The notes beneath the pieces are model-generated. The model saw nothing but the letters and a program-made list of their open reading frames with translations, did not search any database and was not told where the DNA came from. Shown piece by piece: positions 1 to 64,000 of a stretch of DNA of 64,000 nucleotides. Numbering within the stretch: position 1 is the stretch's first letter; each line of letters opens with the position of its first letter. A program made the translations under genes and the position numbers. Source of the stretch: Williamsia faeni (GTDB lineage: Bacteria; Actinomycetota; Actinomycetes; Mycobacteriales; Mycobacteriaceae); the NCBI GenBank assembly GCA_003202005.1, contig QJJF01000001.1:217099-281098 (forward strand), in the 5' to 3' direction.

Positions 1-86
1 AACCGGCCTCATGACGTATCCAACATTCGACCTCACTCCAACTTCACCCCCCTCAGCGGTCGTCGAGGGCAGATTTCCCTTCGCTG

Positions 87-926
87 CTACTCAGGGGACC
101 GTTTGTGACGGCGGATTCGATGGCGATCGGTCCGGGTGATCGACCGGATGTCGGCAAGTACCTCATCCCAGCCGTAGAGGACGTCGTCGTAGGTGATCCG
201 CATGGTCAGCCACCTGTCCACCAACGCCTTGCGGTCGCGGCGACGATCATTCTGATAGTCCGCCAGAGATGTGTGGTGGGCTTTGCTGTCGCACTCGATC
301 AACAACCTGCCCACGCGCAGGTCCACCCGCCCGACGTGAGAGATCCCCGGCTGGACCTCGACAGCGAATCCCGCTGCGCGCAAACGTAATCGCGTGATCG
401 ATTCGGTACCCGACTGCGACGACTGATCGCACTTGGCCATCAACTCTCGAAGCCTCACCGGCAGCACCCCCATCTGCGCCTGCAGGGTCGGCACATCCAC
501 TTCGGTGGTGTTCAGCACCGAATCACACACCACAATCCAGTCTTCGTCGCCAAGGCAGCGCGCCGCACACCCCAAGGCCACCGGGATCGGATCGACCGCT
601 GTCGTGACCGGAACCGGCCGGCCGTAGCCCTGACAGGACCGACTCCCCGCCTTTTTGCCGTGCCTGCTGACACGCACGTGTACCTGCCCAGGACCAGGCG
701 GAACCCAGATCTTGTGAAACCGCAGCGCCGACACACAACTCAATGCGCCGCCGCGTCTGACGGCCTCCGCAACAACCACATCCGCCACCGGCGTCGCGTA
801 CCAGCCTGGACACAGCATGATCAGCGAGCCCCGACTCAACCGCCGACGCAGACCGGACCGATCACACCCCAACTGCCGCAGCTCGGACGTGCTGAATACT
901 CCTGTCTCCACGCGTATGAGACGCAC
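87..926 (-). CDS. AbiEi-like antitoxin-domain / DUF559-type protein
   Basis: A 279-residue protein of a family common in Mycobacteriales. The N-terminal 40 residues form a short helical region like the AbiEi winged-helix domain (GVFSTSELRQLG). The C-terminal part has a DUF559/Vsr-endonuclease-like core: VDLRVGRLLIECDSKAHHT around residues 205-222, followed by a basic DRRRDRKAL helix. Family members are usually annotated as type IV toxin-antitoxin AbiEi-domain or DUF559 proteins, and their function is mostly unknown. The start is GTG. It stands alone, with no toxin partner next to it. The fold assignment is fairly sure; the function is not. Confidence 0.7.
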   Translation of the reverse strand: MRLIRVETGVFSTSELRQLGCDRSGLRRRLSRGSLIMLCPGWYATPVADVVVAEAVRRGGALSCVSALRFHKIWVPPGPGQVHVRVSRHGKKAGSRSCQGYGRPVPVTTAVDPIPVALGCAARCLGDEDWIVVCDSVLNTTEVDVPTLQAQMGVLPVRLRELMAKCDQSSQSGTESITRLRLRAAGFAVEVQPGISHVGRVDLRVGRLLIECDSKAHHTSLADYQNDRRRDRKALVDRWLTMRITYDDVLYGWDEVLADIRSITRTDRHRIRRHKRSPE

Positions 927-975
927 CAGATCGTGCCACGGCTCAATGCCGCCACAATCGGTCCCGTGAACCCCT

Positions 976-998
976 ACCGAGGGTGCATTCCCCTCGGT
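976..998 (-). terminator. Hairpin downstream of the MarR gene
   Basis: A perfect 8-bp stem (ACCGAGGG / CCCTCGGT) with a 7-nt loop lies about 30 bases past the stop of the MarR gene. A second short stem (CCCC..GGGG) sits just beside it at about 1001-1012. There is no clear U tract, so this is a candidate terminator or mRNA-end structure only. Confidence 0.4.
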
Positions 999-1028
999 GA
1001 CCCCTGTCGGGGACGAGAATGACCACGC

Positions 1029-1496
1029 CTAGCGGCGCACCGTGTCGTTTCGGTCCGGGTGATCGGCCAAGTGGCTCAGAACCGGGATGCACAGCATCAA
1101 CAGTCCGCGTTCGGTCTCGGTCAATCCGGCCATCGCCGCGGCGAGCCATTCGTCGCGCTGCCGCCGATCCTCTTCGAGAAGGGGCCCGGCGATGGTGGTC
1201 AATTCGACCATGACCCGACGACGATCCGTCGGGTCCGGACGTCGGGTGATCAGTTCCAGTTCTTCGAGCCGATTCAAACTCAACGTCAACGATTGCACCT
1301 TGACCTGTGCCCGTTCGGCCAGGTCGACGACGGAACTCGCACCGTGGCGTTCCAGGTCGCCGAGGAGGGCCACCTGTGTCATCGTCAGGCCATGTGCGGG
1401 CCGCTGTCGGCGGGCGCGTCGTGACACCGCGACCATCGCCTCCCGAAGTCGGGTGGCCTGCTCAACATCGATCGGCTGGGTTTCATCCCCGGTCAT
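1029..1496 (-). CDS. MarR-family transcriptional regulator
   Basis: A 155-residue protein of normal MarR length. The winged-helix core is clear: ALLGDLERHG, then VVDLAERAQVKVQSLTLSL as the recognition helices, then RRPDPTDRRRV, the basic wing with the family's DxRD/R-like signature. These proteins act as ligand-responsive dimeric repressors. It is divergent from the AbrB-family membrane protein, with about 75 bp between the two starts. Control of that neighbour and of itself is the natural guess, but the ligand is unknown. Confidence 0.9.
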   Translation of the reverse strand: MTGDETQPIDVEQATRLREAMVAVSRRARRQRPAHGLTMTQVALLGDLERHGASSVVDLAERAQVKVQSLTLSLNRLEELELITRRPDPTDRRRVMVELTTIAGPLLEEDRRQRDEWLAAAMAGLTETERGLLMLCIPVLSHLADHPDRNDTVRR

Positions 1497-1508
1497 ACCA
1501 AGACTGTA

Positions 1509-1556
1509 CTTGTGTTCTAGCCGGATATCACCAGCTCGGCAGATTTAATTCACAAG
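1509..1556. promoter_or_regulatory. Divergent promoter with split inverted half-sites
   Basis: The roughly 75-bp gap between the MarR gene and the AbrB-family gene contains CTTGTG (1509-1514) and its reverse complement CACAAG (1551-1556), about 36 bp apart. MarR operators are usually closer palindromes, so this is only a weak candidate binding region. The gap must nevertheless hold both promoters. Confidence 0.3.
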
Positions 1557-1571
1557 AGTAGGATTGCCAAA

Positions 1572-2669
1572 GTGATGCGTTGGATCGGATTGGTCGGACT
1601 CACCACCGCGGCAACACTTGCTCTCTCCGCGGTGGGCATTCCCTCTGCGGCATTGTTTGCCGGGTTGGTGGTGGCAGCAGCGTTGGCGCTCGCCGGCCGG
1701 GCGCCGCTGCCCCGCGGCGACAAGCCGCCCATGCCCCGCGCCTTCGGACTGGCCGCACAGGGTGTGCTCGGCGTCTACATCGGAACGCTGATCTCCCCCG
1801 ACACCCTCTCCGGCCTCGGATCGCACTGGCCGGCCGTGGTGGCGGTTTCCTTTGGCACACTGGCACTTTCAGTGATCGGCGGCGCCCTCCTCGGGCTCCA
1901 TCGACAGGTGGATCCCCTGACCGGCTCTTTGGCCCTGGTCGCCGGGGGCGCTTCCGGATTGGTGGCGCTGACTCGCGAACTCGGCGGCGACGAACGGGTT
2001 GTTGCCGTCATCCAGTATCTGCGGGTCGCGATCATCACGATGTCCATGCCGCTGGTCGCGATCTTCGTCTTCGACAAATCGGTGTCCGACGGCGGCGGGG
2101 AGTTCGCCGGCAACACCGGAAATCAGTGGTGGGGCCTGCTCATGCTGGCGGTCTGCATGATTGCCGGCTACAGCCTCGGACACCTGGCCCACCTGCCCGC
2201 GGCCGGACTCCTCGGACCCCTGATCTTCTCCGTGGCCGGCCAGCTCCTCGACATCACCACGTCCGCCGCGGTCCCGATCATCTTGGTGCAGTTGGCATAT
2301 GCGGCCATCGGCTGGCAGGCCGGACTCGGTTTCACCCGATCATCGATGATCGCCATCGGCAAACTACTGCCCCTCGCCACGGCCCTCATCGTTGCCATCG
2401 CAGCCGCGTGCGCCGGCATGGGCGCGCTGCTGAGTATGTGGACCGGAGAGTCGATGTTCGACAGCTACCTGGCCACCACACCCGGCGGGATCTACGCGGT
2501 TCTGGCGACCGCGTCGGCCACCGGCGGCAACATCGCCTTCGTCGTCGCGGCGCAGATGCTGCGGGTGTTGCTGATGTTGTTCATCGCACCATTCGCCGCC
2601 CGGGGCTATCACTGGTGGTTGCAGCGCCGCCACCAGGCGCGATCACGGACCCTCACCCCGGCAAGCTGA
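1572..2669 (+). CDS. AbrB-family (PF05145-type) membrane protein
   Basis: A 365-residue polytopic membrane protein made of two repeated halves, each with a glycine-rich SGLVALTRELGGD / TTPGGIYAVLATASATGG signature. This matches the AbrB family often mis-annotated as ammonia monooxygenase or transcriptional regulator; members are membrane proteins of uncertain transport role. About ten hydrophobic segments are visible. The start is GTG at 1572 or ATG at 1575, three bases later. It is divergent from a MarR regulator, which hints at a ligand-controlled exporter. Confidence 0.8.
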   Translation: MMRWIGLVGLTTAATLALSAVGIPSAALFAGLVVAAALALAGRAPLPRGDKPPMPRAFGLAAQGVLGVYIGTLISPDTLSGLGSHWPAVVAVSFGTLALSVIGGALLGLHRQVDPLTGSLALVAGGASGLVALTRELGGDERVVAVIQYLRVAIITMSMPLVAIFVFDKSVSDGGGEFAGNTGNQWWGLLMLAVCMIAGYSLGHLAHLPAAGLLGPLIFSVAGQLLDITTSAAVPIILVQLAYAAIGWQAGLGFTRSSMIAIGKLLPLATALIVAIAAACAGMGALLSMWTGESMFDSYLATTPGGIYAVLATASATGGNIAFVVAAQMLRVLLMLFIAPFAARGYHWWLQRRHQARSRTLTPAS

Positions 2670-2712
2670 GCGAACCCAAGTCGGCAACAAGCGCGTTCAG
2701 TAGGGTCGGGTC

Positions 2713-3963
2713 ATGAGTGATCGCGAGTTCGACATTGTTGTCTTCGGAGCGACCAGTTTCGTCGGTGCGCTGACGGCCGAATACCTGGCCAAGCATGCGC
2801 CCGCCGGAACCAAGATCGCATTGGCCGGCCGCAGCGAGCACAAGCTCTCGCAGATGCGGTTCGACCTCCCCGAACCTGCCAACACCTGGCCCTTGATCGT
2901 CGCCGACGCCGATTCACCCGCATCACTCGACGCGATGACAGCCCGCACGCGAGTTGTCTGCACCACCGTCGGCCCCTACCTGAAATACGGCGAGGCGGTT
3001 CTGGCGTCGACCGTCAATTCCGGCACCGACTACGTCGACCTCACCGGCGAGGTCCCCTTCGTCCGGTTGTCGATCGACAAGTTCGGCGACCAGGCGACCG
3101 CGAATGGTGCGCGCATCGTGCATTCATGCGGATTCGATGCTGTCCCTTCCGATCTCGGCGCCTACCTGCTGCACAAAAAGATCAGCGCCGACGGCGAGGG
3201 CACTCTCGGCGACACCACGATGATCGTCCGCAGCTTCCGCGGCGGCGTCAGCGGTGGAACGATCGATTCGATGCGGGTGATCGCCAAGGAGGCGTCGAAG
3301 GCCGAGACGCGGCGCACTCTCCTCGACCCGCACGCGCTGTCGACAGGTCCCGGCGAATACGCCGGCATCAAGCGCAGCGCCGAACCGAGCGACATGGCAA
3401 TGGTGGACGCGTCGAAGGTGGATCCGAGCCTCAAGGGCACCCTGGCCCCCTTCTTCATGGCCAGTTTCAACACCCGCATCGTGCGTCGGTCGAATGCGTT
3501 GCTCAACAATGCCTATGGCGACAACTTCCGCTACGGCGAAGCGATGTACGTGGGCAGCACCCCGATCGTCTCGACGGTGATATCCGCGGCCGTCGCCGCC
3601 GGCACCGGACTCTTCCTCGGCGCGATGTCCATCGGCCCGGTCCGGAATGTTCTCGATCGACTGTTGCCCAAGCCCGGCGAGGGACCAAGCGAAAAGGTCC
3701 GGGAAGCAGGCCATTTCACCACCGAGACCTACACAACCACCACCACCGGCAAGCGTTACCGGTCGCGCATCTCCGCGAAGGGCGACCCGGGATACAAGGC
3801 CACTGCGGTGATGTTGTCGGAGTGTGCGTTGTCGCTGGCACTGAACCGCGACGAATTACCGCCGCTCTCAGGGATTTTGACCCCGGCCGCGGCGATTGGG
3901 GACGTCCTGATCAAACGTCTGAGCGCCGTCGGCTTCAAACTGGAAGCCGAACAGCTCACCTGA
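2713..3963 (+). CDS. Saccharopine dehydrogenase-like / trans-acting enoyl reductase family protein
   Basis: A 416-residue protein with an N-terminal Rossmann motif (VVFGATSFVGALTAEYLA) and a KIALAGRSEHKL strand. The SCGFDAVPSDLGAYLL segment is typical of the mycobacterial Rv2449c/Rv2953 family. A hydrophobic stretch near residues 285-305 (STVISAAVAAGTGLFLGAM) may anchor it to the membrane. In M. tuberculosis the Rv2953 member reduces a double bond during phenolic glycolipid and phthiocerol synthesis, but most paralogues have no known substrate. The ATG start is unambiguous. It is not part of the EPS operons. Confidence 0.85.
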   Translation: MSDREFDIVVFGATSFVGALTAEYLAKHAPAGTKIALAGRSEHKLSQMRFDLPEPANTWPLIVADADSPASLDAMTARTRVVCTTVGPYLKYGEAVLASTVNSGTDYVDLTGEVPFVRLSIDKFGDQATANGARIVHSCGFDAVPSDLGAYLLHKKISADGEGTLGDTTMIVRSFRGGVSGGTIDSMRVIAKEASKAETRRTLLDPHALSTGPGEYAGIKRSAEPSDMAMVDASKVDPSLKGTLAPFFMASFNTRIVRRSNALLNNAYGDNFRYGEAMYVGSTPIVSTVISAAVAAGTGLFLGAMSIGPVRNVLDRLLPKPGEGPSEKVREAGHFTTETYTTTTTGKRYRSRISAKGDPGYKATAVMLSECALSLALNRDELPPLSGILTPAAAIGDVLIKRLSAVGFKLEAEQLT

Positions 3964-4256
3964 TCCCACCCCTCCCCATCACAGGTCGCAATCGGTGAGC
4001 GGCGCCGTCTATAACGCACCCCACCAAACCCCAATGTCAGTCCACGGATCCAAGCTAGGTCCAAAGGGCGTGGTGTCCACCACCGAACCCTCATCCCAGG
4101 TCACCGCGCCGCTCGTTGCCAAACCGCGGAAATTAGCTGCGCCAGGTCAACTGGCCCAGCCGAGCACTTCCTGGTCGTCACGTTGCCGCAGGCCAGCGAT
4201 CTCTCCGACGCCATCAACCGCCTAGGCAACTGCTAGCCAGCTACAAGCAGTAGTCA
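3964..4256. other. Intergenic, no gene recognised
   Basis: About 290 bp between the convergent ends of the reductase gene and the GtrA-fusion gene. I see no intact gene, repeat or clear terminator hairpin. A short plus-strand stretch near 4160-4225 reads like a protein tail (FLVVTLPQASDLSDAINRLG), but nothing upstream supports it. Confidence 0.4.
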
Positions 4257-5447
4257 TCACTCACGTCTATCGAGCGTGATGGTCGCATCGGCGGGCAGGA
4301 CTGCGGAATCGTGAACCGACCGCATCACGGCCGTCGCTTTGGCGCCGATCTCGATCGGTGCACCATCCGTGCGGTAGACGACTCGACTTGTGAAGGCATA
4401 CCGTGCGAAGAATGCAATTACCACTGTCACGAACTGCGCCAGAACCTCCCCGATTCCTAGCACCGAGACCGCGACCATCAAGAATGGCAACCGCAATGCG
4501 AACTCGAGGTTGTTGTACAGGAAGCACTGCGCGCCGCGTCTCCACGCGGTCGAAACCCGTCTATCTCGGAAGACAAACTTCTCACACAGGACGAAGTTCC
4601 ACACGATGGACAGCTCAGTAGCGACAATGCTTGACGCAACGTAGTTCAGCCCAGCGCTTATCGCTGTCGCCATGACTGCGACGTTGACCGCAAGCCCCGA
4701 TGCGCCCACGAGCATGAAGCTCAACGCGCTTCCGAACCGGAGGTTAGCAAGTTGCCAGACAAATCGCAGGCCTTGACGTATTGATGCTTTCGATTCACCC
4801 GCATGCCGGTCGGCAAACTCGAATGGAATCTCGATCACTCGCAGTCGATGACGGACCAATATTTCGAGCAGAATCTTGAACCCGATTGGCCGCAGCTTCG
4901 TGACGTCCAGCGCACCACGGCGCACCGCGAAGTATCCGGTCATTGGGTCGGTGCAATCACGAAGTCGCCTCGGAAAAAGCGTTCGCGCAAGCACCGTCGA
5001 GCTCGAAGACACTGCCTTCCGTGTTTTCGAGCTCAGCCCCGCCGCGTCCCCACCCTCGCCGCAGTATCGTGACGCCACTGCAACGTCGTAGCCGTCGAGC
5101 GCATTCAACAACCTGGGTATCGTGCCAGGGGGATGCTGCAGATCGCCATCCATGACCACGACCGTTGCGGCGCAGGTATTCTGGATCCCGGCCACGACCG
5201 CGCCACCCAATCCGCCCACGCGCTCACCTGGCGCGCGGTGGATCAGACGAATCGTCAGTTCGGAGCCATCCGCGACCCGCGAGATCACCTGGGGCGTTTC
5301 GTCGGTCGAATCGTCAACGAACAGGACCTCGGTTGATGCAAGTCTGCCCACCCCACGGAGCGTCGAGATGAGCTGCTCGACAAGAGGAATCACGTTCTCG
5401 GACTCGTTGAAGGTCGGTATCACTATCGCGAGCTGTGCCGGCATCAT
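4257..5447 (-). CDS. Polyprenyl-phosphate sugar synthase (GT2, DPM1-like) fused to GtrA domain
   Basis: A 396-residue fusion. Residues 1-220 are a dolichol-phosphate-mannose-synthase-like GT2: IPTFNESENV start, VLFVDDSTD, MDGDLQHPP (metal-binding DxD region) and DPMTGYFAVRR. Residues about 230-360 form four hydrophobic helices of the GtrA family (FMLVGASGLAVNVAVMATAI), which flip or carry polyprenyl-linked sugars. The enzyme should charge polyprenyl phosphate with a hexose on the cytoplasmic face for use by the neighbouring GT39-like membrane transferase. Its ATG overlaps the upstream stop by ATGA, so it is the last gene of a three-gene operon. Confidence 0.88.
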   Translation of the reverse strand: MMPAQLAIVIPTFNESENVIPLVEQLISTLRGVGRLASTEVLFVDDSTDETPQVISRVADGSELTIRLIHRAPGERVGGLGGAVVAGIQNTCAATVVVMDGDLQHPPGTIPRLLNALDGYDVAVASRYCGEGGDAAGLSSKTRKAVSSSSTVLARTLFPRRLRDCTDPMTGYFAVRRGALDVTKLRPIGFKILLEILVRHRLRVIEIPFEFADRHAGESKASIRQGLRFVWQLANLRFGSALSFMLVGASGLAVNVAVMATAISAGLNYVASSIVATELSIVWNFVLCEKFVFRDRRVSTAWRRGAQCFLYNNLEFALRLPFLMVAVSVLGIGEVLAQFVTVVIAFFARYAFTSRVVYRTDGAPIEIGAKATAVMRSVHDSAVLPADATITLDRRE

Positions 5448-7069
5448 GGGATTCCTGCCAGCTCAACCTGCTCGAGGTCAGGCTCAATCCGGCGCAGTTC
5501 GACATTGTCGGCACCGGTTCCCCACTGCGAAACAACAACACTGTGCTGAAATGCAGCGCGAAGCTGGGGCTTGTCCAACGCTCGAACACCTCTACGCAGA
5601 TCTTCATTCACGATGAGATAGTCGATGTCCTGCCACCCGCCGGTCAGGTTGCGATCCCTGGCTACAGGGTCGAGATCAAGCTTGTAGTACCAGATCGGAC
5701 CGTTCCACCCGTCCGCATCCCAACCCATCTCAACCAGATTTGGCCAATACGAATCATCGGCAAGGATGCGCGTCTCTCGCGGCAGCCGCTGGCCGACATA
5801 GTCAATCGCGGAGTTGTAGGGATCGTTTTCGGTTGCGGTCATCGAATGAATGTGTCCATCCACCCACCCCGGGACCACCACCAGCGCGACCAAGCTGACC
5901 AGACCCGCAGCCAGAACGCGGCCCACCTTCATCCCCCTGAACCGCATAGCGCAGACCGCACTCAACGTTCGTTCACCCAACGCCGCCACACTTATTGCTG
6001 CGAATGGCAGTACGACTGAAATGAACATCACGGGGAGATAACCATCTGGCCGCAGCGCGATCAGGGTCAAGGTCAAAATGGCCAGTCCGATCGGACGTAG
6101 CCGGCGCGGAATCAAACAACAGAGACCGGCCACAACGCCCGCGATGGGAAGCAGTGGGTCGAAGCGCAGCCAATCGCCAACGGTCGCCCGGGCCAGACTG
6201 GTCGGATCCCACATCACGCCGGAACCTTCGCGGGAAAACAGCTGGAATTGGATGGCCTCGATCAACGAGACATGTCCCCCACCCGGGATGAGCTCACCAT
6301 TCAGCAGCGCGGTCAATGGAAAGACCAGGACCACAAGCGCGAGCATCACGAAAGCACCGACGAGCGAAAAAACCCTCGTCGGCCGGTAGGCATATATCCA
6401 GATTGCCAGCAACAATGCCGGCACAAGTACCAGAGCGGTTTCTTTGGTCAGCACTGCAATGCCTAAGCATGCTCCGGCTGCGACATGCTGAAGTAGACGT
6501 TGACGACCCGATGTCGCCAAAACGAATGCACCTATGACCCATGGCAACTGGATGGTGTCCAGAAATACTTGACGACTCTCGAATACAACGAGAGGCGACA
6601 GACCCCAAAGCAGCATGGCCACGAGTGCTGCTGGTTGTCGGAGGCCAACGTTGCGCCCCAACCGGTAGGTCATCAGCGCGGTGGTCGCAGAGAACACGAC
6701 CATCAGAATGCGCGCCATACCCATGGTCGGCTCAAATCCGAGAAAGTCCGGTATTGCGAGCAGGGCAGACAGCTGTATCCAACCGAGCGGCGGATGGTCG
6801 TACCAGTACGTGTAGTGCGCAAGCTCTCCGTGAAGGACAGCCCAACTCTGGGAGACGTACGTGCCCTCATCGTCGCCGTACAATGGCCAGTTCGCCGAAT
6901 TGATCGCATGCGCCAACATGATGGCCACCAAGCCTATTACGACTGCGAGCCGCGACCCGCGAAACCAACCCCCTCGATCAGAGGGTGAATCCTTCACCAC
7001 CAGAGTGGCATTCGCGATTGAGCCTTGCAATGCGGATGCGACCCGGGGACCATCGTCGACAGTTGTCAT
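5444..7069 (-). CDS. GT39/ArnT-like membrane glycosyltransferase
   Basis: A 541-residue integral membrane protein with roughly ten or more helices. The first periplasmic loop carries the catalytic acidic pair (GDDEGTYVSQSW), followed by YWYDHPPLGW, as in PMT_2/GT39 family enzymes that transfer a sugar from a polyprenyl-phosphate donor outside the membrane. The C-terminal 120 residues form a soluble domain. Its ATG overlaps the upstream GT2 stop (ATGA), and it in turn overlaps the DPM1-GtrA gene, the expected donor-synthesising partner. The acceptor (protein, lipid or glycan) is unknown. Confidence 0.82.
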   Translation of the reverse strand: MTTVDDGPRVASALQGSIANATLVVKDSPSDRGGWFRGSRLAVVIGLVAIMLAHAINSANWPLYGDDEGTYVSQSWAVLHGELAHYTYWYDHPPLGWIQLSALLAIPDFLGFEPTMGMARILMVVFSATTALMTYRLGRNVGLRQPAALVAMLLWGLSPLVVFESRQVFLDTIQLPWVIGAFVLATSGRQRLLQHVAAGACLGIAVLTKETALVLVPALLLAIWIYAYRPTRVFSLVGAFVMLALVVLVFPLTALLNGELIPGGGHVSLIEAIQFQLFSREGSGVMWDPTSLARATVGDWLRFDPLLPIAGVVAGLCCLIPRRLRPIGLAILTLTLIALRPDGYLPVMFISVVLPFAAISVAALGERTLSAVCAMRFRGMKVGRVLAAGLVSLVALVVVPGWVDGHIHSMTATENDPYNSAIDYVGQRLPRETRILADDSYWPNLVEMGWDADGWNGPIWYYKLDLDPVARDRNLTGGWQDIDYLIVNEDLRRGVRALDKPQLRAAFQHSVVVSQWGTGADNVELRRIEPDLEQVELAGIP

Positions 7070-8343
7070 GCGATGCCATCCGCAGCGGTGGTCATTTGCA
7101 TCTGCGGTATCAAGTGCGCGCCGACATGATCAGTCTTCTCCCAGCCGAAGTCGCCCGTCCGATACTTCCACAGGGCACGCAGCGCAGCGATCGCCAACAA
7201 CAGTTGATAGAAGGGCGTCGAAACAACCAACCAGGCGTAGTCACCCGAACGAATTCGAAAGTTCAAGTCATGCCCGAACTCTCGGAGTATCTCGGCCTCG
7301 AAAGCAACGGTTAAGAGCGTCGGGATCAGCGGCAGGAAGGCGAGCAGTACCACCGGCACCGGCGAATCGGACAGCACCGCGCCAGCGATCGCCAGTGGCA
7401 GAACAATGCCGGCGAGCGCACATGTGTACTGCTGCATCAACAACCACCGCGCCCGCAGTCGATCGCCACGAGTAGGGAGGTCCTTCCATTTGCCCTTTGC
7501 GAGCACCTGCATGAATCCAAGTGACCACCTGGTGCGCTGCTTGATGAACGCCCGCGTCGAGTCCGGAGTCTCCTCACGGGTGACCAAAGCAGTGTCATAC
7601 ACACACACCGTCCGTTTGCCGAGAGCTGATAGCCGTACACCGATTTCACAATCTTCAGCAAGGCAATCGCCATCCCATCCGCCGACAGCCTGGAGCAGTG
7701 ACCGCCGAATGAATACCGTATTGCCACCCAAAGGAAGAAACCCTTGGTCAGCATGCCCGTGGAGGCGGGACCTGAACCAGACCCGATACTCAAGGCAGTT
7801 TCGGAGGCTGAACCATCTGCTTCGAAGGTTGATCAGATGCACTGCGCCTTGGACAATGTCTGCGTCCTCAGCCTGGAAGGTGCTATCGATACGCGCCAGT
7901 AACTCTGGGGCAGAAAGACTTTCGGCATCCATGATGCCGACAACTTCCTTAGTGCAGTCGCGCAGTGAACTGTTGAGCTGGCGTGGCTTATTCTTGATCG
8001 GATCGTAGTTGATCGAAACCTTTACCTTCGAGTCGATCTCGGCAATGCGATGAGCATTCGCCACAGTAGCCAAATCGTCATCACCGACACTGATAACTAC
8101 CTCGAAGTTCGGATGGCGCTGCGCGAGGAGCAATCTCACAGTTTCCGACATGACGTCTTCGCTTTCCTCCCGGCAAGGAACGATGATGCTGAAGGACATA
8201 CTCGGCCGACCATACACGGGCCGCCCGATCGACTCAAATAACTGGGGGCTTCGCCAGGCATGCATCATCCACCACAAGGTAGACGTCGATATCAATGTCA
8301 ACCCAATTGCAACAATCACTATAAGGAAGTTCAGGAATACCAC
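7066..8343 (-). CDS. Membrane GT2 glycosyltransferase, processive (BcsA/HasA-like)
   Basis: A 425-residue protein with an N-terminal anchor helix, a GT-A domain and about three C-terminal helices. Motifs seen: FSIIVPCREES, VVISVGDDD, GIMDAESLSAPE, CLAEDCEIGVRL (the ED of the catalytic base) and KQRTRWSLG (the QxxRW motif of processive beta-glycosyltransferases such as cellulose and hyaluronan synthases). No PilZ domain is visible. Start is GTG at 8343 with an AGGAG ribosome site seven bases upstream. It is the first gene of a three-gene operon. Product and linkage cannot be told from sequence. Confidence 0.85.
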   Translation of the reverse strand: MVFLNFLIVIVAIGLTLISTSTLWWMMHAWRSPQLFESIGRPVYGRPSMSFSIIVPCREESEDVMSETVRLLLAQRHPNFEVVISVGDDDLATVANAHRIAEIDSKVKVSINYDPIKNKPRQLNSSLRDCTKEVVGIMDAESLSAPELLARIDSTFQAEDADIVQGAVHLINLRSRWFSLRNCLEYRVWFRSRLHGHADQGFLPLGGNTVFIRRSLLQAVGGWDGDCLAEDCEIGVRLSALGKRTVCVYDTALVTREETPDSTRAFIKQRTRWSLGFMQVLAKGKWKDLPTRGDRLRARWLLMQQYTCALAGIVLPLAIAGAVLSDSPVPVVLLAFLPLIPTLLTVAFEAEILREFGHDLNFRIRSGDYAWLVVSTPFYQLLLAIAALRALWKYRTGDFGWEKTDHVGAHLIPQMQMTTAADGIA

Positions 8344-8642
8344 GCTAGCTCCTAATTGAATATTCCATTCGGGCGGAAATTTAGAAACCGAGTTCCTGTC
8401 GAGTCAGACTTACATAAGCCGTTCCTGACGAGCGTTTCACCCTACATGTGGGCGCCAACGAATAGTCGCACATAAGCAACCTTGGTCGCGTTGCACAGCA
8501 GGAGTATTGTGAGTCGAATCACCACTCATGTAGTACCTTCATACCAACCGTCCACGTTGCGTACCAAGATTGGCGGTCATGAATTGATCGGCAGAGTCAG
8601 AAATGATCCTGACCTTCATTTCCCTGTTTCGCCGGGCAAACC
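8344..8642. other. Promoter-bearing gap upstream of the GT2 operon
   Basis: About 300 bp with no coding signal. It is more AT-rich than its surroundings close to the GT2 start and must contain that operon's promoter. I could not assign -35/-10 boxes with any confidence. Confidence 0.4.
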
Positions 8643-9090
8643 CTTGGAGTGGTGGGGTCTCGATTAACGCCCGCACCTGCAGGAACTCTCAAAGAGTTGA
8701 CCAAGGCTTCCTTCGAAGCAGGCTTCCGGGCCCGGAAGTGTGAACTCGCGCAACGGAACATGCACCAAAACGGTGGTTACCCCGATACGGGTTTCCATGC
8801 GCTGATCGAGGTGCCTCGGGACCGCTACGGTTCAATTGAAGAGCTGGCGTTGTGGACGAACGCAATTGGCGTCGACATGTCCGGCATCAAGCATGTGCTG
8901 GACATCTGGGTCCAGGCCAAGATCGGAGCTAACTTCTGTAGGCGTGTGCGCGAATATGGCCAACCGCAGCGTCCAGGATGTTCTGATCGTGCGCGGTGAT
9001 GCACTCACCAGTTCCCGGAGTCGATCGAAGCGACCTGGCTGCGGGCCACGGCCGAAACCTCATCTGTACACAATGGTCTGGCCGGGATGG
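8643..9090 (+). pseudogene. IS256-family transposase relic
   Basis: Three reading frames in succession match consecutive pieces of IS256 (mutator-type) transposases: LKELTKASFEAGF and ALIEVPRDRYGS, then VLDIWVQAKIGANF in the first frame; NRSVQDVLIV in a second (about 8960-8990); and FPESIEATW in a third (about 9013-9040). The spacing between blocks is shorter than in intact transposases, so there are internal deletions as well as at least two frameshifts. The C-terminal third is missing. No terminal inverted repeats were found. It is a dead remnant between the GT2 operon and the Rv1355c-like gene. Confidence 0.8.
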
Positions 9091-9148
9091 TCCTAGTGTT
9101 CACCACCCCGGGCAGAAGCTGTGCAAGCGTGTCACTTAGGAGGTCCCC

Positions 9149-9211
9149 ATGAGACCCGTTCGCCCGTGGTGGTGGCCCGGTGCGGACTGGCGCAAGGCGC
9201 GCCACCACTGA
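9149..9211 (+). CDS. Possible 20-residue Trp-rich mini-ORF with strong ribosome site
   Basis: AGGAGG at 9138-9143, five bases before ATG, is the best ribosome site in this stretch. It leads into a 20-codon ORF encoding MRPVRPWWWPGADWRKARHH. Four tryptophans in 20 residues resemble a leader peptide, but no downstream trp-type gene or convincing attenuator follows. It could equally be the start of a gene destroyed with the neighbouring IS relic. Confidence 0.25.
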   Translation: MRPVRPWWWPGADWRKARHH

Positions 9212-9632
9212 TTGCCGCGGTGACAGCCGAGATGAGGTCTTGGCACATCCCGCCGCAGCAGTCCGATCCCACAAATGATCCAATGCTGTTGCCAGCAAGC
9301 CGATCCACAGTTGCCGATCTCGACCGCGAAGGCAAACCCGATCAGTGTCAACACCCCACGCAGGTAGCTCACACGGGGCATTATCGGCATTATCGGGGTG
9401 AACTCACCGCCGGCTACATCTCGTCGATCGCCTAATCCAAACGCCTCCGCCGCGCCACTGTGGTGAGCAAAGGTAGGGACTGTCGCACCCCGCGTTACGC
9501 TGGCACTTGACGCGACGATCAGTCGCTCGCCGACTCCCCATTACCCAAACATCGAGCAACTCGGCCAGGGAAAGCAACCCATCAAAACAGCTGCCAACCG
9601 GACGAACGATCCAGGCCATTTCCACTTCCCGG
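9212..9632. other. Non-coding or decayed stretch
   Basis: About 420 bp between the mini-ORF and the end of the Rv1355c-like gene. The minus strand has a short hydrophobic reading (YLRGVLTLIGFAFAVEIG, about 9310-9375) that could be a fragment of a membrane-protein gene, but no gene can be assembled. Confidence 0.3.
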
Positions 9633-11762
9633 CTAGACCACTGCGCGCCGACGACTCACCGACGGAATGAATGGTGTACGAGACAATCGCAACACCGCCG
9701 CGACAGCTGCGCCGTCTCCCAGACCAATCAAATCGTCGAGCTGTTTTGCCAAACCGATTAATTCGTCGCCTTTGCTTGCCGACACCGCATAGCACTCGTC
9801 GATGCCTTCGGCATACAGGAACGCCGGTGTGACCGGATGGACCGCCAGACCGAGATCCTGTGCACGAATCCAGAAGTCTTGCATCGCAATGCCGCCGCGC
9901 ACGTACGCGTCGGCACTTCGATTGTCGATGATGACGATCGCAAGGCCCGACGACGTCATTACCCGCCCCTGTGCATCGGCCCCCAGCGCGGACCCGGCTC
10001 CCCAGGCGTCGAGGTGGGCCATCACATCCGGACGACGAAGCAGCGCGAGCAGCGGAGCCTGCTGCGGCATGAGTGCCAGGTCACCGACCTCGATCCCGGT
10101 GTCGGAAGCGGCATCCGACGCGGCGACGATCTCCGCCATCATCTCCGCCTGTAGGTCGGGATCCAGGTACCGCAGGCGTTCGGCCGCGCCGGCGATGACC
10201 CCGAACGCCGCGAGGGTCTCCGGATCGGTGATCAGCCGGGTCTGTACCCCGTCGGACACACCTTTCGACAGCGCGGACACCACGTCGTCACCGAGTTCGC
10301 TGCGATCACCGAACCCCCTATTGGTCCGACGCTCGAGCATCGCCCCCAACTGCACCGCGCGCTCGGGATCCCCGCCCGACCCGTAGTCGAGCCGGACCTC
10401 AACCCCGAGGCCGGTCCCCGTGATGGCCGTCTTTCCGAGCACGCCGGCAGCCGAGGCCGCGATCTTCATGTTGTGCAGCACCGCACCCAGTGCCACCGCC
10501 GACGCCCGTCCCCCGACATCCATCGTCGACAGCAGCGACACGTCCGGCACGGCCGTCACCCCGGTGTCGTCCGCATCAAAACGCCAGGGCTGCGCGTTAC
10601 CCAGCGAAGGTGCCCGAGATCCGGCGTACACCACCGCATCTCGCGCATCGAGCGCCGCGAACTCGGCCCGGACATCGACCGCGACCCGCCGGGCGGGTTC
10701 GGCCGCGGGGACCGGTTCGGCCAGTTCGTCGAGTATGGAATCGAGGTCGACGCGAATACGGCCGGATGGCAGGGGTTCACCGCGGACGATCCGCCGGACG
10801 GCTGCCGCGACCGTCGCGCCTCCGAGTGCGACATCTCCGCCGAGTTGCGGCCAGGCAGACAACGTCCGGCCCATTTCGAAGACCGACGCCGCCATTCGGG
10901 CCGTCAATCGGTCGCCGTCGAGAATCTGTAGCGCGAAGGGCACTTTCTCGGCCGCCGACAACCCCGACAGCGAGGCCGCGTCGAAATCGCCGAGGAGACC
11001 GTGGAACAACGATCGATCCGGCTCCAGATCAAATCGTTCGACGTCGAGAACTCCGCCGTCGCTGGTTTCCATGATGACCGGAATACCCAGTGCGCGGGCC
11101 CTATCCCGGACCAGCACCTTCGCGTCGAATGAATCGCATTCTTCGATGACAATGTCGAGGCCGGACAGGAAATCGTCGACGGTCGATTCCTGAACCCCAT
11201 CTTGATACACCCGGACTTCGAGATAGGGGTCGATCTCCGCGATTCTCCGGGCAGCGACCACCGCTTTGTTGAGGCCGATGTCAAACACCGAGCCAGGCAC
11301 CCGATTCAAGTTCGACAGCTCGATGTCGTCGAAATCGGTGAGCCGCAAGTGGCCACACAAACCTTCGAGTGCCAAGGTATGTGCGACCGCGTGCCCGACG
11401 CTCAGCCCCACGACACCGACCCGCAAAACGCCGGCCCGATCCTGCTCATCGACCGTCAGCTTGTTGCGATTCCGATCGAGGCGCAGCCGCCGGTACCCGA
11501 CCGGACCGAGCAGACGAATTGCCTTCTTTCGCCAGGGATAGTAGATCCAGCGCGCCGGTTCGTCGACAATTTCCTGGCCCAGTGGCGGAATCAATTCACC
11601 CACTGCCGACAATTGATGTTCCACGGAATCCAGGAAGTCAATTCCTGGCGTGGCACGCAGATTTTCGAGCCTGCTGTGCCCCTCCGGATTCTGGTCATCG
11701 AAAACCTCGACAACAGCCAGAGATTCATCAGCCTGATCGTTCACTACACCATCCTGAATCAT
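9633..11762 (-). CDS. Rv1355c/MoeY-family protein (ThiF-like plus nitroreductase-like)
   Basis: About 709 residues, the length of M. tuberculosis Rv1355c. Residues about 90-330 are an E1/ThiF-type adenylating domain: VGVVGLSVGHAVAHTLA nucleotide loop, then RLTDFDDIELSNLNR with the Asp, Asn and Arg that bind ATP in this fold. The C-terminal half is nitroreductase-like (RAPSLGNAQPWRF near residue 395). The family is called moeY on weak grounds, and its reaction is unknown. I chose ATG at 11762, since the longer reading begins with TTG. A run of eight T lies just upstream. A gutted second copy exists at 38175-38330. Confidence 0.85.
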   Translation of the reverse strand: MIQDGVVNDQADESLAVVEVFDDQNPEGHSRLENLRATPGIDFLDSVEHQLSAVGELIPPLGQEIVDEPARWIYYPWRKKAIRLLGPVGYRRLRLDRNRNKLTVDEQDRAGVLRVGVVGLSVGHAVAHTLALEGLCGHLRLTDFDDIELSNLNRVPGSVFDIGLNKAVVAARRIAEIDPYLEVRVYQDGVQESTVDDFLSGLDIVIEECDSFDAKVLVRDRARALGIPVIMETSDGGVLDVERFDLEPDRSLFHGLLGDFDAASLSGLSAAEKVPFALQILDGDRLTARMAASVFEMGRTLSAWPQLGGDVALGGATVAAAVRRIVRGEPLPSGRIRVDLDSILDELAEPVPAAEPARRVAVDVRAEFAALDARDAVVYAGSRAPSLGNAQPWRFDADDTGVTAVPDVSLLSTMDVGGRASAVALGAVLHNMKIAASAAGVLGKTAITGTGLGVEVRLDYGSGGDPERAVQLGAMLERRTNRGFGDRSELGDDVVSALSKGVSDGVQTRLITDPETLAAFGVIAGAAERLRYLDPDLQAEMMAEIVAASDAASDTGIEVGDLALMPQQAPLLALLRRPDVMAHLDAWGAGSALGADAQGRVMTSSGLAIVIIDNRSADAYVRGGIAMQDFWIRAQDLGLAVHPVTPAFLYAEGIDECYAVSASKGDELIGLAKQLDDLIGLGDGAAVAAVLRLSRTPFIPSVSRRRAVV

Positions 11763-11852
11763 TTTCGGGAACAAGTTTTTTTTGGGAATGTCACTCCGAT
11801 CCCGAATGTATACGGCCGACTCGCATCACACATCCCATGAGTCACGCGCGCT

Positions 11853-12050
11853 GACCACGTCCTTCGCCGCTGGGAGTCCTCCGGCGGCCGAGTCGCCGAA
11901 CACATCCCCCTCGCCGTACCCGGATGCTCGATACCAGACCAGCCTGATGTAGCGGGATCGCAACCGCATCGCTTTCGACGCCAACCGGAAGATACACGCA
12001 CACATGGTGAAGAACGCCCCGATGCTGTCGGCCGGGATTCACCCTCACAG
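11853..12050 (+). pseudogene. Fragment of the GNAT-like gene found intact at 38665-39420
   Basis: About 200 bp nearly identical to the 3' third of the intact gene at 38665-39420 (11853-12040 against about 39190-39400). The copy here has a two-base deletion after AACACATCCCC and a Trp-to-stop change (TGG to TAG) in the LMWWDRHR region, so it cannot be functional. It lies between the Rv1355c-like gene and the GGDEF gene, the same place its intact counterpart has in the second copy of this block. Confidence 0.85.
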
Positions 12051-13244
12051 TTGACCGTCGTTGAGTGGAGCCGTCGTCTGATCGGCCGGGAAATCGCTTC
12101 GTCGGCGGATGAGTTCCAATACGCCAACGCGCCGTTCTGCGGCGACGATCTCCACCTGTGGTTCGCTGGGAGGACCCGGAATCCAGGTGACGGGCGAGCA
12201 ATTCTGTGCGACCACCCGGTCACGTCCGGCGTCTTTGGCGGCATACATGCATCGGTCTGCCTCACGGGTCAGACCATCGATCAATTCATCGATGTTCGAC
12301 CGACCGGAAGTCGACTGGTGCAGCGGCGCGTATACGGCGCCGATACTGATTGTGACTTCACATTCCGTCGCGACTCGAATGCGTATCGTCTCAGCGATGT
12401 CGACCAGCTGTGCCGGGCTTTTCGCAACGCACATCACCACGAATTCCTCTCCGCCGAAGCGGCTGATGATGGACTTTCGGTGAACGGTTTCGCCGATGAC
12501 GCCGCCCGTGGCCACCAATACCGAGTCACCGGCCGCATGCCCGTAACTGTCGTTCACGGCCTTGAAGTTGTCGACATCGATCATCATGAACCCGATTGCT
12601 GACCGCGCTCGCAGTATGTGTTCGAGTAGTTCAGAACTCTGGTTGAGTAGACCGCGCCGATTGAGGAGGCCCGTCAACGGATCGGTGTCACCGAGTTTCA
12701 CCACTTTCGCCAACACCGACCCCAACGACGTACGCAGCGCGGCCACCATGAAAACCGGAACGAATACGGTGGTGACAGCAGCGCCGGCGGCAACGATGGT
12801 CGCGACGGTGGAGGTCGCGTTGACAGTCGACAAAGTGACGGCGAGTGCCATCGCGACGATCGTGAACAGCACGACGATCCGACGCGACGAACCCATCGCC
12901 GCGATCGCGGGTATTGCCGCCAGCAACGCAACGATCGCGCGGGACGCCGCGGGGTCGGTGACGAGGTATGCCGACCACGCGATTCCCAGCATTCCGCCGA
13001 ACCCGAGAATTGCGAATTGCCGGTTGGTCAGCCGGCCGACGTAAAGCGTGACTCCGAACGAGAACGCCGTGAACAGCCAGACGATGACGAGGTACTTGAT
13101 ACCACCCGGGATGATGAAGGTCGGCGCTATGAAAGCGAAGATCGGGAGCGGAAACGCACCAGCGGTGCTGATCAGCACCGCTGTGGACCGCGAATCAAAT
13201 CTCTCGAAGAACTTGAAACTCACAATAAGAATACCAAGTCTCAT
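12045..13244 (-). CDS. Membrane GGDEF-domain diguanylate cyclase
   Basis: A 399-residue protein: about six transmembrane helices in residues 15-190, then a GGDEF domain. DPLTGLLNRRG opens the catalytic domain, MMIDVDNFKAVND carries a metal-binding Asp, and SRFGGEEFVVM is an intact active-site loop, so c-di-GMP synthesis is expected. The RxxD inhibitory site upstream of the loop is absent. It is a close paralogue of the protein at 39381-40565, sharing RFDSRSTAVLISTAGAF near the N terminus. Start is ATG at 13244; alignment with the paralogue would also allow a GTG nine codons in. Confidence 0.88.
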   Translation of the reverse strand: MRLGILIVSFKFFERFDSRSTAVLISTAGAFPLPIFAFIAPTFIIPGGIKYLVIVWLFTAFSFGVTLYVGRLTNRQFAILGFGGMLGIAWSAYLVTDPAASRAIVALLAAIPAIAAMGSSRRIVVLFTIVAMALAVTLSTVNATSTVATIVAAGAAVTTVFVPVFMVAALRTSLGSVLAKVVKLGDTDPLTGLLNRRGLLNQSSELLEHILRARSAIGFMMIDVDNFKAVNDSYGHAAGDSVLVATGGVIGETVHRKSIISRFGGEEFVVMCVAKSPAQLVDIAETIRIRVATECEVTISIGAVYAPLHQSTSGRSNIDELIDGLTREADRCMYAAKDAGRDRVVAQNCSPVTWIPGPPSEPQVEIVAAERRVGVLELIRRRSDFPADQTTAPLNDGQL

Positions 13245-13682
13245 GGGACTCGCATCCCTAGCGAGCAGAATTGAGCGCAGTAGGGCACGAACACGCTGAT
13301 CTGCAGCTTGCCGAGGTCAGCAACACTGCAGGCCTCAAAAAAGTTGAGACATTCCTCGAAGAAGTCTAGCCACCCGACAGACGTTGGGCCCATCGAAGGC
13401 TCAGATTGGTACGTTCACAACTTGATCGACTGCCACCAAAACCCACCGCCCACCACCGCTGGAACCCAGATCACCGGAACTGGTCGGACTGCCGACCGCG
13501 GAGTTGCTCGGCCGTCTCCCAGCGAACCGTGGATCAGAACATCCAGAGATGCGTGCGTGCGGGTTCAGCGGTTCTCGCCGTCGTCGTCGGCGTTCGAGCG
13601 AAGGTTTGGACCAGTCGCCGGCGAGCCACACCGGATTCGTACGATCGAGGATGGGATCGAACTGTCTGAGCGACAGTCCGTC
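13245..13682. other. Gap between GGDEF and condensation-domain genes
   Basis: About 440 bp. It must hold the promoter of the GGDEF gene and the 3' end of the long EPS operon. No recognisable gene or clear hairpin terminator was seen. Readings on both strands are low-complexity Arg/Ser-rich and look like chance ORFs. Confidence 0.4.
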
Positions 13683-15470
13683 TCAGCCTTGCTCGAAGCG
13701 GAGTCGGACCCCGTGCGGTACCCGACTGCCGAGCCGACGCCGGACCTCCTCGACATCGACACTGTTGTCCACCTGCACCAGCAGGCGTGCAGCAGTCCGC
13801 GTCGGGTCAACCCGCGCGGACATCACCCCGGCCTGCTGCACGATTTCCATGGACAGCCGGCCCAACTCGACCGTTCGCCCGTTGACGACGCGTAGATCAC
13901 CGCGGTTCCCACAGAACATGATCCCCGAGGAGTCAACGGAGGCCACGAGCTCCGTTGCGATCGGTGAGACGCGGCCGAGGAGTTGCACTCGGCCGCGACG
14001 TCCGAACGGCACCGGTTGATCGAAATCGTCGATGACCTCGGCACCGACGATGTCCTCGTCGATCCCGGCAATTGCTGCGAGTGCCTTGGGCGATGTCGGG
14101 CTGTCCCAGGTCACCGGCCCTTCGCGTCCGGCGTCGTCAGAGATCTGCTGATGAATCCGTACTTCGTCGGATGTCATGAAAGGAACTTCCGAGAACGCCT
14201 GGCCGGGGTCATCGGAGATCGACTGCAACCATGATTTGAGCCTGGCGATGTGTTGATCGGCGAGAATCCCGTCGTACACGCGTGGGTTCATGGACAACTC
14301 CACCCGCACGTCGCCGACCCCCGTAGGGGCCACCAACACCGAGACATCTTCCACCGGCCCATGATTGAGTATCTCGATCCGGCAGGGGGCGCTGCGATCG
14401 GGCACCTCGATCTCAAACGGGAGGATATTGACGATGGGTCCGTGCAATCGACCCGAATGCCACACAGCCGGTACGGCCTCTCGGAGCACCTCCGAACGCT
14501 GCGGTGGCTTCCGGGACAAAGCCATCAATTCCCGGCCAACCCGATGTGCGAGCTCTTTCGGACTCGCGGACCTCGATACTTCCACCCGCAGCGGCAAGAC
14601 CGTCATCAGCATCGCGGGGGTACGTCGTTCGACGTGATTTCTCCGATTCGAAACTGGCACCCCGACAACGGCTTCACCCATTCCGGTGAAGCGAGCAACG
14701 TAGGCCGCGATGGCCGCGATCATCAGGCGGGTCCAAATCTGGCCGTGACGACGCACCCCGGTCACAACGAATTGCCTGTTGATGGGAACCGGAGCGGACG
14801 AAGCTGTCTCGTCCGAAAACGACACACAGGCCGGTCCTTCCGCAAGGTAATCGGTCCACCGGCGCACGTCATCCACATCCGGTATGCGTACCGACGACAC
14901 CAATTCCCGGAGTGACCCGAAAGGAGCTGCCGGCACAGGTTCCCCGCGCTGGTGTGCCATGTAAACAGCAACCAATCGGCGTTGAAGCAATGCCGCGCCG
15001 TAACCGTCGATCACCATGTGATGGGCGATCGCCACATATGCAACGCGGTCGTCCACAATCGCCACGGTGTGGCGCAACAAGGGTGACCCCACCATCACGA
15101 ACGGCACCATCACCGCCGCATCGAGCCAGGCTGCGAAGGCGGTCTCAGGTGCGGTGTGGGTTGAAAAATCCAGCATTTCAATCTCGTCGGCAATGTTCAG
15201 ATCAACGGTCTGCGTCCATTCGCCGTCGGAGTCGATCCCGAGAACCACATTGACCGCGGACGCCTCCCGGCACACCTCGGCTGCCGCCGCCCGCACTCTA
15301 TCTGCGTCGGAGGTGCCGGCGAACCACACGACCATCGCGATCGAATACGCCGGGTTTCCAGGTTCGGAGAGCTGGCCATTGCGCATCCCGAGCTGAGACA
15401 GCATGAGGGGGTAGACAGAGCCATGCTCGTCACCGCTGTCGCCACGCGGTCCGGCGGCGGTAGTGGCCAC
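13683..15470 (-). CDS. Stand-alone condensation-domain protein with vestigial adenylation-domain tail
   Basis: About 595 residues from a GTG at 15470, one base after the YdcF stop. The N-terminal 420 residues are an NRPS-type condensation domain: YPLMLSQLGMRNG entry motif, the intact catalytic HHMVIDG (HHxxxDG), then VGVPVSNRR and VNILPFEIEV. The C-terminal 150 residues look like the last part of an adenylation domain (VIDDFDQPVPFGRRGRVQLLGR, then VELGRLSMEIVQQAGV) but lack the AMP-binding core. C domains join a carrier-bound acyl or aminoacyl group to a nucleophile, and a carrier protein and its ligase lie in the same cluster. Last gene of the operon. The substrate assignment is inference. 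Confidence 0.82.
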   Translation of the reverse strand: MATTAAGPRGDSGDEHGSVYPLMLSQLGMRNGQLSEPGNPAYSIAMVVWFAGTSDADRVRAAAAEVCREASAVNVVLGIDSDGEWTQTVDLNIADEIEMLDFSTHTAPETAFAAWLDAAVMVPFVMVGSPLLRHTVAIVDDRVAYVAIAHHMVIDGYGAALLQRRLVAVYMAHQRGEPVPAAPFGSLRELVSSVRIPDVDDVRRWTDYLAEGPACVSFSDETASSAPVPINRQFVVTGVRRHGQIWTRLMIAAIAAYVARFTGMGEAVVGVPVSNRRNHVERRTPAMLMTVLPLRVEVSRSASPKELAHRVGRELMALSRKPPQRSEVLREAVPAVWHSGRLHGPIVNILPFEIEVPDRSAPCRIEILNHGPVEDVSVLVAPTGVGDVRVELSMNPRVYDGILADQHIARLKSWLQSISDDPGQAFSEVPFMTSDEVRIHQQISDDAGREGPVTWDSPTSPKALAAIAGIDEDIVGAEVIDDFDQPVPFGRRGRVQLLGRVSPIATELVASVDSSGIMFCGNRGDLRVVNGRTVELGRLSMEIVQQAGVMSARVDPTRTAARLLVQVDNSVDVEEVRRRLGSRVPHGVRLRFEQG

Positions 15471-15471
15471 C

Positions 15472-16041
15472 TCAGCACCCACGCTGGGTGAGAGCACGAA
15501 TCCAACCCGCCGTTTGATAGAACCAGCCGGCCACGACGTCGACAATTGACGGTTTCTCGGGGTAATCCGTCATCGTGATCGAGCCTCCGAAGCATCGGCC
15601 GAGAATATAACGTGCGCGCGAAATGTGTGCCGTCGTGGTGACCACGATGATTCTGTGCCACCCCCGCTCTTCGGACAGAGCCCTGATTTCCCTGGCCTCC
15701 CCCCTGGTGGTCCACGGATCCGGCAGGAAACACGTGACTCGCACAGTGGTCCGGGTCGAGCAGATCCTTCGCATTCGGGAATCATTGACGCCCACCGAGT
15801 TCGAGATCACGACTTCTGGTGCCAAACCATCCTCCGCCAATTGTATTCCGTATTCGAATCGCTCATAGGGGGTTCCACCGAGCACCACAACTGCGTCGGC
15901 CGGCGTCAGGGAACGTTCGATCCCAGGGTTGACGTACACCGTGCTGATGACCATCGCCGATGCGACGCAAATGATCCCGATCAAGGTGGCCAATACCGCG
16001 AGCCGAGAGCGCACAGAAACCGAGGGGAGACGTGGCACCAT
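15472..16041 (-). CDS. YdcF/SanA-family (DUF218) membrane protein
   Basis: A 189-residue protein: N-terminal signal anchor (VLATLIGIICVASAMVIST), then the DUF218 core with ADAVVVLGGTPYERFEYGIQLA, VVISNSVG, RGEAREIRAL and IIVVTTTAHISRARYIL. Family members (YdcF, SanA, ElyC) sit at the membrane facing outside and are linked to envelope polymer assembly, with unknown chemistry. It lies inside EPS cluster 1, between the beta-helix lipoprotein and the condensation-domain gene. Confidence 0.85.
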   Translation of the reverse strand: MVPRLPSVSVRSRLAVLATLIGIICVASAMVISTVYVNPGIERSLTPADAVVVLGGTPYERFEYGIQLAEDGLAPEVVISNSVGVNDSRMRRICSTRTTVRVTCFLPDPWTTRGEAREIRALSEERGWHRIIVVTTTAHISRARYILGRCFGGSITMTDYPEKPSIVDVVAGWFYQTAGWIRALTQRGC

Positions 16042-16050
16042 CGGTCCGGA

Positions 16051-17478
16051 TCAGCGCGGCCTGGTCATTCCGAGGTCCTCAGTTGTGAGCTGGCCCGACC
16101 CGTTCACAACCAAACGGAAGTACCGTCCGTCCGGACCTCTCAGAACCACCCCGGCTCCGGCATCCTCGGAAATCCATGCGCCACTGGCAGTTACCCCAGC
16201 GGTTACTCGGAACCCGTCACCCTGGAACTGCAGAATGTCGGAATTCTCGTTCGACTTCCTCATCACCACCGGTGACACAAAAGTACTTCCGGACTCCACA
16301 CCGCGACCGATCACCTTCCAGTTCTGCGGAAACAACGACACCGGCACATCGAAGGCCGAGCCGGATATCAAGTTGATCGCGGTTCCTTCAGGACAGTTGG
16401 TCGAATCGATCCGGATCTCTTCGGGATTGGAGCCGGCATCAGGATCGAGGGCGACATTCGCAAGATACGGCTGTCGGCAAGCCCGCAGATCCAAGCAGAT
16501 TTCGCGGGCGGCGAGTTTGGCGTTGATGAGTCCGAACTGCGAAGGGCCGCCGGTCGATCCGCCAATGGAGATCGCCGTCGAACTTCCTTCAAACCAGACG
16601 TTTGTGAGCCACCAGTCGTTGGCTGCACCGTCGACAATGAGATGGATGTCGGTGGTGTTGGGGTTGTTGTCGCTGACGAACTCGACATTGGTCAGCGATA
16701 GGCCGGCATTGTGGTCTGAGCCCGTCCCAAGCACCCCGATCCGGTTGCTGGTGAACTTCGACGAAGTCACATAATTCTGAATGCACTTGGACGTCAGGCC
16801 AATTCCGAAGTTGTTGATATCACTGTTGATGAAAGCGGTGCCACCGCTGTTGCCCGACAGAACAACACCACGCTGCTTATCGTACTGCGGGTAGTTATCG
16901 CCGCTATGATTGCCGCGGATCACCACCGAATCGAACGAACAGCGAAATGATTGCGAAATCGACAATGCGGTGGAAGATTCGCCGGTGACAAAAATGCCGA
17001 TGCGCTTGAATGCAATTCGTTGTTTGCCATCGATCTCAATCAGAGTTCCTGATCCCTCGTACACGATCACCGACAGATCACCACCGTCGCCGATGACAGT
17101 CGCGAAGCTCGGCAGTTCGGGCAGCTCGTTGACGAGATAGGTGCCGGAGGGCACGTACAACACCAGACGATCGTCGGCGCCCTCGCATGCAGCAGCAAAA
17201 GCGGCCGTGTCATCAGCCATGCCGTCTCCGATCGCACCGAATGCCTTGACATTACGGGCGTTCGGCGATTCCGCGAGGTCAGGAGATTCCGGTACGGAGG
17301 CCGGCGCATCGTCATCGGATGAACACGCAGCGAGCAACGGGATCGCAGCGGCCGCAGCCACGGAGCCGGCCAACAAACGGCGACGATTGACTGATCCGCC
17401 CGAGGCCTCGGCCTCCGCGGGAGGCCCACCGGAGGCGGCGACCTGCTCGGCCCCTCCACGTCTGATGTTTCTAATCAT
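16051..17478 (-). CDS. TAT-exported lipoprotein with pectate-lyase-like beta-helix
   Basis: About 475 residues. The ATG at 17478 overlaps the upstream hydrolase stop by eight bases and gives a good signal: NRRRLLAG (twin arginine) and PLLAAC (lipobox, Cys about 52). The mature protein begins NVKAFGAIGDGMADDTAAF, the hallmark of the Pectate_lyase_3 / right-handed beta-helix fold, followed by Asn- and Gly-rich coils (FINSDINNFGIG, LTNVEFVSDNN). Such proteins bind or cleave polysaccharide. In this operon it may process or retain the polymer at the cell surface. Catalytic residues cannot be assigned. Confidence 0.85.
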   Translation of the reverse strand: MIRNIRRGGAEQVAASGGPPAEAEASGGSVNRRRLLAGSVAAAAAIPLLAACSSDDDAPASVPESPDLAESPNARNVKAFGAIGDGMADDTAAFAAACEGADDRLVLYVPSGTYLVNELPELPSFATVIGDGGDLSVIVYEGSGTLIEIDGKQRIAFKRIGIFVTGESSTALSISQSFRCSFDSVVIRGNHSGDNYPQYDKQRGVVLSGNSGGTAFINSDINNFGIGLTSKCIQNYVTSSKFTSNRIGVLGTGSDHNAGLSLTNVEFVSDNNPNTTDIHLIVDGAANDWWLTNVWFEGSSTAISIGGSTGGPSQFGLINAKLAAREICLDLRACRQPYLANVALDPDAGSNPEEIRIDSTNCPEGTAINLISGSAFDVPVSLFPQNWKVIGRGVESGSTFVSPVVMRKSNENSDILQFQGDGFRVTAGVTASGAWISEDAGAGVVLRGPDGRYFRLVVNGSGQLTTEDLGMTRPR

Positions 17479-19168
17479 TTCGTCCGCTTCCGTCGGCCCA
17501 CTCCAAGATCGGAACGCGGACGGCCGCACGAACCCCCGAATGGTATGCGGTGTGGTCACCGACGTTGGTCTCCACGATACGTGGTGTATATCCTGACCGC
17601 TGGAGCCGTTTGAGTCCCTCTGGTCCCCTCTGGCTGACAAACCAGTCGAAATCATGCGGAGACAAAACAACGGTGGTGTCGACGTCGGCCCGAACCACTG
17701 GACCGAGCAACACTTCCGGAACCTGTGTGATCCCGCGCATCCCCAGCAAACGCCACATCCGGTAAGGCAGATTCTGCTGCAGAAACGACTTGACCCGCGC
17801 CCGCGGTGTTTTCTGCCACTCCGGATCGCTTCGTGGCACACCGAGATCGGACGGATCGATCTCGCCGGTCATTGCGCTTTTGCGCCTCCATGACCATGCG
17901 ATCGCATTGATGAGGACCACAGCGCCCGTGCCGATCTCGCGTGCCACGTACGCCGCGTACCAGGATCCCGAACAGACTCCGGCAACCAACATCCCACTCG
18001 GCTCCGCACATGCCAACCGACCGATTTCGACTGCTTCCGCGATCGCTTCACTGGTATAGATTCCGGGTGACTTCGCACCAGGATCACCCGATTCCCCGAC
18101 GCCGGTGCGATCCCATCGAATCGCCTGACCACCGTGTGCAGCAACCTCCCGAGAGAGTTCCACCCATTCGCGATTGGGGCCGATATGGGTGTCATTGGCG
18201 GTCGAGAAGAGTACAACGGTTCGGGCCGGTTCGGACACAGATCCCGCAGGCGACGCCCGGATGGCGAAAACGCCCTGCTTGCCCAACCTTTCGATTTGCT
18301 CTCTGATCCGGATGCCGTTGGCACAGTCAAACTCCGCCACATTTCGGATCTCGGGCTCGGCGCCGAACGTCGATCGGGTCGTCTTCTGATCAATCCACGT
18401 GGCGATGCCGGTCACAGCCTGCCTCGGGATCGAAACAAGGAAGCTCGACGGCTGCGAGAACGCCTCCATCGCCTCGACCGTGATCACAGAGGCGGAGGTT
18501 CGCTCCACCATCGCAGACACCCGGCGATCTGTCGATTCCGGCCGCCTGACAACCAGCCAGTCCTTGACGCCGTCCGCGTCGCCGCGGATGTCGAGATCAG
18601 TGAATTCCTTTGCCGCCCCTGCCGAGAGGCTCGTACCGATCAGCGGGACAATGTCTGAATCTGCGCCGATGTCTTCGCTACCAACAGTGAGCTTGTAGAG
18701 ACTCTGCTGCTCACGGATGAATGCACGGCCACGGCCAACGGGATCCCAGTACACGACATTGCGGATCGAGTCTATTTGGTCCACAACACTTTCGAGGATA
18801 AGAGAACCGGCACGCAAGCCAACTGCCGTGATCTCTTCTGCGCCGCACTCATGCGCAAAGGCCACCGCATGCCGCACGCTCTCCTTCCATCTGGACACCG
18901 AATCGACCCGGACCTGTGCATCAGATGAGTCACCGACGCCAAGATAGTCGAAGCGAATTGCCATGATCCGAAGCGCCGCGAGTGCGTCCGCCAGTAAACG
19001 CAGACCCCGGAGTGTGTCCCCTTGTTCCTTGCCCAGCGAACCGCACAAGATCGCCGCTCCGCGCACACGCCTGTCGGCAGGGAGGTGGACGGCACCGAAA
19101 AGGGGGCTTTCTTCTGGCCCGAAGAATGTTGGCAGCTCTATCGTCTTCACACGATTTCCCTGGGTCAT
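17471..19168 (-). CDS. Tandem alpha/beta-hydrolase protein
   Basis: A 565-residue protein with two alpha/beta-hydrolase halves. The first (about 5-260) has AAILCGSLGKEQGD and IMAIRFDYLGVGDS, but its nucleophile elbow reads VGLRAGS rather than GxSxG, so it is probably inactive. The second (about 290-560) has AIRWDRTGVGESG, VAGVCSGSWYAA (a GxCxGS elbow, Cys in place of Ser) and HTAYHSG with a possible catalytic His. The layout recalls hydrolases linked to exosortase/EPS loci, but the Cys-type elbow is unusual. Overlaps the genes on both sides, so it is co-transcribed in EPS cluster 1. Confidence 0.72.
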   Translation of the reverse strand: MTQGNRVKTIELPTFFGPEESPLFGAVHLPADRRVRGAAILCGSLGKEQGDTLRGLRLLADALAALRIMAIRFDYLGVGDSSDAQVRVDSVSRWKESVRHAVAFAHECGAEEITAVGLRAGSLILESVVDQIDSIRNVVYWDPVGRGRAFIREQQSLYKLTVGSEDIGADSDIVPLIGTSLSAGAAKEFTDLDIRGDADGVKDWLVVRRPESTDRRVSAMVERTSASVITVEAMEAFSQPSSFLVSIPRQAVTGIATWIDQKTTRSTFGAEPEIRNVAEFDCANGIRIREQIERLGKQGVFAIRASPAGSVSEPARTVVLFSTANDTHIGPNREWVELSREVAAHGGQAIRWDRTGVGESGDPGAKSPGIYTSEAIAEAVEIGRLACAEPSGMLVAGVCSGSWYAAYVAREIGTGAVVLINAIAWSWRRKSAMTGEIDPSDLGVPRSDPEWQKTPRARVKSFLQQNLPYRMWRLLGMRGITQVPEVLLGPVVRADVDTTVVLSPHDFDWFVSQRGPEGLKRLQRSGYTPRIVETNVGDHTAYHSGVRAAVRVPILEWADGSGRND

Positions 19169-20628
19169 CGGTTCAGTTCTCTGGGTTCGACGCTTTCAGT
19201 GGATGAGGCCGCGCCGTTACCCTGATCCGTCTGGTTTTCAACGTCGTCCGGCGCCGGTGTGGCCAAACCGATCGGATGGCCGGTGTCAGAGTTCGGGACA
19301 GACGACCGATGAACGCCCGCAGTACTGCGTCGCCTCCTCGTGATCCGGGTCCACAACGAACCTCCTGATCCCGATTTCGCCACCTCTCCGGCCGTCACGT
19401 TATCGCTGACCCCGACGCCGATACCGGCTGTTGCCACTTCGATCAAACCCGACGCCACTGAATCCATCTCGGACGCATCGAGACCACCGAGTTGGACTAC
19501 CAGAACAGCGACAACCGGATGCTGTGCGGCCGAAGTGATCTCCGGAGACCCATCGAGCTCCCCCATCTGTACGACAACGAAATCCGCGATCTCCTCCAAG
19601 GTATCGAGCACCTTTCCGAACCGCGGAGAGGCGATCAGGTTGACCGATGACTCGTCGACCAGGCCCGAGCCCATGGTCCGTAGATCGCTGGTGTCAGACC
19701 CGCTCAGGCAGTCGATGGTGTTGACCGCACCGATCAGAACCTCGCCCAGACCGGGGCCCTCGCCAGTGGCCGCCACTCGGCCGAACCGGGCGTCCACCAG
19801 AATGGTTCGTCGTCCGGCCTTGATCAGGGTGGACACCAAGGCATTGCCAACCGGGGCGGAATCGGCGCCGACCCCCGTCACGAAGACTGTCTTGACCCCA
19901 CTGACTGCATTGGCCGCAAGCACATCGGTTCGCACCATCCGCATCTGTGCGTCAGCCGGATGGCCGGCATTCACCGGACCGATCACCGGTATGCGCAGGG
20001 CGCGGGACGCAGCATCCGCAGTGAATACGGTCCGAACGGACCGATCACGAACAAAGGCGATCAGGGTTCCCAGCGCCAACCCGGCAACGAGGCCGGCAGC
20101 GGCATAGAGGAATGTGCTCGAACTTACTGCAGTGCCTTCAGATGGCGGATCGACGACCGACAAGCTTGCGGCCGGATTTCCGCCTCCCGGCGGGGATTCG
20201 AGGCGACGAATCAAAGCTTGCAACTGTTCGTCGACAGCCGCATTCAGTGCGTGCGCCTCATCAGCCGACGCCCCGGTCGTGGTGATGTTCAACAAGACCG
20301 TTCCCGGCGGATACCCGACAGTGATCCGCGCCCCGATCTCGGCCGGCGTGGCATCGAGGTCCAGTTGATCGATGACTGCCTGGGTCACGGCCTCCCCGTT
20401 CGCGAGCGATGCGTACGACACCAGACGCTGTTGGGCGGCCTGAACCGATTGGAAGGCGTCATTTGATCCCGGAGTGGTCTGGATCGACACATACATCTGG
20501 CTACTGGAGGTGTAGGTGGTCTCCTGAAGTAAGGAGTACCCCGCGCCCGCGATGATCCCTAGCAGCGCGCACACGACGACGATCCGCCAGCGCCTCCGGG
20601 CGATCGCGAAATATTGGGTCACGCCCAT
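19165..20628 (-). CDS. Wzz/YveK-type chain-length protein with degenerate ATPase domain
   Basis: A 487-residue protein: short cytoplasmic start, TM helix near 17-35 (IVVVCALLGIIAGAGYS), external Wzz domain, second TM near 170-190, then a cytoplasmic domain related to bacterial tyrosine kinases. The P-loop is destroyed (VTGVGADSAPVGNAL in place of GEGKS/T), while TILVDARFG resembles the second Walker motif. There is no Tyr cluster at the C terminus. It probably acts as a polysaccharide co-polymerase setting chain length without kinase activity. It overlaps the Wzy-like gene upstream. Confidence 0.85.
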   Translation of the reverse strand: MGVTQYFAIARRRWRIVVVCALLGIIAGAGYSLLQETTYTSSSQMYVSIQTTPGSNDAFQSVQAAQQRLVSYASLANGEAVTQAVIDQLDLDATPAEIGARITVGYPPGTVLLNITTTGASADEAHALNAAVDEQLQALIRRLESPPGGGNPAASLSVVDPPSEGTAVSSSTFLYAAAGLVAGLALGTLIAFVRDRSVRTVFTADAASRALRIPVIGPVNAGHPADAQMRMVRTDVLAANAVSGVKTVFVTGVGADSAPVGNALVSTLIKAGRRTILVDARFGRVAATGEGPGLGEVLIGAVNTIDCLSGSDTSDLRTMGSGLVDESSVNLIASPRFGKVLDTLEEIADFVVVQMGELDGSPEITSAAQHPVVAVLVVQLGGLDASEMDSVASGLIEVATAGIGVGVSDNVTAGEVAKSGSGGSLWTRITRRRRSTAGVHRSSVPNSDTGHPIGLATPAPDDVENQTDQGNGAASSTESVEPRELNR

Positions 20629-22040
20629 TGCTCGGCCCTCTCTCTGTTTGGTGCCGTCGCCTGCACGTGAGACAAGCTGACCTCGGCCGGCTCCCGACGC
20701 ACTCTGATCCGGTTACGGCATTCGATGACAACGATCGACAGAACCCAGACGACGACGGCACCCTGTAATCCTTTGCCAAGCGTCTCGGTGATGCCGAGTG
20801 CGCCACGTTCGAATACCGTCGGTACGGCAACCAGGCTGATGCCGAGCGCTATCAAGAATATGAAACGCGACTGCAGCATCTTCGTCACGGCGACCAAGAC
20901 CGCCAAGACGAACGCACTCTCTATAAGTACGCCCAAATAGCCACCTAAAAGCAATCCTTCGTTGATATGACCCTCCGCCAACGAAACACTCACGTTCCGC
21001 ATGTCCACAGACGAGCCCCGAACCTCTTGGGCCCACCGGGTACCGGACTGAAACTTCTCGATCCCGAGCTGAGAGGGGAGCAAATTCTTGAACATGTTCG
21101 TAACCGCGAAGTCGGGGCTGATCCAGCTGCGGCCGTTCATGTAATACACGTCCGTCGACGCCTCGAAAAGATCAAAACGCCGAATGATGCTGAGCAGCGG
21201 TTGGACCGGCGCCGGATACGCCGATGCGACGAGTGATGAGGCCATCTCGTCCGCTGCAGTGACTTTGAACGACTGTAGCCAACCGAATGCCAGACCGACG
21301 CCGACGGCGCCTGCCCCGACCGTGATGAGTCGGCGGCGGGTGAACCCCTCGATCGCGAAGCGGATGGCGATCGCAAGGGCGGCGCCGAGCATCGGTGTCT
21401 TCGACTCGATCATGATGCCCCAGACGAGTTCGCCGATCAGAAGAGGCAGGAGTATCGCCACCGTGGCCCCACGGCGCGACGATCGGTAATAGATGATCAG
21501 GCCAAGTGCACCAAGGCTTCCCACTCCCGCCAGAACATCGAGGTACGGGTTCGAACTCGAGACATCACCCGCGCTACCGGCCGAGCCGGTGGCGATCGAC
21601 GTGAGTCGGGCCAGCAAACCGACGACGTAGGCCACTGCAAGGGTGGGTACCAGGTTCGAATTCGACTGCCAGCCTGTACGTTCAGCTTCCGATACAGCGA
21701 TTCCCGCCTTCATTCTCCGATGGCAGGCTACGTAAACGGCGACGACGACCACGTAGATCCAGATGCCCACCGCGACCGGATGCAGTGCATGTGCAATTGC
21801 GTACGGATATCCCAGTTCGGACAGCCGCGGATCCGCGATACTGTCGGCGTACTGCGGGGTGGGATTCACCGACAACTGCACCAGCGGCCGCAGAACAAAT
21901 GACAACGCCCAGTAGACCGCCTGCGCCAGGAGCAGAACCCGGACGAGGACCGGCGCAAAACACGCGACCACGATCAGCGCCAGCAGTGCGAACACCACCA
22001 GCAAAATTTGCGACTGCGGTGAGAACGGTTCAGCAAACAT
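20619..22040 (-). CDS. Wzy-type polysaccharide polymerase (O-antigen ligase-like)
   Basis: About 473 residues from ATG 22040, which overlaps the upstream GT stop by 11 bases. Around eleven transmembrane helices (ILLVVFALLALIVVACFAPVLV first) and a long external loop in the C-terminal half (MNGRSWISPDFAVTNMFKNLLP to VSLAEGHINEG) match the Wzy layout. Sequence identity in this family is low, so the call rests on topology and on a position between flippase/GT genes and a Wzz-like gene. Confidence 0.75.
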   Translation of the reverse strand: MFAEPFSPQSQILLVVFALLALIVVACFAPVLVRVLLLAQAVYWALSFVLRPLVQLSVNPTPQYADSIADPRLSELGYPYAIAHALHPVAVGIWIYVVVVAVYVACHRRMKAGIAVSEAERTGWQSNSNLVPTLAVAYVVGLLARLTSIATGSAGSAGDVSSSNPYLDVLAGVGSLGALGLIIYYRSSRRGATVAILLPLLIGELVWGIMIESKTPMLGAALAIAIRFAIEGFTRRRLITVGAGAVGVGLAFGWLQSFKVTAADEMASSLVASAYPAPVQPLLSIIRRFDLFEASTDVYYMNGRSWISPDFAVTNMFKNLLPSQLGIEKFQSGTRWAQEVRGSSVDMRNVSVSLAEGHINEGLLLGGYLGVLIESAFVLAVLVAVTKMLQSRFIFLIALGISLVAVPTVFERGALGITETLGKGLQGAVVVWVLSIVVIECRNRIRVRREPAEVSLSHVQATAPNRERAEQWA

Positions 22041-23034
22041 CGGCGAGAATCTCTCGTGCGCGATCGACATAGCGGTGGCCGCCCCCGGCGATCCGGCGGT
22101 AGCCGGCCTCGGCGATCGCGGTGACTTCGGCGGGAGACCGGGTGCACCGATGAAGCTGTGACTCCAGTTCCGCCTCGTCCGAGAAGAGCAACGCCTCGGT
22201 GCCATCGTCGAGAAGTTCGAGGTGTTCGGGAGTTCGTTCTCCCACGAACAAACCGCCGGCCGCGGGGACCTCGAAGGTCCGGCACGTGTGGGTGTCTCTG
22301 TTGTCGGAATTGAGTAATATCAGGTTCGCCGTCACCGGCGCGATGGCGACCGAAAAATCCTGACCGTATTGGGGCCCGGCCACTGTTGCCGACGATTTGA
22401 GCACGAGAGGGTCGCGCTGCCAGCCCGGTCCGGCCAGGTACATGTTGCCGCGGAACTGTTTGGCGAGCCGATGCAAAAGGTCGACGCGGTCGGGTCGGCG
22501 CGACCCGATGAATCCGACTTGGAAGCGCCTGGTCGTGCGTGCAGCACACGGCAGGTGCCAGGCCGGATCGTAAGCGCTGAGCACAAAGGTCACATGCTTA
22601 CCACCACGCTCGATGATCTCCGGGACGTTGTGTCGCTTGGTAGTGACGATCGAATCCCATCGCGATTCGGACGCCAGGTACTCCGGTGTCGTGTTGTACG
22701 GATTGGAGACGTCGTCGGCGCTGTAGTGGACGTGCAAACCTGCAGGTACGTTCAGCAACCGACCCTGGTCGAGGTGAATGGTCTTGTAGCAGAATAGAAT
22801 ATCCGGTTTGATAACAGCGGCTGCTGTCTCGATCTCGTCCTGGACCGCTGCAGTGGTCCAGGACGCGCGGCGGCCACTCACCTTCGCGTACAGCCACGGT
22901 GGGCTCAGCCGCGTCGGCAACGTCACCCGACTCGAGTCGACCACGTCGACCACGTGCCCGGCCTGTCGGAATCCGTCGGCCAATGAGCGGGCGTTGCTGC
23001 CGACCCAGTCGTCGCCGACAAAGAGAATTTTCAC
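22030..23034 (-). CDS. CgeB-like glycosyltransferase
   Basis: A 334-residue protein of the CgeB / Glyco_trans_1_2 group: ILFVGDDWVGSNARSLADG start, CYKTIHLD and HYSADDVSNPYN in the middle, GFIGSRRPDR starting the donor half, and CRTFEVPAAGGLFVGERTPE at the sugar-nucleotide site. The last part (ALLFSDEAELESQL) is typical. It probably adds one sugar of the repeat unit. It lies between the Wzx-like and Wzy-like genes, overlapping both. Confidence 0.82.
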   Translation of the reverse strand: MKILFVGDDWVGSNARSLADGFRQAGHVVDVVDSSRVTLPTRLSPPWLYAKVSGRRASWTTAAVQDEIETAAAVIKPDILFCYKTIHLDQGRLLNVPAGLHVHYSADDVSNPYNTTPEYLASESRWDSIVTTKRHNVPEIIERGGKHVTFVLSAYDPAWHLPCAARTTRRFQVGFIGSRRPDRVDLLHRLAKQFRGNMYLAGPGWQRDPLVLKSSATVAGPQYGQDFSVAIAPVTANLILLNSDNRDTHTCRTFEVPAAGGLFVGERTPEHLELLDDGTEALLFSDEAELESQLHRCTRSPAEVTAIAEAGYRRIAGGGHRYVDRAREILADVC

Positions 23035-24368
23035 TATGCACCACCAGATTTCGCTGTTCCGTGCTGCAACGACTTCTCAGTCCCACTGTTTTCGGGACGC
23101 ACCAACGGATGCAGTCGAATCAGGTGTCGGACCCGGAGCAGATAGAAGCAAGCGACAACCGTTTCGGCGACCAACATCCCGGTGACCACCGTCCACACCG
23201 AATGGTTGTGCAATGCGACTCCCAGGAAGATCAGAATACAAGCGGTGCCGATGAGCGAGCCGTAGAGCACGCCGCGCGCGTCCCTGCAAACCGGTAAGAC
23301 GGCGGTGGTGACAAACGATGCGACGGCAGTGCCGGGCAGGATGAAGGCCTGCAATTGCATCACCGGGACCGCAGCCCGAAAATTGTCGCCAAAGACGAGT
23401 GGGATCGCGAACGGGGCGACGAGCGCGAGAGCGACCGCGAAGACCACTGAGAGTAGGAACACCCCGAGGATGCCCCGCCGGATTGTGTGCCAGAAATCGG
23501 CGGCCTGCCGCCGGGCTGCAAAGCGGGGCAACAGGCCGAATCCGATCGCATCAAGCATTGACGAGGCGGCCTGCACCGGGCGATCACTGGCCGAGAAGAT
23601 CCCGAGCGACCGCGCCGAAAGGGAAAGCGAGAACAGTGTGGCCACGCCCTGTTCGTAGGTGTTCTCAAGCATCCGGGAGGTGAGTACCGGGATACCCATG
23701 CGCACCATGGGACCTATCGCTTTCGGGCGCCGAGGCATCCCGTACTCACGAATGGTGGAGGTCCAGGTCCACACCACGGAAACGAGACTCGACCCGGCGA
23801 GACAGAACATCGCAACGTACGGCGTTCGTACATTGGGCAGGATGGCGACGATCAACACAAGATAGAGCACCCTCCCGCACATCTCGATGATCATGAGACG
23901 ACCGAAACGGGCCTGCCCCAGGAGAATCCAGCCTTCTCCCATCGCGGAAACTCCCCCACAAACCAGACCGACCACAACCATCCGTATGTGCGGGTGGGTG
24001 TCGAACACCAGCACGACTGATGCGATGCAAACGATCACGGAGAGAATGCCGAGCCGGATCGCCAGATAGTTGCCGCGTAACGAGCGAACGTCTTCATCGC
24101 GAAGCTCAGCGGCAAGGAACGTCGTAATGCCCATGTCGATGAGGAGTGAGCCGAGAAAATATGCCGACATCCCCACCGCGAGCAGGCCCACACCGTCTGT
24201 CCCGAGCGTTCTGGCGATGAGCGGAAGCGTCACCAGAGTGATCAGATATTGCCCGTACTTACCGAAAGTCACATAAGCGATGTCACGAACCAGTGCAAGC
24301 TTGGCGAGTGTTCGTGAGTTACCGCCCGGTTTCATTTTCAGTCCGGTCGGATCGCTCGGATCAGCCAT
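23034..24368 (-). CDS. Wzx-type polysaccharide flippase
   Basis: About 444 residues from ATG 24368, overlapping the upstream GT4 stop by eight bases. Twelve or so helices of the polysaccharide-transport (PST/MOP) family: YGQYLITLVTLPLIARTLGTDGVGLLAVG at the N terminus is the classic Polysacc_synt signature. It would move the lipid-linked repeat unit across the membrane for the Wzy-like enzyme encoded two genes on. Confidence 0.88.
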   Translation of the reverse strand: MADPSDPTGLKMKPGGNSRTLAKLALVRDIAYVTFGKYGQYLITLVTLPLIARTLGTDGVGLLAVGMSAYFLGSLLIDMGITTFLAAELRDEDVRSLRGNYLAIRLGILSVIVCIASVVLVFDTHPHIRMVVVGLVCGGVSAMGEGWILLGQARFGRLMIIEMCGRVLYLVLIVAILPNVRTPYVAMFCLAGSSLVSVVWTWTSTIREYGMPRRPKAIGPMVRMGIPVLTSRMLENTYEQGVATLFSLSLSARSLGIFSASDRPVQAASSMLDAIGFGLLPRFAARRQAADFWHTIRRGILGVFLLSVVFAVALALVAPFAIPLVFGDNFRAAVPVMQLQAFILPGTAVASFVTTAVLPVCRDARGVLYGSLIGTACILIFLGVALHNHSVWTVVTGMLVAETVVACFYLLRVRHLIRLHPLVRPENSGTEKSLQHGTAKSGGA

Positions 24369-25542
24369 TCGGGCGCCCTCTGACGAGATTCGAGGACGGT
24401 GCACGAAGAAACCCGTCGACAGTGGCTGCGGTTTCCTCGACGGTGAATCTGGCAACCGTCGATCGCGCCCGCTCCGCAAGTTCCCATCGAAGCACGGGGT
24501 CACCTATCAGGTTGTCGAGCGCCTGCGTCAGGGCTTCGATGTCGGTGGGGTCGACGAGGAGCCCGTCCACGGCGTCGGTGACGATTTCCAGCGGTCCGCC
24601 GGCATTCGCGGCGATCACCGCGCAGCCCGCCGCCATCGCCTCCACAATCACCTGTCCGAACGGTTCGGTCGTTCGCGAACAGTGCACCGCGATGTCTGCG
24701 TCGGCAAGATAGGTCGATGGATCGGATACGTGGCCGGTGAAGGTCACCGAGTCGGTCAGTCCCAGTTCCGTGACCAATTCGGCCAGTTCACCTCCGAAGT
24801 CCTCGCCGAAGTGCGCGCCGCCGACAAAGGTCGCCTGTGGTTTGAACGCCGATCGGGCGAGCGCCCGCAAGAGCAGGTCTTGGCCCTTCCACCTTTCCAG
24901 GCGCCCGACCATGACGATTCGGACCTGGTCTGGTGGACGTTGTACGTGGACCGCCACGTCGACAGCTTCCACTCCCGGATACGCCACGACCGACCGCTTT
25001 CGATAGGTCATCAGGGACTGCAACGTCGAATTGCTGTTTGCGATGTACCCCGAGCTCACCGACCAGCCCAGAAACCGCAGGATGGAGGCCATCGCAGTCC
25101 CGAAAAACTCAGATGAAACCCGATCGTGCACGTGCCAGATGACCGGGACCCGCGCCCGGCGGGCAGCGACCGCACCCATCAGCAACGCTTTGGTCGATTC
25201 GGCGACGACAACAGTGGAACCACTCGTCCGGATCACCTCACCGATGTCCCAGCCGAGCCGGACCATTTGCCACGCCCCGGACAAAATCGCGATACGTGCG
25301 CCACCAATCGTCACTTTCGTGCTGTCGAACTGGCCGGACACCACGCGCACCGGCACCCCTCGTCTGCTGAGTTCGGCGACCATCGGGCCATCCTGAGTGA
25401 ACAGTACCGTTGAGGTCACGCCCATGCTCCGCAAAGCGGTTGCCAGGCGGACGGTGGCCAGTTCGGCACCAGAAGCGGCCGCGGTGTGCGAGAGAAAGGT
25501 GATCGCGGGTTCGCGGACGGCCACCGATCGACGTCCGATCAC
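24361..25542 (-). CDS. GT4-family glycosyltransferase
   Basis: A 393-residue GT-B enzyme: ITFLSHTAAASGAELATVRLA start, VIWHVHDRV, VMVGRLERWKGQDLLL (donor-domain entry), DIAVHCSRTTEPFGQVIVEAMAAGCAVIA (the E-x7-E nucleotide-sugar motif) and AGGPLEIV. It is cytoplasmic or peripheral and adds a retained-configuration sugar to the lipid-linked repeat unit. It overlaps both neighbours in the operon. The sugar specificity cannot be read. Confidence 0.9.
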   Translation of the reverse strand: MIGRRSVAVREPAITFLSHTAAASGAELATVRLATALRSMGVTSTVLFTQDGPMVAELSRRGVPVRVVSGQFDSTKVTIGGARIAILSGAWQMVRLGWDIGEVIRTSGSTVVVAESTKALLMGAVAARRARVPVIWHVHDRVSSEFFGTAMASILRFLGWSVSSGYIANSNSTLQSLMTYRKRSVVAYPGVEAVDVAVHVQRPPDQVRIVMVGRLERWKGQDLLLRALARSAFKPQATFVGGAHFGEDFGGELAELVTELGLTDSVTFTGHVSDPSTYLADADIAVHCSRTTEPFGQVIVEAMAAGCAVIAANAGGPLEIVTDAVDGLLVDPTDIEALTQALDNLIGDPVLRWELAERARSTVARFTVEETAATVDGFLRAPSSNLVRGRPNG

Positions 25543-26618
25543 GAATCAAACCTGGAGTAGGCCTTCAGGTGCCGATCGACACATCGATCCCAAGTGAATT
25601 CGGCCGCACGGCTGCGGCATTCAGCGGCAGACGGACGCTCACCCTTGATCGCCCGGACGAGCCGGTCGGCGATGGCGACAGTATCTTCGCTGGGAACGAT
25701 CAAGCTGTCGTCAAATCCCCGCACCGAATCCGGTAGTCCGCCGGTATCGGTGACGATCGGTGCACGGCCTGCGGCCAATGATTCGAGTGCTATGAGTCCG
25801 AAGCCTTCGAGGGCCCGGGTGGGAACGACCGTGACGGTCGCCTGCCGGTACGCATCGGCCAATTCGATGTCGGATGCGTTACCCGCGAACGAGACAGACT
25901 CTCCGCAACCGGTGCCGGCGGCCTGTTCGCGCAGTGCCGCACCTTCGGTGCCGGTGCCGACGATCAGCAATTCGGCGTCGGGGATCTCGGCACGTACCGC
26001 ACCCCAGGCGTCGATCAATACGTCGATGCCCATCCGGCGCTCCAGTCGCCGTACGCACAACACGATCGGGCGGTCCGCGGATGGTTCGTCGGTGGCCAGT
26101 GAGAAGCGTTCGAGGTCGACACCCGGCGGGATCACCTCGATGATGGCCGGATCGACCCTGTAGTCATTGACGAGGAGGTTGCGCACGTACTCCGTCAACA
26201 CCACAACCAGATCGCTACCGGCGTACCTCCGACGTTCCCAAAGATACTTGGCTCGAACCGCCGCTGCGTTCTCTCCGCCGACCGCGCTCTCCGCCGCCCA
26301 CGGTCCGTGAAAATGAGTGACCAGACGGGTTCCCCTGCGCCGGCCCAAGACTGGCGGTCCATATAGCGCGAAATGTCGATCGACGATGGTGCCAGGTCTC
26401 GGGCTGGGCGACATGGATGCCCGCACGCGCGACAATGTCGAGCCGGTCGGCGCGCCCCAGCTGTGGGCACCGGCGGGAGGCCGGCCGAACGCAAAAGCAG
26501 AGACGTCAACACCCTCGGTTGCGATGAGTGCCTGCGCGAGATCGGTGAAATAACGGTTGAGCCCGCCGCGTGAGGTGCCGAACCACTCAGAACCGGCCAT
26601 CTGAATATCCATGGACAT
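25539..26618 (-). CDS. GT4-family glycosyltransferase
   Basis: About 359 residues from ATG 26618 (a second in-frame ATG lies two codons on); a longer upstream reading would run into the ligase gene. Motifs: MAGSEWFGTSRGGLNRYFTD, VTHFHGPWA, VLCVRRLERRMGIDVL, VVPTRALEGFGLIALESLAAGRAPIV and DTGGLPDSV. This is a standard GT-B retaining transferase. It follows the amino acid:carrier ligase by 11 bases, so the carrier-protein pathway and sugar assembly are transcribed together. Confidence 0.88.
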   Translation of the reverse strand: MSMDIQMAGSEWFGTSRGGLNRYFTDLAQALIATEGVDVSAFAFGRPPAGAHSWGAPTGSTLSRVRASMSPSPRPGTIVDRHFALYGPPVLGRRRGTRLVTHFHGPWAAESAVGGENAAAVRAKYLWERRRYAGSDLVVVLTEYVRNLLVNDYRVDPAIIEVIPPGVDLERFSLATDEPSADRPIVLCVRRLERRMGIDVLIDAWGAVRAEIPDAELLIVGTGTEGAALREQAAGTGCGESVSFAGNASDIELADAYRQATVTVVPTRALEGFGLIALESLAAGRAPIVTDTGGLPDSVRGFDDSLIVPSEDTVAIADRLVRAIKGERPSAAECRSRAAEFTWDRCVDRHLKAYSRFDS

Positions 26619-26629
26619 CCGACGCTCAC

Positions 26630-27589
26630 TCACGTGAGATGCGCGCGAACCGGCGCAGGCCACCCCGTGATGTCGAGACCGAACGTGCGAAGCATCGCCA
26701 ACGCGATGCGCTCCATCCCGAAGCCGACACACGCGCTGTGCGCAACTTCTCCGCCGGCTGTGGTGATCCCGAATGCCTCGCCAAAGTGGTCTTGGTGGCA
26801 GTTACACGACACCACAGCGGTCCCGTCATCGAGGTCACCGTAAAGCCGGACAACCAATTCCGTCTTGAGGTTCTCCTCGCGCTGTCCCGCAGCGAGAATA
26901 CGACCGGCGCGCCCGAAAAACGGGTCGTTCGCCGCCTCTTGTCTTGCCGTGAGTCCCAATTCGGCCAGCACGTCGAGCCCACGCCCCACCCACTCGTCTC
27001 GGTGGGCTCGAGCTTCCGCCGGCGTCCCCACACGGACGAACTCGTGCATCCGGAATGCCTGCATTCGAGCGGGGTCCACTGCCGGCTCGTGGCGAAAGCA
27101 GAATCCGTAGACGTCGAGCAACACACCTTCTTCCGAAAGTGTCTTTGGCAGTGTCGAATAACTCGGGTGGCAGGCTGCGGACACCAACATCGTTCCGGCG
27201 GATTCGAGATGGTGATCCCAGTCCCGGCCGGCCTCGCGATCTGCCAGCAGCGATCGATGGTCCTTGTTGTCCCCGGTGAACGTCGAAATCGCACCGGTCA
27301 GATTGGGGAAGGACGCGATGTAGTCGGTCTTCTCGAATGCGTCACGGGGAAATACCGGCGGAAACCGTAACTTTCGCGGACTTGCACCATAGGCTGCGAC
27401 ACCGGCTTTGACGACCAGTCGGTCTATGCCGTCGATGATCTGTTCAAAATCCGAGCTACGGCCGTACAGGCCATCGATTCCGGTGGGGATCAACAGCTGG
27501 GCTGCAATCAGTTCGTCACGAAACCTGGCCCGTTCCCGGTCGAGATCGCTTGCCCTGTCATCGGTTACGGAGCCCGAAATAAACGTCAT
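26630..27589 (-). CDS. Amino acid:[carrier protein] ligase (class II aaRS-like)
   Basis: About 319 residues. It looks like the catalytic core of an atypical seryl-tRNA synthetase without a tRNA-binding arm. It has Cys140 (LVSAACHPSYS), Glu183 (MHEFVRVG) and Cys287 (HSACVGFGMER), matching the three zinc ligands of the Bradyrhizobium enzymes, plus the class II motif 3 (GFGMERI). Those enzymes activate glycine or alanine with ATP and load it on the phosphopantetheine of a small carrier protein. Its ATG follows the dehydrogenase stop by one base. A carrier protein and AcpS-type enzyme lie on the divergent operon, a complete loading set. Amino acid specificity is not readable here. Confidence 0.9.
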   Translation of the reverse strand: MTFISGSVTDDRASDLDRERARFRDELIAAQLLIPTGIDGLYGRSSDFEQIIDGIDRLVVKAGVAAYGASPRKLRFPPVFPRDAFEKTDYIASFPNLTGAISTFTGDNKDHRSLLADREAGRDWDHHLESAGTMLVSAACHPSYSTLPKTLSEEGVLLDVYGFCFRHEPAVDPARMQAFRMHEFVRVGTPAEARAHRDEWVGRGLDVLAELGLTARQEAANDPFFGRAGRILAAGQREENLKTELVVRLYGDLDDGTAVVSCNCHQDHFGEAFGITTAGGEVAHSACVGFGMERIALAMLRTFGLDITGWPAPVRAHLT

Positions 27590-27590
27590 G

Positions 27591-28754
27591 TCAATTACCC
27601 CTCTGCGCAAGCACCAGAGATGCATTGTTCGCCCGAATTCGATCGTTGGACACCATGAGTTGTGGGCCATACGAGTCGCGGAGCAACCGTCCCATCGATG
27701 CGGCATGGTCTTCGCGGTACCCACTGATACCGCACAGCGCCAATGCTCCGGCCACCACATCTACCACGGCCAGCGAGGCATCGAGTTTGAGGTTGTTCAT
27801 CGCGAACGTGAATCCGACGGTGGGGTCGGGCTCGCCGGTCGCCAGGAAGGTTTCGTAACGATCGATCTGCTGTGCCACCGACGCAACGAATCTCTGGTGG
27901 ATCACCATCAGATCGGCGAGTTTCGCGGCCTGCGGTGGCGTCGAGGTTCCCGCCTTCCTTGCTGCCGATCGGACCTGACTGCGCGCCTTTGCCACTGCGG
28001 CGTCCGCGATTCCCAGCCAGACCGATGCCCACAACGTGTGCGATGCGGGGAGCATCGTGTGCGACGAGATCGAGGCGTACTCGGCGGGCACGACATTGGC
28101 CGCGTCGGTGCGGCTGCGGATGATGAAACCCGGGCTGCAGGTGCCGCGAAACCCGAGTACATCCCAGGTCCCGGTCTTCTCGAGCTCAGTGTCTCCGCGC
28201 GGGCAGACGACCAAAACCTGATCGGTTGGTCGACTGTCCGGATCGCGGCGGGCAGTTGCGCAGATGTAGTCGGCGTATTCGCCGTAGGAGATCACCGGAG
28301 CGTTCTTCTCCAGCACGACCACGTCACCGTGCCGCACGACCGCACAACTCGACGTCCGCACATCGCCACCGGTACTGATCTCCGTGGTCGCCGACGCCAG
28401 CAGCGCCTCCTCGGCGGCAATTCTCCGGGTCAGCTCGGCGATTGGTCCGGCAGCCGCATGCCAACGCAGACTCAAGGCCTGCGTGTGGTGCATGGCAAAG
28501 ACCATCCCGGCTGAACTGCAGGCGGCTCCCAACTGACGGGCAATCGCGGTCAGTTCGGTGATCGAGGCGGATTGACCACCGAGTTCGACCGGAAGCGAAC
28601 AGGACAGCAACCCGTGCGATCGCATCGCATCGACCGCCTCGACCGGAAACCGGGAGTTGCGATCCACGTCATCCGCGGCCGCCGACGCCGCCGCCACCGC
28701 GGCAGTGGCGTCAGGACGAGCACTCTCGGAAATGGTTGGCGCTGTAGTCGTCAA
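27591..28754 (-). CDS. Acyl-CoA dehydrogenase-family flavoprotein
   Basis: A 387-residue protein with the ACAD fold: helical N-terminal domain (SRFPVEAVDAMRSHGLL, GAACSSAGMVFAMHHT), middle beta domain (VVLEKNAPVISYGEYAD, TWDVLGFRGTCSPGF) and C-terminal four-helix FAD domain ending CGISGYREDHAASMGRLLRD. In its context the substrate may be an aminoacyl or acyl group on the nearby carrier protein instead of a CoA ester, as for prolyl-carrier dehydrogenases in antibiotic pathways; this is inference. It is the first gene of the minus-strand EPS operon and is divergent from the carrier gene. Confidence 0.87.
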   Translation of the reverse strand: MTTTAPTISESARPDATAAVAAASAAADDVDRNSRFPVEAVDAMRSHGLLSCSLPVELGGQSASITELTAIARQLGAACSSAGMVFAMHHTQALSLRWHAAAGPIAELTRRIAAEEALLASATTEISTGGDVRTSSCAVVRHGDVVVLEKNAPVISYGEYADYICATARRDPDSRPTDQVLVVCPRGDTELEKTGTWDVLGFRGTCSPGFIIRSRTDAANVVPAEYASISSHTMLPASHTLWASVWLGIADAAVAKARSQVRSAARKAGTSTPPQAAKLADLMVIHQRFVASVAQQIDRYETFLATGEPDPTVGFTFAMNNLKLDASLAVVDVVAGALALCGISGYREDHAASMGRLLRDSYGPQLMVSNDRIRANNASLVLAQRGN

Positions 28755-28847
28755 CGAGTTGTCCTCAGTCCGGGTTTGGGAGCGTGCGGAAACCGCGAAC
28801 CCAGCGGCACACTACACTAACCTAATCTTGTGACGCCGCAAAGATTT

Positions 28848-28882
28848 CACGATACGTAGTCCCGGTTACAGACCGTATCGTG
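28848..28882. promoter_or_regulatory. Inverted repeat in the divergent EPS/carrier promoter region
   Basis: CACGATACG (28848-28856) and its exact reverse complement CGTATCGTG (28874-28882) are separated by 17 bp, in the roughly 180-bp gap between the dehydrogenase and carrier genes. A partial repeat of GACCGT..GTGGTC follows. The gap must drive both arms of EPS cluster 1, so this is a good candidate operator for co-regulation. No regulator gene adjoins it. Confidence 0.5.
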
Positions 28883-28933
28883 GTCGGACCGTGGTCCCCC
28901 GTTGACCTGCCTTGAGACATGAGGAAAGTAGTC

Positions 28934-29179
28934 GTGCAAACCCGAATCCGTGAAATTGTCGCCTCCCACGGCAAGATGTCGATCGACCTCAGCTCCTTGA
29001 GCTCGAATGCCGACCTGTACGAATTGGGCCTCACCTCGCACGCGAGTGTGAACGTGATGCTCGCGCTCGAGGACGAGTTCGACATCGAGTTCCCAGACGA
29101 AGACCTCAAGAAGGCCACTTTTGCCTCCGTGGAGAACATCGAGGCCGTGGTCAGCCGCCTCACCGGCGATTCAGTGTGA
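28934..29179 (+). CDS. Aminoacyl/acyl carrier protein
   Basis: An 81-residue acidic four-helix carrier protein. The phosphopantetheine site is LGLTSHASV (Ser35), where acyl carriers normally have DSL; the Thr-Ser form with Ser at the right place is typical of variant carriers. MLALEDEFDIEFPDEDL is the usual acidic recognition helix. I chose GTG 28934, which has GAGGAAAG six bases upstream; an ATG at 28919 is less well placed. It should be loaded by the divergent amino acid:carrier ligase after activation by the AcpS-like enzyme at 33707. Its stop overlaps the next gene's GTG (GTGA). Confidence 0.9.
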   Translation: MQTRIREIVASHGKMSIDLSSLSSNADLYELGLTSHASVNVMLALEDEFDIEFPDEDLKKATFASVENIEAVVSRLTGDSV

Positions 29180-30153
29180 CCACCGCGCGAAGTGGTGACT
29201 CGATTTCACTCTCGGCGTTGCACCCTGGCACGTATCAACCGCATTTCGCGCATTCGGACAATCGAATCTGGCGGGAAACCAATTGTTACGCCGATTTGTG
29301 GATAGAGGTCCTTCACGCCCTCGGGCATGATCCCGTGCCCTCATTTGTGTCCGCGCTGTCCGCTGATCACGATGGCGAACAGTGGACCTTCTTGAAGATG
29401 GAACAGACCGATCTTCGAATCCTCTACGGCCTCGAGGTCACAGAGGACACCCTGTGGCGACCGGTTCTCGACACTGTCGAAAGCGGTCCTCGCCGCTCTC
29501 TTTTCCATACTGTGGAAGTCGATAGTTGGTGGCTGCCAGACACTATCGGCACCGACTACCACAGCGCCCATGTCAAGACCACGATCGTCCCCGCCGCTGT
29601 CGACCGTGATAATCGGTCACTCGTGTACTTCCACAACGCCGGACTCTTCGAACTGAGCGGAGACGACTTCACCGGTGTCTTCGGCCTGGACCTGATCGAT
29701 GGCGAGACCTTGCCGCCTTACGTCGAACAGGTCCGGTCGTTCGCGGACCGAGCGCAACCGGACGCCGTTCTCACTTCCGTGCGCGAACACCTGTCGAGGC
29801 GGGCAGCCGGCGACCCGATGGAACGGCTCGCGCGGTCGATCGACGAGGCCGTCGTATGGCTGCCCGAGTACGGTCTCGAGACATTTCATCAATGGGCATT
29901 TGCCACTTTGCGTCAATGCGGCGCCTCTGCCGAGCTCGCTGCCGACCTGTCGGCGTACCTCGGTGCGGGCCCCGCTCCCGGTGCCGACGCGGCCCGAGTG
30001 CCGTTCCTCGAAGTCGCCGAAACCGCCAAGTCGGTCCAGTTCAAGTTGGCGCGCGCGGCCCGCGGCCGCAAGGTCGATGTCGAGGAATCGCTCCAGAAGA
30101 TGTCGGCGTCGTGGGCACAGGCGATGGACATCGTCGCTGCCGCGGTGGAGTAG
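29176..30153 (+). CDS. DUF1839-family protein, carrier-protein partner
   Basis: A 325-residue protein starting GTG, with 4-bp overlap to the carrier gene. ALHPGTYQPHFAHSDNRIW, ETNCYADLWIEVLHALG, WTFLKMEQTDLRILYGLEV and SWWLPDTIGTDYHSAHVKTTI match the DUF1839 family, which is found beside amino acid:carrier ligases in several bacteria. No reaction is established. Conserved Cys, His, Asp and Glu residues in the first 170 residues would suit an aminoacyl transferase role. It has no signal peptide. The tight coupling to the carrier gene is the best functional clue. Confidence 0.85.
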   Translation: MTTARSGDSISLSALHPGTYQPHFAHSDNRIWRETNCYADLWIEVLHALGHDPVPSFVSALSADHDGEQWTFLKMEQTDLRILYGLEVTEDTLWRPVLDTVESGPRRSLFHTVEVDSWWLPDTIGTDYHSAHVKTTIVPAAVDRDNRSLVYFHNAGLFELSGDDFTGVFGLDLIDGETLPPYVEQVRSFADRAQPDAVLTSVREHLSRRAAGDPMERLARSIDEAVVWLPEYGLETFHQWAFATLRQCGASAELAADLSAYLGAGPAPGADAARVPFLEVAETAKSVQFKLARAARGRKVDVEESLQKMSASWAQAMDIVAAAVE

Positions 30154-30156
30154 AGA

Positions 30157-32601
30157 GTGCTAACCGACTGTCGCCTGATAGCCACCGTTCCCGACGAGTT
30201 CGCCGACGTGACTGCTCTGTCCCTCGCACCTGACGTTCCCGCGCTCGCCGTCGAGTGGCGGGGTTTGGTGACTCGGCACCCCTGTTGGTCGGACTTACTG
30301 CTCGCGGTTGGCGACAGCGTTGACGACGCGGACTGGTGGTTGACTGGACGCCATGACAACACGTCCGCGACCCGCCTCCGGTTCGCCGGCCTGACGTTCC
30401 CGGCCACCGTGTACGTCGACGGATCGGCGGTCGCCGAGGTCGAGTCGATGTTCCTTCCGGTTGACGTATCCCTCACTCCGGGGCCACATGAGATCGCGAT
30501 TTGTTTCCGGTCGCTTTCGCAGTGGTTGACGAAGCGCCGCGGGAGGGGCCGGTGGCGATCCAATCTCGTTGCCGAACAGAAACTTCGGTGGGCCCGCACC
30601 ACTTTGCTCGGCCGCGCCCCGGTCTACGGGGGGTCACCGGCCCCCGTCGGGCTCTGGAGGACGACAGAGGTGATCGCCGGTCTCTGCCTGGACGACGTCG
30701 ACGTGCAATGCGACGTTGCCGACTCCCGGGTCAGGATTTCTGGCCGGTGCACCGATGCCGGCGGCACTCCCGCGGCCGGCCGCGAGATCAGCTGCGGCAT
30801 CAGCCGCGACGACACAATCATCACCACGGCCCGAACCCGGACCGCGCCAGACGGCAGTTTTACCGCAACCATCGACGTCGTTGCACCGGAACTGTGGTGG
30901 CCCCGCGGTTACGGCAGCCAGACACTGTACGAATTGGACCTGCACGTAGCCGAGACTCGAATCCACCGTCGCCGTATCGGTTTTCGCAGCATCGACATCG
31001 ACCCTGCGACCGCACCGATCGGTTTCGGCCTGATGGTGAACGGTGTTCCCGTCTTCTGCCGAGGCGCAGTGTGGATGCCTGCCGATTCCGCGGATGTCGA
31101 CGCCTCCACGGATGCGATTCGGCATCACCTCCGGCTGCTCGCGGATGCCGGAGCCAATATGGTCCGGATACCCGGTGGCACCGTCTACGAAAAGCCGGAA
31201 TTCTGGAGTACCTGCGCAGAACTGGGAATTCTTGTGTGGCAGGACACGATGTTGGCAACTTTCGACCCCCCGACCGAGCTGAACGACGTGGTTGCCGCCG
31301 AGTTACAAGAGGTATTGCGCGCCATCGGTGGCAATCCATCCCTCGCTGTGGTCAGCGGCGGTAACGAGACTCTGCAGCAACCCGAAATGCTCGGCTTACC
31401 GACGCTTTCGCGCAACATTGACCTCATCGAGCATCGGCTGCGCACGATCGCCGCAGCCGCTCGGATCCCATACGTACCGTCAAGCCCCTCCGCGCCACCG
31501 CATAGTCCGGGCCTGGCGATTCGGCCCAGTTCCGGTGTGGCCCACTGGTTCGGCGTCGGAGGGTATCTTCAGCCACTGAGTTCCGTTGCAAACGCGCATG
31601 TCCGGTTCGCCGCCGAGTCACTGGCCTTTTCGATTCCATCCATCCCGGCCGCGGTGGAACAGCATTTCGGATCGTCGGCAGCCGCCGGTCACGATCCGCG
31701 CTGGAAATCCGGCGTTCCCCGCGACAAAGGGGCATCGTGGGACTTCGAAGATGTCCGCGACCATTATGTCCGCGAAATCTTCGCAGTGGACCCGATGCAG
31801 GTGCGCCGCACGGACCCCGACCGCTATCTGCAGCTGGGACGAATGGCGGTCATCGCGGCAATGAACCATTGCTTCGCCTTTTGGCGGCGACGTGACTCTG
31901 AATGTCGCGGCGCGCTGGTGCTTTCCGCCAAGGACCTGGTGGCGGGGCCGGGCTGGGGTCTCATCGATGTCGATGGTAACGCCAAGGCCACGCTGTCAGC
32001 CATACACCGGATCTGGTCGCCCGTCACGATTATTCTCTCGAACGAGGGACTCGACGGGGTCCGCGTAGACATTTTCAATGACAATTCGACGTCGCTCTCT
32101 GCGCGACTCGAACTCACAGCCACCGACTCTGCCGGCCGCGTCGTCGTCGACGGTCACACAGAAATGGTCATTCCCGAGAGGTCATCGACAACGATGCATG
32201 ATTCCGAGATCACCGGCGTGTTCCGCGACCTGGCACATGCGTACCGATTCGGTCCCGCCGGCGCGGATGCCGTGCAAGTCACGATGACCACCGAACAAGG
32301 ATCACCCATCGCACGCGATGCGCTCGTCATCAAGCCTGTGTCCGCTCCCGCCCGCACTGAACTACGCGCGAGTGCGAGCGCGGATGAGAAAGGTTCTTGG
32401 TACCTCGAAGTCATCGCCGACGCCGCCCTGCGATGGGTCGAGATCGACATTCCGGGTTGGCGCCCGGCAGACAACTATTTCCACCTCGCACCGGGCCTGC
32501 CCTATCGAGTCTCACTCAAAGGCACCAGCGCCACAGCACCTTCGGGTCGCGTGAGCTCAGTGGACTCGACGACGGTCGCGAAGGTCGCGGTCGCCGGATG
32601 A
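30157..32601 (+). CDS. Glycoside hydrolase family 2-like (beta-mannosidase-like) protein
   Basis: An 814-residue GH2-type protein starting GTG three bases after DUF1839. N-terminal jelly roll (ATVYVDGSAVAEVESMFLPVDVSL), Ig-like domain (ELWWPRGYGSQTLYELDL), then a TIM barrel with NGVPVFCRGAVWMPAD, DAGANMVRIPGGTVYE, LGILVWQDTM, the acid/base motif SGGNE and a probable nucleophile in FAAESLAFSIPSIP. The C-terminal 180 residues are beta-rich. No signal peptide is visible, so it should act in the cytoplasm, where it could trim or edit precursors or degrade repeat units. Specificity is unknown. Confidence 0.85.
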   Translation: MLTDCRLIATVPDEFADVTALSLAPDVPALAVEWRGLVTRHPCWSDLLLAVGDSVDDADWWLTGRHDNTSATRLRFAGLTFPATVYVDGSAVAEVESMFLPVDVSLTPGPHEIAICFRSLSQWLTKRRGRGRWRSNLVAEQKLRWARTTLLGRAPVYGGSPAPVGLWRTTEVIAGLCLDDVDVQCDVADSRVRISGRCTDAGGTPAAGREISCGISRDDTIITTARTRTAPDGSFTATIDVVAPELWWPRGYGSQTLYELDLHVAETRIHRRRIGFRSIDIDPATAPIGFGLMVNGVPVFCRGAVWMPADSADVDASTDAIRHHLRLLADAGANMVRIPGGTVYEKPEFWSTCAELGILVWQDTMLATFDPPTELNDVVAAELQEVLRAIGGNPSLAVVSGGNETLQQPEMLGLPTLSRNIDLIEHRLRTIAAAARIPYVPSSPSAPPHSPGLAIRPSSGVAHWFGVGGYLQPLSSVANAHVRFAAESLAFSIPSIPAAVEQHFGSSAAAGHDPRWKSGVPRDKGASWDFEDVRDHYVREIFAVDPMQVRRTDPDRYLQLGRMAVIAAMNHCFAFWRRRDSECRGALVLSAKDLVAGPGWGLIDVDGNAKATLSAIHRIWSPVTIILSNEGLDGVRVDIFNDNSTSLSARLELTATDSAGRVVVDGHTEMVIPERSSTTMHDSEITGVFRDLAHAYRFGPAGADAVQVTMTTEQGSPIARDALVIKPVSAPARTELRASASADEKGSWYLEVIADAALRWVEIDIPGWRPADNYFHLAPGLPYRVSLKGTSATAPSGRVSSVDSTTVAKVAVAG

Positions 32602-33710
32602 ACACACCCAGGATTGCGCTCGTGCACGAACGGCTGACCGAGATCGCCGGCTCCGAGCACGTCGTCGAACAACTGGCACACGAGTGGCCCAAGTCGAAAC
32701 TGTTTGTCCCTTTCGCCGACCCCGCCGCGGTCAACAACATCCTGCGGGACCGCGTGATCACCGGACCTCTCGATCACCTCTACCGTGCCACCGGTCGCAG
32801 ATCGTATGCGCCGCTGCTCCCCCTGGTGCCAACCGCATTACGGCGCATTGACTACGGCGATGTCGATGCAATCATCATCAGCCACCACGCGATGGCTTTG
32901 TCCGCCGTCCGCAACGCCGGATCGACGCCGACCATCGCCTACGTCCATTCACCGGCTCGTTGGGCCTGGGACCCGGCAATGCGGGCCGGCGAAGCCTCCG
33001 GGATCGCCGGGAAGTCCGCCTTGTCGCTCCTCGCCCGGATCGCGCGCCGCGCCGAATCCACTGCGGCGCCCAAGATCACCACAGTCGTCGCAAACAGCAC
33101 AGAGGTCGCCGATCGCATCCGGCGGTGGTGGAATCGGGAGTCGACAGTAGTTCATCCTCCCGTCGATACCGAGCGCTACTCAATCGACCCGAATGCCGTC
33201 CGAGACGATTTCTTTCTACTCGCGGGCAGGTTGGTACCCTACAAGCGGCCCGAGATCGCCATCGCCGCAGCCGAACAGGCCGGGGTCCGGCTGATCGTGG
33301 CCGGTTCTGGCCGTCTGGCCGACGACTGCCGAAAATTGGCCGGTCCGACGACCGTCTTTCTCGGTCGGGTCACAGATGCAGAGATGCTTTCCCTGCAGCG
33401 ACGCGCACAAGCCCTTCTCATGCCCGGTGTCGAAGACTTCGGAATCGTACCGGTCGAAGCAATGGGTTGTGGCACACCCGTTCTCGCGGTTGACGAAGGA
33501 GGTGCACTGGACACAGTAATACCCGGGTTGAGTGGCGAGCTCATTCCAAACGGTTCCGACGATGCGCTGATCGACGCTCTTGCCGCGGCAATGTCGGCGT
33601 TTGATGCCAAGGAGTATGACCACAACGCCATCTCGGATCACGCACAGCAATTTTCGCGAGCAAACTTCCGGAAATCCATGCGTGACATCGTCGAAGCCCA
33701 GCTCCGATGA
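32598..33710 (+). CDS. GT4-family glycosyltransferase (WbaZ-like)
   Basis: About 370 residues from ATG 32598, overlapping the GH2-like stop (ATGA). Motifs: IALVHERLTEIAGSEHVVEQ, AYVHSPARWAWDP, VVHPPVDTERYS, LLAGRLVPYKRPEIAI, ALLMPGVEDFGIVPVEAMGCGTPVLA and EGGALDTV. This subgroup includes WbaZ-type mannosyl/rhamnosyl transferases acting on undecaprenyl-linked sugars. It overlaps the AcpS-type gene downstream, so sugar assembly and carrier activation share an mRNA. Confidence 0.88.
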   Translation: MNTPRIALVHERLTEIAGSEHVVEQLAHEWPKSKLFVPFADPAAVNNILRDRVITGPLDHLYRATGRRSYAPLLPLVPTALRRIDYGDVDAIIISHHAMALSAVRNAGSTPTIAYVHSPARWAWDPAMRAGEASGIAGKSALSLLARIARRAESTAAPKITTVVANSTEVADRIRRWWNRESTVVHPPVDTERYSIDPNAVRDDFFLLAGRLVPYKRPEIAIAAAEQAGVRLIVAGSGRLADDCRKLAGPTTVFLGRVTDAEMLSLQRRAQALLMPGVEDFGIVPVEAMGCGTPVLAVDEGGALDTVIPGLSGELIPNGSDDALIDALAAAMSAFDAKEYDHNAISDHAQQFSRANFRKSMRDIVEAQLR

Positions 33711-34111
33711 ACCAACCGGACGCGGTCCGGATCGGTTGCGACGTGGTGAGCCTGGCAGACATCGACGATTCGATGGACAGCTTCGGTGATCGATTCCTCC
33801 ACCGGGTGTTCACCAACCGCGAAATCCAATTTTGCACCGTCACCGGCACTGTCCGGCGGGAGCGCCTCGCCGCCCGTTTTGCGGCGAAGGAGGCTGTGGT
33901 CAAGGCACTGGCGATTCCGGACATCGCCACACCCCCGCATGAGATCGAGGTGATCAACGATGCGACTGGTCGCCCACACATTGTCCTGCACGGCTCGATC
34001 GCTGCTCTGGCCAGATCCCAGGATTGGGGTCCCGTTCAGGTCTCGCTATCCCATACTGATTGTCACTCCATGGCCGTCGTCGCGGTGCTGATCACGCCAA
34101 CAGCCTCCTGA
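33707..34111 (+). CDS. AcpS-type 4'-phosphopantetheinyl transferase
   Basis: A 134-residue protein of normal AcpS length. IGCDVVSLADID has the metal-binding Asp, RVFTNREIQF is the conserved FT..E segment, ARFAAKEAVVKAL is the WxxKEA-type motif with metal-binding Glu, and VSLSHTD closes the family signature. It transfers phosphopantetheine from CoA to a carrier-protein serine. Being the last gene of the carrier operon (ATGA overlap with the GT4), it is most simply a dedicated activator of the carrier at 28934, separate from the housekeeping AcpS. Confidence 0.9.
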   Translation: MNQPDAVRIGCDVVSLADIDDSMDSFGDRFLHRVFTNREIQFCTVTGTVRRERLAARFAAKEAVVKALAIPDIATPPHEIEVINDATGRPHIVLHGSIAALARSQDWGPVQVSLSHTDCHSMAVVAVLITPTAS

Positions 34112-34579
34112 ACCGTGAGGTTTGCCGATCCGGTGCTAATCTCAGCTTCCGACAATGATCAATGCTCGGTTCGCAAGGCTGATTCGGTAGGAGAGCGCAT
34201 GGAGCCTGTCCAGAGGGTCGTCCTCGATGCATCGGCCTTGTCGAGTTCACCGATCGATCCGGAACGGCCTGCGCCTTGACAGAAACGACGCCGCACTGTT
34301 CCCGGTCGGCGAATGGACCGCCTGGCTCGTGCCCGAATACGCTCGCAAACCTGCGATTCTGCGTTCTTTCCTGCCATAGGGCGGCGGCGGCGGTAGAGTA
34401 CGAAGCAACGTTTGACCGGTGTTAACCGTCTCACGAAGCATCACGACCTTAAGATCGTGCGCGAGGTCAGATTTGCAGATACGCTTGCTTTCGCTAGAAC
34501 AAACCCCTCGACCAATAAACTTGTTCCGAAAATCTCTCGCCAACTCAGAGAATGCAAACATACCTCAGAGAATGCAAAC
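34112..34579. other. Gap with decayed short coding remnant and promoter
   Basis: About 470 bp between the AcpS-type gene and the glycosylphosphotransferase. An AGGAG site precedes ATG 34199 and a 26-codon ORF (ends 34279). In another frame the sequence continues as a plausible protein tail (DAALFPVGEWTAWLVPEYA, about 34283-34340), suggesting a small frameshifted gene relic. The AT-richer DNA from about 34400 probably contains the next gene's promoter. Confidence 0.35.
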
Positions 34580-34581
34580 AT
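34544..34581. repeat. 20-bp-period tandem repeat at the start of the glycosylphosphotransferase gene
   Basis: CTCAGAGAATGCAAACAT occurs at 34544-34561 and again at 34564-34581, a 20-bp period. The second copy runs into the ATG at 34580. Each copy includes an ATG in another frame. A period of 20 is not a multiple of three, so gain or loss of a unit would change upstream frame and leader length. Confidence 0.7.
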
Positions 34582-35983
34582 GCAGCCCAAGACTTCCGGG
34601 CGACTGGATGGGCCGATGAATCGAGGCCTGAGAAGTCGGACCTCGGGCCGGAAGTACTTCGTAACCCGCAGACGTACCGACACCTTGCTGTTGATCCTCG
34701 AGCTCGCAGCGGTCATGTTCGGTCTCAGCGTCATATCCGAGTCGACGGTTGTCACCATTTTCGGCCCGATAATTGTCGTCGGGTTGGTGGAAATATCTGG
34801 AAACTATCGCGCCCAGATAACTCTCTCTGCACTCAACGATCTGCCACGTCTCGCGACGGTTTGTTTCGTCGCGACATTCTCCGTAGCCGTCCTTTTTGAA
34901 ATCGGTGCCGACGTATTGCGAGTTTTGTCGCTGTCGACAGTGGTCTTCGTCATTCTCTTTGCCATCCGAGTCGTCTATTACGCTCTGCGCAGACGCCGGC
35001 GGCGCACCTCAGTCAGCGCCCGCAGCAGAACGGTGGTCGTCGGCGGCGGGGTGGTGGCTGCCGAGTTGCTGGAGAGTATTGCCGAATACCCCGAATTGGG
35101 GCTCGAGCCCATAGCCGTCGTTGACGGCGACCCGCTGTACGGCACCGATCGACTCCTGGTGCCGGTGTTCTCCGGCAGACCGCTTCGCGAGATCGTCGTA
35201 GCGGAAAACATCCAGACGGTGATCGTGGCCTTCCGGAATACCCCTGATTCAACTCTTGTGTCGGCGCTGCGCGAATGTGGCCGGCTCGACTGCGAGATTT
35301 TCATCGTTCCCCGTCTCTTCGAGTTTGTTCATCTGACCGCCGACATGGACCGAATCCACACGATTCCGTTGATCAGGGTCCGGCGCGACACCTACCGAAC
35401 CTGGTTCTGGCATTTCAAGCGCATCTTCGATTTCACGGTGTCGTCAACAGCCATGTTGTTATTGTCCCCCCTGCTAGTTGCCACGGCACTGGCCATCTAT
35501 TTCTCCGACCGGAAGTCGCCGATCATCTTCAGTCAGGTGCGCGTAGGGCGAAACGGCAAAGAGTTCACGCTGTTCAAATTTCGGTCGATGCGACCGGTTG
35601 AGCAGTCAAGCTCGGACGAGGACTGGAGCCCGGACACGGAAACCCGGGCCAACTTCGTCGGGAAGGTGATCCGCAAAACCTCGATCGACGAGCTCCCTCA
35701 GCTGTGGAATGTCGTGCGCGGCGATATGTCCCTGGTCGGTCCACGACCGGAACGACCCCACTTCGTGGAACAGTTTCTAGATAGCGTTCCCTCTTACGCC
35801 GATCGCCACCGGGTGAATGTGGGACTGACGGGCTGGGCAGCCATCCACGGTCTTCGCGGCGACACCAGCATCGGTGATCGCGTAATCTACGACAATTTCT
35901 ATATCGAGAACTGGTCTATCTGGCTTGATGTGAAGATCATCATCCTGACGATCAAAGCAGTCGTTCGCGGCACCGGATCCTGA
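34580..35983 (+). CDS. Polyprenyl glycosylphosphotransferase initiating EPS cluster 1 (WbaP-like)
   Basis: About 467 residues from ATG 34580 (ATG 34616 also possible). Four N-terminal TM helices, a CoA-binding-like Rossmann domain (TVVVGGGVVAAELLES), a further TM helix, then the bacterial sugar transferase domain: FKRIFDFTVSSTAMLLLSPLL, IIFSQVRVGRNGKEFTLFKFRSM, RKTSIDELPQLWNVVRGDMSLVGPRPE. It transfers a sugar-1-phosphate to undecaprenyl phosphate, the first step of repeat-unit synthesis. It stands just after the carrier operon. Confidence 0.92.
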   Translation: MQPKTSGRLDGPMNRGLRSRTSGRKYFVTRRRTDTLLLILELAAVMFGLSVISESTVVTIFGPIIVVGLVEISGNYRAQITLSALNDLPRLATVCFVATFSVAVLFEIGADVLRVLSLSTVVFVILFAIRVVYYALRRRRRRTSVSARSRTVVVGGGVVAAELLESIAEYPELGLEPIAVVDGDPLYGTDRLLVPVFSGRPLREIVVAENIQTVIVAFRNTPDSTLVSALRECGRLDCEIFIVPRLFEFVHLTADMDRIHTIPLIRVRRDTYRTWFWHFKRIFDFTVSSTAMLLLSPLLVATALAIYFSDRKSPIIFSQVRVGRNGKEFTLFKFRSMRPVEQSSSDEDWSPDTETRANFVGKVIRKTSIDELPQLWNVVRGDMSLVGPRPERPHFVEQFLDSVPSYADRHRVNVGLTGWAAIHGLRGDTSIGDRVIYDNFYIENWSIWLDVKIIILTIKAVVRGTGS

Positions 35984-36084
35984 TCGCGCACCTGCATGGT
36001 TCACTAGCCCATAGAGCGCAGATCGCCTCGCCGGGAGGGTCTTGACGAGCGGTCAGACCACCTGAGCCGCCGCCTCAGCACAGA

Positions 36085-36498
36085 TCCGTTTCAGCCCCAA
36101 CAGCGCTTGCCTGCTCATGGCGCGCTCATCTCGATCCGAAACATGAGTTGGTGGCAACGGCCAGCGAATCGCCAGATCAGGATCAGCAAATCTGACACTG
36201 AGGTCTTCTACGGGTCGTGCACCCGATCGATCCGGTGGCAGACGTCAGCAACCGGCGTCAAGGACTGAAATCCATGCAGAAAGCCCGGCGGGACGTACAG
36301 GTGCCGAAAGTCTTGGTCATTCAATTCGAAACTCTGTTAGTGGCCGAAAGTCGGTGAGTCCGGCTGGATGTCGACCAATACGTCTGTCATCTGCCAGCGT
36401 GAAGGGACCACCGTGAGCTGACTTTTGCCACGAGGATGGGACACCTGGATGTCGACGGTCACGTAATCCCCAGGGGTTTCCGTCACGTAATTCCCCAT
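36085..36498 (-). pseudogene. RmlC-type sugar 3,5-epimerase relic
   Basis: Reading the minus strand from ATG 36498 gives VLVDIQPDSPTFG, then a stop, then after a frame change FRHLYVPPGFLHGFQSLTPVADVCHRIDR and, past another stop, EDLSVRFADPDLAIRWPLP. These are consecutive, well-conserved blocks of dTDP-4-dehydrorhamnose 3,5-epimerases. The N-terminal part is short and there are at least two nonsense or frameshift lesions, so the gene is dead. Confidence 0.8.
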
Positions 36499-37345
36499 GT
36501 TCGAGCGTGCTGGGGTTGCATCGGCCGGATGGCTCCGCGCCCGAGAATCCGCGTATGAGTTCTCCAGCCCACACGGCAGATCCTGGCTACCACTGCTCAC
36601 CGATCGGGGACTCGACGCCACAACTGCGAGAGGCTCATACGAAGTTGTCGTCGATTCCTTCTCGATGATGCACGAACCCGACCAACTCGAGGCGGTCAAG
36701 CAGCGCGCCGAAAATCACGTCCGCTCGGGGTCTCCTTACTTCTCCAGTTTCATTCACTAACCATCGCGACATTGGGTCAGTGGAATGCCTTGCGGCACAG
36801 CCACTTCGCGTACTACTCAATGACGGCAGAAGCTGCTGGCTCAGGTCGGGATGAGCATCGTCGACGCATGGAGTTTTGACCTCTACGGCGGGACCCACAC
36901 CTCGTCGCAGCCGTGCATGGACGTGCTCAACCCTCCGCTCGTGCTGTGACCGAAATACTCGATCGTGAACGAGAGTTCGGGATCGTCGACACACTGATGA
37001 TCAACAAACTACAAGCTGCGGCAGACGACCACGTAGTTCGACTGCGTCGGTGGCTGATCACGGAGAGGACTTCGGGAAAGCGGGTCTGCGCCTATGGAGC
37101 CGCGTGGTGGGCTGGAGCTGTCTTTTACCGCGCCGGACTCGACCACGAGTTGGTCGACGTGATTGCAGATGCCTCCCCCGCCAAGCACGGCCGCCGGATG
37201 CCGGGGACAGAAATTCCGATCGTCTCCCCCAGAAATGATCGCCATGGGTCCAGACCATGTCCTGCTCATGCTCCCCGACCTGCTCGAGGAGGTCACGTCG
37301 CACTATCCACAGTTGGCCGGAAAATGGGTGAGGTATGTCACAGTA
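36497..37345 (+). pseudogene. Sugar C-methyltransferase-type SAM methyltransferase relic
   Basis: Several frames carry consecutive blocks of an actinobacterial class I methyltransferase of the NDP-sugar C-methyltransferase type: SYEVVVDSFSMMHEPDQLEAV (36640-36700), then HSHFAYYSMT and VGMSIVDAWSFDLYGGT (about 36795-36890), then KRVCAYGAAWWAGAVFYRAGLDHELVDVIADASPAKHG (37075-37190) and DHVLLMLPDLLEEV (37252-37293). The zinc-binding and SAM-binding N-terminal parts are missing and the frame changes several times. Confidence 0.78.
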
Positions 37346-37349
37346 TCCC

Positions 37350-38170
37350 GATCTGATATTCATGATCCCTTGCATCCGTATGCAGGTCGGGAGCCACTGC
37401 GGTGCAGATCGCGTATTCGAACCGCCGCGAGTCTCGGCCAGATTTGAGCACATCGGTGCGCCCTATCGTGAGCAGGCGTTGAAAGTAGCAGGGGCGGCTC
37501 GCGGCCGATCAGTTGCACTTGAATCTGGCCGGCACCGCTGCTGATGGTGCCGGGCCGTTGCCGACCACCAGGCGCGCGGATGGCTGCGCTGTGGTCACCA
37601 GCCGTTTCGAAAACCAGCTTCCGCACACTGACACGGGCAGAAGGCGTATTCCACCAATATCGGTTCTCCAACACCGCAATTCGTGATCGGCGCCTGCCCT
37701 CAGCTGTGGCGGATCGAGAAGAGTTTCCGCGTGCTGATATTCGAATGAGGTCAGGCCGCTGATCACAGCACCCGATCAGCGGAAATTATGATTTCACAAT
37801 CGAGTTCAAATCGCGCGGACGACGAAGTACACAAGTTGTTTCGGGAGGCACCTGCAGCAACGGGTGACCGACTTCGTCGATGACGGCGAGCAAACGACGC
37901 ATCAGGCCGGCCATTGATTCGGCGGGGCATCCTGTTGCCCGTCGGCCGCTGTGAGGTTGCGAGCCAAGCCATGAAGGGTGGTGAAGTAGTTCGATTCCCG
38001 GAAATCGCCGGCAGCAACAACGAAACCGATGGCGCAGTGGGTTCACGCGAATTCAGAGCTGCCCAGGATAGCGATACCGCTCGTGTGGGTATGGAATTCG
38101 AGTGTAGCAAGTCAGGGATCCGGGCGTGGTTCGACGTCTCGTCGAGGCGTGTAACCGAAGTCGTCGAGGG
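37350..38170. other. Decayed DNA, source genes not recognised
   Basis: About 800 bp with short, low-quality ORFs on both strands. Minus-strand stretches (for example AGLMRRLLAVIDEVGHPLLQVPPE near 37835-37910) look protein-like, but no family was recognised. It lies between the methyltransferase relic and the gutted Rv1355c-like copy and is probably all gene remains. Confidence 0.4.
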
Positions 38171-38174
38171 TTCG

Positions 38175-38330
38175 GGGTTCACCGCGGACAATCCGCCGGA
38201 CAGCTGTGACGGCGACCGTGATCCCAGAGCCTGCTGCACCCCTCCCCGGTTCTGGTCATCGAAATCTCGACGACGGCCATGGATTCATCAGCCTGATCGT
38301 TCAATACACGATCCTAATCTACTTCGCCAC
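38175..38330 (-). pseudogene. Gutted second copy of the Rv1355c-family gene
   Basis: Two pieces of the gene at 9633-11762 are joined here. The segment at about 38230-38325 matches its 5' end (LNDQADES, AVVE, then a one-base deletion). At about 38225 the sequence jumps to a block matching 10780-10830 (VRRIVRGEP). So roughly 850 bp of the middle has been deleted and the rest of the gene lost. It lies directly upstream of the intact GNAT-like gene, mirroring the order at 9633-12050. Confidence 0.75.
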
Positions 38331-38578
38331 GAGTCCGGGTTTCGTAGCTCCCTATCCCGACCGGATAACGGCCCGCTCGCGTCACACGGCTCATCGCACC
38401 AGCCTCATTCGCCCCACCCGAATTGGACATTCGACCAGGAATCGTCCAGAGCAGACCAGATTCAAACAGAAAGAACGCTTTCGAACAGAGAGAAATTTGA
38501 CACACAGTGGTATTACAAGCCCCAACGGGCCACAATACGGCGTGGCGTAAAAGTCCCGACGTTATTTGATGGCTGCAA

Positions 38579-38610
38579 CTATATATATATAAAATCCGTA
38601 CAGGCCTTTG
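38579..38610 (+). promoter_or_regulatory. AT-rich promoter-like tract before the GNAT-like gene
   Basis: A run of alternating TA (ACTATATATATATAAAAT) about 65-85 bp upstream of the TTG start at 38665, in otherwise GC-rich DNA. It would make a strong -10-type melting region for the plus-strand gene. Confidence 0.4.
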
Positions 38611-38664
38611 AAATAGGCGAGATCGGAACAAGCGCATATTTGTGCGCAGGCCAGGAGAGCCCCA

Positions 38665-39420
38665 TTGACCATCGCATTCGCCCACGACCGCAACATCGCC
38701 CCGATCGCCACCGCTTCGCGTGACTTCACCGCACAGGTCATTGACGAACGGAGCGGTATTACGCTGACCGTGGGTACTCCGCGCTCGGTTCCCGATGTCT
38801 GGGTCGACTACCTCAACGGTGCTCGCAGGAGCTACGCCAAGCATGGCGTCGAGATGGCCCTTGAGTACGACGACGTCGTCCGCGGCGAGTGCACCACACT
38901 GTTCTACGCGGCCCTTGACCACACCGGCTCGGTGATCGGCGGCGTTCGCGCGAAGGGCCCGTACTTCAATGCCCATGACTCACATGCGCTACTCGAATGG
39001 GCAGGTCAGCCGGGGCTGGGGATGGTGATCGACGCAATCGATTCGCGTCTCGATGACGGCGTGGTGGAGATGAAGACGGCCTGGGCCGCCGACGGCCCCG
39101 CTGCTGCCGCGGTTGCCGGGATGCTTGCCCGCGTCGCGCTTCCCACGATGACCCTGACCGGCGCGCGCTACATCATGGCCACCGCCGCCGACCACGTCCT
39201 TCGCCGCTGGGAGTCCTCCGGCGGCCGAGTTGCCGAACACATCCCCGCCTCGCCGTACCCGGATGCTCGATACCAGACCAGCCTGATGTGGTGGGATCGC
39301 CACCGCATCGCCATCGACGCCGATCCGAAGGTACTCGCACACATGGTGCAGGACACCCGAATTCTCGCGGCCGGTGCCGCTCAGACCACCTGGTGGTCAA
39401 CGAGTGACATTGCGGCCTGA
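38665..39420 (+). CDS. GNAT/autoinducer-synthase-like protein, Rv1355c neighbour
   Basis: A 251-residue protein starting TTG with AGGAG eight bases upstream. ITLTVGTPRSVPDVWVDYLN, YDDVVRGECTTLFYAALDHTGSVIGGVR and ARVALPTMTLTGARYIMATAADHVLRRWESSGGRVAEHI suggest an acyltransferase fold similar to N-acyl amino acid or homoserine lactone synthases: a core strand with a GGVR turn followed by a late helix. The match is by eye and could be wrong. It is normally next to Rv1355c-like and GGDEF genes, as shown by the duplicate block at 9633-13244. It is convergent with and overlaps the GGDEF gene by 40 bp. Confidence 0.6.
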   Translation: MTIAFAHDRNIAPIATASRDFTAQVIDERSGITLTVGTPRSVPDVWVDYLNGARRSYAKHGVEMALEYDDVVRGECTTLFYAALDHTGSVIGGVRAKGPYFNAHDSHALLEWAGQPGLGMVIDAIDSRLDDGVVEMKTAWAADGPAAAAVAGMLARVALPTMTLTGARYIMATAADHVLRRWESSGGRVAEHIPASPYPDARYQTSLMWWDRHRIAIDADPKVLAHMVQDTRILAAGAAQTTWWSTSDIAA

Positions 39421-40565
39421 CGGTGAGTGTGAGGTGCCGACCGCCGGCGAACAAGCTCGAGAATCCCGATGCGGCGCTCGCCCGCGACGAACTCGACCCG
39501 GGGCTCGGCAGCAGGCCCGGGAACCCAGACGATCGGCGCGCAGGTGCGGGAGATCACCTTGTTGCGACCGGTGTCTTTGGCTGCGTACATGCAGCGGTCG
39601 GCCTGCCGAGTGAGAAAGTCGACGACGTCGTCGATGTTGGGTTGGCCGGTCGCTGATCGGATCAGGGGGGCATGGACTGCGCCGATACTGACCGTCACCC
39701 CGCATTCGGTTTGGATCCGGCGGCGGATCTGTTCGGCGAGGTCGACGATGTCGCCGGGGCTTTCCGACTCGGTCATGACCACGAACTCTTCGCCACCGAA
39801 CCGGCTGATGATCGAACGTTGCGCAACTGTCTCCTCGACAACGTCTATCGCCGCGACGAGCACAGCATCTCCCGCGGCATGGCCATAGCTGTCGTTCACG
39901 AACTTGAAGTTGTCGAAGTCGATCATCATGAACCCGATCGATTGGCGGGTTCTGGCGATCCGCTCGAGAAGCTCGCCGTTCCGGCGTAACAGCCCTCTAC
40001 GGTTGAGGACTCCGGTCAGCGGGTCTGTGTCACCGAGCTTGGCGACCTTCAGCAGCACTGCGCCCAATGACTTCCGGAGTGCGGCAACCATGAACACCGG
40101 TACAAAAACCGTGATGACCGCAGCACCTCCGGCCACGATCACCGCGACGTTCGACGTGGCGTTGATGGTTGACAGTGACACCGCGAGGGCCATCGCGAAC
40201 AGCGTGAACGTGACCGTCACCCGTCGCGACGACCCCATCGCGGCGATCACCGGGATCGCAGCGAGTAGGGCAACGATTGCGCGCGCTGCAGCCGGATCGG
40301 TCACCAGATACGCCGACCATGCGACACCGAGCATGCCGCCGAATCCGAGTACTGCGAACTGTGCGTTGGTCAATCGGCCCAGGTAAAAGGTGGCCCCGAA
40401 CGAGAATGCTGTGAACAGCCAGATCAGTACGAGGTATTTCATCCCCCCGACGGCGATGAAATCCGGTTGTACGAAGGCGAACAGAGGCAATCCGAATGCC
40501 CCCGCGGTACTGATCAGCACCGCGGTTGATCGCGAGTCGAAGCGTTCAGAAAACTCAACGCTCAC
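39381..40565 (-). CDS. Membrane GGDEF-domain diguanylate cyclase
   Basis: About 394 residues from GTG 40565, which has AAGGA eight bases upstream and matches the paralogue's N terminus. Six TM helices, then a GGDEF domain: DPLTGVLNRRG, MMIDFDNFKFVND and SRFGGEEFVVM are intact, so it should make c-di-GMP. There is no RxxD I-site. It is a close paralogue of 12045-13244. Its 3' end overlaps the convergent GNAT-like gene by 40 bp. It is divergent from the EAL gene. Confidence 0.88.
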   Translation of the reverse strand: MSVEFSERFDSRSTAVLISTAGAFGLPLFAFVQPDFIAVGGMKYLVLIWLFTAFSFGATFYLGRLTNAQFAVLGFGGMLGVAWSAYLVTDPAAARAIVALLAAIPVIAAMGSSRRVTVTFTLFAMALAVSLSTINATSNVAVIVAGGAAVITVFVPVFMVAALRKSLGAVLLKVAKLGDTDPLTGVLNRRGLLRRNGELLERIARTRQSIGFMMIDFDNFKFVNDSYGHAAGDAVLVAAIDVVEETVAQRSIISRFGGEEFVVMTESESPGDIVDLAEQIRRRIQTECGVTVSIGAVHAPLIRSATGQPNIDDVVDFLTRQADRCMYAAKDTGRNKVISRTCAPIVWVPGPAAEPRVEFVAGERRIGILELVRRRSAPHTHRQAAMSLVDHQVV

Positions 40566-40847
40566 GGCGACAATCCTTCTTGAATCCCAAGTAGCTAGGA
40601 CATTGTCGGACACCTGCAACCTCCGACCATACGTTCACGTGATGGACTGTTCAGGGCGCGATTTTCGCTCAACGCCCGACCCCAAAGTGTTGGGAATGAA
40701 CGTCGTAAGTCTAAGCAGCCGGCCGACATCCGGCCCACCTACGGCCTGTAAACCATCCGAGCGATGTAGACTCAACGATTGAACGGGGCCGTCGGAATGC
40801 ATACGCCGGGGATGCAGTCTGCGCTGAATGACCATCGGGAGTTGCAG

Positions 40848-42095
40848 ATGTCTGCGTCAATCCCGCCACTGGTGCCGCCTGTGGCAAACCGTGATGCCAT
40901 TCGTGCCCTCGCAGCACATGTCGATTACCCGTCCCTCGGCGTTGTGCTCGTCTGTATGGATCCGACCGGTCTGCTCGCGGCTGCGTTGGGGTGGAGCTTC
41001 ATCGGCAAACTCCGGCCGGCCGTGGCCGCCGCCCTGAGCGAGACATTCGGGGAACTTCCGGCAGTCTGGGAGGTCCCCTACGACCACCTGGTCCTGGTGT
41101 TCTTCGACGCCACCGAGGTCAATGCGCAGACGGTCGAGCGCAGGCTCTCCGCGCGCATGTCACGCCAGGTGGAGGTTGATGGTCGACCGGTCTTCGTCCC
41201 GACCTGCCTCGGTATCGCGATTGCCTCAGAAGTGTCCACCGCACGTGATGCACCGGAACTGGTCCGGGCCGCCGGTGCTGCCGTCCACGAGGCAATACAG
41301 ACCTCGTCGACATCGGTCCGTGCGTCGGCAGAGTCTGTGGAGCTGCTCCAGCACGAAGTGGCGGCGACCACCGAGTTGGCCAAGGCCATCGGCAGCGACT
41401 TCTCGCTCTACTATCAGCCGATCGTCGACCTGACATCGCTGAAGCGCGTCGGATTCGAATCGCTCCTGCGTTGGCGGGTCGGCGATGAACTCCGTCTGCC
41501 CGCCGAATTCCTCGACGCCGCGGAGACTACGTCGCTGATCGTCCCGATCGGTCGTTGGGGTGTTCGCAACGCACTGGAGCAATTGGCGCGCTGGCAGCGG
41601 AAGTCCGGTGACACATCGCTGTTCATGTCGGTCAACTTCTCTGCACGTCAGCTGATCGACCGTGGGCTGGCGCAGCATGTCGCCGATGCGATCGCGGCGG
41701 CCGGCGTGCCCGCCGACACGTTGTGGGTCGAGGTGACCGAACGCGACTTGATCGAGGTCGGTTCCCCTGCGGCACAAACCATTTTGGAACTCGACGCCCT
41801 CGGCTGCACGGTCTGTGTAGATGATCTCGGGACCGGATTTGCGGCGTTGCGATACATGGTGGAACAGCCGGTGCGCGTGGTGAAGGTCGACCGATCCCTC
41901 GTCTCCCAGGTGGGTATCGACGGACCGTTACGAACTGTGGTCGGCGCGGTGTGCACGTTGTCGGCGGATCTCGGCATCCTCACAGTCGCCGAAGGTGTTG
42001 AGAGCGAAGACGAGGTACGCAACCTCCGCGACCTCGGCTTCACCCACGCGCAGGGATATCTGTTCGGAAAACCCGCGCCCGAGAACGAGTACTGA
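40848..42095 (+). CDS. EAL-domain c-di-GMP phosphodiesterase
   Basis: About 415 residues; ATG 40848 has GGGAG six bases upstream. An N-terminal region (20-170) looks like a sensory domain with a GGDEF-like trace (LVLVFFDATEVNAQTVERRL). The C-terminal EAL domain has LYYQPIVDL, GFESLLRW (ESL in place of EAL, Glu kept), MSVNFSARQL, VEVTERDL, CVDDLGTGFAALRYM, VVKVDRSLV, VAEGVE and AQGYLFGKP. All metal-binding and catalytic residues seem present, so hydrolysis of c-di-GMP is expected. It is divergent from the GGDEF gene and convergent with the PAS-GGDEF gene. Confidence 0.88.
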   Translation: MSASIPPLVPPVANRDAIRALAAHVDYPSLGVVLVCMDPTGLLAAALGWSFIGKLRPAVAAALSETFGELPAVWEVPYDHLVLVFFDATEVNAQTVERRLSARMSRQVEVDGRPVFVPTCLGIAIASEVSTARDAPELVRAAGAAVHEAIQTSSTSVRASAESVELLQHEVAATTELAKAIGSDFSLYYQPIVDLTSLKRVGFESLLRWRVGDELRLPAEFLDAAETTSLIVPIGRWGVRNALEQLARWQRKSGDTSLFMSVNFSARQLIDRGLAQHVADAIAAAGVPADTLWVEVTERDLIEVGSPAAQTILELDALGCTVCVDDLGTGFAALRYMVEQPVRVVKVDRSLVSQVGIDGPLRTVVGAVCTLSADLGILTVAEGVESEDEVRNLRDLGFTHAQGYLFGKPAPENEY

Positions 42096-42238
42096 CCGCC
42101 CGATCAATCACATCCGCCAGGTCTCGTCAATATCATTGCAGGGCAACGGTCTTTGTGGGACACCATTATTGCTCCGATCGTCGAACCCTGACGCATTCAC
42201 CACGTCGCTGCCCGGAACGGCCCGGGGCCCATGCTCGT

Positions 42239-43222
42239 TCAACCCTTGGCATCGAAGTCGACCGTATGACCGCCGCCTTTGGTCCTGGCGTAATACATCG
42301 CGCTTTCTGCCGCACTGATGATGTCTTCGGCGCTGCGTTGATCGCCCGGCCAAATGCGTGCCATCCCGACACTTGCCCGCAGCCGAACCTGTGTGCCGTC
42401 GATCTCCGAAGGCTCTGTCAGCAGGACGTGCACGAAGTCCGACACGTCTTCGACGGCTTCCTCATCGACATCCCGCAGGACAGCGATGAACTCTGCGCCG
42501 ACCACGCGCCCGATCAGATGCGGTTCGGGCAATTCCTGGCGTAGCCGCTCGGTCGTCATCGCAAGGGCCATGTCGCCGCCCAGGTGTCCCAGCGAGGCGT
42601 TGAGTTGCCGGAGTTTGTCGAAGTTGATGACCATCACCACATCGACCTTGTGACGATCCAGCGAGCGGACGGTCCCCAACAGTTCGTTGATATACCGGAT
42701 CACGTACTTCAGGTTCGGAAGCCCGGTGAGCGCGTCGCGTTCGCCGTCGATCGACAGGCGCTCGCGCATGGTCTGAATCTCGGTGACGTCGTTGAACGAC
42801 ACGACCACCTGTGACTCCGGATCTTCGGGATGGAGGAGGACGGCGTTGCACTCGAGCCACGTCCGCGAACCGTCGATACGGTCGACTCCGACAACGATTC
42901 CCGACACCGGTCCCCTGGTATCGATGGCACGGCGGTTGGGGAAATCACGGGCCGGTAGTCGTGTGCCGGAATCACTACGGAACGTCAGGGAGCACGACGC
43001 GTTGAACTCGAGCGTCGAACCGCGCCTGTCGGACAGCTCGAGAATCCGGTTCGCAGCCTCATTGGCCTGCTCGATCTTGCCCTCAGCCGAGACGACGACG
43101 AGTCCACCGGCGAGCGAATCCAGCACTGTTGTCAATGACTGCGCATCCCAAGCCGGCCAGTCTTGCGGCTCTCCGCCCCGTGTTTCAATCAACTGCGTCT
43201 CACGTTCCTCGACAACCCCCAC
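42239..43222 (-). CDS. PAS-GGDEF protein with degenerate active site
   Basis: A 327-residue protein (GTG start): PAS domain at about 25-155 (LDSLAGGLVVVSAEGKIEQANEA, ending VVVSFNDVTEIQ), then a GGDEF domain opening DALTGLPNLKY. The signature loop reads RVVGAEFIAVL, so GGDEF has become VGAEF, and MVINFDKLRQLN replaces the metal-binding Asp with Asn. Catalysis is unlikely. It may bind GTP or c-di-GMP as a sensor or modulate the EAL protein encoded next to it. No TM helices are seen. Confidence 0.83.
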   Translation of the reverse strand: MGVVEERETQLIETRGGEPQDWPAWDAQSLTTVLDSLAGGLVVVSAEGKIEQANEAANRILELSDRRGSTLEFNASCSLTFRSDSGTRLPARDFPNRRAIDTRGPVSGIVVGVDRIDGSRTWLECNAVLLHPEDPESQVVVSFNDVTEIQTMRERLSIDGERDALTGLPNLKYVIRYINELLGTVRSLDRHKVDVVMVINFDKLRQLNASLGHLGGDMALAMTTERLRQELPEPHLIGRVVGAEFIAVLRDVDEEAVEDVSDFVHVLLTEPSEIDGTQVRLRASVGMARIWPGDQRSAEDIISAAESAMYYARTKGGGHTVDFDAKG

Positions 43223-43313
43223 CCAATACTTATGATCTTAACGATCACACATCTACCGGGGGTTCGCGCAACAATTGCACTACGCGTGCAGAATCCAGCA
43301 AGAATTCGTGCGC

Positions 43314-43502
43314 TCAGCCGACAATTCTGGACGCTCTGCGCCGGTATCTTCTTTCGCCTGGATGACCACTCGGCGTTACCTGGAGGCCTTCTTTGGCGTC
43401 GCGCAGTTTTATCGATTTGCCGATCAGGATCGCAACAACCACCGACACCGCGATCCAGGCCGCGATGGCAAGAGTTGTCAGTAGGGCGAACATGTTCGCC
43501 AT
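43314..43502 (-). CDS. Small single-pass membrane protein
   Basis: About 62 residues from ATG 43502: a single TM helix (LLTTLAIAAWIAVSVVVAILIG) followed by a positively charged tail (KSIKLRDAKEG). It resembles the many small uncharacterised membrane proteins of actinobacteria. It lies just upstream of the PAS-GGDEF gene on the same strand. Function unknown. Confidence 0.5.
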   Translation of the reverse strand: MANMFALLTTLAIAAWIAVSVVVAILIGKSIKLRDAKEGLQVTPSGHPGERRYRRRASRIVG

Positions 43503-43719
43503 GGTGCCAAATCGACGTCGCGAAATCACCCATAGGGTGCATATTCTCAGCAGAAATTTCGGATCGCCGCAGAGTTGTCAAGACTTCGAACGGTTCAACT
43601 TCGCCCTGGCGAGCGGGATAGACACCAAAGAATATGACGAGGCACGAGGACAGTGAGTACAACACCGAATGCCGCACGCACATCCGGCTACGTGCACCAT
43701 GTGGATCACGGACACAGTC

Positions 43720-43905
43720 GATCCGGTCGATGACACCGACCCCGACTGCGTTGCCAGCAGGGTACTGATGATCCGACCATGGTCGTCTTGCCGGCACCGT
43801 TCGGACCGAGGAAGTCCATGCAGGTCCCCTCGGGAACAGTGAGACTTACTCCGTCGAGGGCCCGAACGTCCGCACCACGTCGTGCACCACAATTCCGCCT
43901 GCTGA
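43720..43905 (-). pseudogene. ABC-transporter ATPase (DrrA-type) fragment
   Basis: The minus strand reads VVHDVVRTFG, ALDGVSLTVPEGTC, FLGPNGAGKTTMV (Walker A) and, after a frameshift, IISTLLATQSGSV. This is the first 60-70 residues of a daunorubicin-resistance-type ATPase. The signature motif, Walker B and everything after are gone. It directly follows the DUF4012 relic, with no intergenic space. Confidence 0.75.
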
Positions 43906-43924
43906 AACGGATTCGAGCTTCAGT

Positions 43925-44600
43925 CGCAAACTGGTACGTCGATGTTGATCCGGATCGTCGACGAGCTGCTGCACCGGTCACCGACTCGCCGTTGGCGCTG
44001 GTTGGTTCGGCGAGCGTGTATTCGACGGTCACCGTCTTGCCCGAAGGGATGACGATCTGGCTGAAACTCGCCGGGTGCCCGACCTCAACGCCGCCGGAGA
44101 AGAACATCGACTGACCGTCCTGGGATTCGTCGACTCGAGCAGCCTCCTCATCAGGCCGGTCATCGTAGATCCTGAATCCGGCGTTCGTGCACCCCTCCCG
44201 AGACCCTCCAGGATCGTGGCCGCATCACCATTCGAGGAGTTGATGCTGTCGACCGCAGCGCACAATCGACTGCAGATGCTTTGCGCGCGGCATTCTCGGC
44301 ATTGCCGAAACGTTCGTTAAGAGGCCGACAGGGTGATCGGTACGACGTTTTCAGCGGTGATCACCACACCGTCTGGCAGTCTGACTGGCCCGGTACCTTC
44401 GAGGATTGAACTCAGAGCAATCGGATCGATTGCGATCGCCCTGTCGAGCTGTTGCGCGCCTAGCTGCTCCCACATGTTCATCCAGATTTGAGCTGCACAC
44501 GGAAAGTGCGCGCTGAGGCTTCTCGTCCGGGTGCCTTCGTAGGGTTTGTTCGCTCCGGGCAGCGTGTTGAGGTCTTCCCCGAAGTCCGGGTATGTGTCGG
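43925..44600 (-). pseudogene. DUF4012-family protein fragment
   Basis: Consecutive blocks in shifting frames match the C-terminal half of actinobacterial DUF4012 proteins: DFGEDLNTLPGANKPYEG, HFPCAAQIWMNMWEQLG, AIAIDPIALSSILEGTGPVRLPDGVVITAENVV, then AAVDSINSSNGDAATILEGLGRG, GGVEVGHPASFSQIVIPSGKTVTVEYTLAEPTS. DUF4012 genes are often found in actinobacterial exopolysaccharide loci. At least three frameshifts are visible and the N-terminal half is missing. Confidence 0.78.
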
Positions 44601-45299
44601 CTCCTCACACATTAAGCACGCGCTGCGCGAGAGCTAGCGGTGTGGCTTCGCCAGGACGGCGACGAGGATTGCATCACGGTCGGCGGCGAGACCGCGTCGG
44701 GTGCCACTCCCGACCGTAACAATGTCACTTCTCCCCGACAAGGCGCGTACCATAATTTCCGACCTGATCGGTCCCTTCCGACAGCCGCTCTTTCCTCGAA
44801 GCGTCAACCTTTGGTGGTAGTCCAAACACTTGAAATTCTACTGCACAGTCCGCATCCAATTAATGACCCTCACGTGCAGATACGACCTTTAGCGACACCT
44901 TTACTACTGCTAACTAAATAGCCGGGTGCCGGACGAGATTCATTCGGTAGAACCAAACGCATACATCGAAATCGATTGTGCAACAACCTATCAACAGACA
45001 CAGAGGGCTCGCTTCGTGTCAAAGAGACCCCGATCCCCGGCAGCCAAGACCATGCTCCGCCAGAACCTATGGATTTTCACTGGCCTGCTCCTTGGTCCGA
45101 CGTTATCCGTTCACAACTCGTTTGCGAGCCGAAGCAGGCATTACTGTTGGTTGAAAATTCATCTAGGTATTTCGCAGCGTGTCCGAAACCGGCGCCACAT
45201 GAGGAGAGCGATGGTTCAGTCAGTTGGGGACGACGCAATAGGACCCACGCCAATCCCGTTCGGCGGCGCACTTGGACTTGGCACTGAGGGAGTACGATC
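44601..45299. other. Transition to AT-richer inserted DNA, no gene recognised
   Basis: About 700 bp with no convincing gene. From about 44800 the base composition becomes visibly more AT-rich and stays so to about 48400. It probably contains one border of an inserted block and the promoter for 45300. No inverted repeats or integrase gene were found. Confidence 0.4.
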
Positions 45300-46400
45300 T
45301 TGCGTCGGACAGTACGAATACTAGGAACTCACGGCATACCCGCCAACTACGGAGGCTTCGAGACAGCTGCAGAGAATATCGCCCGCTTCCTTGTAGAAAA
45401 TGGGTGGCGCGTCATTGTGTACTGCCAAGTACCGGGAACCGGTCGCATATATGAAGACGAATGGAATGGAATCGAACGGGTAAACATACCAATTGAGTCC
45501 GAAGGCTGGTTAGGAACTTCTAGGTTCGATCTAGTCTCAATTCGACACGCCTGCCGTTTCCAAGATGTCTGCTTGACCTTTGGATACAACACGGCAATAT
45601 TCAATCTCTTACAGCGAATTAAAGGGATTCCGAACATTATCAATATGGACGGAATCGAGTGGTCACGTTCGCGCTGGGGAAAATTTCGACAATTGATACT
45701 GTACCTCAACGAACGGATAGCCTGCGTTATCGGTGACTGCCTGATAGCGGACCACCCTGAAATTGAGGCCTATCTTTTAGGCAAGGCATCACGCGAGAAG
45801 CTCGTCACAATTACATACGGGGCCGACGCCGTCTACTCGGCAAACGAGTCATTCTGCACTGATCATGGGCTCCAGCCGGGACGTTTTCTGACGCTAATCG
45901 CACGCCCGATTCCGGAAAACTCGATCCTTGAAATCGTCCGGGGGTTCTCAATACGAGAACGAGGCTATAAGCTAGTCATTCTCGGGCGCTATCTGCCAGA
46001 ATCAGATAGCTATCACCGCGAGGTGATGACCGCCGCATCAGATGAAGTGATTTTCCTAGGACCGATATACGAACCGGATGTCGTCCAGGCACTGCGGTAT
46101 CACTCAATTGGCTACGCCCATGGCCATACTGTTGGCGGAACCAACCCTTCATTGGTCGAGGCAATGGCGGCGGGAAACCCGGTGATTGCCCATGACAACG
46201 TGTACAATCGTTGGGTAGCTGGATCCGCAGCACTGTATTTCGATGGTCCGGATTCTGTCGATGAAAGAATCAGCCGCCTTCTCAAGAATGATGATCTCCG
46301 CGACGATATGAGCCAAGCGGCGCGTAAGCGACATTCCGCGGAGTTTACCTGGGAGATCATAGGAAAGCAGTACGAGGAAGTGTTGAACAAATACGTTTAG
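45300..46400 (+). CDS. DUF1972/GT4 glycosyltransferase (rhamnosyltransferase-like)
   Basis: A 366-residue protein; TTG start with GAGGGAG about eight bases before. VRILGTHGIPANYGGFETAAENIA is the DUF1972 signature, followed by IINMDGIEWSRSRWGKFRQ, DCLIADHPEIEAYL and GHTVGGTNPSLVEAMAAGNPVIAHD (the donor-binding motif of GT4). Members transfer sugars, often rhamnose or related deoxyhexoses, in EPS and O-antigen pathways. Its codons are markedly more AT-rich than those of both EPS clusters, which points to horizontal origin together with the next two genes. Confidence 0.88.
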   Translation: MRRTVRILGTHGIPANYGGFETAAENIARFLVENGWRVIVYCQVPGTGRIYEDEWNGIERVNIPIESEGWLGTSRFDLVSIRHACRFQDVCLTFGYNTAIFNLLQRIKGIPNIINMDGIEWSRSRWGKFRQLILYLNERIACVIGDCLIADHPEIEAYLLGKASREKLVTITYGADAVYSANESFCTDHGLQPGRFLTLIARPIPENSILEIVRGFSIRERGYKLVILGRYLPESDSYHREVMTAASDEVIFLGPIYEPDVVQALRYHSIGYAHGHTVGGTNPSLVEAMAAGNPVIAHDNVYNRWVAGSAALYFDGPDSVDERISRLLKNDDLRDDMSQAARKRHSAEFTWEIIGKQYEEVLNKYV

Positions 46401-46430
46401 TCGTGGTCAGAATAGAGATGAGAGATTAAC

Positions 46431-47606
46431 ATGGTGCGGATTGGAATTATAGGACTCGGGAAAATGGGAATTTCACACCTATCAATTGCCGGCGCGAATC
46501 CGAAAGTTGAGGTGGTTGCTGTCTGTGATACCTCTGCATATCTTTTGTCAGTGCTCAGCAAGTACACGGGTGTTCGCACGTATAACAAAATGGAATCCAT
46601 GCTTGCAGCCGAATCCCTTGATGCTGTGATAATCTCGACACCGTCCAATATGCACGCCGCCATGGTGCGCACCGCTTTATCTGCAAATATTAACGTATTC
46701 TGCGAAAAGCCCTTCTGCCTCGACCCGAACGAGTCTGCCGAGCTGGCGCATCTGGCGGAGGAGCGTGGTCTCGTTACACAGGTTGGATACCACAACCGCT
46801 TCATCGGAGCTTTCGCTGAAGTCAAACGGTTGTTGGAAACTCGCGCGATAGGCGAGGTTAGCCATGTTCTCGCCGAGTCATACGGTCCGGTGGTTCTTAA
46901 ACCGAAGGGCGGCACTTGGCGCACACGGCAAGCAGACGGTGGCGGATGTCTCTACGATTACGCGGCGCATCCAATTGATCTACTCAATTGGTACTTCGGA
47001 GAGCCGGAAACAACATCAGGGTCGCTGTTGCGCCGAATATTCTCGAAAGAGACCGACGACGAGGTTTACAGCACCTTCTCGTGGCGGAGTGGGCCGACTG
47101 GACATTTGTCTGTGAATTGGTCGGACGAGTCTCAACGAAAAATGACGACAATGATAACCATATGGGGTAAAGGCGGTAAAATATACGCTGACCGTCAGGA
47201 GTGTCGGGTATATCTCCGCAACCTGGACGGCGCCCCACCTGGGTACAATTTAGGGTGGAACGCACGTTACACGACTAGCCTAACATCGCCCGTGAACTTC
47301 TACCTCAGGGGCGAGGAATACAGTGCACAACTGGATGAATTCGTCGAACGGGTTAATTCTCAACTCGTAGAAGGGCTCAATGATTTTCGGAGTGCTGCGG
47401 TCACGGACAGGACGCTCCGAGCTATAATTGACGATGCGACAAGTGCGGTAATTCCACGGCCGATTACTCCGGAAAGCGCCTTGCGAGATGATCGAACGTC
47501 CCGGTCGAACACCATCGGGACGCGGGTTCCAGCAGGATCTATAGCAAGAGCACGTGTACGTGGCCTGGTCGTTCGCTTGCTTTCGGCAGCAAAAGCAAAG
47601 GGGTAA
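46431..47606 (+). CDS. Gfo/Idh/MocA-family oxidoreductase
   Basis: A 391-residue protein: N-terminal Rossmann fold (IGIIGLGKMGISHL), VVAVCDTS, STPSNMHAAM, the hallmark FCEKPF catalytic segment, QVGYHNRF and GGGCLYDYAAHPIDLLNW with the active-site His. These enzymes oxidise or reduce sugars, often NDP-sugars in surface-polysaccharide pathways, using NAD(P). The last 40 residues are basic and not typical of the family. Part of the AT-rich insert, probably transcribed with its neighbours. Confidence 0.88.
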   Translation: MVRIGIIGLGKMGISHLSIAGANPKVEVVAVCDTSAYLLSVLSKYTGVRTYNKMESMLAAESLDAVIISTPSNMHAAMVRTALSANINVFCEKPFCLDPNESAELAHLAEERGLVTQVGYHNRFIGAFAEVKRLLETRAIGEVSHVLAESYGPVVLKPKGGTWRTRQADGGGCLYDYAAHPIDLLNWYFGEPETTSGSLLRRIFSKETDDEVYSTFSWRSGPTGHLSVNWSDESQRKMTTMITIWGKGGKIYADRQECRVYLRNLDGAPPGYNLGWNARYTTSLTSPVNFYLRGEEYSAQLDEFVERVNSQLVEGLNDFRSAAVTDRTLRAIIDDATSAVIPRPITPESALRDDRTSRSNTIGTRVPAGSIARARVRGLVVRLLSAAKAKG

Positions 47607-47609
47607 GCT

Positions 47610-48476
47610 ATGGACCGCGTTTTGTTCGGCGATAACCAATTCTTTGGAATCAATCACATGTCGGAAGAGAAAGCACGGGCACAGGCGCTCAAGTTTCAGA
47701 ACCTCGATAACGTGATGGATGTTCTCGACATAGCATACGACAATGGATTCCAGACCTTTATGTGCACTACGCATGACCGTGTTGGGGATATTCTGGCCCG
47801 AATGAAGGAAGATCCGGCTAAGTATAGGGAACAAGTTTTCTATCCTTGTATGCCCTATGCCCATAAATATGCTAACGCGATCACCGAAGACGGGCTTGTC
47901 AATGCCATCAGACGGTTTACTCCGGGAGATGGACTGTTCGACGCTACATTAAGGGGAGGCCGGTCCCTTGCCTCGAAAGACATAGAGGGGTTAACAACGC
48001 TTTTGATCGACGCTGAGATGAAGATGTTTGAAGGGTTCACGACACCGGTCGTATTCCTGCAGAACGTAGTAGTCGACATGTTACTCGGACTGGGTTTCAA
48101 CGAAGCATTCTTGATTTTTGCTGAACACGTCAAGAACAAATTCGGCGCAGAGCCCGGCTTCATTACAATGAACATGCCGGCTTTGTTAGACGTGCTTGAG
48201 GCCGTGGGACTCGAAAATCCGATAGTCTGCTCTAACATCAATAAGTTGGGATTTCGGATGTCGGGCGGGCTTGCTGCTTATGAGGAGGCTCTGCAGACCA
48301 AGCAGTTTCGAGCAATCGCAATGTCGATATATGCCTCAGGTGCCATAGAACCTGAGGAGGCGATTCAGTGGATAGCTGAAAGGCCAAATATTTGTTCGAT
48401 TGTGTTCGGTGCCTCGAGTGCTTCCAACATTGTCAATACGCGACTGCTCGTCGACAAGCACTGGCCCGGTCAGTGA
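47610..48476 (+). CDS. Aldo/keto-reductase-like TIM-barrel protein, unassigned
   Basis: A 288-residue protein starting ATG with AAGGGG upstream, four bases after the oxidoreductase. The N terminus (LFGDNQFFGINHMSEEKA), VLDIAYDNGFQTFMCTTHDR and the C terminus (IAERPNICSIVFGASSASNIVNTRLLV) resemble the barrel and the nucleotide-side end of aldo/keto reductases, but the catalytic Asp-Tyr-Lys-His tetrad cannot be placed. I have no firm family. With a Gfo/Idh enzyme and a DUF1972 GT in one operon, a sugar-modifying role is likely. Confidence 0.55.
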   Translation: MDRVLFGDNQFFGINHMSEEKARAQALKFQNLDNVMDVLDIAYDNGFQTFMCTTHDRVGDILARMKEDPAKYREQVFYPCMPYAHKYANAITEDGLVNAIRRFTPGDGLFDATLRGGRSLASKDIEGLTTLLIDAEMKMFEGFTTPVVFLQNVVVDMLLGLGFNEAFLIFAEHVKNKFGAEPGFITMNMPALLDVLEAVGLENPIVCSNINKLGFRMSGGLAAYEEALQTKQFRAIAMSIYASGAIEPEEAIQWIAERPNICSIVFGASSASNIVNTRLLVDKHWPGQ

Positions 48477-48983
48477 CGAAAGTGCTGGGGTGCAATCCGG
48501 GGCAGACCTTAGGCAACTCACGTCATGGAGCTGGCGCGATAGTGCACCATGGTGTGGTGGACGTCAGATCGGGTTGAGCGTCTAGCCTTGCCATTGGCGA
48601 GTCATGTTAGATGTTAGGCGATTTGGTGTTCTTTTAGCCATCGATACGGTGCCAGGTCAGCGACGTTTGGCGGGTGGTGTTCGCTGACCACGCGGTCACC
48701 AGTCGCAGGAATGTGGCCGGTTTAGGGACTCCTACTACGACGTCGGCGCTGCACTTGATCGCGTTGTCGGTTGTTCGGTCGGGTTCTTCGACCAGATCTC
48801 CCGTGTCGGCGGACATGAATCTGGCCAGCCTTGTTGATCCTGTGCGGCGCGTCTGCGCCGTGCGGGCCTCTCCCGCGGTTTCGATGTCGATGCTTAGTCG
48901 AGGGACTGTCAGATTAACGACGGATCCGACCATGGCATCTTCCAGTTGCCGGTCGGGGTGATCCGGCCTTCGAAGTCCCCCGC
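48477..48983. other. Right border of the AT-rich insert, no gene recognised
   Basis: About 500 bp. GC-rich composition returns at about 48600. A minus-strand ORF (48634-48933, 99 codons) reads like beta-rich protein with frequent Thr, Val and Asp, but it matches no family I know and has no ribosome site. It could be a fragment of a secreted protein. Confidence 0.35.
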
Positions 48984-49193
48984 TCAGCGTCTACGAAACA
49001 GCAAGATCGAGAATTGCTGCCAGGATCGCACTGTGCCAACGGTTTCCGCCACAGTGACAACATTTACGACAGTGCTGTCCAACCCACCCACCTGTGCGGA
49101 TCGCAGCAGGGCTACCGCACCTGTATGCGACATGATGCCCCTTCCGGTGGCATCGACGGACAATGACGGATACGACGATGCAGACGCGCTCAT
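48984..49193 (-). pseudogene. IS1380-family transposase N-terminal fragment
   Basis: From ATG 49193 the minus strand reads SASASSYPSLSVDATGRG then IMSHTGAVALLRSAQVGGLDS, the N-terminal signature of IS1380-type transposases (DGRG...HAG...L). After about 40 residues the similarity ends and the frame closes. The DDE catalytic region is absent. Terminal repeats were not located. Confidence 0.6.
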
Positions 49194-49334
49194 TTGGTGC
49201 TCCTCCAACTCGGAAGATTGCTATTTTCGCAAGATGAAATTTGCCCAGTTCAGAGCACCATTCTGGTTCTATCTGACGCTGGAATTTGGCTGGCACACTC
49301 ATCCACTGGGACCACGACAAATATAGCCAACACC

Positions 49335-50179
49335 GTGACGGTCCATCAGATCGGAGAGCTTCCCTGGACTCGGAGTTTAGTCGACAGTATCGACGAGTTC
49401 GAGCGGCTCTATTTCCTTCGCCCACTCGCACAACCCGGGTGGCATGGCCGCTCCCCATATGTTCGGGATGTGCTTCATCGCCAGGCACCTCAAGCCGCGT
49501 GTAATCACCGAAAGTGGAGTCTGGCGTGGGCAGAGCACATGGTTGCTTGAACAGGCTTGTCCTGACGCCGAGATTCATGCGATCGACTTACGCATAGATC
49601 GACGTGAGTATATCTTCGCGAGTCCGATATCACAGCGTCGACTTCACCGAAATCGACTGGTCCGGCATCGCCGGTTCCGAGGCTCTTCTCTTCTTCGACG
49701 ATCATCAGAACGAGTACAACCGGTTGATTCACGCACATTGGTTCGGCTTTGAGCACCTCATCTTCGACGACAACGACCCGCCCTCGTACGGAGACTGTTA
49801 CACCCTGAAGAAGGTGTTCGCCGGTGACACAGGCTTCGGCAATATCTCAAATGCAGATCCGAGTCGTCGCTACCGCCGCTTGTCGTCCCGACTAATTCGG
49901 AAACTGGGTGTGATGGCCCAGCAGTACGGCGCGAAGGAGCTCACTGTAATTCCTCAGTACACAAGGGACAGGGTGCCCCCCAATCGCATCGATGCGGCGT
50001 TCCTAGAGGAACGTCTGCTTACCTACGTCGAGTTCCCGCCGCCGTTCGACACCGGATCCCCGGAGCCGACACCACCACCGCTGCTCGAGCAGTCCTCGTC
50101 CGAACGTGCCCCGCAACTCTATGCGGAGCGTGCGGACTACCATTGGCTGTGCTATGCGCGGATTCATCCCAATCGCTAA
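49335..50179 (+). pseudogene. Frameshifted SAM-dependent or hydroxylase-like sugar-locus protein
   Basis: Three frames joined in order give one protein: DSIDEFERLYFLRPLAQ (about 49385-49435), MFGMCFIARHLKPRVITESGVWRGQSTWLLEQA with DAEIHAIDLRIDRREY (49458-49612), then SSRVRYHSVDFTEIDW, LLFFDDHQNEYNRL and FDDNDPPSYGDCYTLKKVFAG to the stop at 50179. The E-x-G-x-x-x-G-x-S loop and a later acidic strand fit a class I SAM-binding (methyltransferase or cephalosporin-hydroxylase-like) fold. At least two single-base frameshifts break it. Confidence 0.65.
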
Positions 50180-50459
50180 GCGTCAATGCGGATTTCAGAG
50201 CCGTGAGTCGACCGGTAGCACCGGCATAGCGGCTCGGTAAAGTGGATCTCGGGATTTGCCACCGCAGGCTCCGGGTCACCCTGCGGATCGACGACGAACT
50301 CATCCATGCCGCCGACGGCCGGCGCTTGCCCAAGACCATGTCGAATCCCCTGGGCATCGACGAGATTCGCAAGCTGAATGCCAGGCAGCACCCGCCGCAT
50401 GTACTACGACAAGATCGCCGAAGCAACTTCTGACGCACCATGCTCGCCGACGAATAGCC
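50180..50459. other. Gap with an unassigned minus-strand remnant
   Basis: About 280 bp. A minus-strand reading (50176-50400, with GIQLANLVDAQGIRHGLGQAPAVGG) appears protein-like, but it has no start signal and no family I recognise. It probably continues the run of decayed genes. Confidence 0.3.
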
Positions 50460-51770
50460 CTACACCACGGATGCCACTGTCGCATCTACGCGGCGACCCT
50501 CGGGAGGGTCTGTGCGTCGTAGCCGACGCCACACTATGACCGCAGAGACGAGGCCGCCCAGGCTAAGACAGAGCGGGGCGGTCCATACCAGATCGGTGTC
50601 AACTATCAGAAGCACCGCAAACACGACCAGTCCCAAGGCCATCTCCAAGGCACGCACCAGGAACACAAAACGGGAGTCGCGCCGCGCTGTCGCCAGACCG
50701 GACAAAGGCAACGTACTGGCGAAGACTACCGAATACACTGCCCATCCGAAGACTGCAAGAGGGTCGACCTCGATGTCGCCGGAGCCGATTAGGCTCTCGA
50801 TGCGAGAGGCGAAAGCCAACGGCACGAGGGCAAGTACAACCATCGACGCACCCATGATGAGAGATGCGCGCGCGGCGGTCCGGCTTGTTCCTGGCAGACC
50901 ATTACGTCCTGCCATCCCGAATCGTGACAAAAAGTATGAGCCGAAACCGCCCGCCACTGTGAGCGCAGGAGCGACCAGCAGCCTGGCCACCTCCAATCCG
51001 GCCAATGCCGTCCTCGACGCGGTCAGTACTACTAGCGACCGAGCAATCTGAAGTGCCAGCGGACGGACGCCAGCCTGCAGTGCGCGCCACAGCGAAAAGC
51101 CCATCACAGTGCGGAAAGCTGAACCTCGTAGACGTACCAGTTTGTACTCGCCGGATGGTAGTCGACATCTCGCGGCAATCACGGCGGCCAAGTTCCCGCC
51201 ACACAGAGCGAGAATCATCGTCAGCAACGTCACCCGGCCGTCCAAGAAGTACATCAGTACGAGTCCGGCCGCGGTGATGAGTAGACCCAGCGCGTCATTG
51301 AAGGCCAACCGCCAGAACTCCATTCGTGCTGTAAAGATCCGTCGCCCTGTCTCGTTCAAGATCCACATGGCCGTCAAACCGATGACGGCAAGGCTTTGCT
51401 CAAAAGACAAGAACCAGCCGACTACCAGGGTCGAGGTGAGCACCCCACCGGCAACGCCGACGAGGACCGACACCAAAATTGCGCCACGCACAGGCGGATC
51501 GAATCGGTCAAAGACAGTCAACGCATCGCCAACCCAACTCGTGTAGACCGAAATGATCAACACCACGAGCCCATATACGAGGACATAACTTCCGAAGCCC
51601 TCGGCACCCATCGTGCGAGCTGCAACGAGCTGCAGGGCAAGACTGCCGCCGGCGAGAACTAACTGACCTCCGACGGCCCCGCTCGCAGAACCGATCGCTG
51701 CAAAGCGCCGGGTATGGCGCATTGCAGCGGGCACCTGCGGGGCAGTCCTATTTTCCGCCGGTTCGGTCAC
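50460..51770 (-). CDS. Wzx-type polysaccharide flippase of EPS cluster 2
   Basis: A 436-residue membrane protein of the MOP/PST group with about twelve helices. LALQLVAARTMGAEGFGSYVLVYGLVVLI is the typical N-terminal block. It is unlike the first flippase (23034-24368) in detail, so it is not a recent copy. Its ATG overlaps the upstream GT4 stop. It is the last gene of the minus-strand operon that begins with the cytidylyltransferase. Confidence 0.83.
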   Translation of the reverse strand: MTEPAENRTAPQVPAAMRHTRRFAAIGSASGAVGGQLVLAGGSLALQLVAARTMGAEGFGSYVLVYGLVVLIISVYTSWVGDALTVFDRFDPPVRGAILVSVLVGVAGGVLTSTLVVGWFLSFEQSLAVIGLTAMWILNETGRRIFTARMEFWRLAFNDALGLLITAAGLVLMYFLDGRVTLLTMILALCGGNLAAVIAARCRLPSGEYKLVRLRGSAFRTVMGFSLWRALQAGVRPLALQIARSLVVLTASRTALAGLEVARLLVAPALTVAGGFGSYFLSRFGMAGRNGLPGTSRTAARASLIMGASMVVLALVPLAFASRIESLIGSGDIEVDPLAVFGWAVYSVVFASTLPLSGLATARRDSRFVFLVRALEMALGLVVFAVLLIVDTDLVWTAPLCLSLGGLVSAVIVWRRLRRTDPPEGRRVDATVASVV

Positions 51771-52948
51771 CTCGCCGCTCTAGCTCCGTCAGGTATCAAA
51801 TCCCCTACTACGGTTTGGATTTCGCGCTGATAGCGCACCAAACCGAAGCGTTCGACTGCTGCTTGCCTTCCTGCCTGTGCGATCGCACACGCACCAGGCC
51901 AGTCGGCGACCAATCTCTCAATCGCATCCGCCAACACCTCAGGATTGTCCGCCGCGACCAATAATCCCGTTTCACCGTCCTTTACGATTTCCACCAAACC
52001 CTGTGTTGCTGCAGCGATCACAGGTCGGCCTGCCAGCATGCCCTCGACAGCAACATTGCCAAACGACTCAGCTCGAGATGGCACAAGAACGATGTCGGAG
52101 TCGGCGTACAACCCCCACACATCGTTCCTGAACTCAACGAACTCGACCGATGAGTCTGCTTCGGAACGTAGTTTGTCCTCAAACCACTCTTTACCCGGAT
52201 ACACGCCGCCAACGAGTCTCAAGGAGGATGCGGTGCCACGCTCGTTCAGGAGCCGTACTGCTTTGACCGCCACATCCGTTCCTTTTCCGGGTGACCATCT
52301 GCCGACCAGCGTCAGTCGCACCGGTGATGCGAGAGTGGCGCGAGGCAGTTCCCCAGCACCGATCGGTGGCCCGGCTACCCCGTTGTAAATAAGCCGAGAT
52401 GACTGCCGACCGATGGATCGACCGCTGGCGCGACTGTTGACGACAACTGTCCGCGTCAACCGAAGCGGCAGCGCCAAAATCGCTCTCGCCGCCCTGCCCA
52501 GGCCATCTTCTGCCTCGTGGACGTGACACAACGTCGGCACACGAGCAATGAGGCCGGCGATAATCCAGATCGGGATAACCTTCGTGTTGACGTAGAGCGC
52601 GTCTACCCGGCACTGTTTCAGCGTTCGCACCATCCGGCGAACGGCCGAGGGGAGCGAAAGAACGAAACCCGCGAGGCCACGAGGAGTCAAGATCGCGTGT
52701 CTGAGCACGGGTACCGAGATAGTGAGAACCTCGGCACCCTCAGCGCGAAGCAAACCAACCAGTTCACCGGTCTCAGGTAACGCGACCACAACCCGATGGT
52801 GCTGCACGAGTGCGCGAACCGACTCGAGCACCATTCGATCGGAACCGTACAGCTCAGCCGAATGATGCGCGATCAGCACAGTCGATGCAGTTGACCCACC
52901 CGAATCCGGCGAAACCTTGTCACGCTGAGCCGTGCTATCCAGCATCAC
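51767..52948 (-). CDS. GT4-family glycosyltransferase
   Basis: A 393-residue GT-B enzyme: LIAHHSAELYGSDRMVLESV, ALYVNTKVIPIW, CHVHEAEDGLG, LTLVGRWSPGKGTDVA, DIVLVPSRAESFGNVAVEGMLAGRPVIA (donor site) and GETGLLVAADNPEVLADAIE. It overlaps the cytidylyltransferase upstream by 14 bp and the flippase downstream, so the three are co-transcribed. Confidence 0.9.
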   Translation of the reverse strand: MMLDSTAQRDKVSPDSGGSTASTVLIAHHSAELYGSDRMVLESVRALVQHHRVVVALPETGELVGLLRAEGAEVLTISVPVLRHAILTPRGLAGFVLSLPSAVRRMVRTLKQCRVDALYVNTKVIPIWIIAGLIARVPTLCHVHEAEDGLGRAARAILALPLRLTRTVVVNSRASGRSIGRQSSRLIYNGVAGPPIGAGELPRATLASPVRLTLVGRWSPGKGTDVAVKAVRLLNERGTASSLRLVGGVYPGKEWFEDKLRSEADSSVEFVEFRNDVWGLYADSDIVLVPSRAESFGNVAVEGMLAGRPVIAAATQGLVEIVKDGETGLLVAADNPEVLADAIERLVADWPGACAIAQAGRQAAVERFGLVRYQREIQTVVGDLIPDGARAAR

Positions 52949-53426
52949 TCGAACCCCTCCTCAACTCCGACTCGTTGGCGATCTCTAACGCAAGCCTCAA
53001 TTTGGTACTCGAAGTGCTTGCGGTATAGGGAAAGTAGACAACTTCGACGCCGACTTGACCGAACTCACGTTCGAGCCTGCGGCCCTTCTCCGTTCCGCGC
53101 CAATCATCACCTTTGAAGATGCAGTGGAATCCAAGGTGTTGCCAGGCGTTAATCTTGTCCGGCACGGTCTCCTCGTAGACACTGTCGACATAAGTTATGT
53201 GTCTGACTATCTCGATGCGCTCAGATACGGGCACGAAGGGCAACACGCCTTTCGCCATCAGGCACATCTCATCTGAGACGACTCCAGCGATCAGGTAGTC
53301 GCAATTATCCTTAGCATGTTTAAGGATATTCAAATGGCCGATGTGAAAGAGGTCGTACGCTCCTGGCGCATACCCGATTACCGGGCCGGCGAAGCGATCC
53401 CTGCAACGGGGCTGTCTTGGATGCAC
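52935..53426 (-). CDS. TagD-like nucleotidyl (cytidylyl) transferase
   Basis: About 163 residues from GTG 53426; an ATG at 53483 gives a longer version. GYAPGAYDLFHIGHLNILKHA has the HxGH nucleotide-binding motif, and STSSTKLR is the second signature (ISTTK type) of glycerol-3-phosphate cytidylyltransferases. DGGVVSDE-type and KGDDWRGTEKG segments also fit. It would form a CDP-activated alcohol. A CDP-alcohol phosphotransferase starts about 200 bp away on the other strand, so the two probably form one pathway. Confidence 0.85.
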   Translation of the reverse strand: MHPRQPRCRDRFAGPVIGYAPGAYDLFHIGHLNILKHAKDNCDYLIAGVVSDEMCLMAKGVLPFVPVSERIEIVRHITYVDSVYEETVPDKINAWQHLGFHCIFKGDDWRGTEKGRRLEREFGQVGVEVVYFPYTASTSSTKLRLALEIANESELRRGSSDAG

Positions 53427-53628
53427 TAGTAGATTTTCGCTCAAAATGTGCGTCTCGGCAAGCGGATCGCAAAATGAACGCAAATGGGCAATAATTGCCA
53501 GAGCGACACCGCACTACCGGTCGTCCATATGCCATTGAGGCAAAATAATTTGCGCCAACTTTGATTCTCTACAGCAGAAATGATCTTGACGATCACTTGA
53601 TCGATAACAACGAGGAGGGTGTCAAAGA

Positions 53629-54390
53629 ATGCACCTGAACGACACCGACCAAACTCGGGGCTATCGCACCAATCTCGATTTGCTGCTCGCCGCTCAGAAG
53701 CCGGCACGAGGCACCGCCGCCTATTCACGTCTGGTAAATCGGCCACTTGCGCGCTATGTCGCTGCCGCTGGAGCAACTGTTCAGATGACACCCAATCAGG
53801 CCACGGTAGTGAGCGCATTTTTGTCGGGTACAGGAATAGTGTTGATCGCCGTGATGGCTCCCGTCTGGTGGTCGGGAATCATCGTCGCGCTGCTCCTCGC
53901 CGCCGGCTATGTCATGGATTCTGTCGACGGACAACTGGCCCGCCTGAGAGGTTCGGGTTCCAAAAGCGGCGAATGGTTGGATCATACTGTCGACTGTTTC
54001 AAAACGGCCACACTCCACCTCGCAGTTCTAATCGCTTGGTTTCGCGAACCACCGGTGACGGGTGACTTCATTCTATTGATTCCACTCGGCTTCGAAGTCG
54101 TGGCGACAGTCACTTACTTCGGACTTATTTTGATGCCGACGCTACGGCCGGCAGGTTCGATCGGATCCGCTACGGGCGCCGAATCGCCACTGCGTAAATA
54201 CGTGCTGCTGCCGACAGACTACGGCGTGCTGTGTCTGGCATTTGTTACCTTCGGCACTGTTTTGTTCCCTTGGATTTACGGTTTTCTTTTCCTCGCGAAT
54301 GCCGGATCGATGGTCCTCGCACTGCGCAAATGGTGGATTGAGCTCCGATCGTTGGACAGCACCGTCCGCGGACTCCCGACGGAAAAGTAG
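53629..54390 (+). CDS. CDP-alcohol phosphatidyltransferase-family protein
   Basis: A 253-residue membrane protein with six helices. It has a perfect family motif D-x2-DG-x2-AR-x8-G-x3-D-x3-D (MDSVDGQLARLRGSGSKSGE, then WLDHTVD). Start is ATG with GAGGAGGG nine bases upstream. Such enzymes move a phospho-alcohol from a CDP donor, usually to make phospholipids. In an EPS cluster with a TagD-like partner it could instead place glycerol phosphate or a similar group on a lipid-linked sugar. The acceptor is unknown. Confidence 0.87.
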   Translation: MHLNDTDQTRGYRTNLDLLLAAQKPARGTAAYSRLVNRPLARYVAAAGATVQMTPNQATVVSAFLSGTGIVLIAVMAPVWWSGIIVALLLAAGYVMDSVDGQLARLRGSGSKSGEWLDHTVDCFKTATLHLAVLIAWFREPPVTGDFILLIPLGFEVVATVTYFGLILMPTLRPAGSIGSATGAESPLRKYVLLPTDYGVLCLAFVTFGTVLFPWIYGFLFLANAGSMVLALRKWWIELRSLDSTVRGLPTEK

Positions 54391-54397
54391 GTCAGAC

Positions 54398-55687
54398 ATG
54401 CCCACCGCCACTCATCCCCGGGGACGTCAGCAACCAATGCGCTCGCCTGCCGAGTTCATCCCCGACTTCGCGCCCTCGCCATTTCTCAAAACATCCCCCC
54501 GTCTCCAGATTGCTTGTCTGCTGCTTGTGATTTCTGTGGTTCCATGGCGTCAAAACGTCTACTACTCAGGTGGGGCGGACATCGTAGTGGTTGCCAAAGC
54601 GGTCGTCCTCGCACTTTCCGCCGCTGTTGCCATCACCACTCGGCGGCCCGCCCGTCTCCCGATACCGGTGTTGCCACTCGCAATTCTCATAGCCTATATA
54701 TTCGTGTCGCTGATCGGCGCCACTGTCTTGGGATCGAACTTTGCCTCGGCGGTGCTTGGATTCAGATTGCTCATTGCTGGAACAGTTGTTGCCATTTTGC
54801 TCTGGAGCCACCGGACCGAACATGTGGTATCGGCCATAACCCTGAGCATGCTGCTAATCGGAAGCGTCGCCGCGATAACCGGGATTTCGACGCTTGCCTC
54901 AGGGCGACTGTCTGGTGGAATTCCCCCCGTAGCCCCAAACGAAATCGCGATTCTGTGCAGCGTTCCGTTTATTGTTCTTGTATGGCGTTCGATCTCGATC
55001 GGTGCTGGCTGGCCAGAATTGGTATCACTTCCCATATTGGCCGCCACAATTTACGCAACTGGTTCACGAACCGGAGTCATGGCCGTTGCTGTGGTCGTTG
55101 TCATGACGCTTCTCAGGTCGCGGAGAATTCCTATTCCGATAATCATGACTATTCTTTTGGGTATTCCCACATTGGTGCTGATTGCAGTTTCAACCAGCGC
55201 TCTGACCAACTTCGCCGAACGCGGCGGAACAGAGAATATTCAGAGCCTTAGTTCTCGAACCATAGCTTGGTCTGCAGCGTTCGACTCAGATAATGGGCTT
55301 CTTGGAAAATTATTCGGCGCAGGACTCGCCCAGAAAATGATCCCAGTGCCAGGTCAATACTGGTCGACACAAAAGCTCGACAGCACCTGGGTTTCCGCTT
55401 ACATTCAAGCTGGCTGGCTCGGACTCGCGCTATTGACGTTGCTCGTTGTGCTCGGGATCCTGGCCGCACTAGGTGCACCGAGGCCTGAATCGAATCTATG
55501 GATGGCGTTATTGGTTTTCGTGGTCGCACGCAGTCTTCTTGAGAGTGGGATGCTCGATGCAAGCTCTGGATTTCTTATCTTCTTCACTGTGGTCCTTGGT
55601 GCATCGTCACGACGCCTCGATCGCCTTAAAACGGAACCTATAGGAAGCCCCGAGGTTTCAATTCAAACCATGCGCTGGATGGCCTGA
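54398..55687 (+). CDS. Wzy-type polymerase (O-antigen ligase-like) of EPS cluster 2
   Basis: About 429 residues from ATG 54398, seven bases after the CDP-alcohol gene. About ten TM helices (LQIACLLLVISVVPW first). Wzy_C/O-antigen-ligase features: SGGIPPVAPNEIAILCSVPF, YATGSRTGVMAVAVVVVM and a periplasmic loop with LSSRTIAWSAAF and STWVSAYIQAGWLGLALL. Its 3' end overlaps the convergent Wzz gene by 30 bp. Confidence 0.83.
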   Translation: MPTATHPRGRQQPMRSPAEFIPDFAPSPFLKTSPRLQIACLLLVISVVPWRQNVYYSGGADIVVVAKAVVLALSAAVAITTRRPARLPIPVLPLAILIAYIFVSLIGATVLGSNFASAVLGFRLLIAGTVVAILLWSHRTEHVVSAITLSMLLIGSVAAITGISTLASGRLSGGIPPVAPNEIAILCSVPFIVLVWRSISIGAGWPELVSLPILAATIYATGSRTGVMAVAVVVVMTLLRSRRIPIPIIMTILLGIPTLVLIAVSTSALTNFAERGGTENIQSLSSRTIAWSAAFDSDNGLLGKLFGAGLAQKMIPVPGQYWSTQKLDSTWVSAYIQAGWLGLALLTLLVVLGILAALGAPRPESNLWMALLVFVVARSLLESGMLDASSGFLIFFTVVLGASSRRLDRLKTEPIGSPEVSIQTMRWMA

Positions 55688-57097
55688 CGTGGAATGCGCG
55701 TTGACCTGATGAACGCCAGCGAGATCCGCTGATGCCGGCGAATCTGTGCCGTTTGGTGGTATAACCTGCGAGGACGATCGGATGTCAGAAGCTGAACAAT
55801 CTGTGAGCACACTCCCCAGACAATTCACCTGCGCGACCCTGAAACTCTCGGTGACCAACTTGATCTGTCGACTGGTCGTGATTCCCTTGCGAACGTGAAG
55901 CAGTAATCCAGAAGTCTGTCGGCCAACGACAATTGCATCCGGTGCAGAAGCGAGCGCCGGCACTGCGTATATCACTACGTCAAACCTCGCAGCCAAGGTT
56001 TCAATTAGCCTCTTCATACTAGCCGAGCCCAATTTTCCACTGGCGTCCGGAACTGACCTCCCGGCCGGCAAAGCCGACATACGGCCACCGAGTGACACAA
56101 GCGCATCGTCCACGGAGACAACACCATCCAGGACCTGATCGAGGCCTTTGTCCGGTCCAATACCGGCCAGCGTCGACAATTCACCGCTGCGTAGGTCAGC
56201 ATCAACAAGACATACTGTCGAACCTCTCATCGAACAAGCCGCCGCGAGATTGTATGCCAATCGCGCATTGCCGTCGGTTGATGAGACGGGTGCAAGTGCG
56301 AGCGAAGACAGTGGACGTTCACCTTGCGAGTGCGAGAACTGCAAGTTCGACCATATCCATGGATACACTTCGTCGCTCGACGATTGAGCTGCTCGCCGCC
56401 ACGATCGCGTCACGCGAGGGTTTTTGGCTGTCACGACCCCCAAGGGCCGAGCCCCCGTGAGCTCCGCAAGTTTATCGGCCGATTTGATGCGGTCGTCGAA
56501 CTGGTCACGCACGATTGCCGCAGCGAAGCCCAAACCTATTCCGAAGGCCAATGCGACGAGCACGAACACCTCGGTCCGCGGCGAAACTGGGTCATCTGAA
56601 GGGAGTGCCGGTGTCGTCAGTGCGACTCGGACTGTCGGGGAACGTGATTCCGGGGAGGTTTCAAGCTCACTGATAGTCGTACCCAAACTGCGCGAAATCG
56701 CATTCGAGATCTCAGCTGCACGTTTTGGGTCCTCGTCTAGCGCCGTCACATGCAGCAGTGCCGTATCCGGTTGGGTGGTTGCCGTCACCGCACTTGCCAG
56801 CTCTCGCAACCCTTCGTCAAGCTTCAGTTCATCTATGACCGGTTCGAGCACACGAGGACTCTTTACCAGACTGAGGTAGGATTGTATCCGCTCAACCGTG
56901 TACTGACCGGACTGTCGTATATCGCCGGCAAGGTCCGGATTCTGCTCTGAAGCTGTCAGCAATGACGTAGACGTTGCCGAGTAAGTCTTCGGCATGGTAG
57001 CGCAAATCATCAGCGCAACAAGGACGCTCAACAAGACTGTTGACGCCACTATGAGCCACCTGGCAACGATTATCCTAGAAAACTCTGCGATCGACAT
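55658..57097 (-). CDS. Wzz-type chain-length protein with degenerate kinase domain
   Basis: A 479-residue protein: TM1 near 12-34 (WLIVASTVLLSVLVALMIC), external Wzz domain, TM2 near 175-195 (VFVLVALAFGIGLGFAAAI), then a cytoplasmic CpsD/BY-kinase-like domain. The P-loop region reads LAPVSSTDGNARLAYNLA, without GKT/S, although VCLVDADLRSGE (Walker A') is kept. There is no Tyr-rich tail. Probably a non-catalytic chain-length regulator for cluster 2. It is not closely similar to the first one (19165-20628), though degenerate in the same way. Confidence 0.83.
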   Translation of the reverse strand: MSIAEFSRIIVARWLIVASTVLLSVLVALMICATMPKTYSATSTSLLTASEQNPDLAGDIRQSGQYTVERIQSYLSLVKSPRVLEPVIDELKLDEGLRELASAVTATTQPDTALLHVTALDEDPKRAAEISNAISRSLGTTISELETSPESRSPTVRVALTTPALPSDDPVSPRTEVFVLVALAFGIGLGFAAAIVRDQFDDRIKSADKLAELTGARPLGVVTAKNPRVTRSWRRAAQSSSDEVYPWIWSNLQFSHSQGERPLSSLALAPVSSTDGNARLAYNLAAACSMRGSTVCLVDADLRSGELSTLAGIGPDKGLDQVLDGVVSVDDALVSLGGRMSALPAGRSVPDASGKLGSASMKRLIETLAARFDVVIYAVPALASAPDAIVVGRQTSGLLLHVRKGITTSRQIKLVTESFRVAQVNCLGSVLTDCSASDIRSSSQVIPPNGTDSPASADLAGVHQVNAHSTSGHPAHGLN

Positions 57098-57098
57098 A

Positions 57099-57329
57099 TC
57101 AGCTCCTCGCGGTCCGATGATCCGCGCTCAACGAACAACGCACTGCCACATCCGCGAGCACCTCACCACCTGCGAAACCACCGATCGAGGTCATGACACG
57201 AGGACCACTCAGAATGTTGGCAAAAGCCCAGACGTGTGTACCCCCAACGACACCGCTGCGTTTACACAGCGCCTGCGGGTCAATCTGAACTCGCTTCTCA
57301 CTGATCACTGTCACGTCGACCGCTTTCAT
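57099..57329 (-). pseudogene. Truncated hexapeptide acyltransferase
   Basis: ATG 57329 overlaps the upstream GT4 stop (ATGA), as a normal operon gene would. It reads VQIDPQALCKRSGVVGGTHVWAFANILSG, the N terminus of sugar N-acetyltransferases of the WlbB/FdtC left-handed beta-helix type, and stops after 76 residues (usual length about 190 or more). The last 15 residues do not fit. It is truncated and presumably dead. Confidence 0.7.
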
Positions 57330-58603
57330 AGGTGTCCACACCTCGCCTTCCGAATGGGGTCGGCAGGCTTGTCGCACGTCTGTGCCGCGGGGATTCGAGC
57401 CGCAGAAGATGCATGACGGGTAACGAACCGCATGCCCGGCCTGCGACGAACAATCAGTGCCGGGCCCACACGGAACATGTCGACGAGTCTCGTGAGCCAG
57501 CCGACTCTCGTATTGAAGGCATCATGGTACTCCTGAAGTTGCCGCTCGATGGCAACGTCCAATCCGAAGCGCAACACCACATCGCGCGCGAAGGCTCCGC
57601 GGTAGTCGCGAAGGCGTGAACTCTCGAGCAACGGCTCCAGCGCCGCGAGCAGATCCACCTTTCCCAGGCGGGTTCCGCTCCCGACGCCGTACCACCCGCT
57701 CCACGAGAACTCGTCGATGGTGGCGTGACTCACCGGTCTGAAGAAGCCACGTTCACCGGCAACCACAACGGGTTTGCCCAAAGCCATGCCCTGTGCCACG
57801 GAACCACCCGATGCCACAACCACATCCGCAGCCGCAAATGCGGCCCGACGATCGATCATCTCACCGGCAAAAACAACCACTTCACGGCCCGACCGCGCAT
57901 TGAAATCGGCGGCGCAATCCGTCGCAATTCCGAGCAGTGGTCCATCGCCGACAACCAGCAGTTGCACGGATGTGCCTTGGGCCGCGATTTCCCCAACCGA
58001 CTCGATGGCTGTCACCAAGTTGACAAGTGACGGTTCGTCGTCGAGTGGGATCGCAAGCGCGACAAGCAATCCGGTGCCGTCGATATGCCAGCGCTGCAAG
58101 AATTCGCTGCCGGCCACGATGTTTCCTGAACCATTGTTCGCTGTTTCTACCCAGGGTTCCAGAACGCCGACCCGGGAGAATCCCGCCGTGCGCATCTCAC
58201 CTGCAGCGCTCCTCGAACCCATCAGCAACGGCACCGAGTGCGGGAGTATCGGCGACATACCTCTGGCATGGATCGTGCCCGTCACAGCAACCTTCCGGCG
58301 AGATAAGTTGGCGGCTAGAAACGCTTCGTCTATCGCCTCCCACCCGAAAGCATGCACTACATCGATGGATTGCTCCCGAATCGCCTGCATCAGGCGCCGT
58401 ACAGGAAGCAGAGTGCCATCCGCCGACCTATCGGGCATCAGTACGAGTTCGATTCCGAGTTCGTTGACACGCGCTCCAAGGATGCCGGGAGCGGCGATCA
58501 TCGTCACCTCGTGCCCGGATGCCACCATCGCCCCCGCCAGTTCGACAGCGCTTCGCTGCCTGTCTCCGGCGTGGAGGACTCTGGGATAGAAGAGGATTCG
58601 CAT
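57326..58603 (-). CDS. GT4-family glycosyltransferase
   Basis: A 425-residue GT-B protein: ILFYPRVLHAGDRQRSAVELAGAM start, VVHAFGWEAIDEAFLAANL, LVVGDGPLLGIATDC, FAAADVVVASGGSVAQGMALGKPVVVAGERGF at the donor site. The acidic EA..E donor motif is replaced by GGSVAQG, a feature of a subgroup without the classical Glu pair. The C-terminal 90 residues are basic. Its ATG follows the truncated NeuD-like stop directly (TGAATG). Confidence 0.8.
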   Translation of the reverse strand: MRILFYPRVLHAGDRQRSAVELAGAMVASGHEVTMIAAPGILGARVNELGIELVLMPDRSADGTLLPVRRLMQAIREQSIDVVHAFGWEAIDEAFLAANLSRRKVAVTGTIHARGMSPILPHSVPLLMGSRSAAGEMRTAGFSRVGVLEPWVETANNGSGNIVAGSEFLQRWHIDGTGLLVALAIPLDDEPSLVNLVTAIESVGEIAAQGTSVQLLVVGDGPLLGIATDCAADFNARSGREVVVFAGEMIDRRAAFAAADVVVASGGSVAQGMALGKPVVVAGERGFFRPVSHATIDEFSWSGWYGVGSGTRLGKVDLLAALEPLLESSRLRDYRGAFARDVVLRFGLDVAIERQLQEYHDAFNTRVGWLTRLVDMFRVGPALIVRRRPGMRFVTRHASSAARIPAAQTCDKPADPIRKARCGHL

Positions 58604-58807
58604 TCAGATCACACACGACGAATGTGCGCAGAGCGACCTCGCGGCGGACCCGGCCTCGTATCTGGTACCACCGACGATCAGTGCCAGACGCTCTGCGACG
58701 TACCTCTGAATGCACCGGCTCGGCTTGTGGTCGGCCGGCCCATAGAGCAGCGCTACGACCTCTTTGGCCGGCCCACCGGCACCGATCAGAATCGCCGGCC
58801 GCATCAA
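58604..58807 (-). pseudogene. Truncated NeuD/PglD-type sugar acyltransferase
   Basis: ATG 58807 overlaps the DegT stop. The first residues (RPAILIGAGGPAKEVVALLYG) are the PglD_N Rossmann start of NeuD-type O/N-acetyltransferases. After about 25 residues the similarity fades, and the ORF ends at 67 codons against about 210 expected. An internal deletion has removed the hexapeptide-repeat catalytic part. Confidence 0.7.
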
Positions 58808-59937
58808 GAGCTCCTGATCACGTCTACGACCCGGAACAGGTCATCGGAGGTCATCTGGTGGAACAGCGGCAGGATGAGCGTCGAATCGGTAAGTCGTTCT
58901 GTCACGGTCAGATCAGCGTGATCGCGTCCCGCGTGCGCCGGATGCCGGTGCGCAGCCATGATTCCCCGCCGTGCGGAGATCCCGGCCGAAGCGAGGTCGC
59001 CGAGCAGCTCCTCACGCGAGTTACGATGCCCGGCACTGACTTCGATCCAGAACGACTGGAAGTTCGAACGTCCGCCGGCCGGGTCGGCCACGCACCGCAC
59101 ACCCGGGACATCGGCGAGCGAATCCTGATACATCCCGGCCAAGACACGACGCCGGGTGACCATCTCGGCGAGGCGGCCCAACTGCACGATGCCCACGGCG
59201 GCCTGCAAGTCCGTCATCCGATAGTTGAATCCGACCTCGAGGTATTGCTCGGCCGGGGCGAGCACGCTCTGATGGCGTTGCGCGGCACTGACACTCATCC
59301 CGTGCTCGCGCAGCTTGCGCGCCCGGTCGGCCCAGTCCTGACGGTTGGTCGTCAGCATTCCGCCTTCACCGGTGGTCAGCAACTTACGCGAGTGAAACGA
59401 CCACACCGCGATATCAGCCGATACACCCATCGGACGGTTGCCAAGTCGCGAACCCGCACCACAGGCCGCATCCTCCACGAGAGTGATGCCCCGCGGTTCA
59501 CACACTGCTCTGATACCTGCGATGTCGGCAGGTATGCCACCTTGATCCACGGCGATGACCGCCGTGGTCTTCGGCGTCAGTACGTTCTCGATTGTCTCCG
59601 CAGTGACATTGCCGGTGACCGCGTCCACATCGGCAAACACCGGTCGGGCGCCGACATACGTGGGCGCGTTGGCTGTTGCCACAAATGAGAACGACGGAAC
59701 CACCACATCGTCGCCTGGCTGAACGCGCGCCACCACCATCGCCAGATGCAGGGCCGCAGTGCAATTGGATACGGCGACCGCGTTATGCGTGTCCACCAGC
59801 GCGGCAAAACGGGCTTCGAACTCCGCGACCCTGGGTCCCTGTGCAATCCAGCCCGATTCGATGACATCGGCCACGGCGGCAATCTCTTCTTCACCGAGAT
59901 TGGGCTGCATCACGTTCAGCCGGGTCACGGCGGTCAT
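58804..59937 (-). CDS. DegT/DnrJ/EryC1/StrS-type sugar aminotransferase
   Basis: A 377-residue PLP enzyme with all family blocks: ESGWIAQGPRVAEFEARFA, NCTAALHLAM, VVVPSFSFVATANAPTYVGARPVFADVD, LVEDAACGAGS and WSFHSRKLLTTGEGG, in which Lys185 forms the PLP Schiff base, then NYRMTDLQAAVG. It converts an NDP-keto-sugar to an amino sugar. The usual partners nearby, an epimerase/dehydratase and acyltransferases, are all truncated, so it may be stranded or may serve a substrate made elsewhere. Confidence 0.92.
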   Translation of the reverse strand: MTAVTRLNVMQPNLGEEEIAAVADVIESGWIAQGPRVAEFEARFAALVDTHNAVAVSNCTAALHLAMVVARVQPGDDVVVPSFSFVATANAPTYVGARPVFADVDAVTGNVTAETIENVLTPKTTAVIAVDQGGIPADIAGIRAVCEPRGITLVEDAACGAGSRLGNRPMGVSADIAVWSFHSRKLLTTGEGGMLTTNRQDWADRARKLREHGMSVSAAQRHQSVLAPAEQYLEVGFNYRMTDLQAAVGIVQLGRLAEMVTRRRVLAGMYQDSLADVPGVRCVADPAGGRSNFQSFWIEVSAGHRNSREELLGDLASAGISARRGIMAAHRHPAHAGRDHADLTVTERLTDSTLILPLFHQMTSDDLFRVVDVIRSS

Positions 59938-60240
59938 GACATCACCGCCCGTCCGGCAGCGATCGCTTCACGTTGCGGTTCCCACCAACGCCCGAGCTCG
60001 CGCAATCCGGCCTCGACGCCCATCCCTATCCTGAAGCCGAGGTCGCGCCGCGCGGCGCCGGTGTCGGCAAGGCGCCTCGCCACCCCGTTCATTGCGCGCT
60101 CTTGTCCGTGTTCGACAGACGGCTGGGGTTCAATCGCGCGCAACAGGGAGACAGCCCCCGTTGCTTTCGAAGCGTGCGTCTGCGCCTGTGTGGCGATCGC
60201 AACGAAACCGCTGTCGCACTCCAATAGACAATCCTGTATG
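59934..60240 (-). pseudogene. NAD-dependent epimerase/dehydratase C-terminal fragment
   Basis: The minus strand reads PSVEHGQERAMNGVARRLADTGAARRDLGF, IGMGVEAGLRELGRWWEPQR, IAAGRAVMS: the C-terminal block of extended short-chain dehydrogenases acting on NDP-sugars (ER.VNGV.RRLADT..A...LGF). Weaker similarity continues upstream to about 60240. The Rossmann N-terminal half is missing. Its stop overlaps the DegT start, so the original gene order is preserved. Confidence 0.7.
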
Positions 60241-60418
60241 ACGACTCCACAACGACTTGGGAACTCGGACCGACGCCGCGCGAGAACGCTGTTCGTCCAG
60301 AGCGCGCACCGCGACAAGATACCAGTCCGGCGATGCCCGGAAGTTCCGTACCAGCTTCGGCCCCGATTCCGGCACCAACCACAGCCCCGCCGAGTTGCTC
60401 GTTCATCAATTGCTCCTT

Positions 60419-60484
60419 GTTGCACTCGCAGGGCGACCACTCCTGCTCAGCGTTGCACTCGCAGGGCGACCACTCCTGCCCAGC
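60419..60484. repeat. Two-copy 33-bp direct repeat
   Basis: GTTGCACTCGCAGGGCGACC followed by ACTCCTGC and a short spacer occurs twice in tandem (60419-60451 and 60452-60484), almost identical. On the minus strand it lies just before an ATG (60410) with AAGGAG in front. It may be the scar of replication slippage near the broken epimerase gene. Confidence 0.7.
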
Positions 60485-60733
60485 CCGGACCTGTGGGGTT
60501 GACCAAAGGAGCGTAGGCGCCGCAACCCGATCAACATTTCGGGTCTCCGGTCGATTATGCGGCCTGGACCGCTGGAACCACGAATCAGAATCGAAACTGA
60601 ATCTGTTCAGACGATCAGCCATGCCATTAGGCTGGTTACCGTTCGTAGTCAGAACGGCTGAACATGGGTTTCACTGCTCACACGCAAGACACAAAGAGGC
60701 CGCAATGAGCCTCCCAATCAAAATAGCTACCGA

Positions 60734-60784
60734 AGTGCATATCTGCACTTAATGATCATCATAAGCTCAGCTAACCATGAGCTA
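60734..60784. promoter_or_regulatory. Two hairpins in AT-rich leader upstream of the second glycosylphosphotransferase
   Basis: AAGTGCA / TGCACTT (60734-60740 and 60745-60751, 4-nt loop) and AGCTCA / TGAGCT (60765-60770 and 60779-60784) lie in AT-rich DNA about 200 bp before the gene at 60981. They may be regulatory sites or a terminator-like leader structure. Confidence 0.35.
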
Positions 60785-60980
60785 CAATTGCATTTACATG
60801 CGTCAATCCCCTTCATATATCGAAACAGTTGAAGGCCGACTTTCCTCAAAAACATCAGGTAGCCAGATTGGGCTATGTTGTCAACCGAAAGATCAGCGGT
60901 AACTTCGCCGATACTGGATTCGAAGTGGCCGCGACGATGGACCACCCGAGAAGAGCACAGCCCAAGGGGGTCCGAAGGTC

Positions 60981-62489
60981 ATGTTGGACGAAGCACACGC
61001 CGCGCCAATACCCGCCGCACGCGCATCTCTTGAGCTGGTAGACGGAAACTTCGAGCACTGGTCGGCATCCTACGTACGCCGAGTCCATGTGACTGACTGG
61101 ACAGTCGTACTCGGAGCAGTCGTCGGGGCCGTTGCCATCAGGTTCACCGCAAACGGTCAGCTGCACATTTATCAACGAAATCACCTACTCATCGAGACAA
61201 TTGCATTGTCCATCGTTTGGATTCTCGCATTACATGCGACACAAAGCGCAGATAAGAGGATCGTTGGATCCGGCGCAACGGAATACAGCAGGGTGGCATC
61301 CGCATGCTTTATGGCATTTGGGTTTCTCGCCATCTTCGATCTCGTGTTCAAACTGGATATTGCGCGCGGATTTGTCGCCGTCGCATTACCATTCGGAACC
61401 GTTGGACTACTCGCCAGCCGGTGGGCCTGGCGCAAAAGACTGACCAGGCAGCGAGCGAACGGTACAAATCTCCAGCGAATACTGATAGTTGGAGATTCGG
61501 AGTCTTCGATACCCCTGATCGATCGCATTGAAGACAACCGCTTTCTGGGTTACAAAGTGGTCGGCCTAGTAAACACCAGCCGCTCGGTTTCACACGCGCC
61601 ACACCGCCCAGGTTCAGCAACTGCGCACTGGGGGCACTGCAACCCACCCACCGCAGATATCGATGCGCTCATTGATACCGTCAAACAGACCGGTGCCACT
61701 ACGGTTGCCGTGACATCCGCTTCCGCACTGGGATATTCGGTCATGCGAGAACTGTCCTGGGAACTCGAGTCGATGGATGTCGACATGGTCGTGGCTCCTG
61801 GCGTCACCGATATCGCTGGCCCGCGGATGATGCTGCGCCCAGTTGCCGGGCTCCCGATGGTACATATCGACAAACCCCGCTATGCCGGCGCCAACCGGTT
61901 CCTCAAGGCCGGCATCGACCGACTCAGTGCCTTCACGCTGCTGATACTTCTGACACCGGTACTCGGGATCTGTGCAATTGCGATCAAGTGCACCTCGGCC
62001 GGCCCGATCTTCTATCGTGCCGAACGTATCGGCTTGAACAACAGTCCATTTCTCATGTGGAAATTCCGAAGCATGGTCGACGGGGCCGACCGACAAAAGG
62101 CCACCTTGATCGACAGGTCCGACGGAAACGGAGTCCTGTTCAAGATGCGTGATGATCCGCGCGTAACTCGCGTCGGCGCCTTTCTTCGCCGATGCAGCCT
62201 CGATGAGCTCCCCCAATTGGTCAATGTCCTGACCGGCGACATGAGCCTGGTCGGGCCACGACCACCACTTCGCGAAGAGGTCGCGCAATATCAAGGCCCC
62301 GTGGTCCGGAGATTGCTCGTCCGCCCGGGAATGACCGGATTGTGGCAGGTCTCCGGACGATCCGAATTGTCATGGGACGAATCGGTACGACTCGATCTCC
62401 TGTACGTCGAGAACTGGTCGATCATGCAAGACCTCGTAATCCTCTGGCGCACATTACGTGCCGTCATCAGAGGGCGCGGTGCCTACTGA
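60981..62489 (+). CDS. Polyprenyl glycosylphosphotransferase initiating EPS cluster 2
   Basis: A 502-residue protein: about five TM helices with a CoA-binding-like domain between (ILIVGDSESSIPLIDRI), then the sugar transferase domain: RLSAFTLLILLTPVLGICAIAI, IFYRAERIGLNNSPFLMWKFRSM, LRRCSLDELPQLVNVLTGDMSLVGPRPP, RPGMTGLWQVSGRSELSW. It loads the first sugar of a repeat unit onto polyprenyl phosphate. It differs clearly from the enzyme at 34580, including in the C-terminal specificity region, consistent with a second polymer. ATG start at 60981. Confidence 0.92.
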   Translation: MLDEAHAAPIPAARASLELVDGNFEHWSASYVRRVHVTDWTVVLGAVVGAVAIRFTANGQLHIYQRNHLLIETIALSIVWILALHATQSADKRIVGSGATEYSRVASACFMAFGFLAIFDLVFKLDIARGFVAVALPFGTVGLLASRWAWRKRLTRQRANGTNLQRILIVGDSESSIPLIDRIEDNRFLGYKVVGLVNTSRSVSHAPHRPGSATAHWGHCNPPTADIDALIDTVKQTGATTVAVTSASALGYSVMRELSWELESMDVDMVVAPGVTDIAGPRMMLRPVAGLPMVHIDKPRYAGANRFLKAGIDRLSAFTLLILLTPVLGICAIAIKCTSAGPIFYRAERIGLNNSPFLMWKFRSMVDGADRQKATLIDRSDGNGVLFKMRDDPRVTRVGAFLRRCSLDELPQLVNVLTGDMSLVGPRPPLREEVAQYQGPVVRRLLVRPGMTGLWQVSGRSELSWDESVRLDLLYVENWSIMQDLVILWRTLRAVIRGRGAY

Positions 62490-62868
62490 TGCTCCTGCAT
62501 GCTGACTGCCCCATGCCGATCACGCGCACTTAGCAGGAGAGCAAGGGCGCCATGTTGACGTCCGCGCCGACTGGGTGTGGCTCGCCAATGGTCACCTCTC
62601 CACAACGATCCGCGATCCCGGTGAGCACTCCCTGAACCGTCCCCGGACCAGCGATGTCCCGGCACGACACGATCCGGTGTCGGCCTGATTCTCGCGCGCG
62701 AACCCTGCGGCCTGGGTCGGTGATCAGCTAAGATAACCTTTGACCTTGCTCAAGAAATGGGCCTGAGTCTGTCTGAAATCGGTAAAAGTACAACATGTTC
62801 TTTAACTACCACAATGACTCAGTAGGTCTCACCAATGGAGGCTTCCGCCATCTCGCCCCGTACCGACC
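62490..62868. other. Intergenic promoter region of the response regulator
   Basis: About 380 bp. The first half contains a minus-strand reading resembling a protein end (VLTGIADRCGEVTIGEPHPVG), but no gene can be built. The AT-richer second half (about 62725-62850) presumably holds the promoter for the two-component genes. Confidence 0.35.
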
Positions 62869-63531
62869 ATGGATGAGTCTTGGGCCGTTGCTCGAATTGG
62901 AGTTGTCGAAGACTTCGCGACCACACGCCGAGGTCTGGTCACGATCATCAATCAGGCCGACGGGCTGTCGGTGGTGGCCGACGCTCCGACAGTGCCCAAG
63001 CTGGTTGATCAGGGCCAAACCATCGACCTTGCTCTCCTCGACCTGCGACTGTCGGACGACTCAACACCCCGCGGCAATATCGAGTTGCTGCACACCCTCA
63101 CCAAGAATATTCTCGTGTTCACCTCGGCATCGGAGCCCTACCTGATCCGCGAGGCGCTCACATCCGGGGTTCTCGGCATTCTGCGGAAATCGATCGACGT
63201 AGAGGAGCTCATCTGCTCGATCCGGTCAGCGATCGACGGCCAGGTGGTACCCACGATGGAGTGGGCGACCGCCATCGATTCCGATCCCAATCTCGCCGCC
63301 GTCAACCTCAGTCCTCGGCAGCGTCAGATTCTCGAGTTGTACGCCGCGGGAGAACCGGCATCACGGGTGGCTTCGATCACCGGATTGTCGGCTGAAACGG
63401 TCAATTCCTATGTGAGTCGGATCAAACAGAAGTATTCGGAGGCAGGTCGGCCGGCACAAACAAAGACCGACCTATACAAACGGGCTCTGGAGGACGGGTG
63501 GCTACCAATGCCGCGGCGTTTTCGTCACTGA
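62869..63531 (+). CDS. LuxR/NarL-type response regulator
   Basis: A 220-residue protein. Receiver domain: IGVVEDF acidic pocket, LALLDLRLSDD (phospho-acceptor Asp58), VFTSASEPYL and LRKSIDVEEL with the conserved Lys. The C-terminal LuxR-type HTH is at about 145-205 (LSPRQRQILELYAAGEPASRVASITGLSAETVNSYVSRIKQKY). It should act with the sensor encoded by the overlapping next gene. Target genes are unknown; adjacent EPS cluster 2 is one candidate. Confidence 0.9.
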   Translation: MDESWAVARIGVVEDFATTRRGLVTIINQADGLSVVADAPTVPKLVDQGQTIDLALLDLRLSDDSTPRGNIELLHTLTKNILVFTSASEPYLIREALTSGVLGILRKSIDVEELICSIRSAIDGQVVPTMEWATAIDSDPNLAAVNLSPRQRQILELYAAGEPASRVASITGLSAETVNSYVSRIKQKYSEAGRPAQTKTDLYKRALEDGWLPMPRRFRH

Positions 63532-64000
63532 GATCTCCATCGACCTCGGCCGCCGATCTCACAGCCCGACAGGTCAGCCGGTTCGGGTCGATCGCCCTGT
63601 GCCTGTACCCCCTGCTACTCATATCCTCGATCGACGCCCTGGCGGATGTTGTTCCGATGTGGTGGACCATTGCCGCTTTGGCAGCGATCGTGGTGCCCGG
63701 GCTGGCGCTGCTCGTGTCGACATTCGCCACCGACAGCCAGTGGACGGTCCGTACGGCCTGGGGTGTGTCGATCTCCTACGCCGCAGTCATCACGTCATTC
63801 GCTTTCGTCTGGACGGGACTACCGACCGATGATGGCTCTGGAGCATGGTTGACCGCAATCGCCGGTGTGGTGAGTGTCGCGGCCGTGGTTGCCATGCCGA
63901 TTCCGGCCGCGATCGCTTATCTCCTGGCATCTGTGACGGCAACCCGCCTGATCGGCGCCTCCGTGTCAGAACGAACCAGCCCATCGGAGTTCGTCACCGA
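63498..64000 (+). CDS. N-terminal part of a membrane sensor protein (probable histidine kinase), cut by window end
   Basis: GTG 63498, with GGAGG five bases upstream, overlaps the response regulator by 34 bp. The visible 167 residues contain at least four TM helices (IALCLYPLLLISSIDAL, TIAALAAIVVPGLALLVSTF, AWGVSISYAAVITSFAFVW, GVVSVAAVVAMPIPAAIAYLLA). No kinase motif is reached before the window ends. The call as a histidine kinase rests on its place after a response regulator. Confidence 0.65.
   Translation, partial: MATNAAAFSSLRSPSTSAADLTARQVSRFGSIALCLYPLLLISSIDALADVVPMWWTIAALAAIVVPGLALLVSTFATDSQWTVRTAWGVSISYAAVITSFAFVWTGLPTDDGSGAWLTAIAGVVSVAAVVAMPIPAAIAYLLASVTATRLIGASVSERTSPSEFVT

Follow-up and report, generated by a model that had tools for sequence, protein, structure and literature searches.

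A conserved aminoacyl-carrier-protein cassette in a polysaccharide locus of Williamsia faeni and a candidate for its transferase

Results

The window analysed here is a stretch of 64,000 nucleotides from Williamsia faeni (contig QJJF01000001.1, positions 217,099 to 281,098), within which all coordinates are given. On its forward strand lie genes for a carrier protein (28919..29179), a DUF1839 protein (29176..30153), a GH2 protein (30157..32601), a GT4 glycosyltransferase (32598..33710; PF00534, 78.4 bits), an AcpS-type phosphopantetheinyl transferase (33707..34111) and a polyprenyl glycosylphosphotransferase, the initiating sugar transferase (34412..35983; PF02397, 210.9 bits; TIGR03025 above its cut-off). 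The reverse strand carries a flavoenzyme (27591..28754), an amino acid:[carrier protein] ligase (26630..27589), two GT4 glycosyltransferases (PF00534; 25539..26732, 100.2 bits, an ORF whose upstream start overlaps the ligase, and 24361..25542, 126.1 bits), a Wzx-type flippase (23034..24503; PF01943, 61.7 bits), another glycosyltransferase (22030..23034; PF13524, 82.2 bits), a possible Wzy (20619..22205), the chain-length determinant Wzz (19165..20628; PF02706, 30.2 bits) and a double alpha/beta hydrolase (17471..19168).

An earlier note on this DNA had described ligase, dehydrogenase, carrier, DUF1839 and AcpS genes in overlapping operons with polysaccharide genes. All five are real and placed as described, as profile matches show. 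Among the neighbours, Wzx, Wzz and the sugar transferase, i. e. markers of a Wzx/Wzy-type locus, were assigned to their families together with several glycosyltransferases, whereas the putative Wzy is membrane-rich by hydropathy and had no match in Pfam or NCBIfam. The earlier note overlooked two recurrent partners, namely the GH2 and double-hydrolase genes.

The ligase is a class II synthetase homologue. Its ORF spans 26630-27760(-); from the conserved ATG, whose first base is 27589, the protein has 319 residues. It matches Bll0957 (4h2w, E 1.5e-66, chain residues 43-328) and 3mey (E 6.8e-65) and passes the NCBIfam amino acid--[acyl-carrier-protein] ligase model NF005479 (424.9 bits, cut-off 357). 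An archaeal-type SerRS aligns by its C-terminal catalytic part alone (chain residues 306-506 of 527), which bears out that the tRNA arm is lacking. C140, E183 and C287, numbered from the conserved Met, stand where they had been reported, and in 61 sequences each is conserved to at least 97% (there C141, E184 and C288, as that count begins one residue earlier); following the earlier note and the assignment in Bll0957 we take them to be zinc ligands. Ligases of this kind, such as Bll0957, were reportedly described with their carriers by Mocibob in 2010, and characterised relatives load Gly or Ala.

The carrier ORF with an ATG start (28919-29179(+)) encodes 86 residues. A GTG at 28934 is the likely start and yields the 81 residues previously proposed, in agreement with a relative in locus L006. 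The protein passes NF005480 (98 bits, cut-off 72), and the Ser of its GLTS motif, the presumed phosphopantetheine site (S40 in the 86-residue numbering), is at least 97% conserved. A fatty-acid ACP is ruled out, since the nearest solved chains, 4h2w_C and Atu2571 (2jq4), are aminoacyl carriers and their own model is passed. Thus the window shares with Bll0957-type ligases (4h2w, 3mey) the ligase fold, the Cys/Glu/Cys positions and the carrier subfamily. That ligase and carrier both match a biochemically paired family argues for an aminoacyl-carrier loading route. The AcpS-type enzyme matches PF01648 (60.2 bits) and exceeds the cut-off of TIGR00516 (61.7 bits against 59.8).

The stop codon of the flavoenzyme lies one base ahead of the ligase ATG. 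The N-terminal acyl-CoA dehydrogenase domain is recognised (PF02771, 43 bits, cut-off 22.9), the middle domain stays below its cut-off (20.2 bits, cut-off 33.3), and the structural model (pLDDT 90.3) has the acyl-CoA dehydrogenase fold. Its Foldseek matches include butyryl-CoA dehydrogenase, with the best E-value, and DszC/TdsC. Among the best 50 matches listed, TM-scores to the query were 0.75-0.80 for dehydrogenases, 0.77-0.83 for the DszC/TdsC monooxygenases and 0.72-0.77 for sugar N-oxygenases (KijD3, DnmZ, nitrososynthase); the model does not tell dehydrogenase and monooxygenase apart. The catalytic Glu of acyl-CoA dehydrogenases presumably sits in a C-terminal YEGT-type motif. This Glu is absent from all 18 of the 19 aligned rows that cover the site (17 read M-V-[SN]-N-D, one M-I-G-N-D), and another base may serve in its place. 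Hence an enzyme of this fold does adjoin the ligase, but it lacks the YEGT-type residue of a dehydrogenase proper. Its presumed substrate is the aminoacyl carrier.

The predicted GH2 protein is beta-mannosidase-like (5n6u, E 8.3e-31), and its gene lies between those of DUF1839 and the GT4 glycosyltransferase. The presumed acid/base and nucleophile glutamates, assigned from the alignment, are E404 and E487; both are conserved to at least 97% across 78 sequences. In the double hydrolase, TIGR03101 matches residues 15-154 and TIGR03100 residues 316-421, and no Pfam model matches at E<=0.001. The two halves thus resemble the exosortase-A-associated hydrolases 2 and 1, respectively; unlike these they are joined in one protein and score below the curated cut-offs.

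DUF1839 (PF08893, 350.5 bits, cut-off 22.5) overlaps the carrier gene by 4 bases at the carrier stop, as had been noted. The model (pLDDT 94.1) shows a papain-like fold with a helical C-terminal part, as in the CcbD/CtaG type. In Foldseek against the PDB, the 19 matches at E<=0.001 were exclusively AziU3/U2, CtaG and CcbD; AziU3/U2 was the best, CtaG and CcbD followed at E 7e-7 to 3e-5 (probability 1.00), and the first match outside these appeared at E 0.15. TM-scores were 0.50-0.62 and identities 11-16%, and a profile search against PDB sequences gave no match at E<=10. All 53 of 53 sequences have C37 and H153, and either T or S at position 136. The order is therefore Cys-Thr/Ser-His and not the Cys-His-Glu/Asp of the CcbD/CtaG type. 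It agrees with the C(T/S)H triad of swapped order described in a passage of PMC10318531.

The cassette is widely conserved. Of the 71 loci that carry all five genes, 48 have the order carrier, flavoenzyme, ligase, DUF1839, GH2, and they come from several phyla. As the same order recurs across phyla, the arrangement is far beyond chance and chance clustering is ruled out. In an even sample of Pseudomonadota, 16 of 18 DUF1839 copies (L071 among them) lie in a complete five-gene cassette, and a ligase above the cut-off was found in all 16 DUF1839 genomes. GH2 is present in 77/82 cassette loci, beside DUF1839 in nearly all that are long enough to show it; the adjacency of a carbohydrate-active family argues for a sugar-directed function. 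The double hydrolase is found near 46/76 long loci and 0/40 controls, and a single ORF of the Pseudomonadota locus L146 seems to encode a fusion of a Wzx flippase with two hydrolase domains.

Some loci have no ligase. In three of them (two Reinekea, one Woeseiaceae) the genome was found to be without one, and each carries an FkbH-type protein, which occurred in none of the 117 other loci of the same search at E<=1e-5. FkbH-type proteins are glyceryl-loading. A further 19 of 82 loci contain neither ligase nor FkbH in the fetched stretch, which counts against transfer of an amino acid to a sugar; in the three of these whose genomes were searched (L024, L037, L044) a ligase is encoded elsewhere.

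Polysaccharide genes (GT4, GT2, Wzx, Wzz and sugar transferase, scored by profile models in flanks of at most some 10 kb) are not universal companions. They were found near 8/13 long loci of Pseudomonadota against 6/40 controls (p 0.002). In the even sample of Actinomycetes they were near 2/7 long loci, no different from controls (p 0.58), and the other 5/7 had none nearby; in the 82-locus set, 18/63 long loci had no detected polysaccharide gene. The claim of a pathway built into an exopolysaccharide cluster thus holds for this window and for Pseudomonadota, but the cassette often stands alone.

A PseC-like sugar aminotransferase (58804..59937(-); PF01041, 345.5 bits; TIGR03588, 295.9 bits, below the cut-off of 423.5) belongs to the next polysaccharide locus, about 29 kb from the cassette. 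It is a possible source of amino sugar. In a one-sequence search a homologue lay near a single cassette, L070. Tight linkage to amino-sugar genes was no general pattern in 20 genomes (aminotransferase family, among the matches listed; two deacetylase families). In genomes G304 and G580, deacetylases are encoded some 10 kb or less from the cassette, as is a PIG-L protein in G700.

Discussion

CtaG is a carrier-dependent amide former that uses an amine acceptor, and the chemistry of AziU3/U2 differs from that of CcbD. The lincosamide condensing enzymes CcbD and LmbD (7yn1, 9dkr) share the fold and the catalytic Cys with DUF1839, although no sequence homology was found. According to a passage of PMC12945683, CcbD joins carrier-bound proline to an amino sugar as an amide by a ping-pong Cys mechanism. 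As the modelled fold matches an enzyme that transfers an amino acid from its carrier to an amino sugar, DUF1839 is most likely a transferase of this kind.

A possible interpretation, towards which we lean slightly, is that the ligase charges the carrier with an amino acid, which the flavoenzyme oxidises and DUF1839 passes to an amine, probably of an amino sugar. In this scheme, in which all reactions and their sequence as well as the amino acid and its acceptor are inferences of ours, the AcpS-type enzyme would arm the carrier with phosphopantetheine, and the ligase would activate a small amino acid with ATP and transfer it to that arm. After oxidation on the carrier, Cys37 of DUF1839 would accept the acyl group and hand it over to form an amide, in the manner of CcbD in the celesticetin pathway. 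In the window the most likely acceptor would be a sugar in the lipid-linked repeat unit or its nucleotide precursor, and GH2 and double hydrolase could trim or edit that glycan or the acyl chain. The Wzx-hydrolase fusion, the nearly constant five-gene set around DUF1839 in Pseudomonadota and the FkbH-type proteins of the three loci from ligase-free genomes speak for this reading. It is weakened by the modest TM-scores and identities and the missing sequence match, by the different triad order and by the other chemistry of the best match; the lack of a tightly linked sugar aminotransferase counts against an amino-sugar acceptor. Since many cassettes have no detected polysaccharide gene nearby, it is no more than plausible that a polysaccharide is decorated.

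This interpretation is not new. The note added in proof of Aravind, de Souza and Iyer (2010, PMC2922099) predicted, for a neighbourhood of synthetase homologue, ACP, redox enzyme, Atu2574-type protein, glycosidase and liposaccharide genes, the same function: an amino acid would be ligated to the amine of a cell-surface sugar. From its context, the Atu2574-type protein would be DUF1839. That the same conclusion was reached independently counts in its favour. The NRPS-like route from ligase over carrier to sugar proposed in the earlier note is thus supported by context and by a candidate transferase, but had been predicted before. The passage of 2010 contains no fold for the Atu2574-type protein, no hydrolase, no FkbH replacement and no control-based polysaccharide test. 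What is new is evidence on how the hand-over may work: the CcbD fold match turns a context prediction into a two-protein test. A passage of a 2022 review (PMC9437257) calls the fate of the ligase-loaded amino acid, hence the step downstream of Bll0957-type pairs, unknown; the window adds a presumed transferase, GH2, glycosyltransferases and AcpS. Among the papers listed in literature searches there was no experimental study of the cassette. If the reading is true, it would mean NRPS-like aminoacylation of a bacterial surface glycan or glycoside in several phyla.

The stand-alone cassettes (18/63 long loci; 5/7 in Actinomycetes) would also fit a small soluble or lipid-linked aminoacyl glycoside, lincosamide- or mycothiol-like, with polysaccharide neighbours that merely share sugar supply or regulation. 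The substrate of CcbD is a small amino sugar, and by hydropathy alone the window's DUF1839 and GH2 have no membrane stretch, and the flavoenzyme has a single internal hydrophobic stretch near residue 326. Yet the Wzx-hydrolase fusion, the resemblance of the hydrolase halves to exosortase EPS systems (below cut-off) and the excess of polysaccharide genes in Pseudomonadota are against it, and we regard such a product as possible but rather doubtful. Transfer to a hydroxyl, giving an ester as in O-glycylated lipopolysaccharide or D-alanylated teichoic acids, would suit the nearly complete absence of linked aminotransferase homologues in the one-sequence search; with an amine as the acceptor of CcbD, and of CtaG, it is unlikely. 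The papain-like fold is found mostly in hydrolytic enzymes, AziU3/U2 is the best match and hydrolases recur nearby, so that DUF1839 might act on the acyl group of the carrier as a hydrolase, thioesterase or cyclase, with GH2 and hydrolases degrading rather than building. This seems improbable, as CcbD and CtaG are carrier-dependent amide formers and other papain-like proteases match far less well (E >=0.15).

Returning to transfer onto an amino sugar, we tentatively suggest, with considerable doubt, that the flavoenzyme acts at the alpha position or the nitrogen (imine, keto, N-hydroxy or nitroso product), that DUF1839 places a non-protein acyl group on the glycan, and that the loader is exchangeable, an aminoacyl ligase in most lineages and an FkbH-type protein in the two Reinekea and the Woeseiaceae. 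If so, bacteria of at least five phyla would acylate their surface sugars by a modular system built around a carrier protein, with a chemistry unlike that of the known transferases that draw on aminoacyl-tRNA or acetyl-CoA. A further point against transfer onto an amino sugar is that ligase, flavoenzyme and carrier have at least one other use, since ligase and flavoenzyme occur without DUF1839 or GH2 in 12 Pseudomonadota loci, 10 of which also encode the carrier.

Gene content of the window and prior work

Two gene groups face away from each other in the window. On the plus strand lie the carrier (28919-29179, likely start 28934), the presumed aminoacyl transferase DUF1839 (29176-30153), GH2 (30157-32601), a GT4 gene (32598-33710) and an AcpS-type enzyme (33707-34111), with overlaps in the pairs carrier/DUF1839, GH2/GT4 and GT4/AcpS. 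On the minus strand lie the flavoenzyme (27591-28754) and the ligase (26630-27589), which matches the characterised ligase Bll0957 (E 1.5e-66), followed by two GT4 genes, Wzx, another glycosyltransferase, a membrane protein, Wzz and a double alpha/beta hydrolase. The ligase, flavoenzyme, carrier, DUF1839 and AcpS-type enzyme claimed by the earlier note were all found, correct in both location and kind, and the Cys, Glu and Cys that it numbered in the ligase are present at precisely those numbers. The genome (5.52 Mb, 44 contigs) has a single DUF1839 gene; with this genome counted, DUF1839 occurs in eight of the nine genomes examined for the genus.

The core hypothesis is already in print. In a note added in proof, PMC2922099 describes a gene set of this kind, with the prediction that an amino acid is ligated to a sugar amine; an uncharacterised protein is cast as the ligase and the redox enzyme as a probable monooxygenase. 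A 2022 review, in its passage on aminoacyl-carrier ligases, calls the role of the amino acid unknown (PMC9437257). In the literature searched, we found no fold match of DUF1839 to carrier-dependent amide formers, no double hydrolase partner, no FkbH replacement, no gene order across phyla and no controlled test of the polysaccharide link.

Possible roles of DUF1839, the flavoenzyme and GH2

In its section on DUF1839, a 2023 survey assigns the family to the papain-like superfamily, gives its triad as C(T/S)H and suggests a role in cell-wall glycan processing (PMC10318531). Our DUF1839 model, built from 53 sequences (pLDDT 94.1, pTM 0.91), gave 19 Foldseek matches in the PDB at E<=0.001, solely to AziU3/U2, CtaG and CcbD; the 20th match had an E-value of 0.15. 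CcbD is described in the relevant part of PMC12945683 as taking carrier-bound proline onto its own Cys and then transferring it to an amino sugar, at the amine. The likeness is one of fold alone (TM 0.50-0.62): a profile search against PDB sequences gave no match, and the order of the triad differs from that of CcbD. C37 and H153 are invariant in all 53 sequences, and residue 136, which we assign as the putative triad hydroxyl, is T in 50 and S in three.

The usual acyl-CoA dehydrogenase motif includes a catalytic Glu near the C-terminus. The modelled flavoenzyme has the acyl-CoA-dehydrogenase fold, yet this motif was absent from the aligned flavoenzyme sequences. Its best Foldseek E-value was to a butyryl-CoA dehydrogenase; the top TM-scores were to the monooxygenase DszC (0.83). 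Among the 50 matches listed, the TM ranges of dehydrogenases (0.75-0.80), DszC/TdsC (0.77-0.83) and sugar N-oxygenases (0.72-0.77) overlap. Judging from the model, the reaction may be a dehydrogenation or an oxygenation. GH2 retains both catalytic glutamates, and hydropathy gave no membrane segment in the protein of the window. Because GH2 steadily adjoins DUF1839, we suggest that the two act on one shared glycoside.

Spread and gene order of the cassette

DUF1839 is rare: it was found in 3/296 genomes of the window's phylum, 11/394 of its class and 16/398 of the Pseudomonadota. A set of 82 loci (the best 80 of 166 confirmed relatives from a contig scan and two further loci) is biased to close relatives and includes near-duplicates, L004 and L060 seemingly being one contig; by our models it holds DUF1839 in 82, GH2 in 77, the flavoenzyme in 63, the carrier in 62, the ligase in 60 and AcpS in 39 loci.

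Five-gene loci, 71 in all, were drawn from this set, 16 Pseudomonadota stretches and other loci of the same search. The order carrier, flavoenzyme, ligase, DUF1839, GH2 on a single strand was found in 48, the divergent arrangement of the window in 20 and split forms in three (L004, L058, L060); here L145 is counted as collinear by its nearer DUF1839 copy, the first count having been 47 collinear, 20 divergent and four others. Judging by record titles, the collinear form is present in Actinomycetes, Chloroflexi, Proteobacteria, Acidobacteriota and Planctomycetia. In two Rhodococcus genomes in which the ligase and DUF1839 had seemed to lie apart, a single cluster spanning about 18 kb has one of them at each end, and three GT2 matches fall in between. 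The cassette of L013, recorded as Kitasatospora arboriphila, has coordinates identical to those of Williamsia muralis L014; this record is possibly mislabelled or contaminated.

The even Pseudomonadota sample contained 18 DUF1839 copies in 16 genomes, all of which have a ligase over the cut-off. All five genes were present at 16 copies, Thiomonas L071 among them; of the others, one is a second copy adjoining a full cassette and one lies at a contig end. In the Actinomycetes sample, covering 10 of the 11 DUF1839 genomes (G728 left out), the five genes were found in eight stretches, and two were cut by contig ends. Conversely, 12 of the 28 Pseudomonadota ligase genomes are without DUF1839. Their ligase loci had no DUF1839, GH2 or glycosyltransferase in the stretch examined; the flavoenzyme accompanies the ligase in all 12 and the carrier in 10. 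By gene content, these carrier, flavoenzyme and ligase sets (L186-L195) may represent a second use of aminoacyl carriers. The ORFs adjoining the ligase in L188, L189 and L190 had no Pfam match. A lower-scoring ligase subfamily occurs in 16 genomes, mostly in longer open frames, and neither carrier nor flavoenzyme was detected nearby in the six loci examined (L198-L203). At L149 (genome G515) one TAA lies within the ligase's matched frame.

A genome-wide search found no ligase for two Reinekea loci and one Woeseiaceae locus, all three of which have the carrier, flavoenzyme, DUF1839, GH2 and hydrolase. Each of the three has an FkbH-type protein, which at E<=1e-5 was absent from the other 117 loci of that search, made up of 79 loci with cassettes, 18 additional stretches and 20 controls. 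The comparison of 3/3 ligase-less with 0/60 ligase loci (p 2.5e-5) has two of the three from one genus and does not count 19 loci whose stretches lack both genes; three of these (L024, L037, L044), searched genome-wide, have a ligase elsewhere. Both Reinekea loci have an additional ACP adjoining FkbH, which may therefore be the partner of FkbH in place of the cassette carrier.

Association with polysaccharide genes and the double hydrolase

A stretch was scored positive with at least one match to our GT4, GT2, Wzx, Wzz or sugar transferase models, which were built from these same loci and which other families can escape. Of the 82 loci, 63 are longer than 18 kb (the remaining 19 are not), and 45 of these 63, which are not independent, were positive. 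The 40 control stretches, hand-picked at round coordinates, gave six positives: 3/20 from three actinobacterial genomes and 3/20 from Pseudomonadota and two Rhodococcus genomes. Against these controls the long loci of the even samples were positive in 8/13 cases in Pseudomonadota (p 0.002), in 2/7 in Actinomycetes (p 0.58) and in 10/20 when pooled (p 0.006). The earlier note, which had placed the pathway in an exopolysaccharide cluster, had named the genomic setting of these genes elsewhere as a test of that link. Because of these locus-versus-control counts the outcome is mixed: the link holds in Pseudomonadota and did not emerge from the even Actinomycetes sample. The cassette thus often lies in polysaccharide loci, but by no means always. 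Second DUF1839 copies in L144 and L145 (12232-13452) lie near Wzz-type and hydrolase genes; the Wzz match of L144 is a Wzc-type kinase.

The double alpha/beta hydrolase is a more specific partner of the cassette than the polysaccharide genes, being present in 46/76 long cassette loci and in 0/40 controls. It lies immediately beside GH2 in 21 of the 54 loci carrying both. Its halves match the exosortase A system hydrolases 2 and 1, though under the curated cut-offs. A single ORF in L146 (1108 aa) appears to encode a flippase with two hydrolase domains after it. The Planctomycetia cassette L080 has a sulfotransferase and two GT2 genes between GH2 and the hydrolase.

Other features of the window

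At about 45-63 kb lies another polysaccharide locus, which has a sugar transferase and a Wzz of its own and also contains a PseC-like sugar aminotransferase (58804-59937, minus strand). Genes flanking the cluster (12045-13244, 39381-40619, 40779-42095, 42239-43222) encode three GGDEF proteins and an EAL protein, which may hint at c-di-GMP control of the polysaccharide; 12045-13244 and 39381-40619 sit in DNA repeats of about 1.36 kb that are 71% identical. A stand-alone NRPS condensation-domain protein (13683-15545, minus strand) adjoins polysaccharide genes and is possibly another acyl transferase. At 9633-11774 (minus strand) lies an Rv1355c-family protein, which combines a ThiF domain with an Acg-type nitroreductase.
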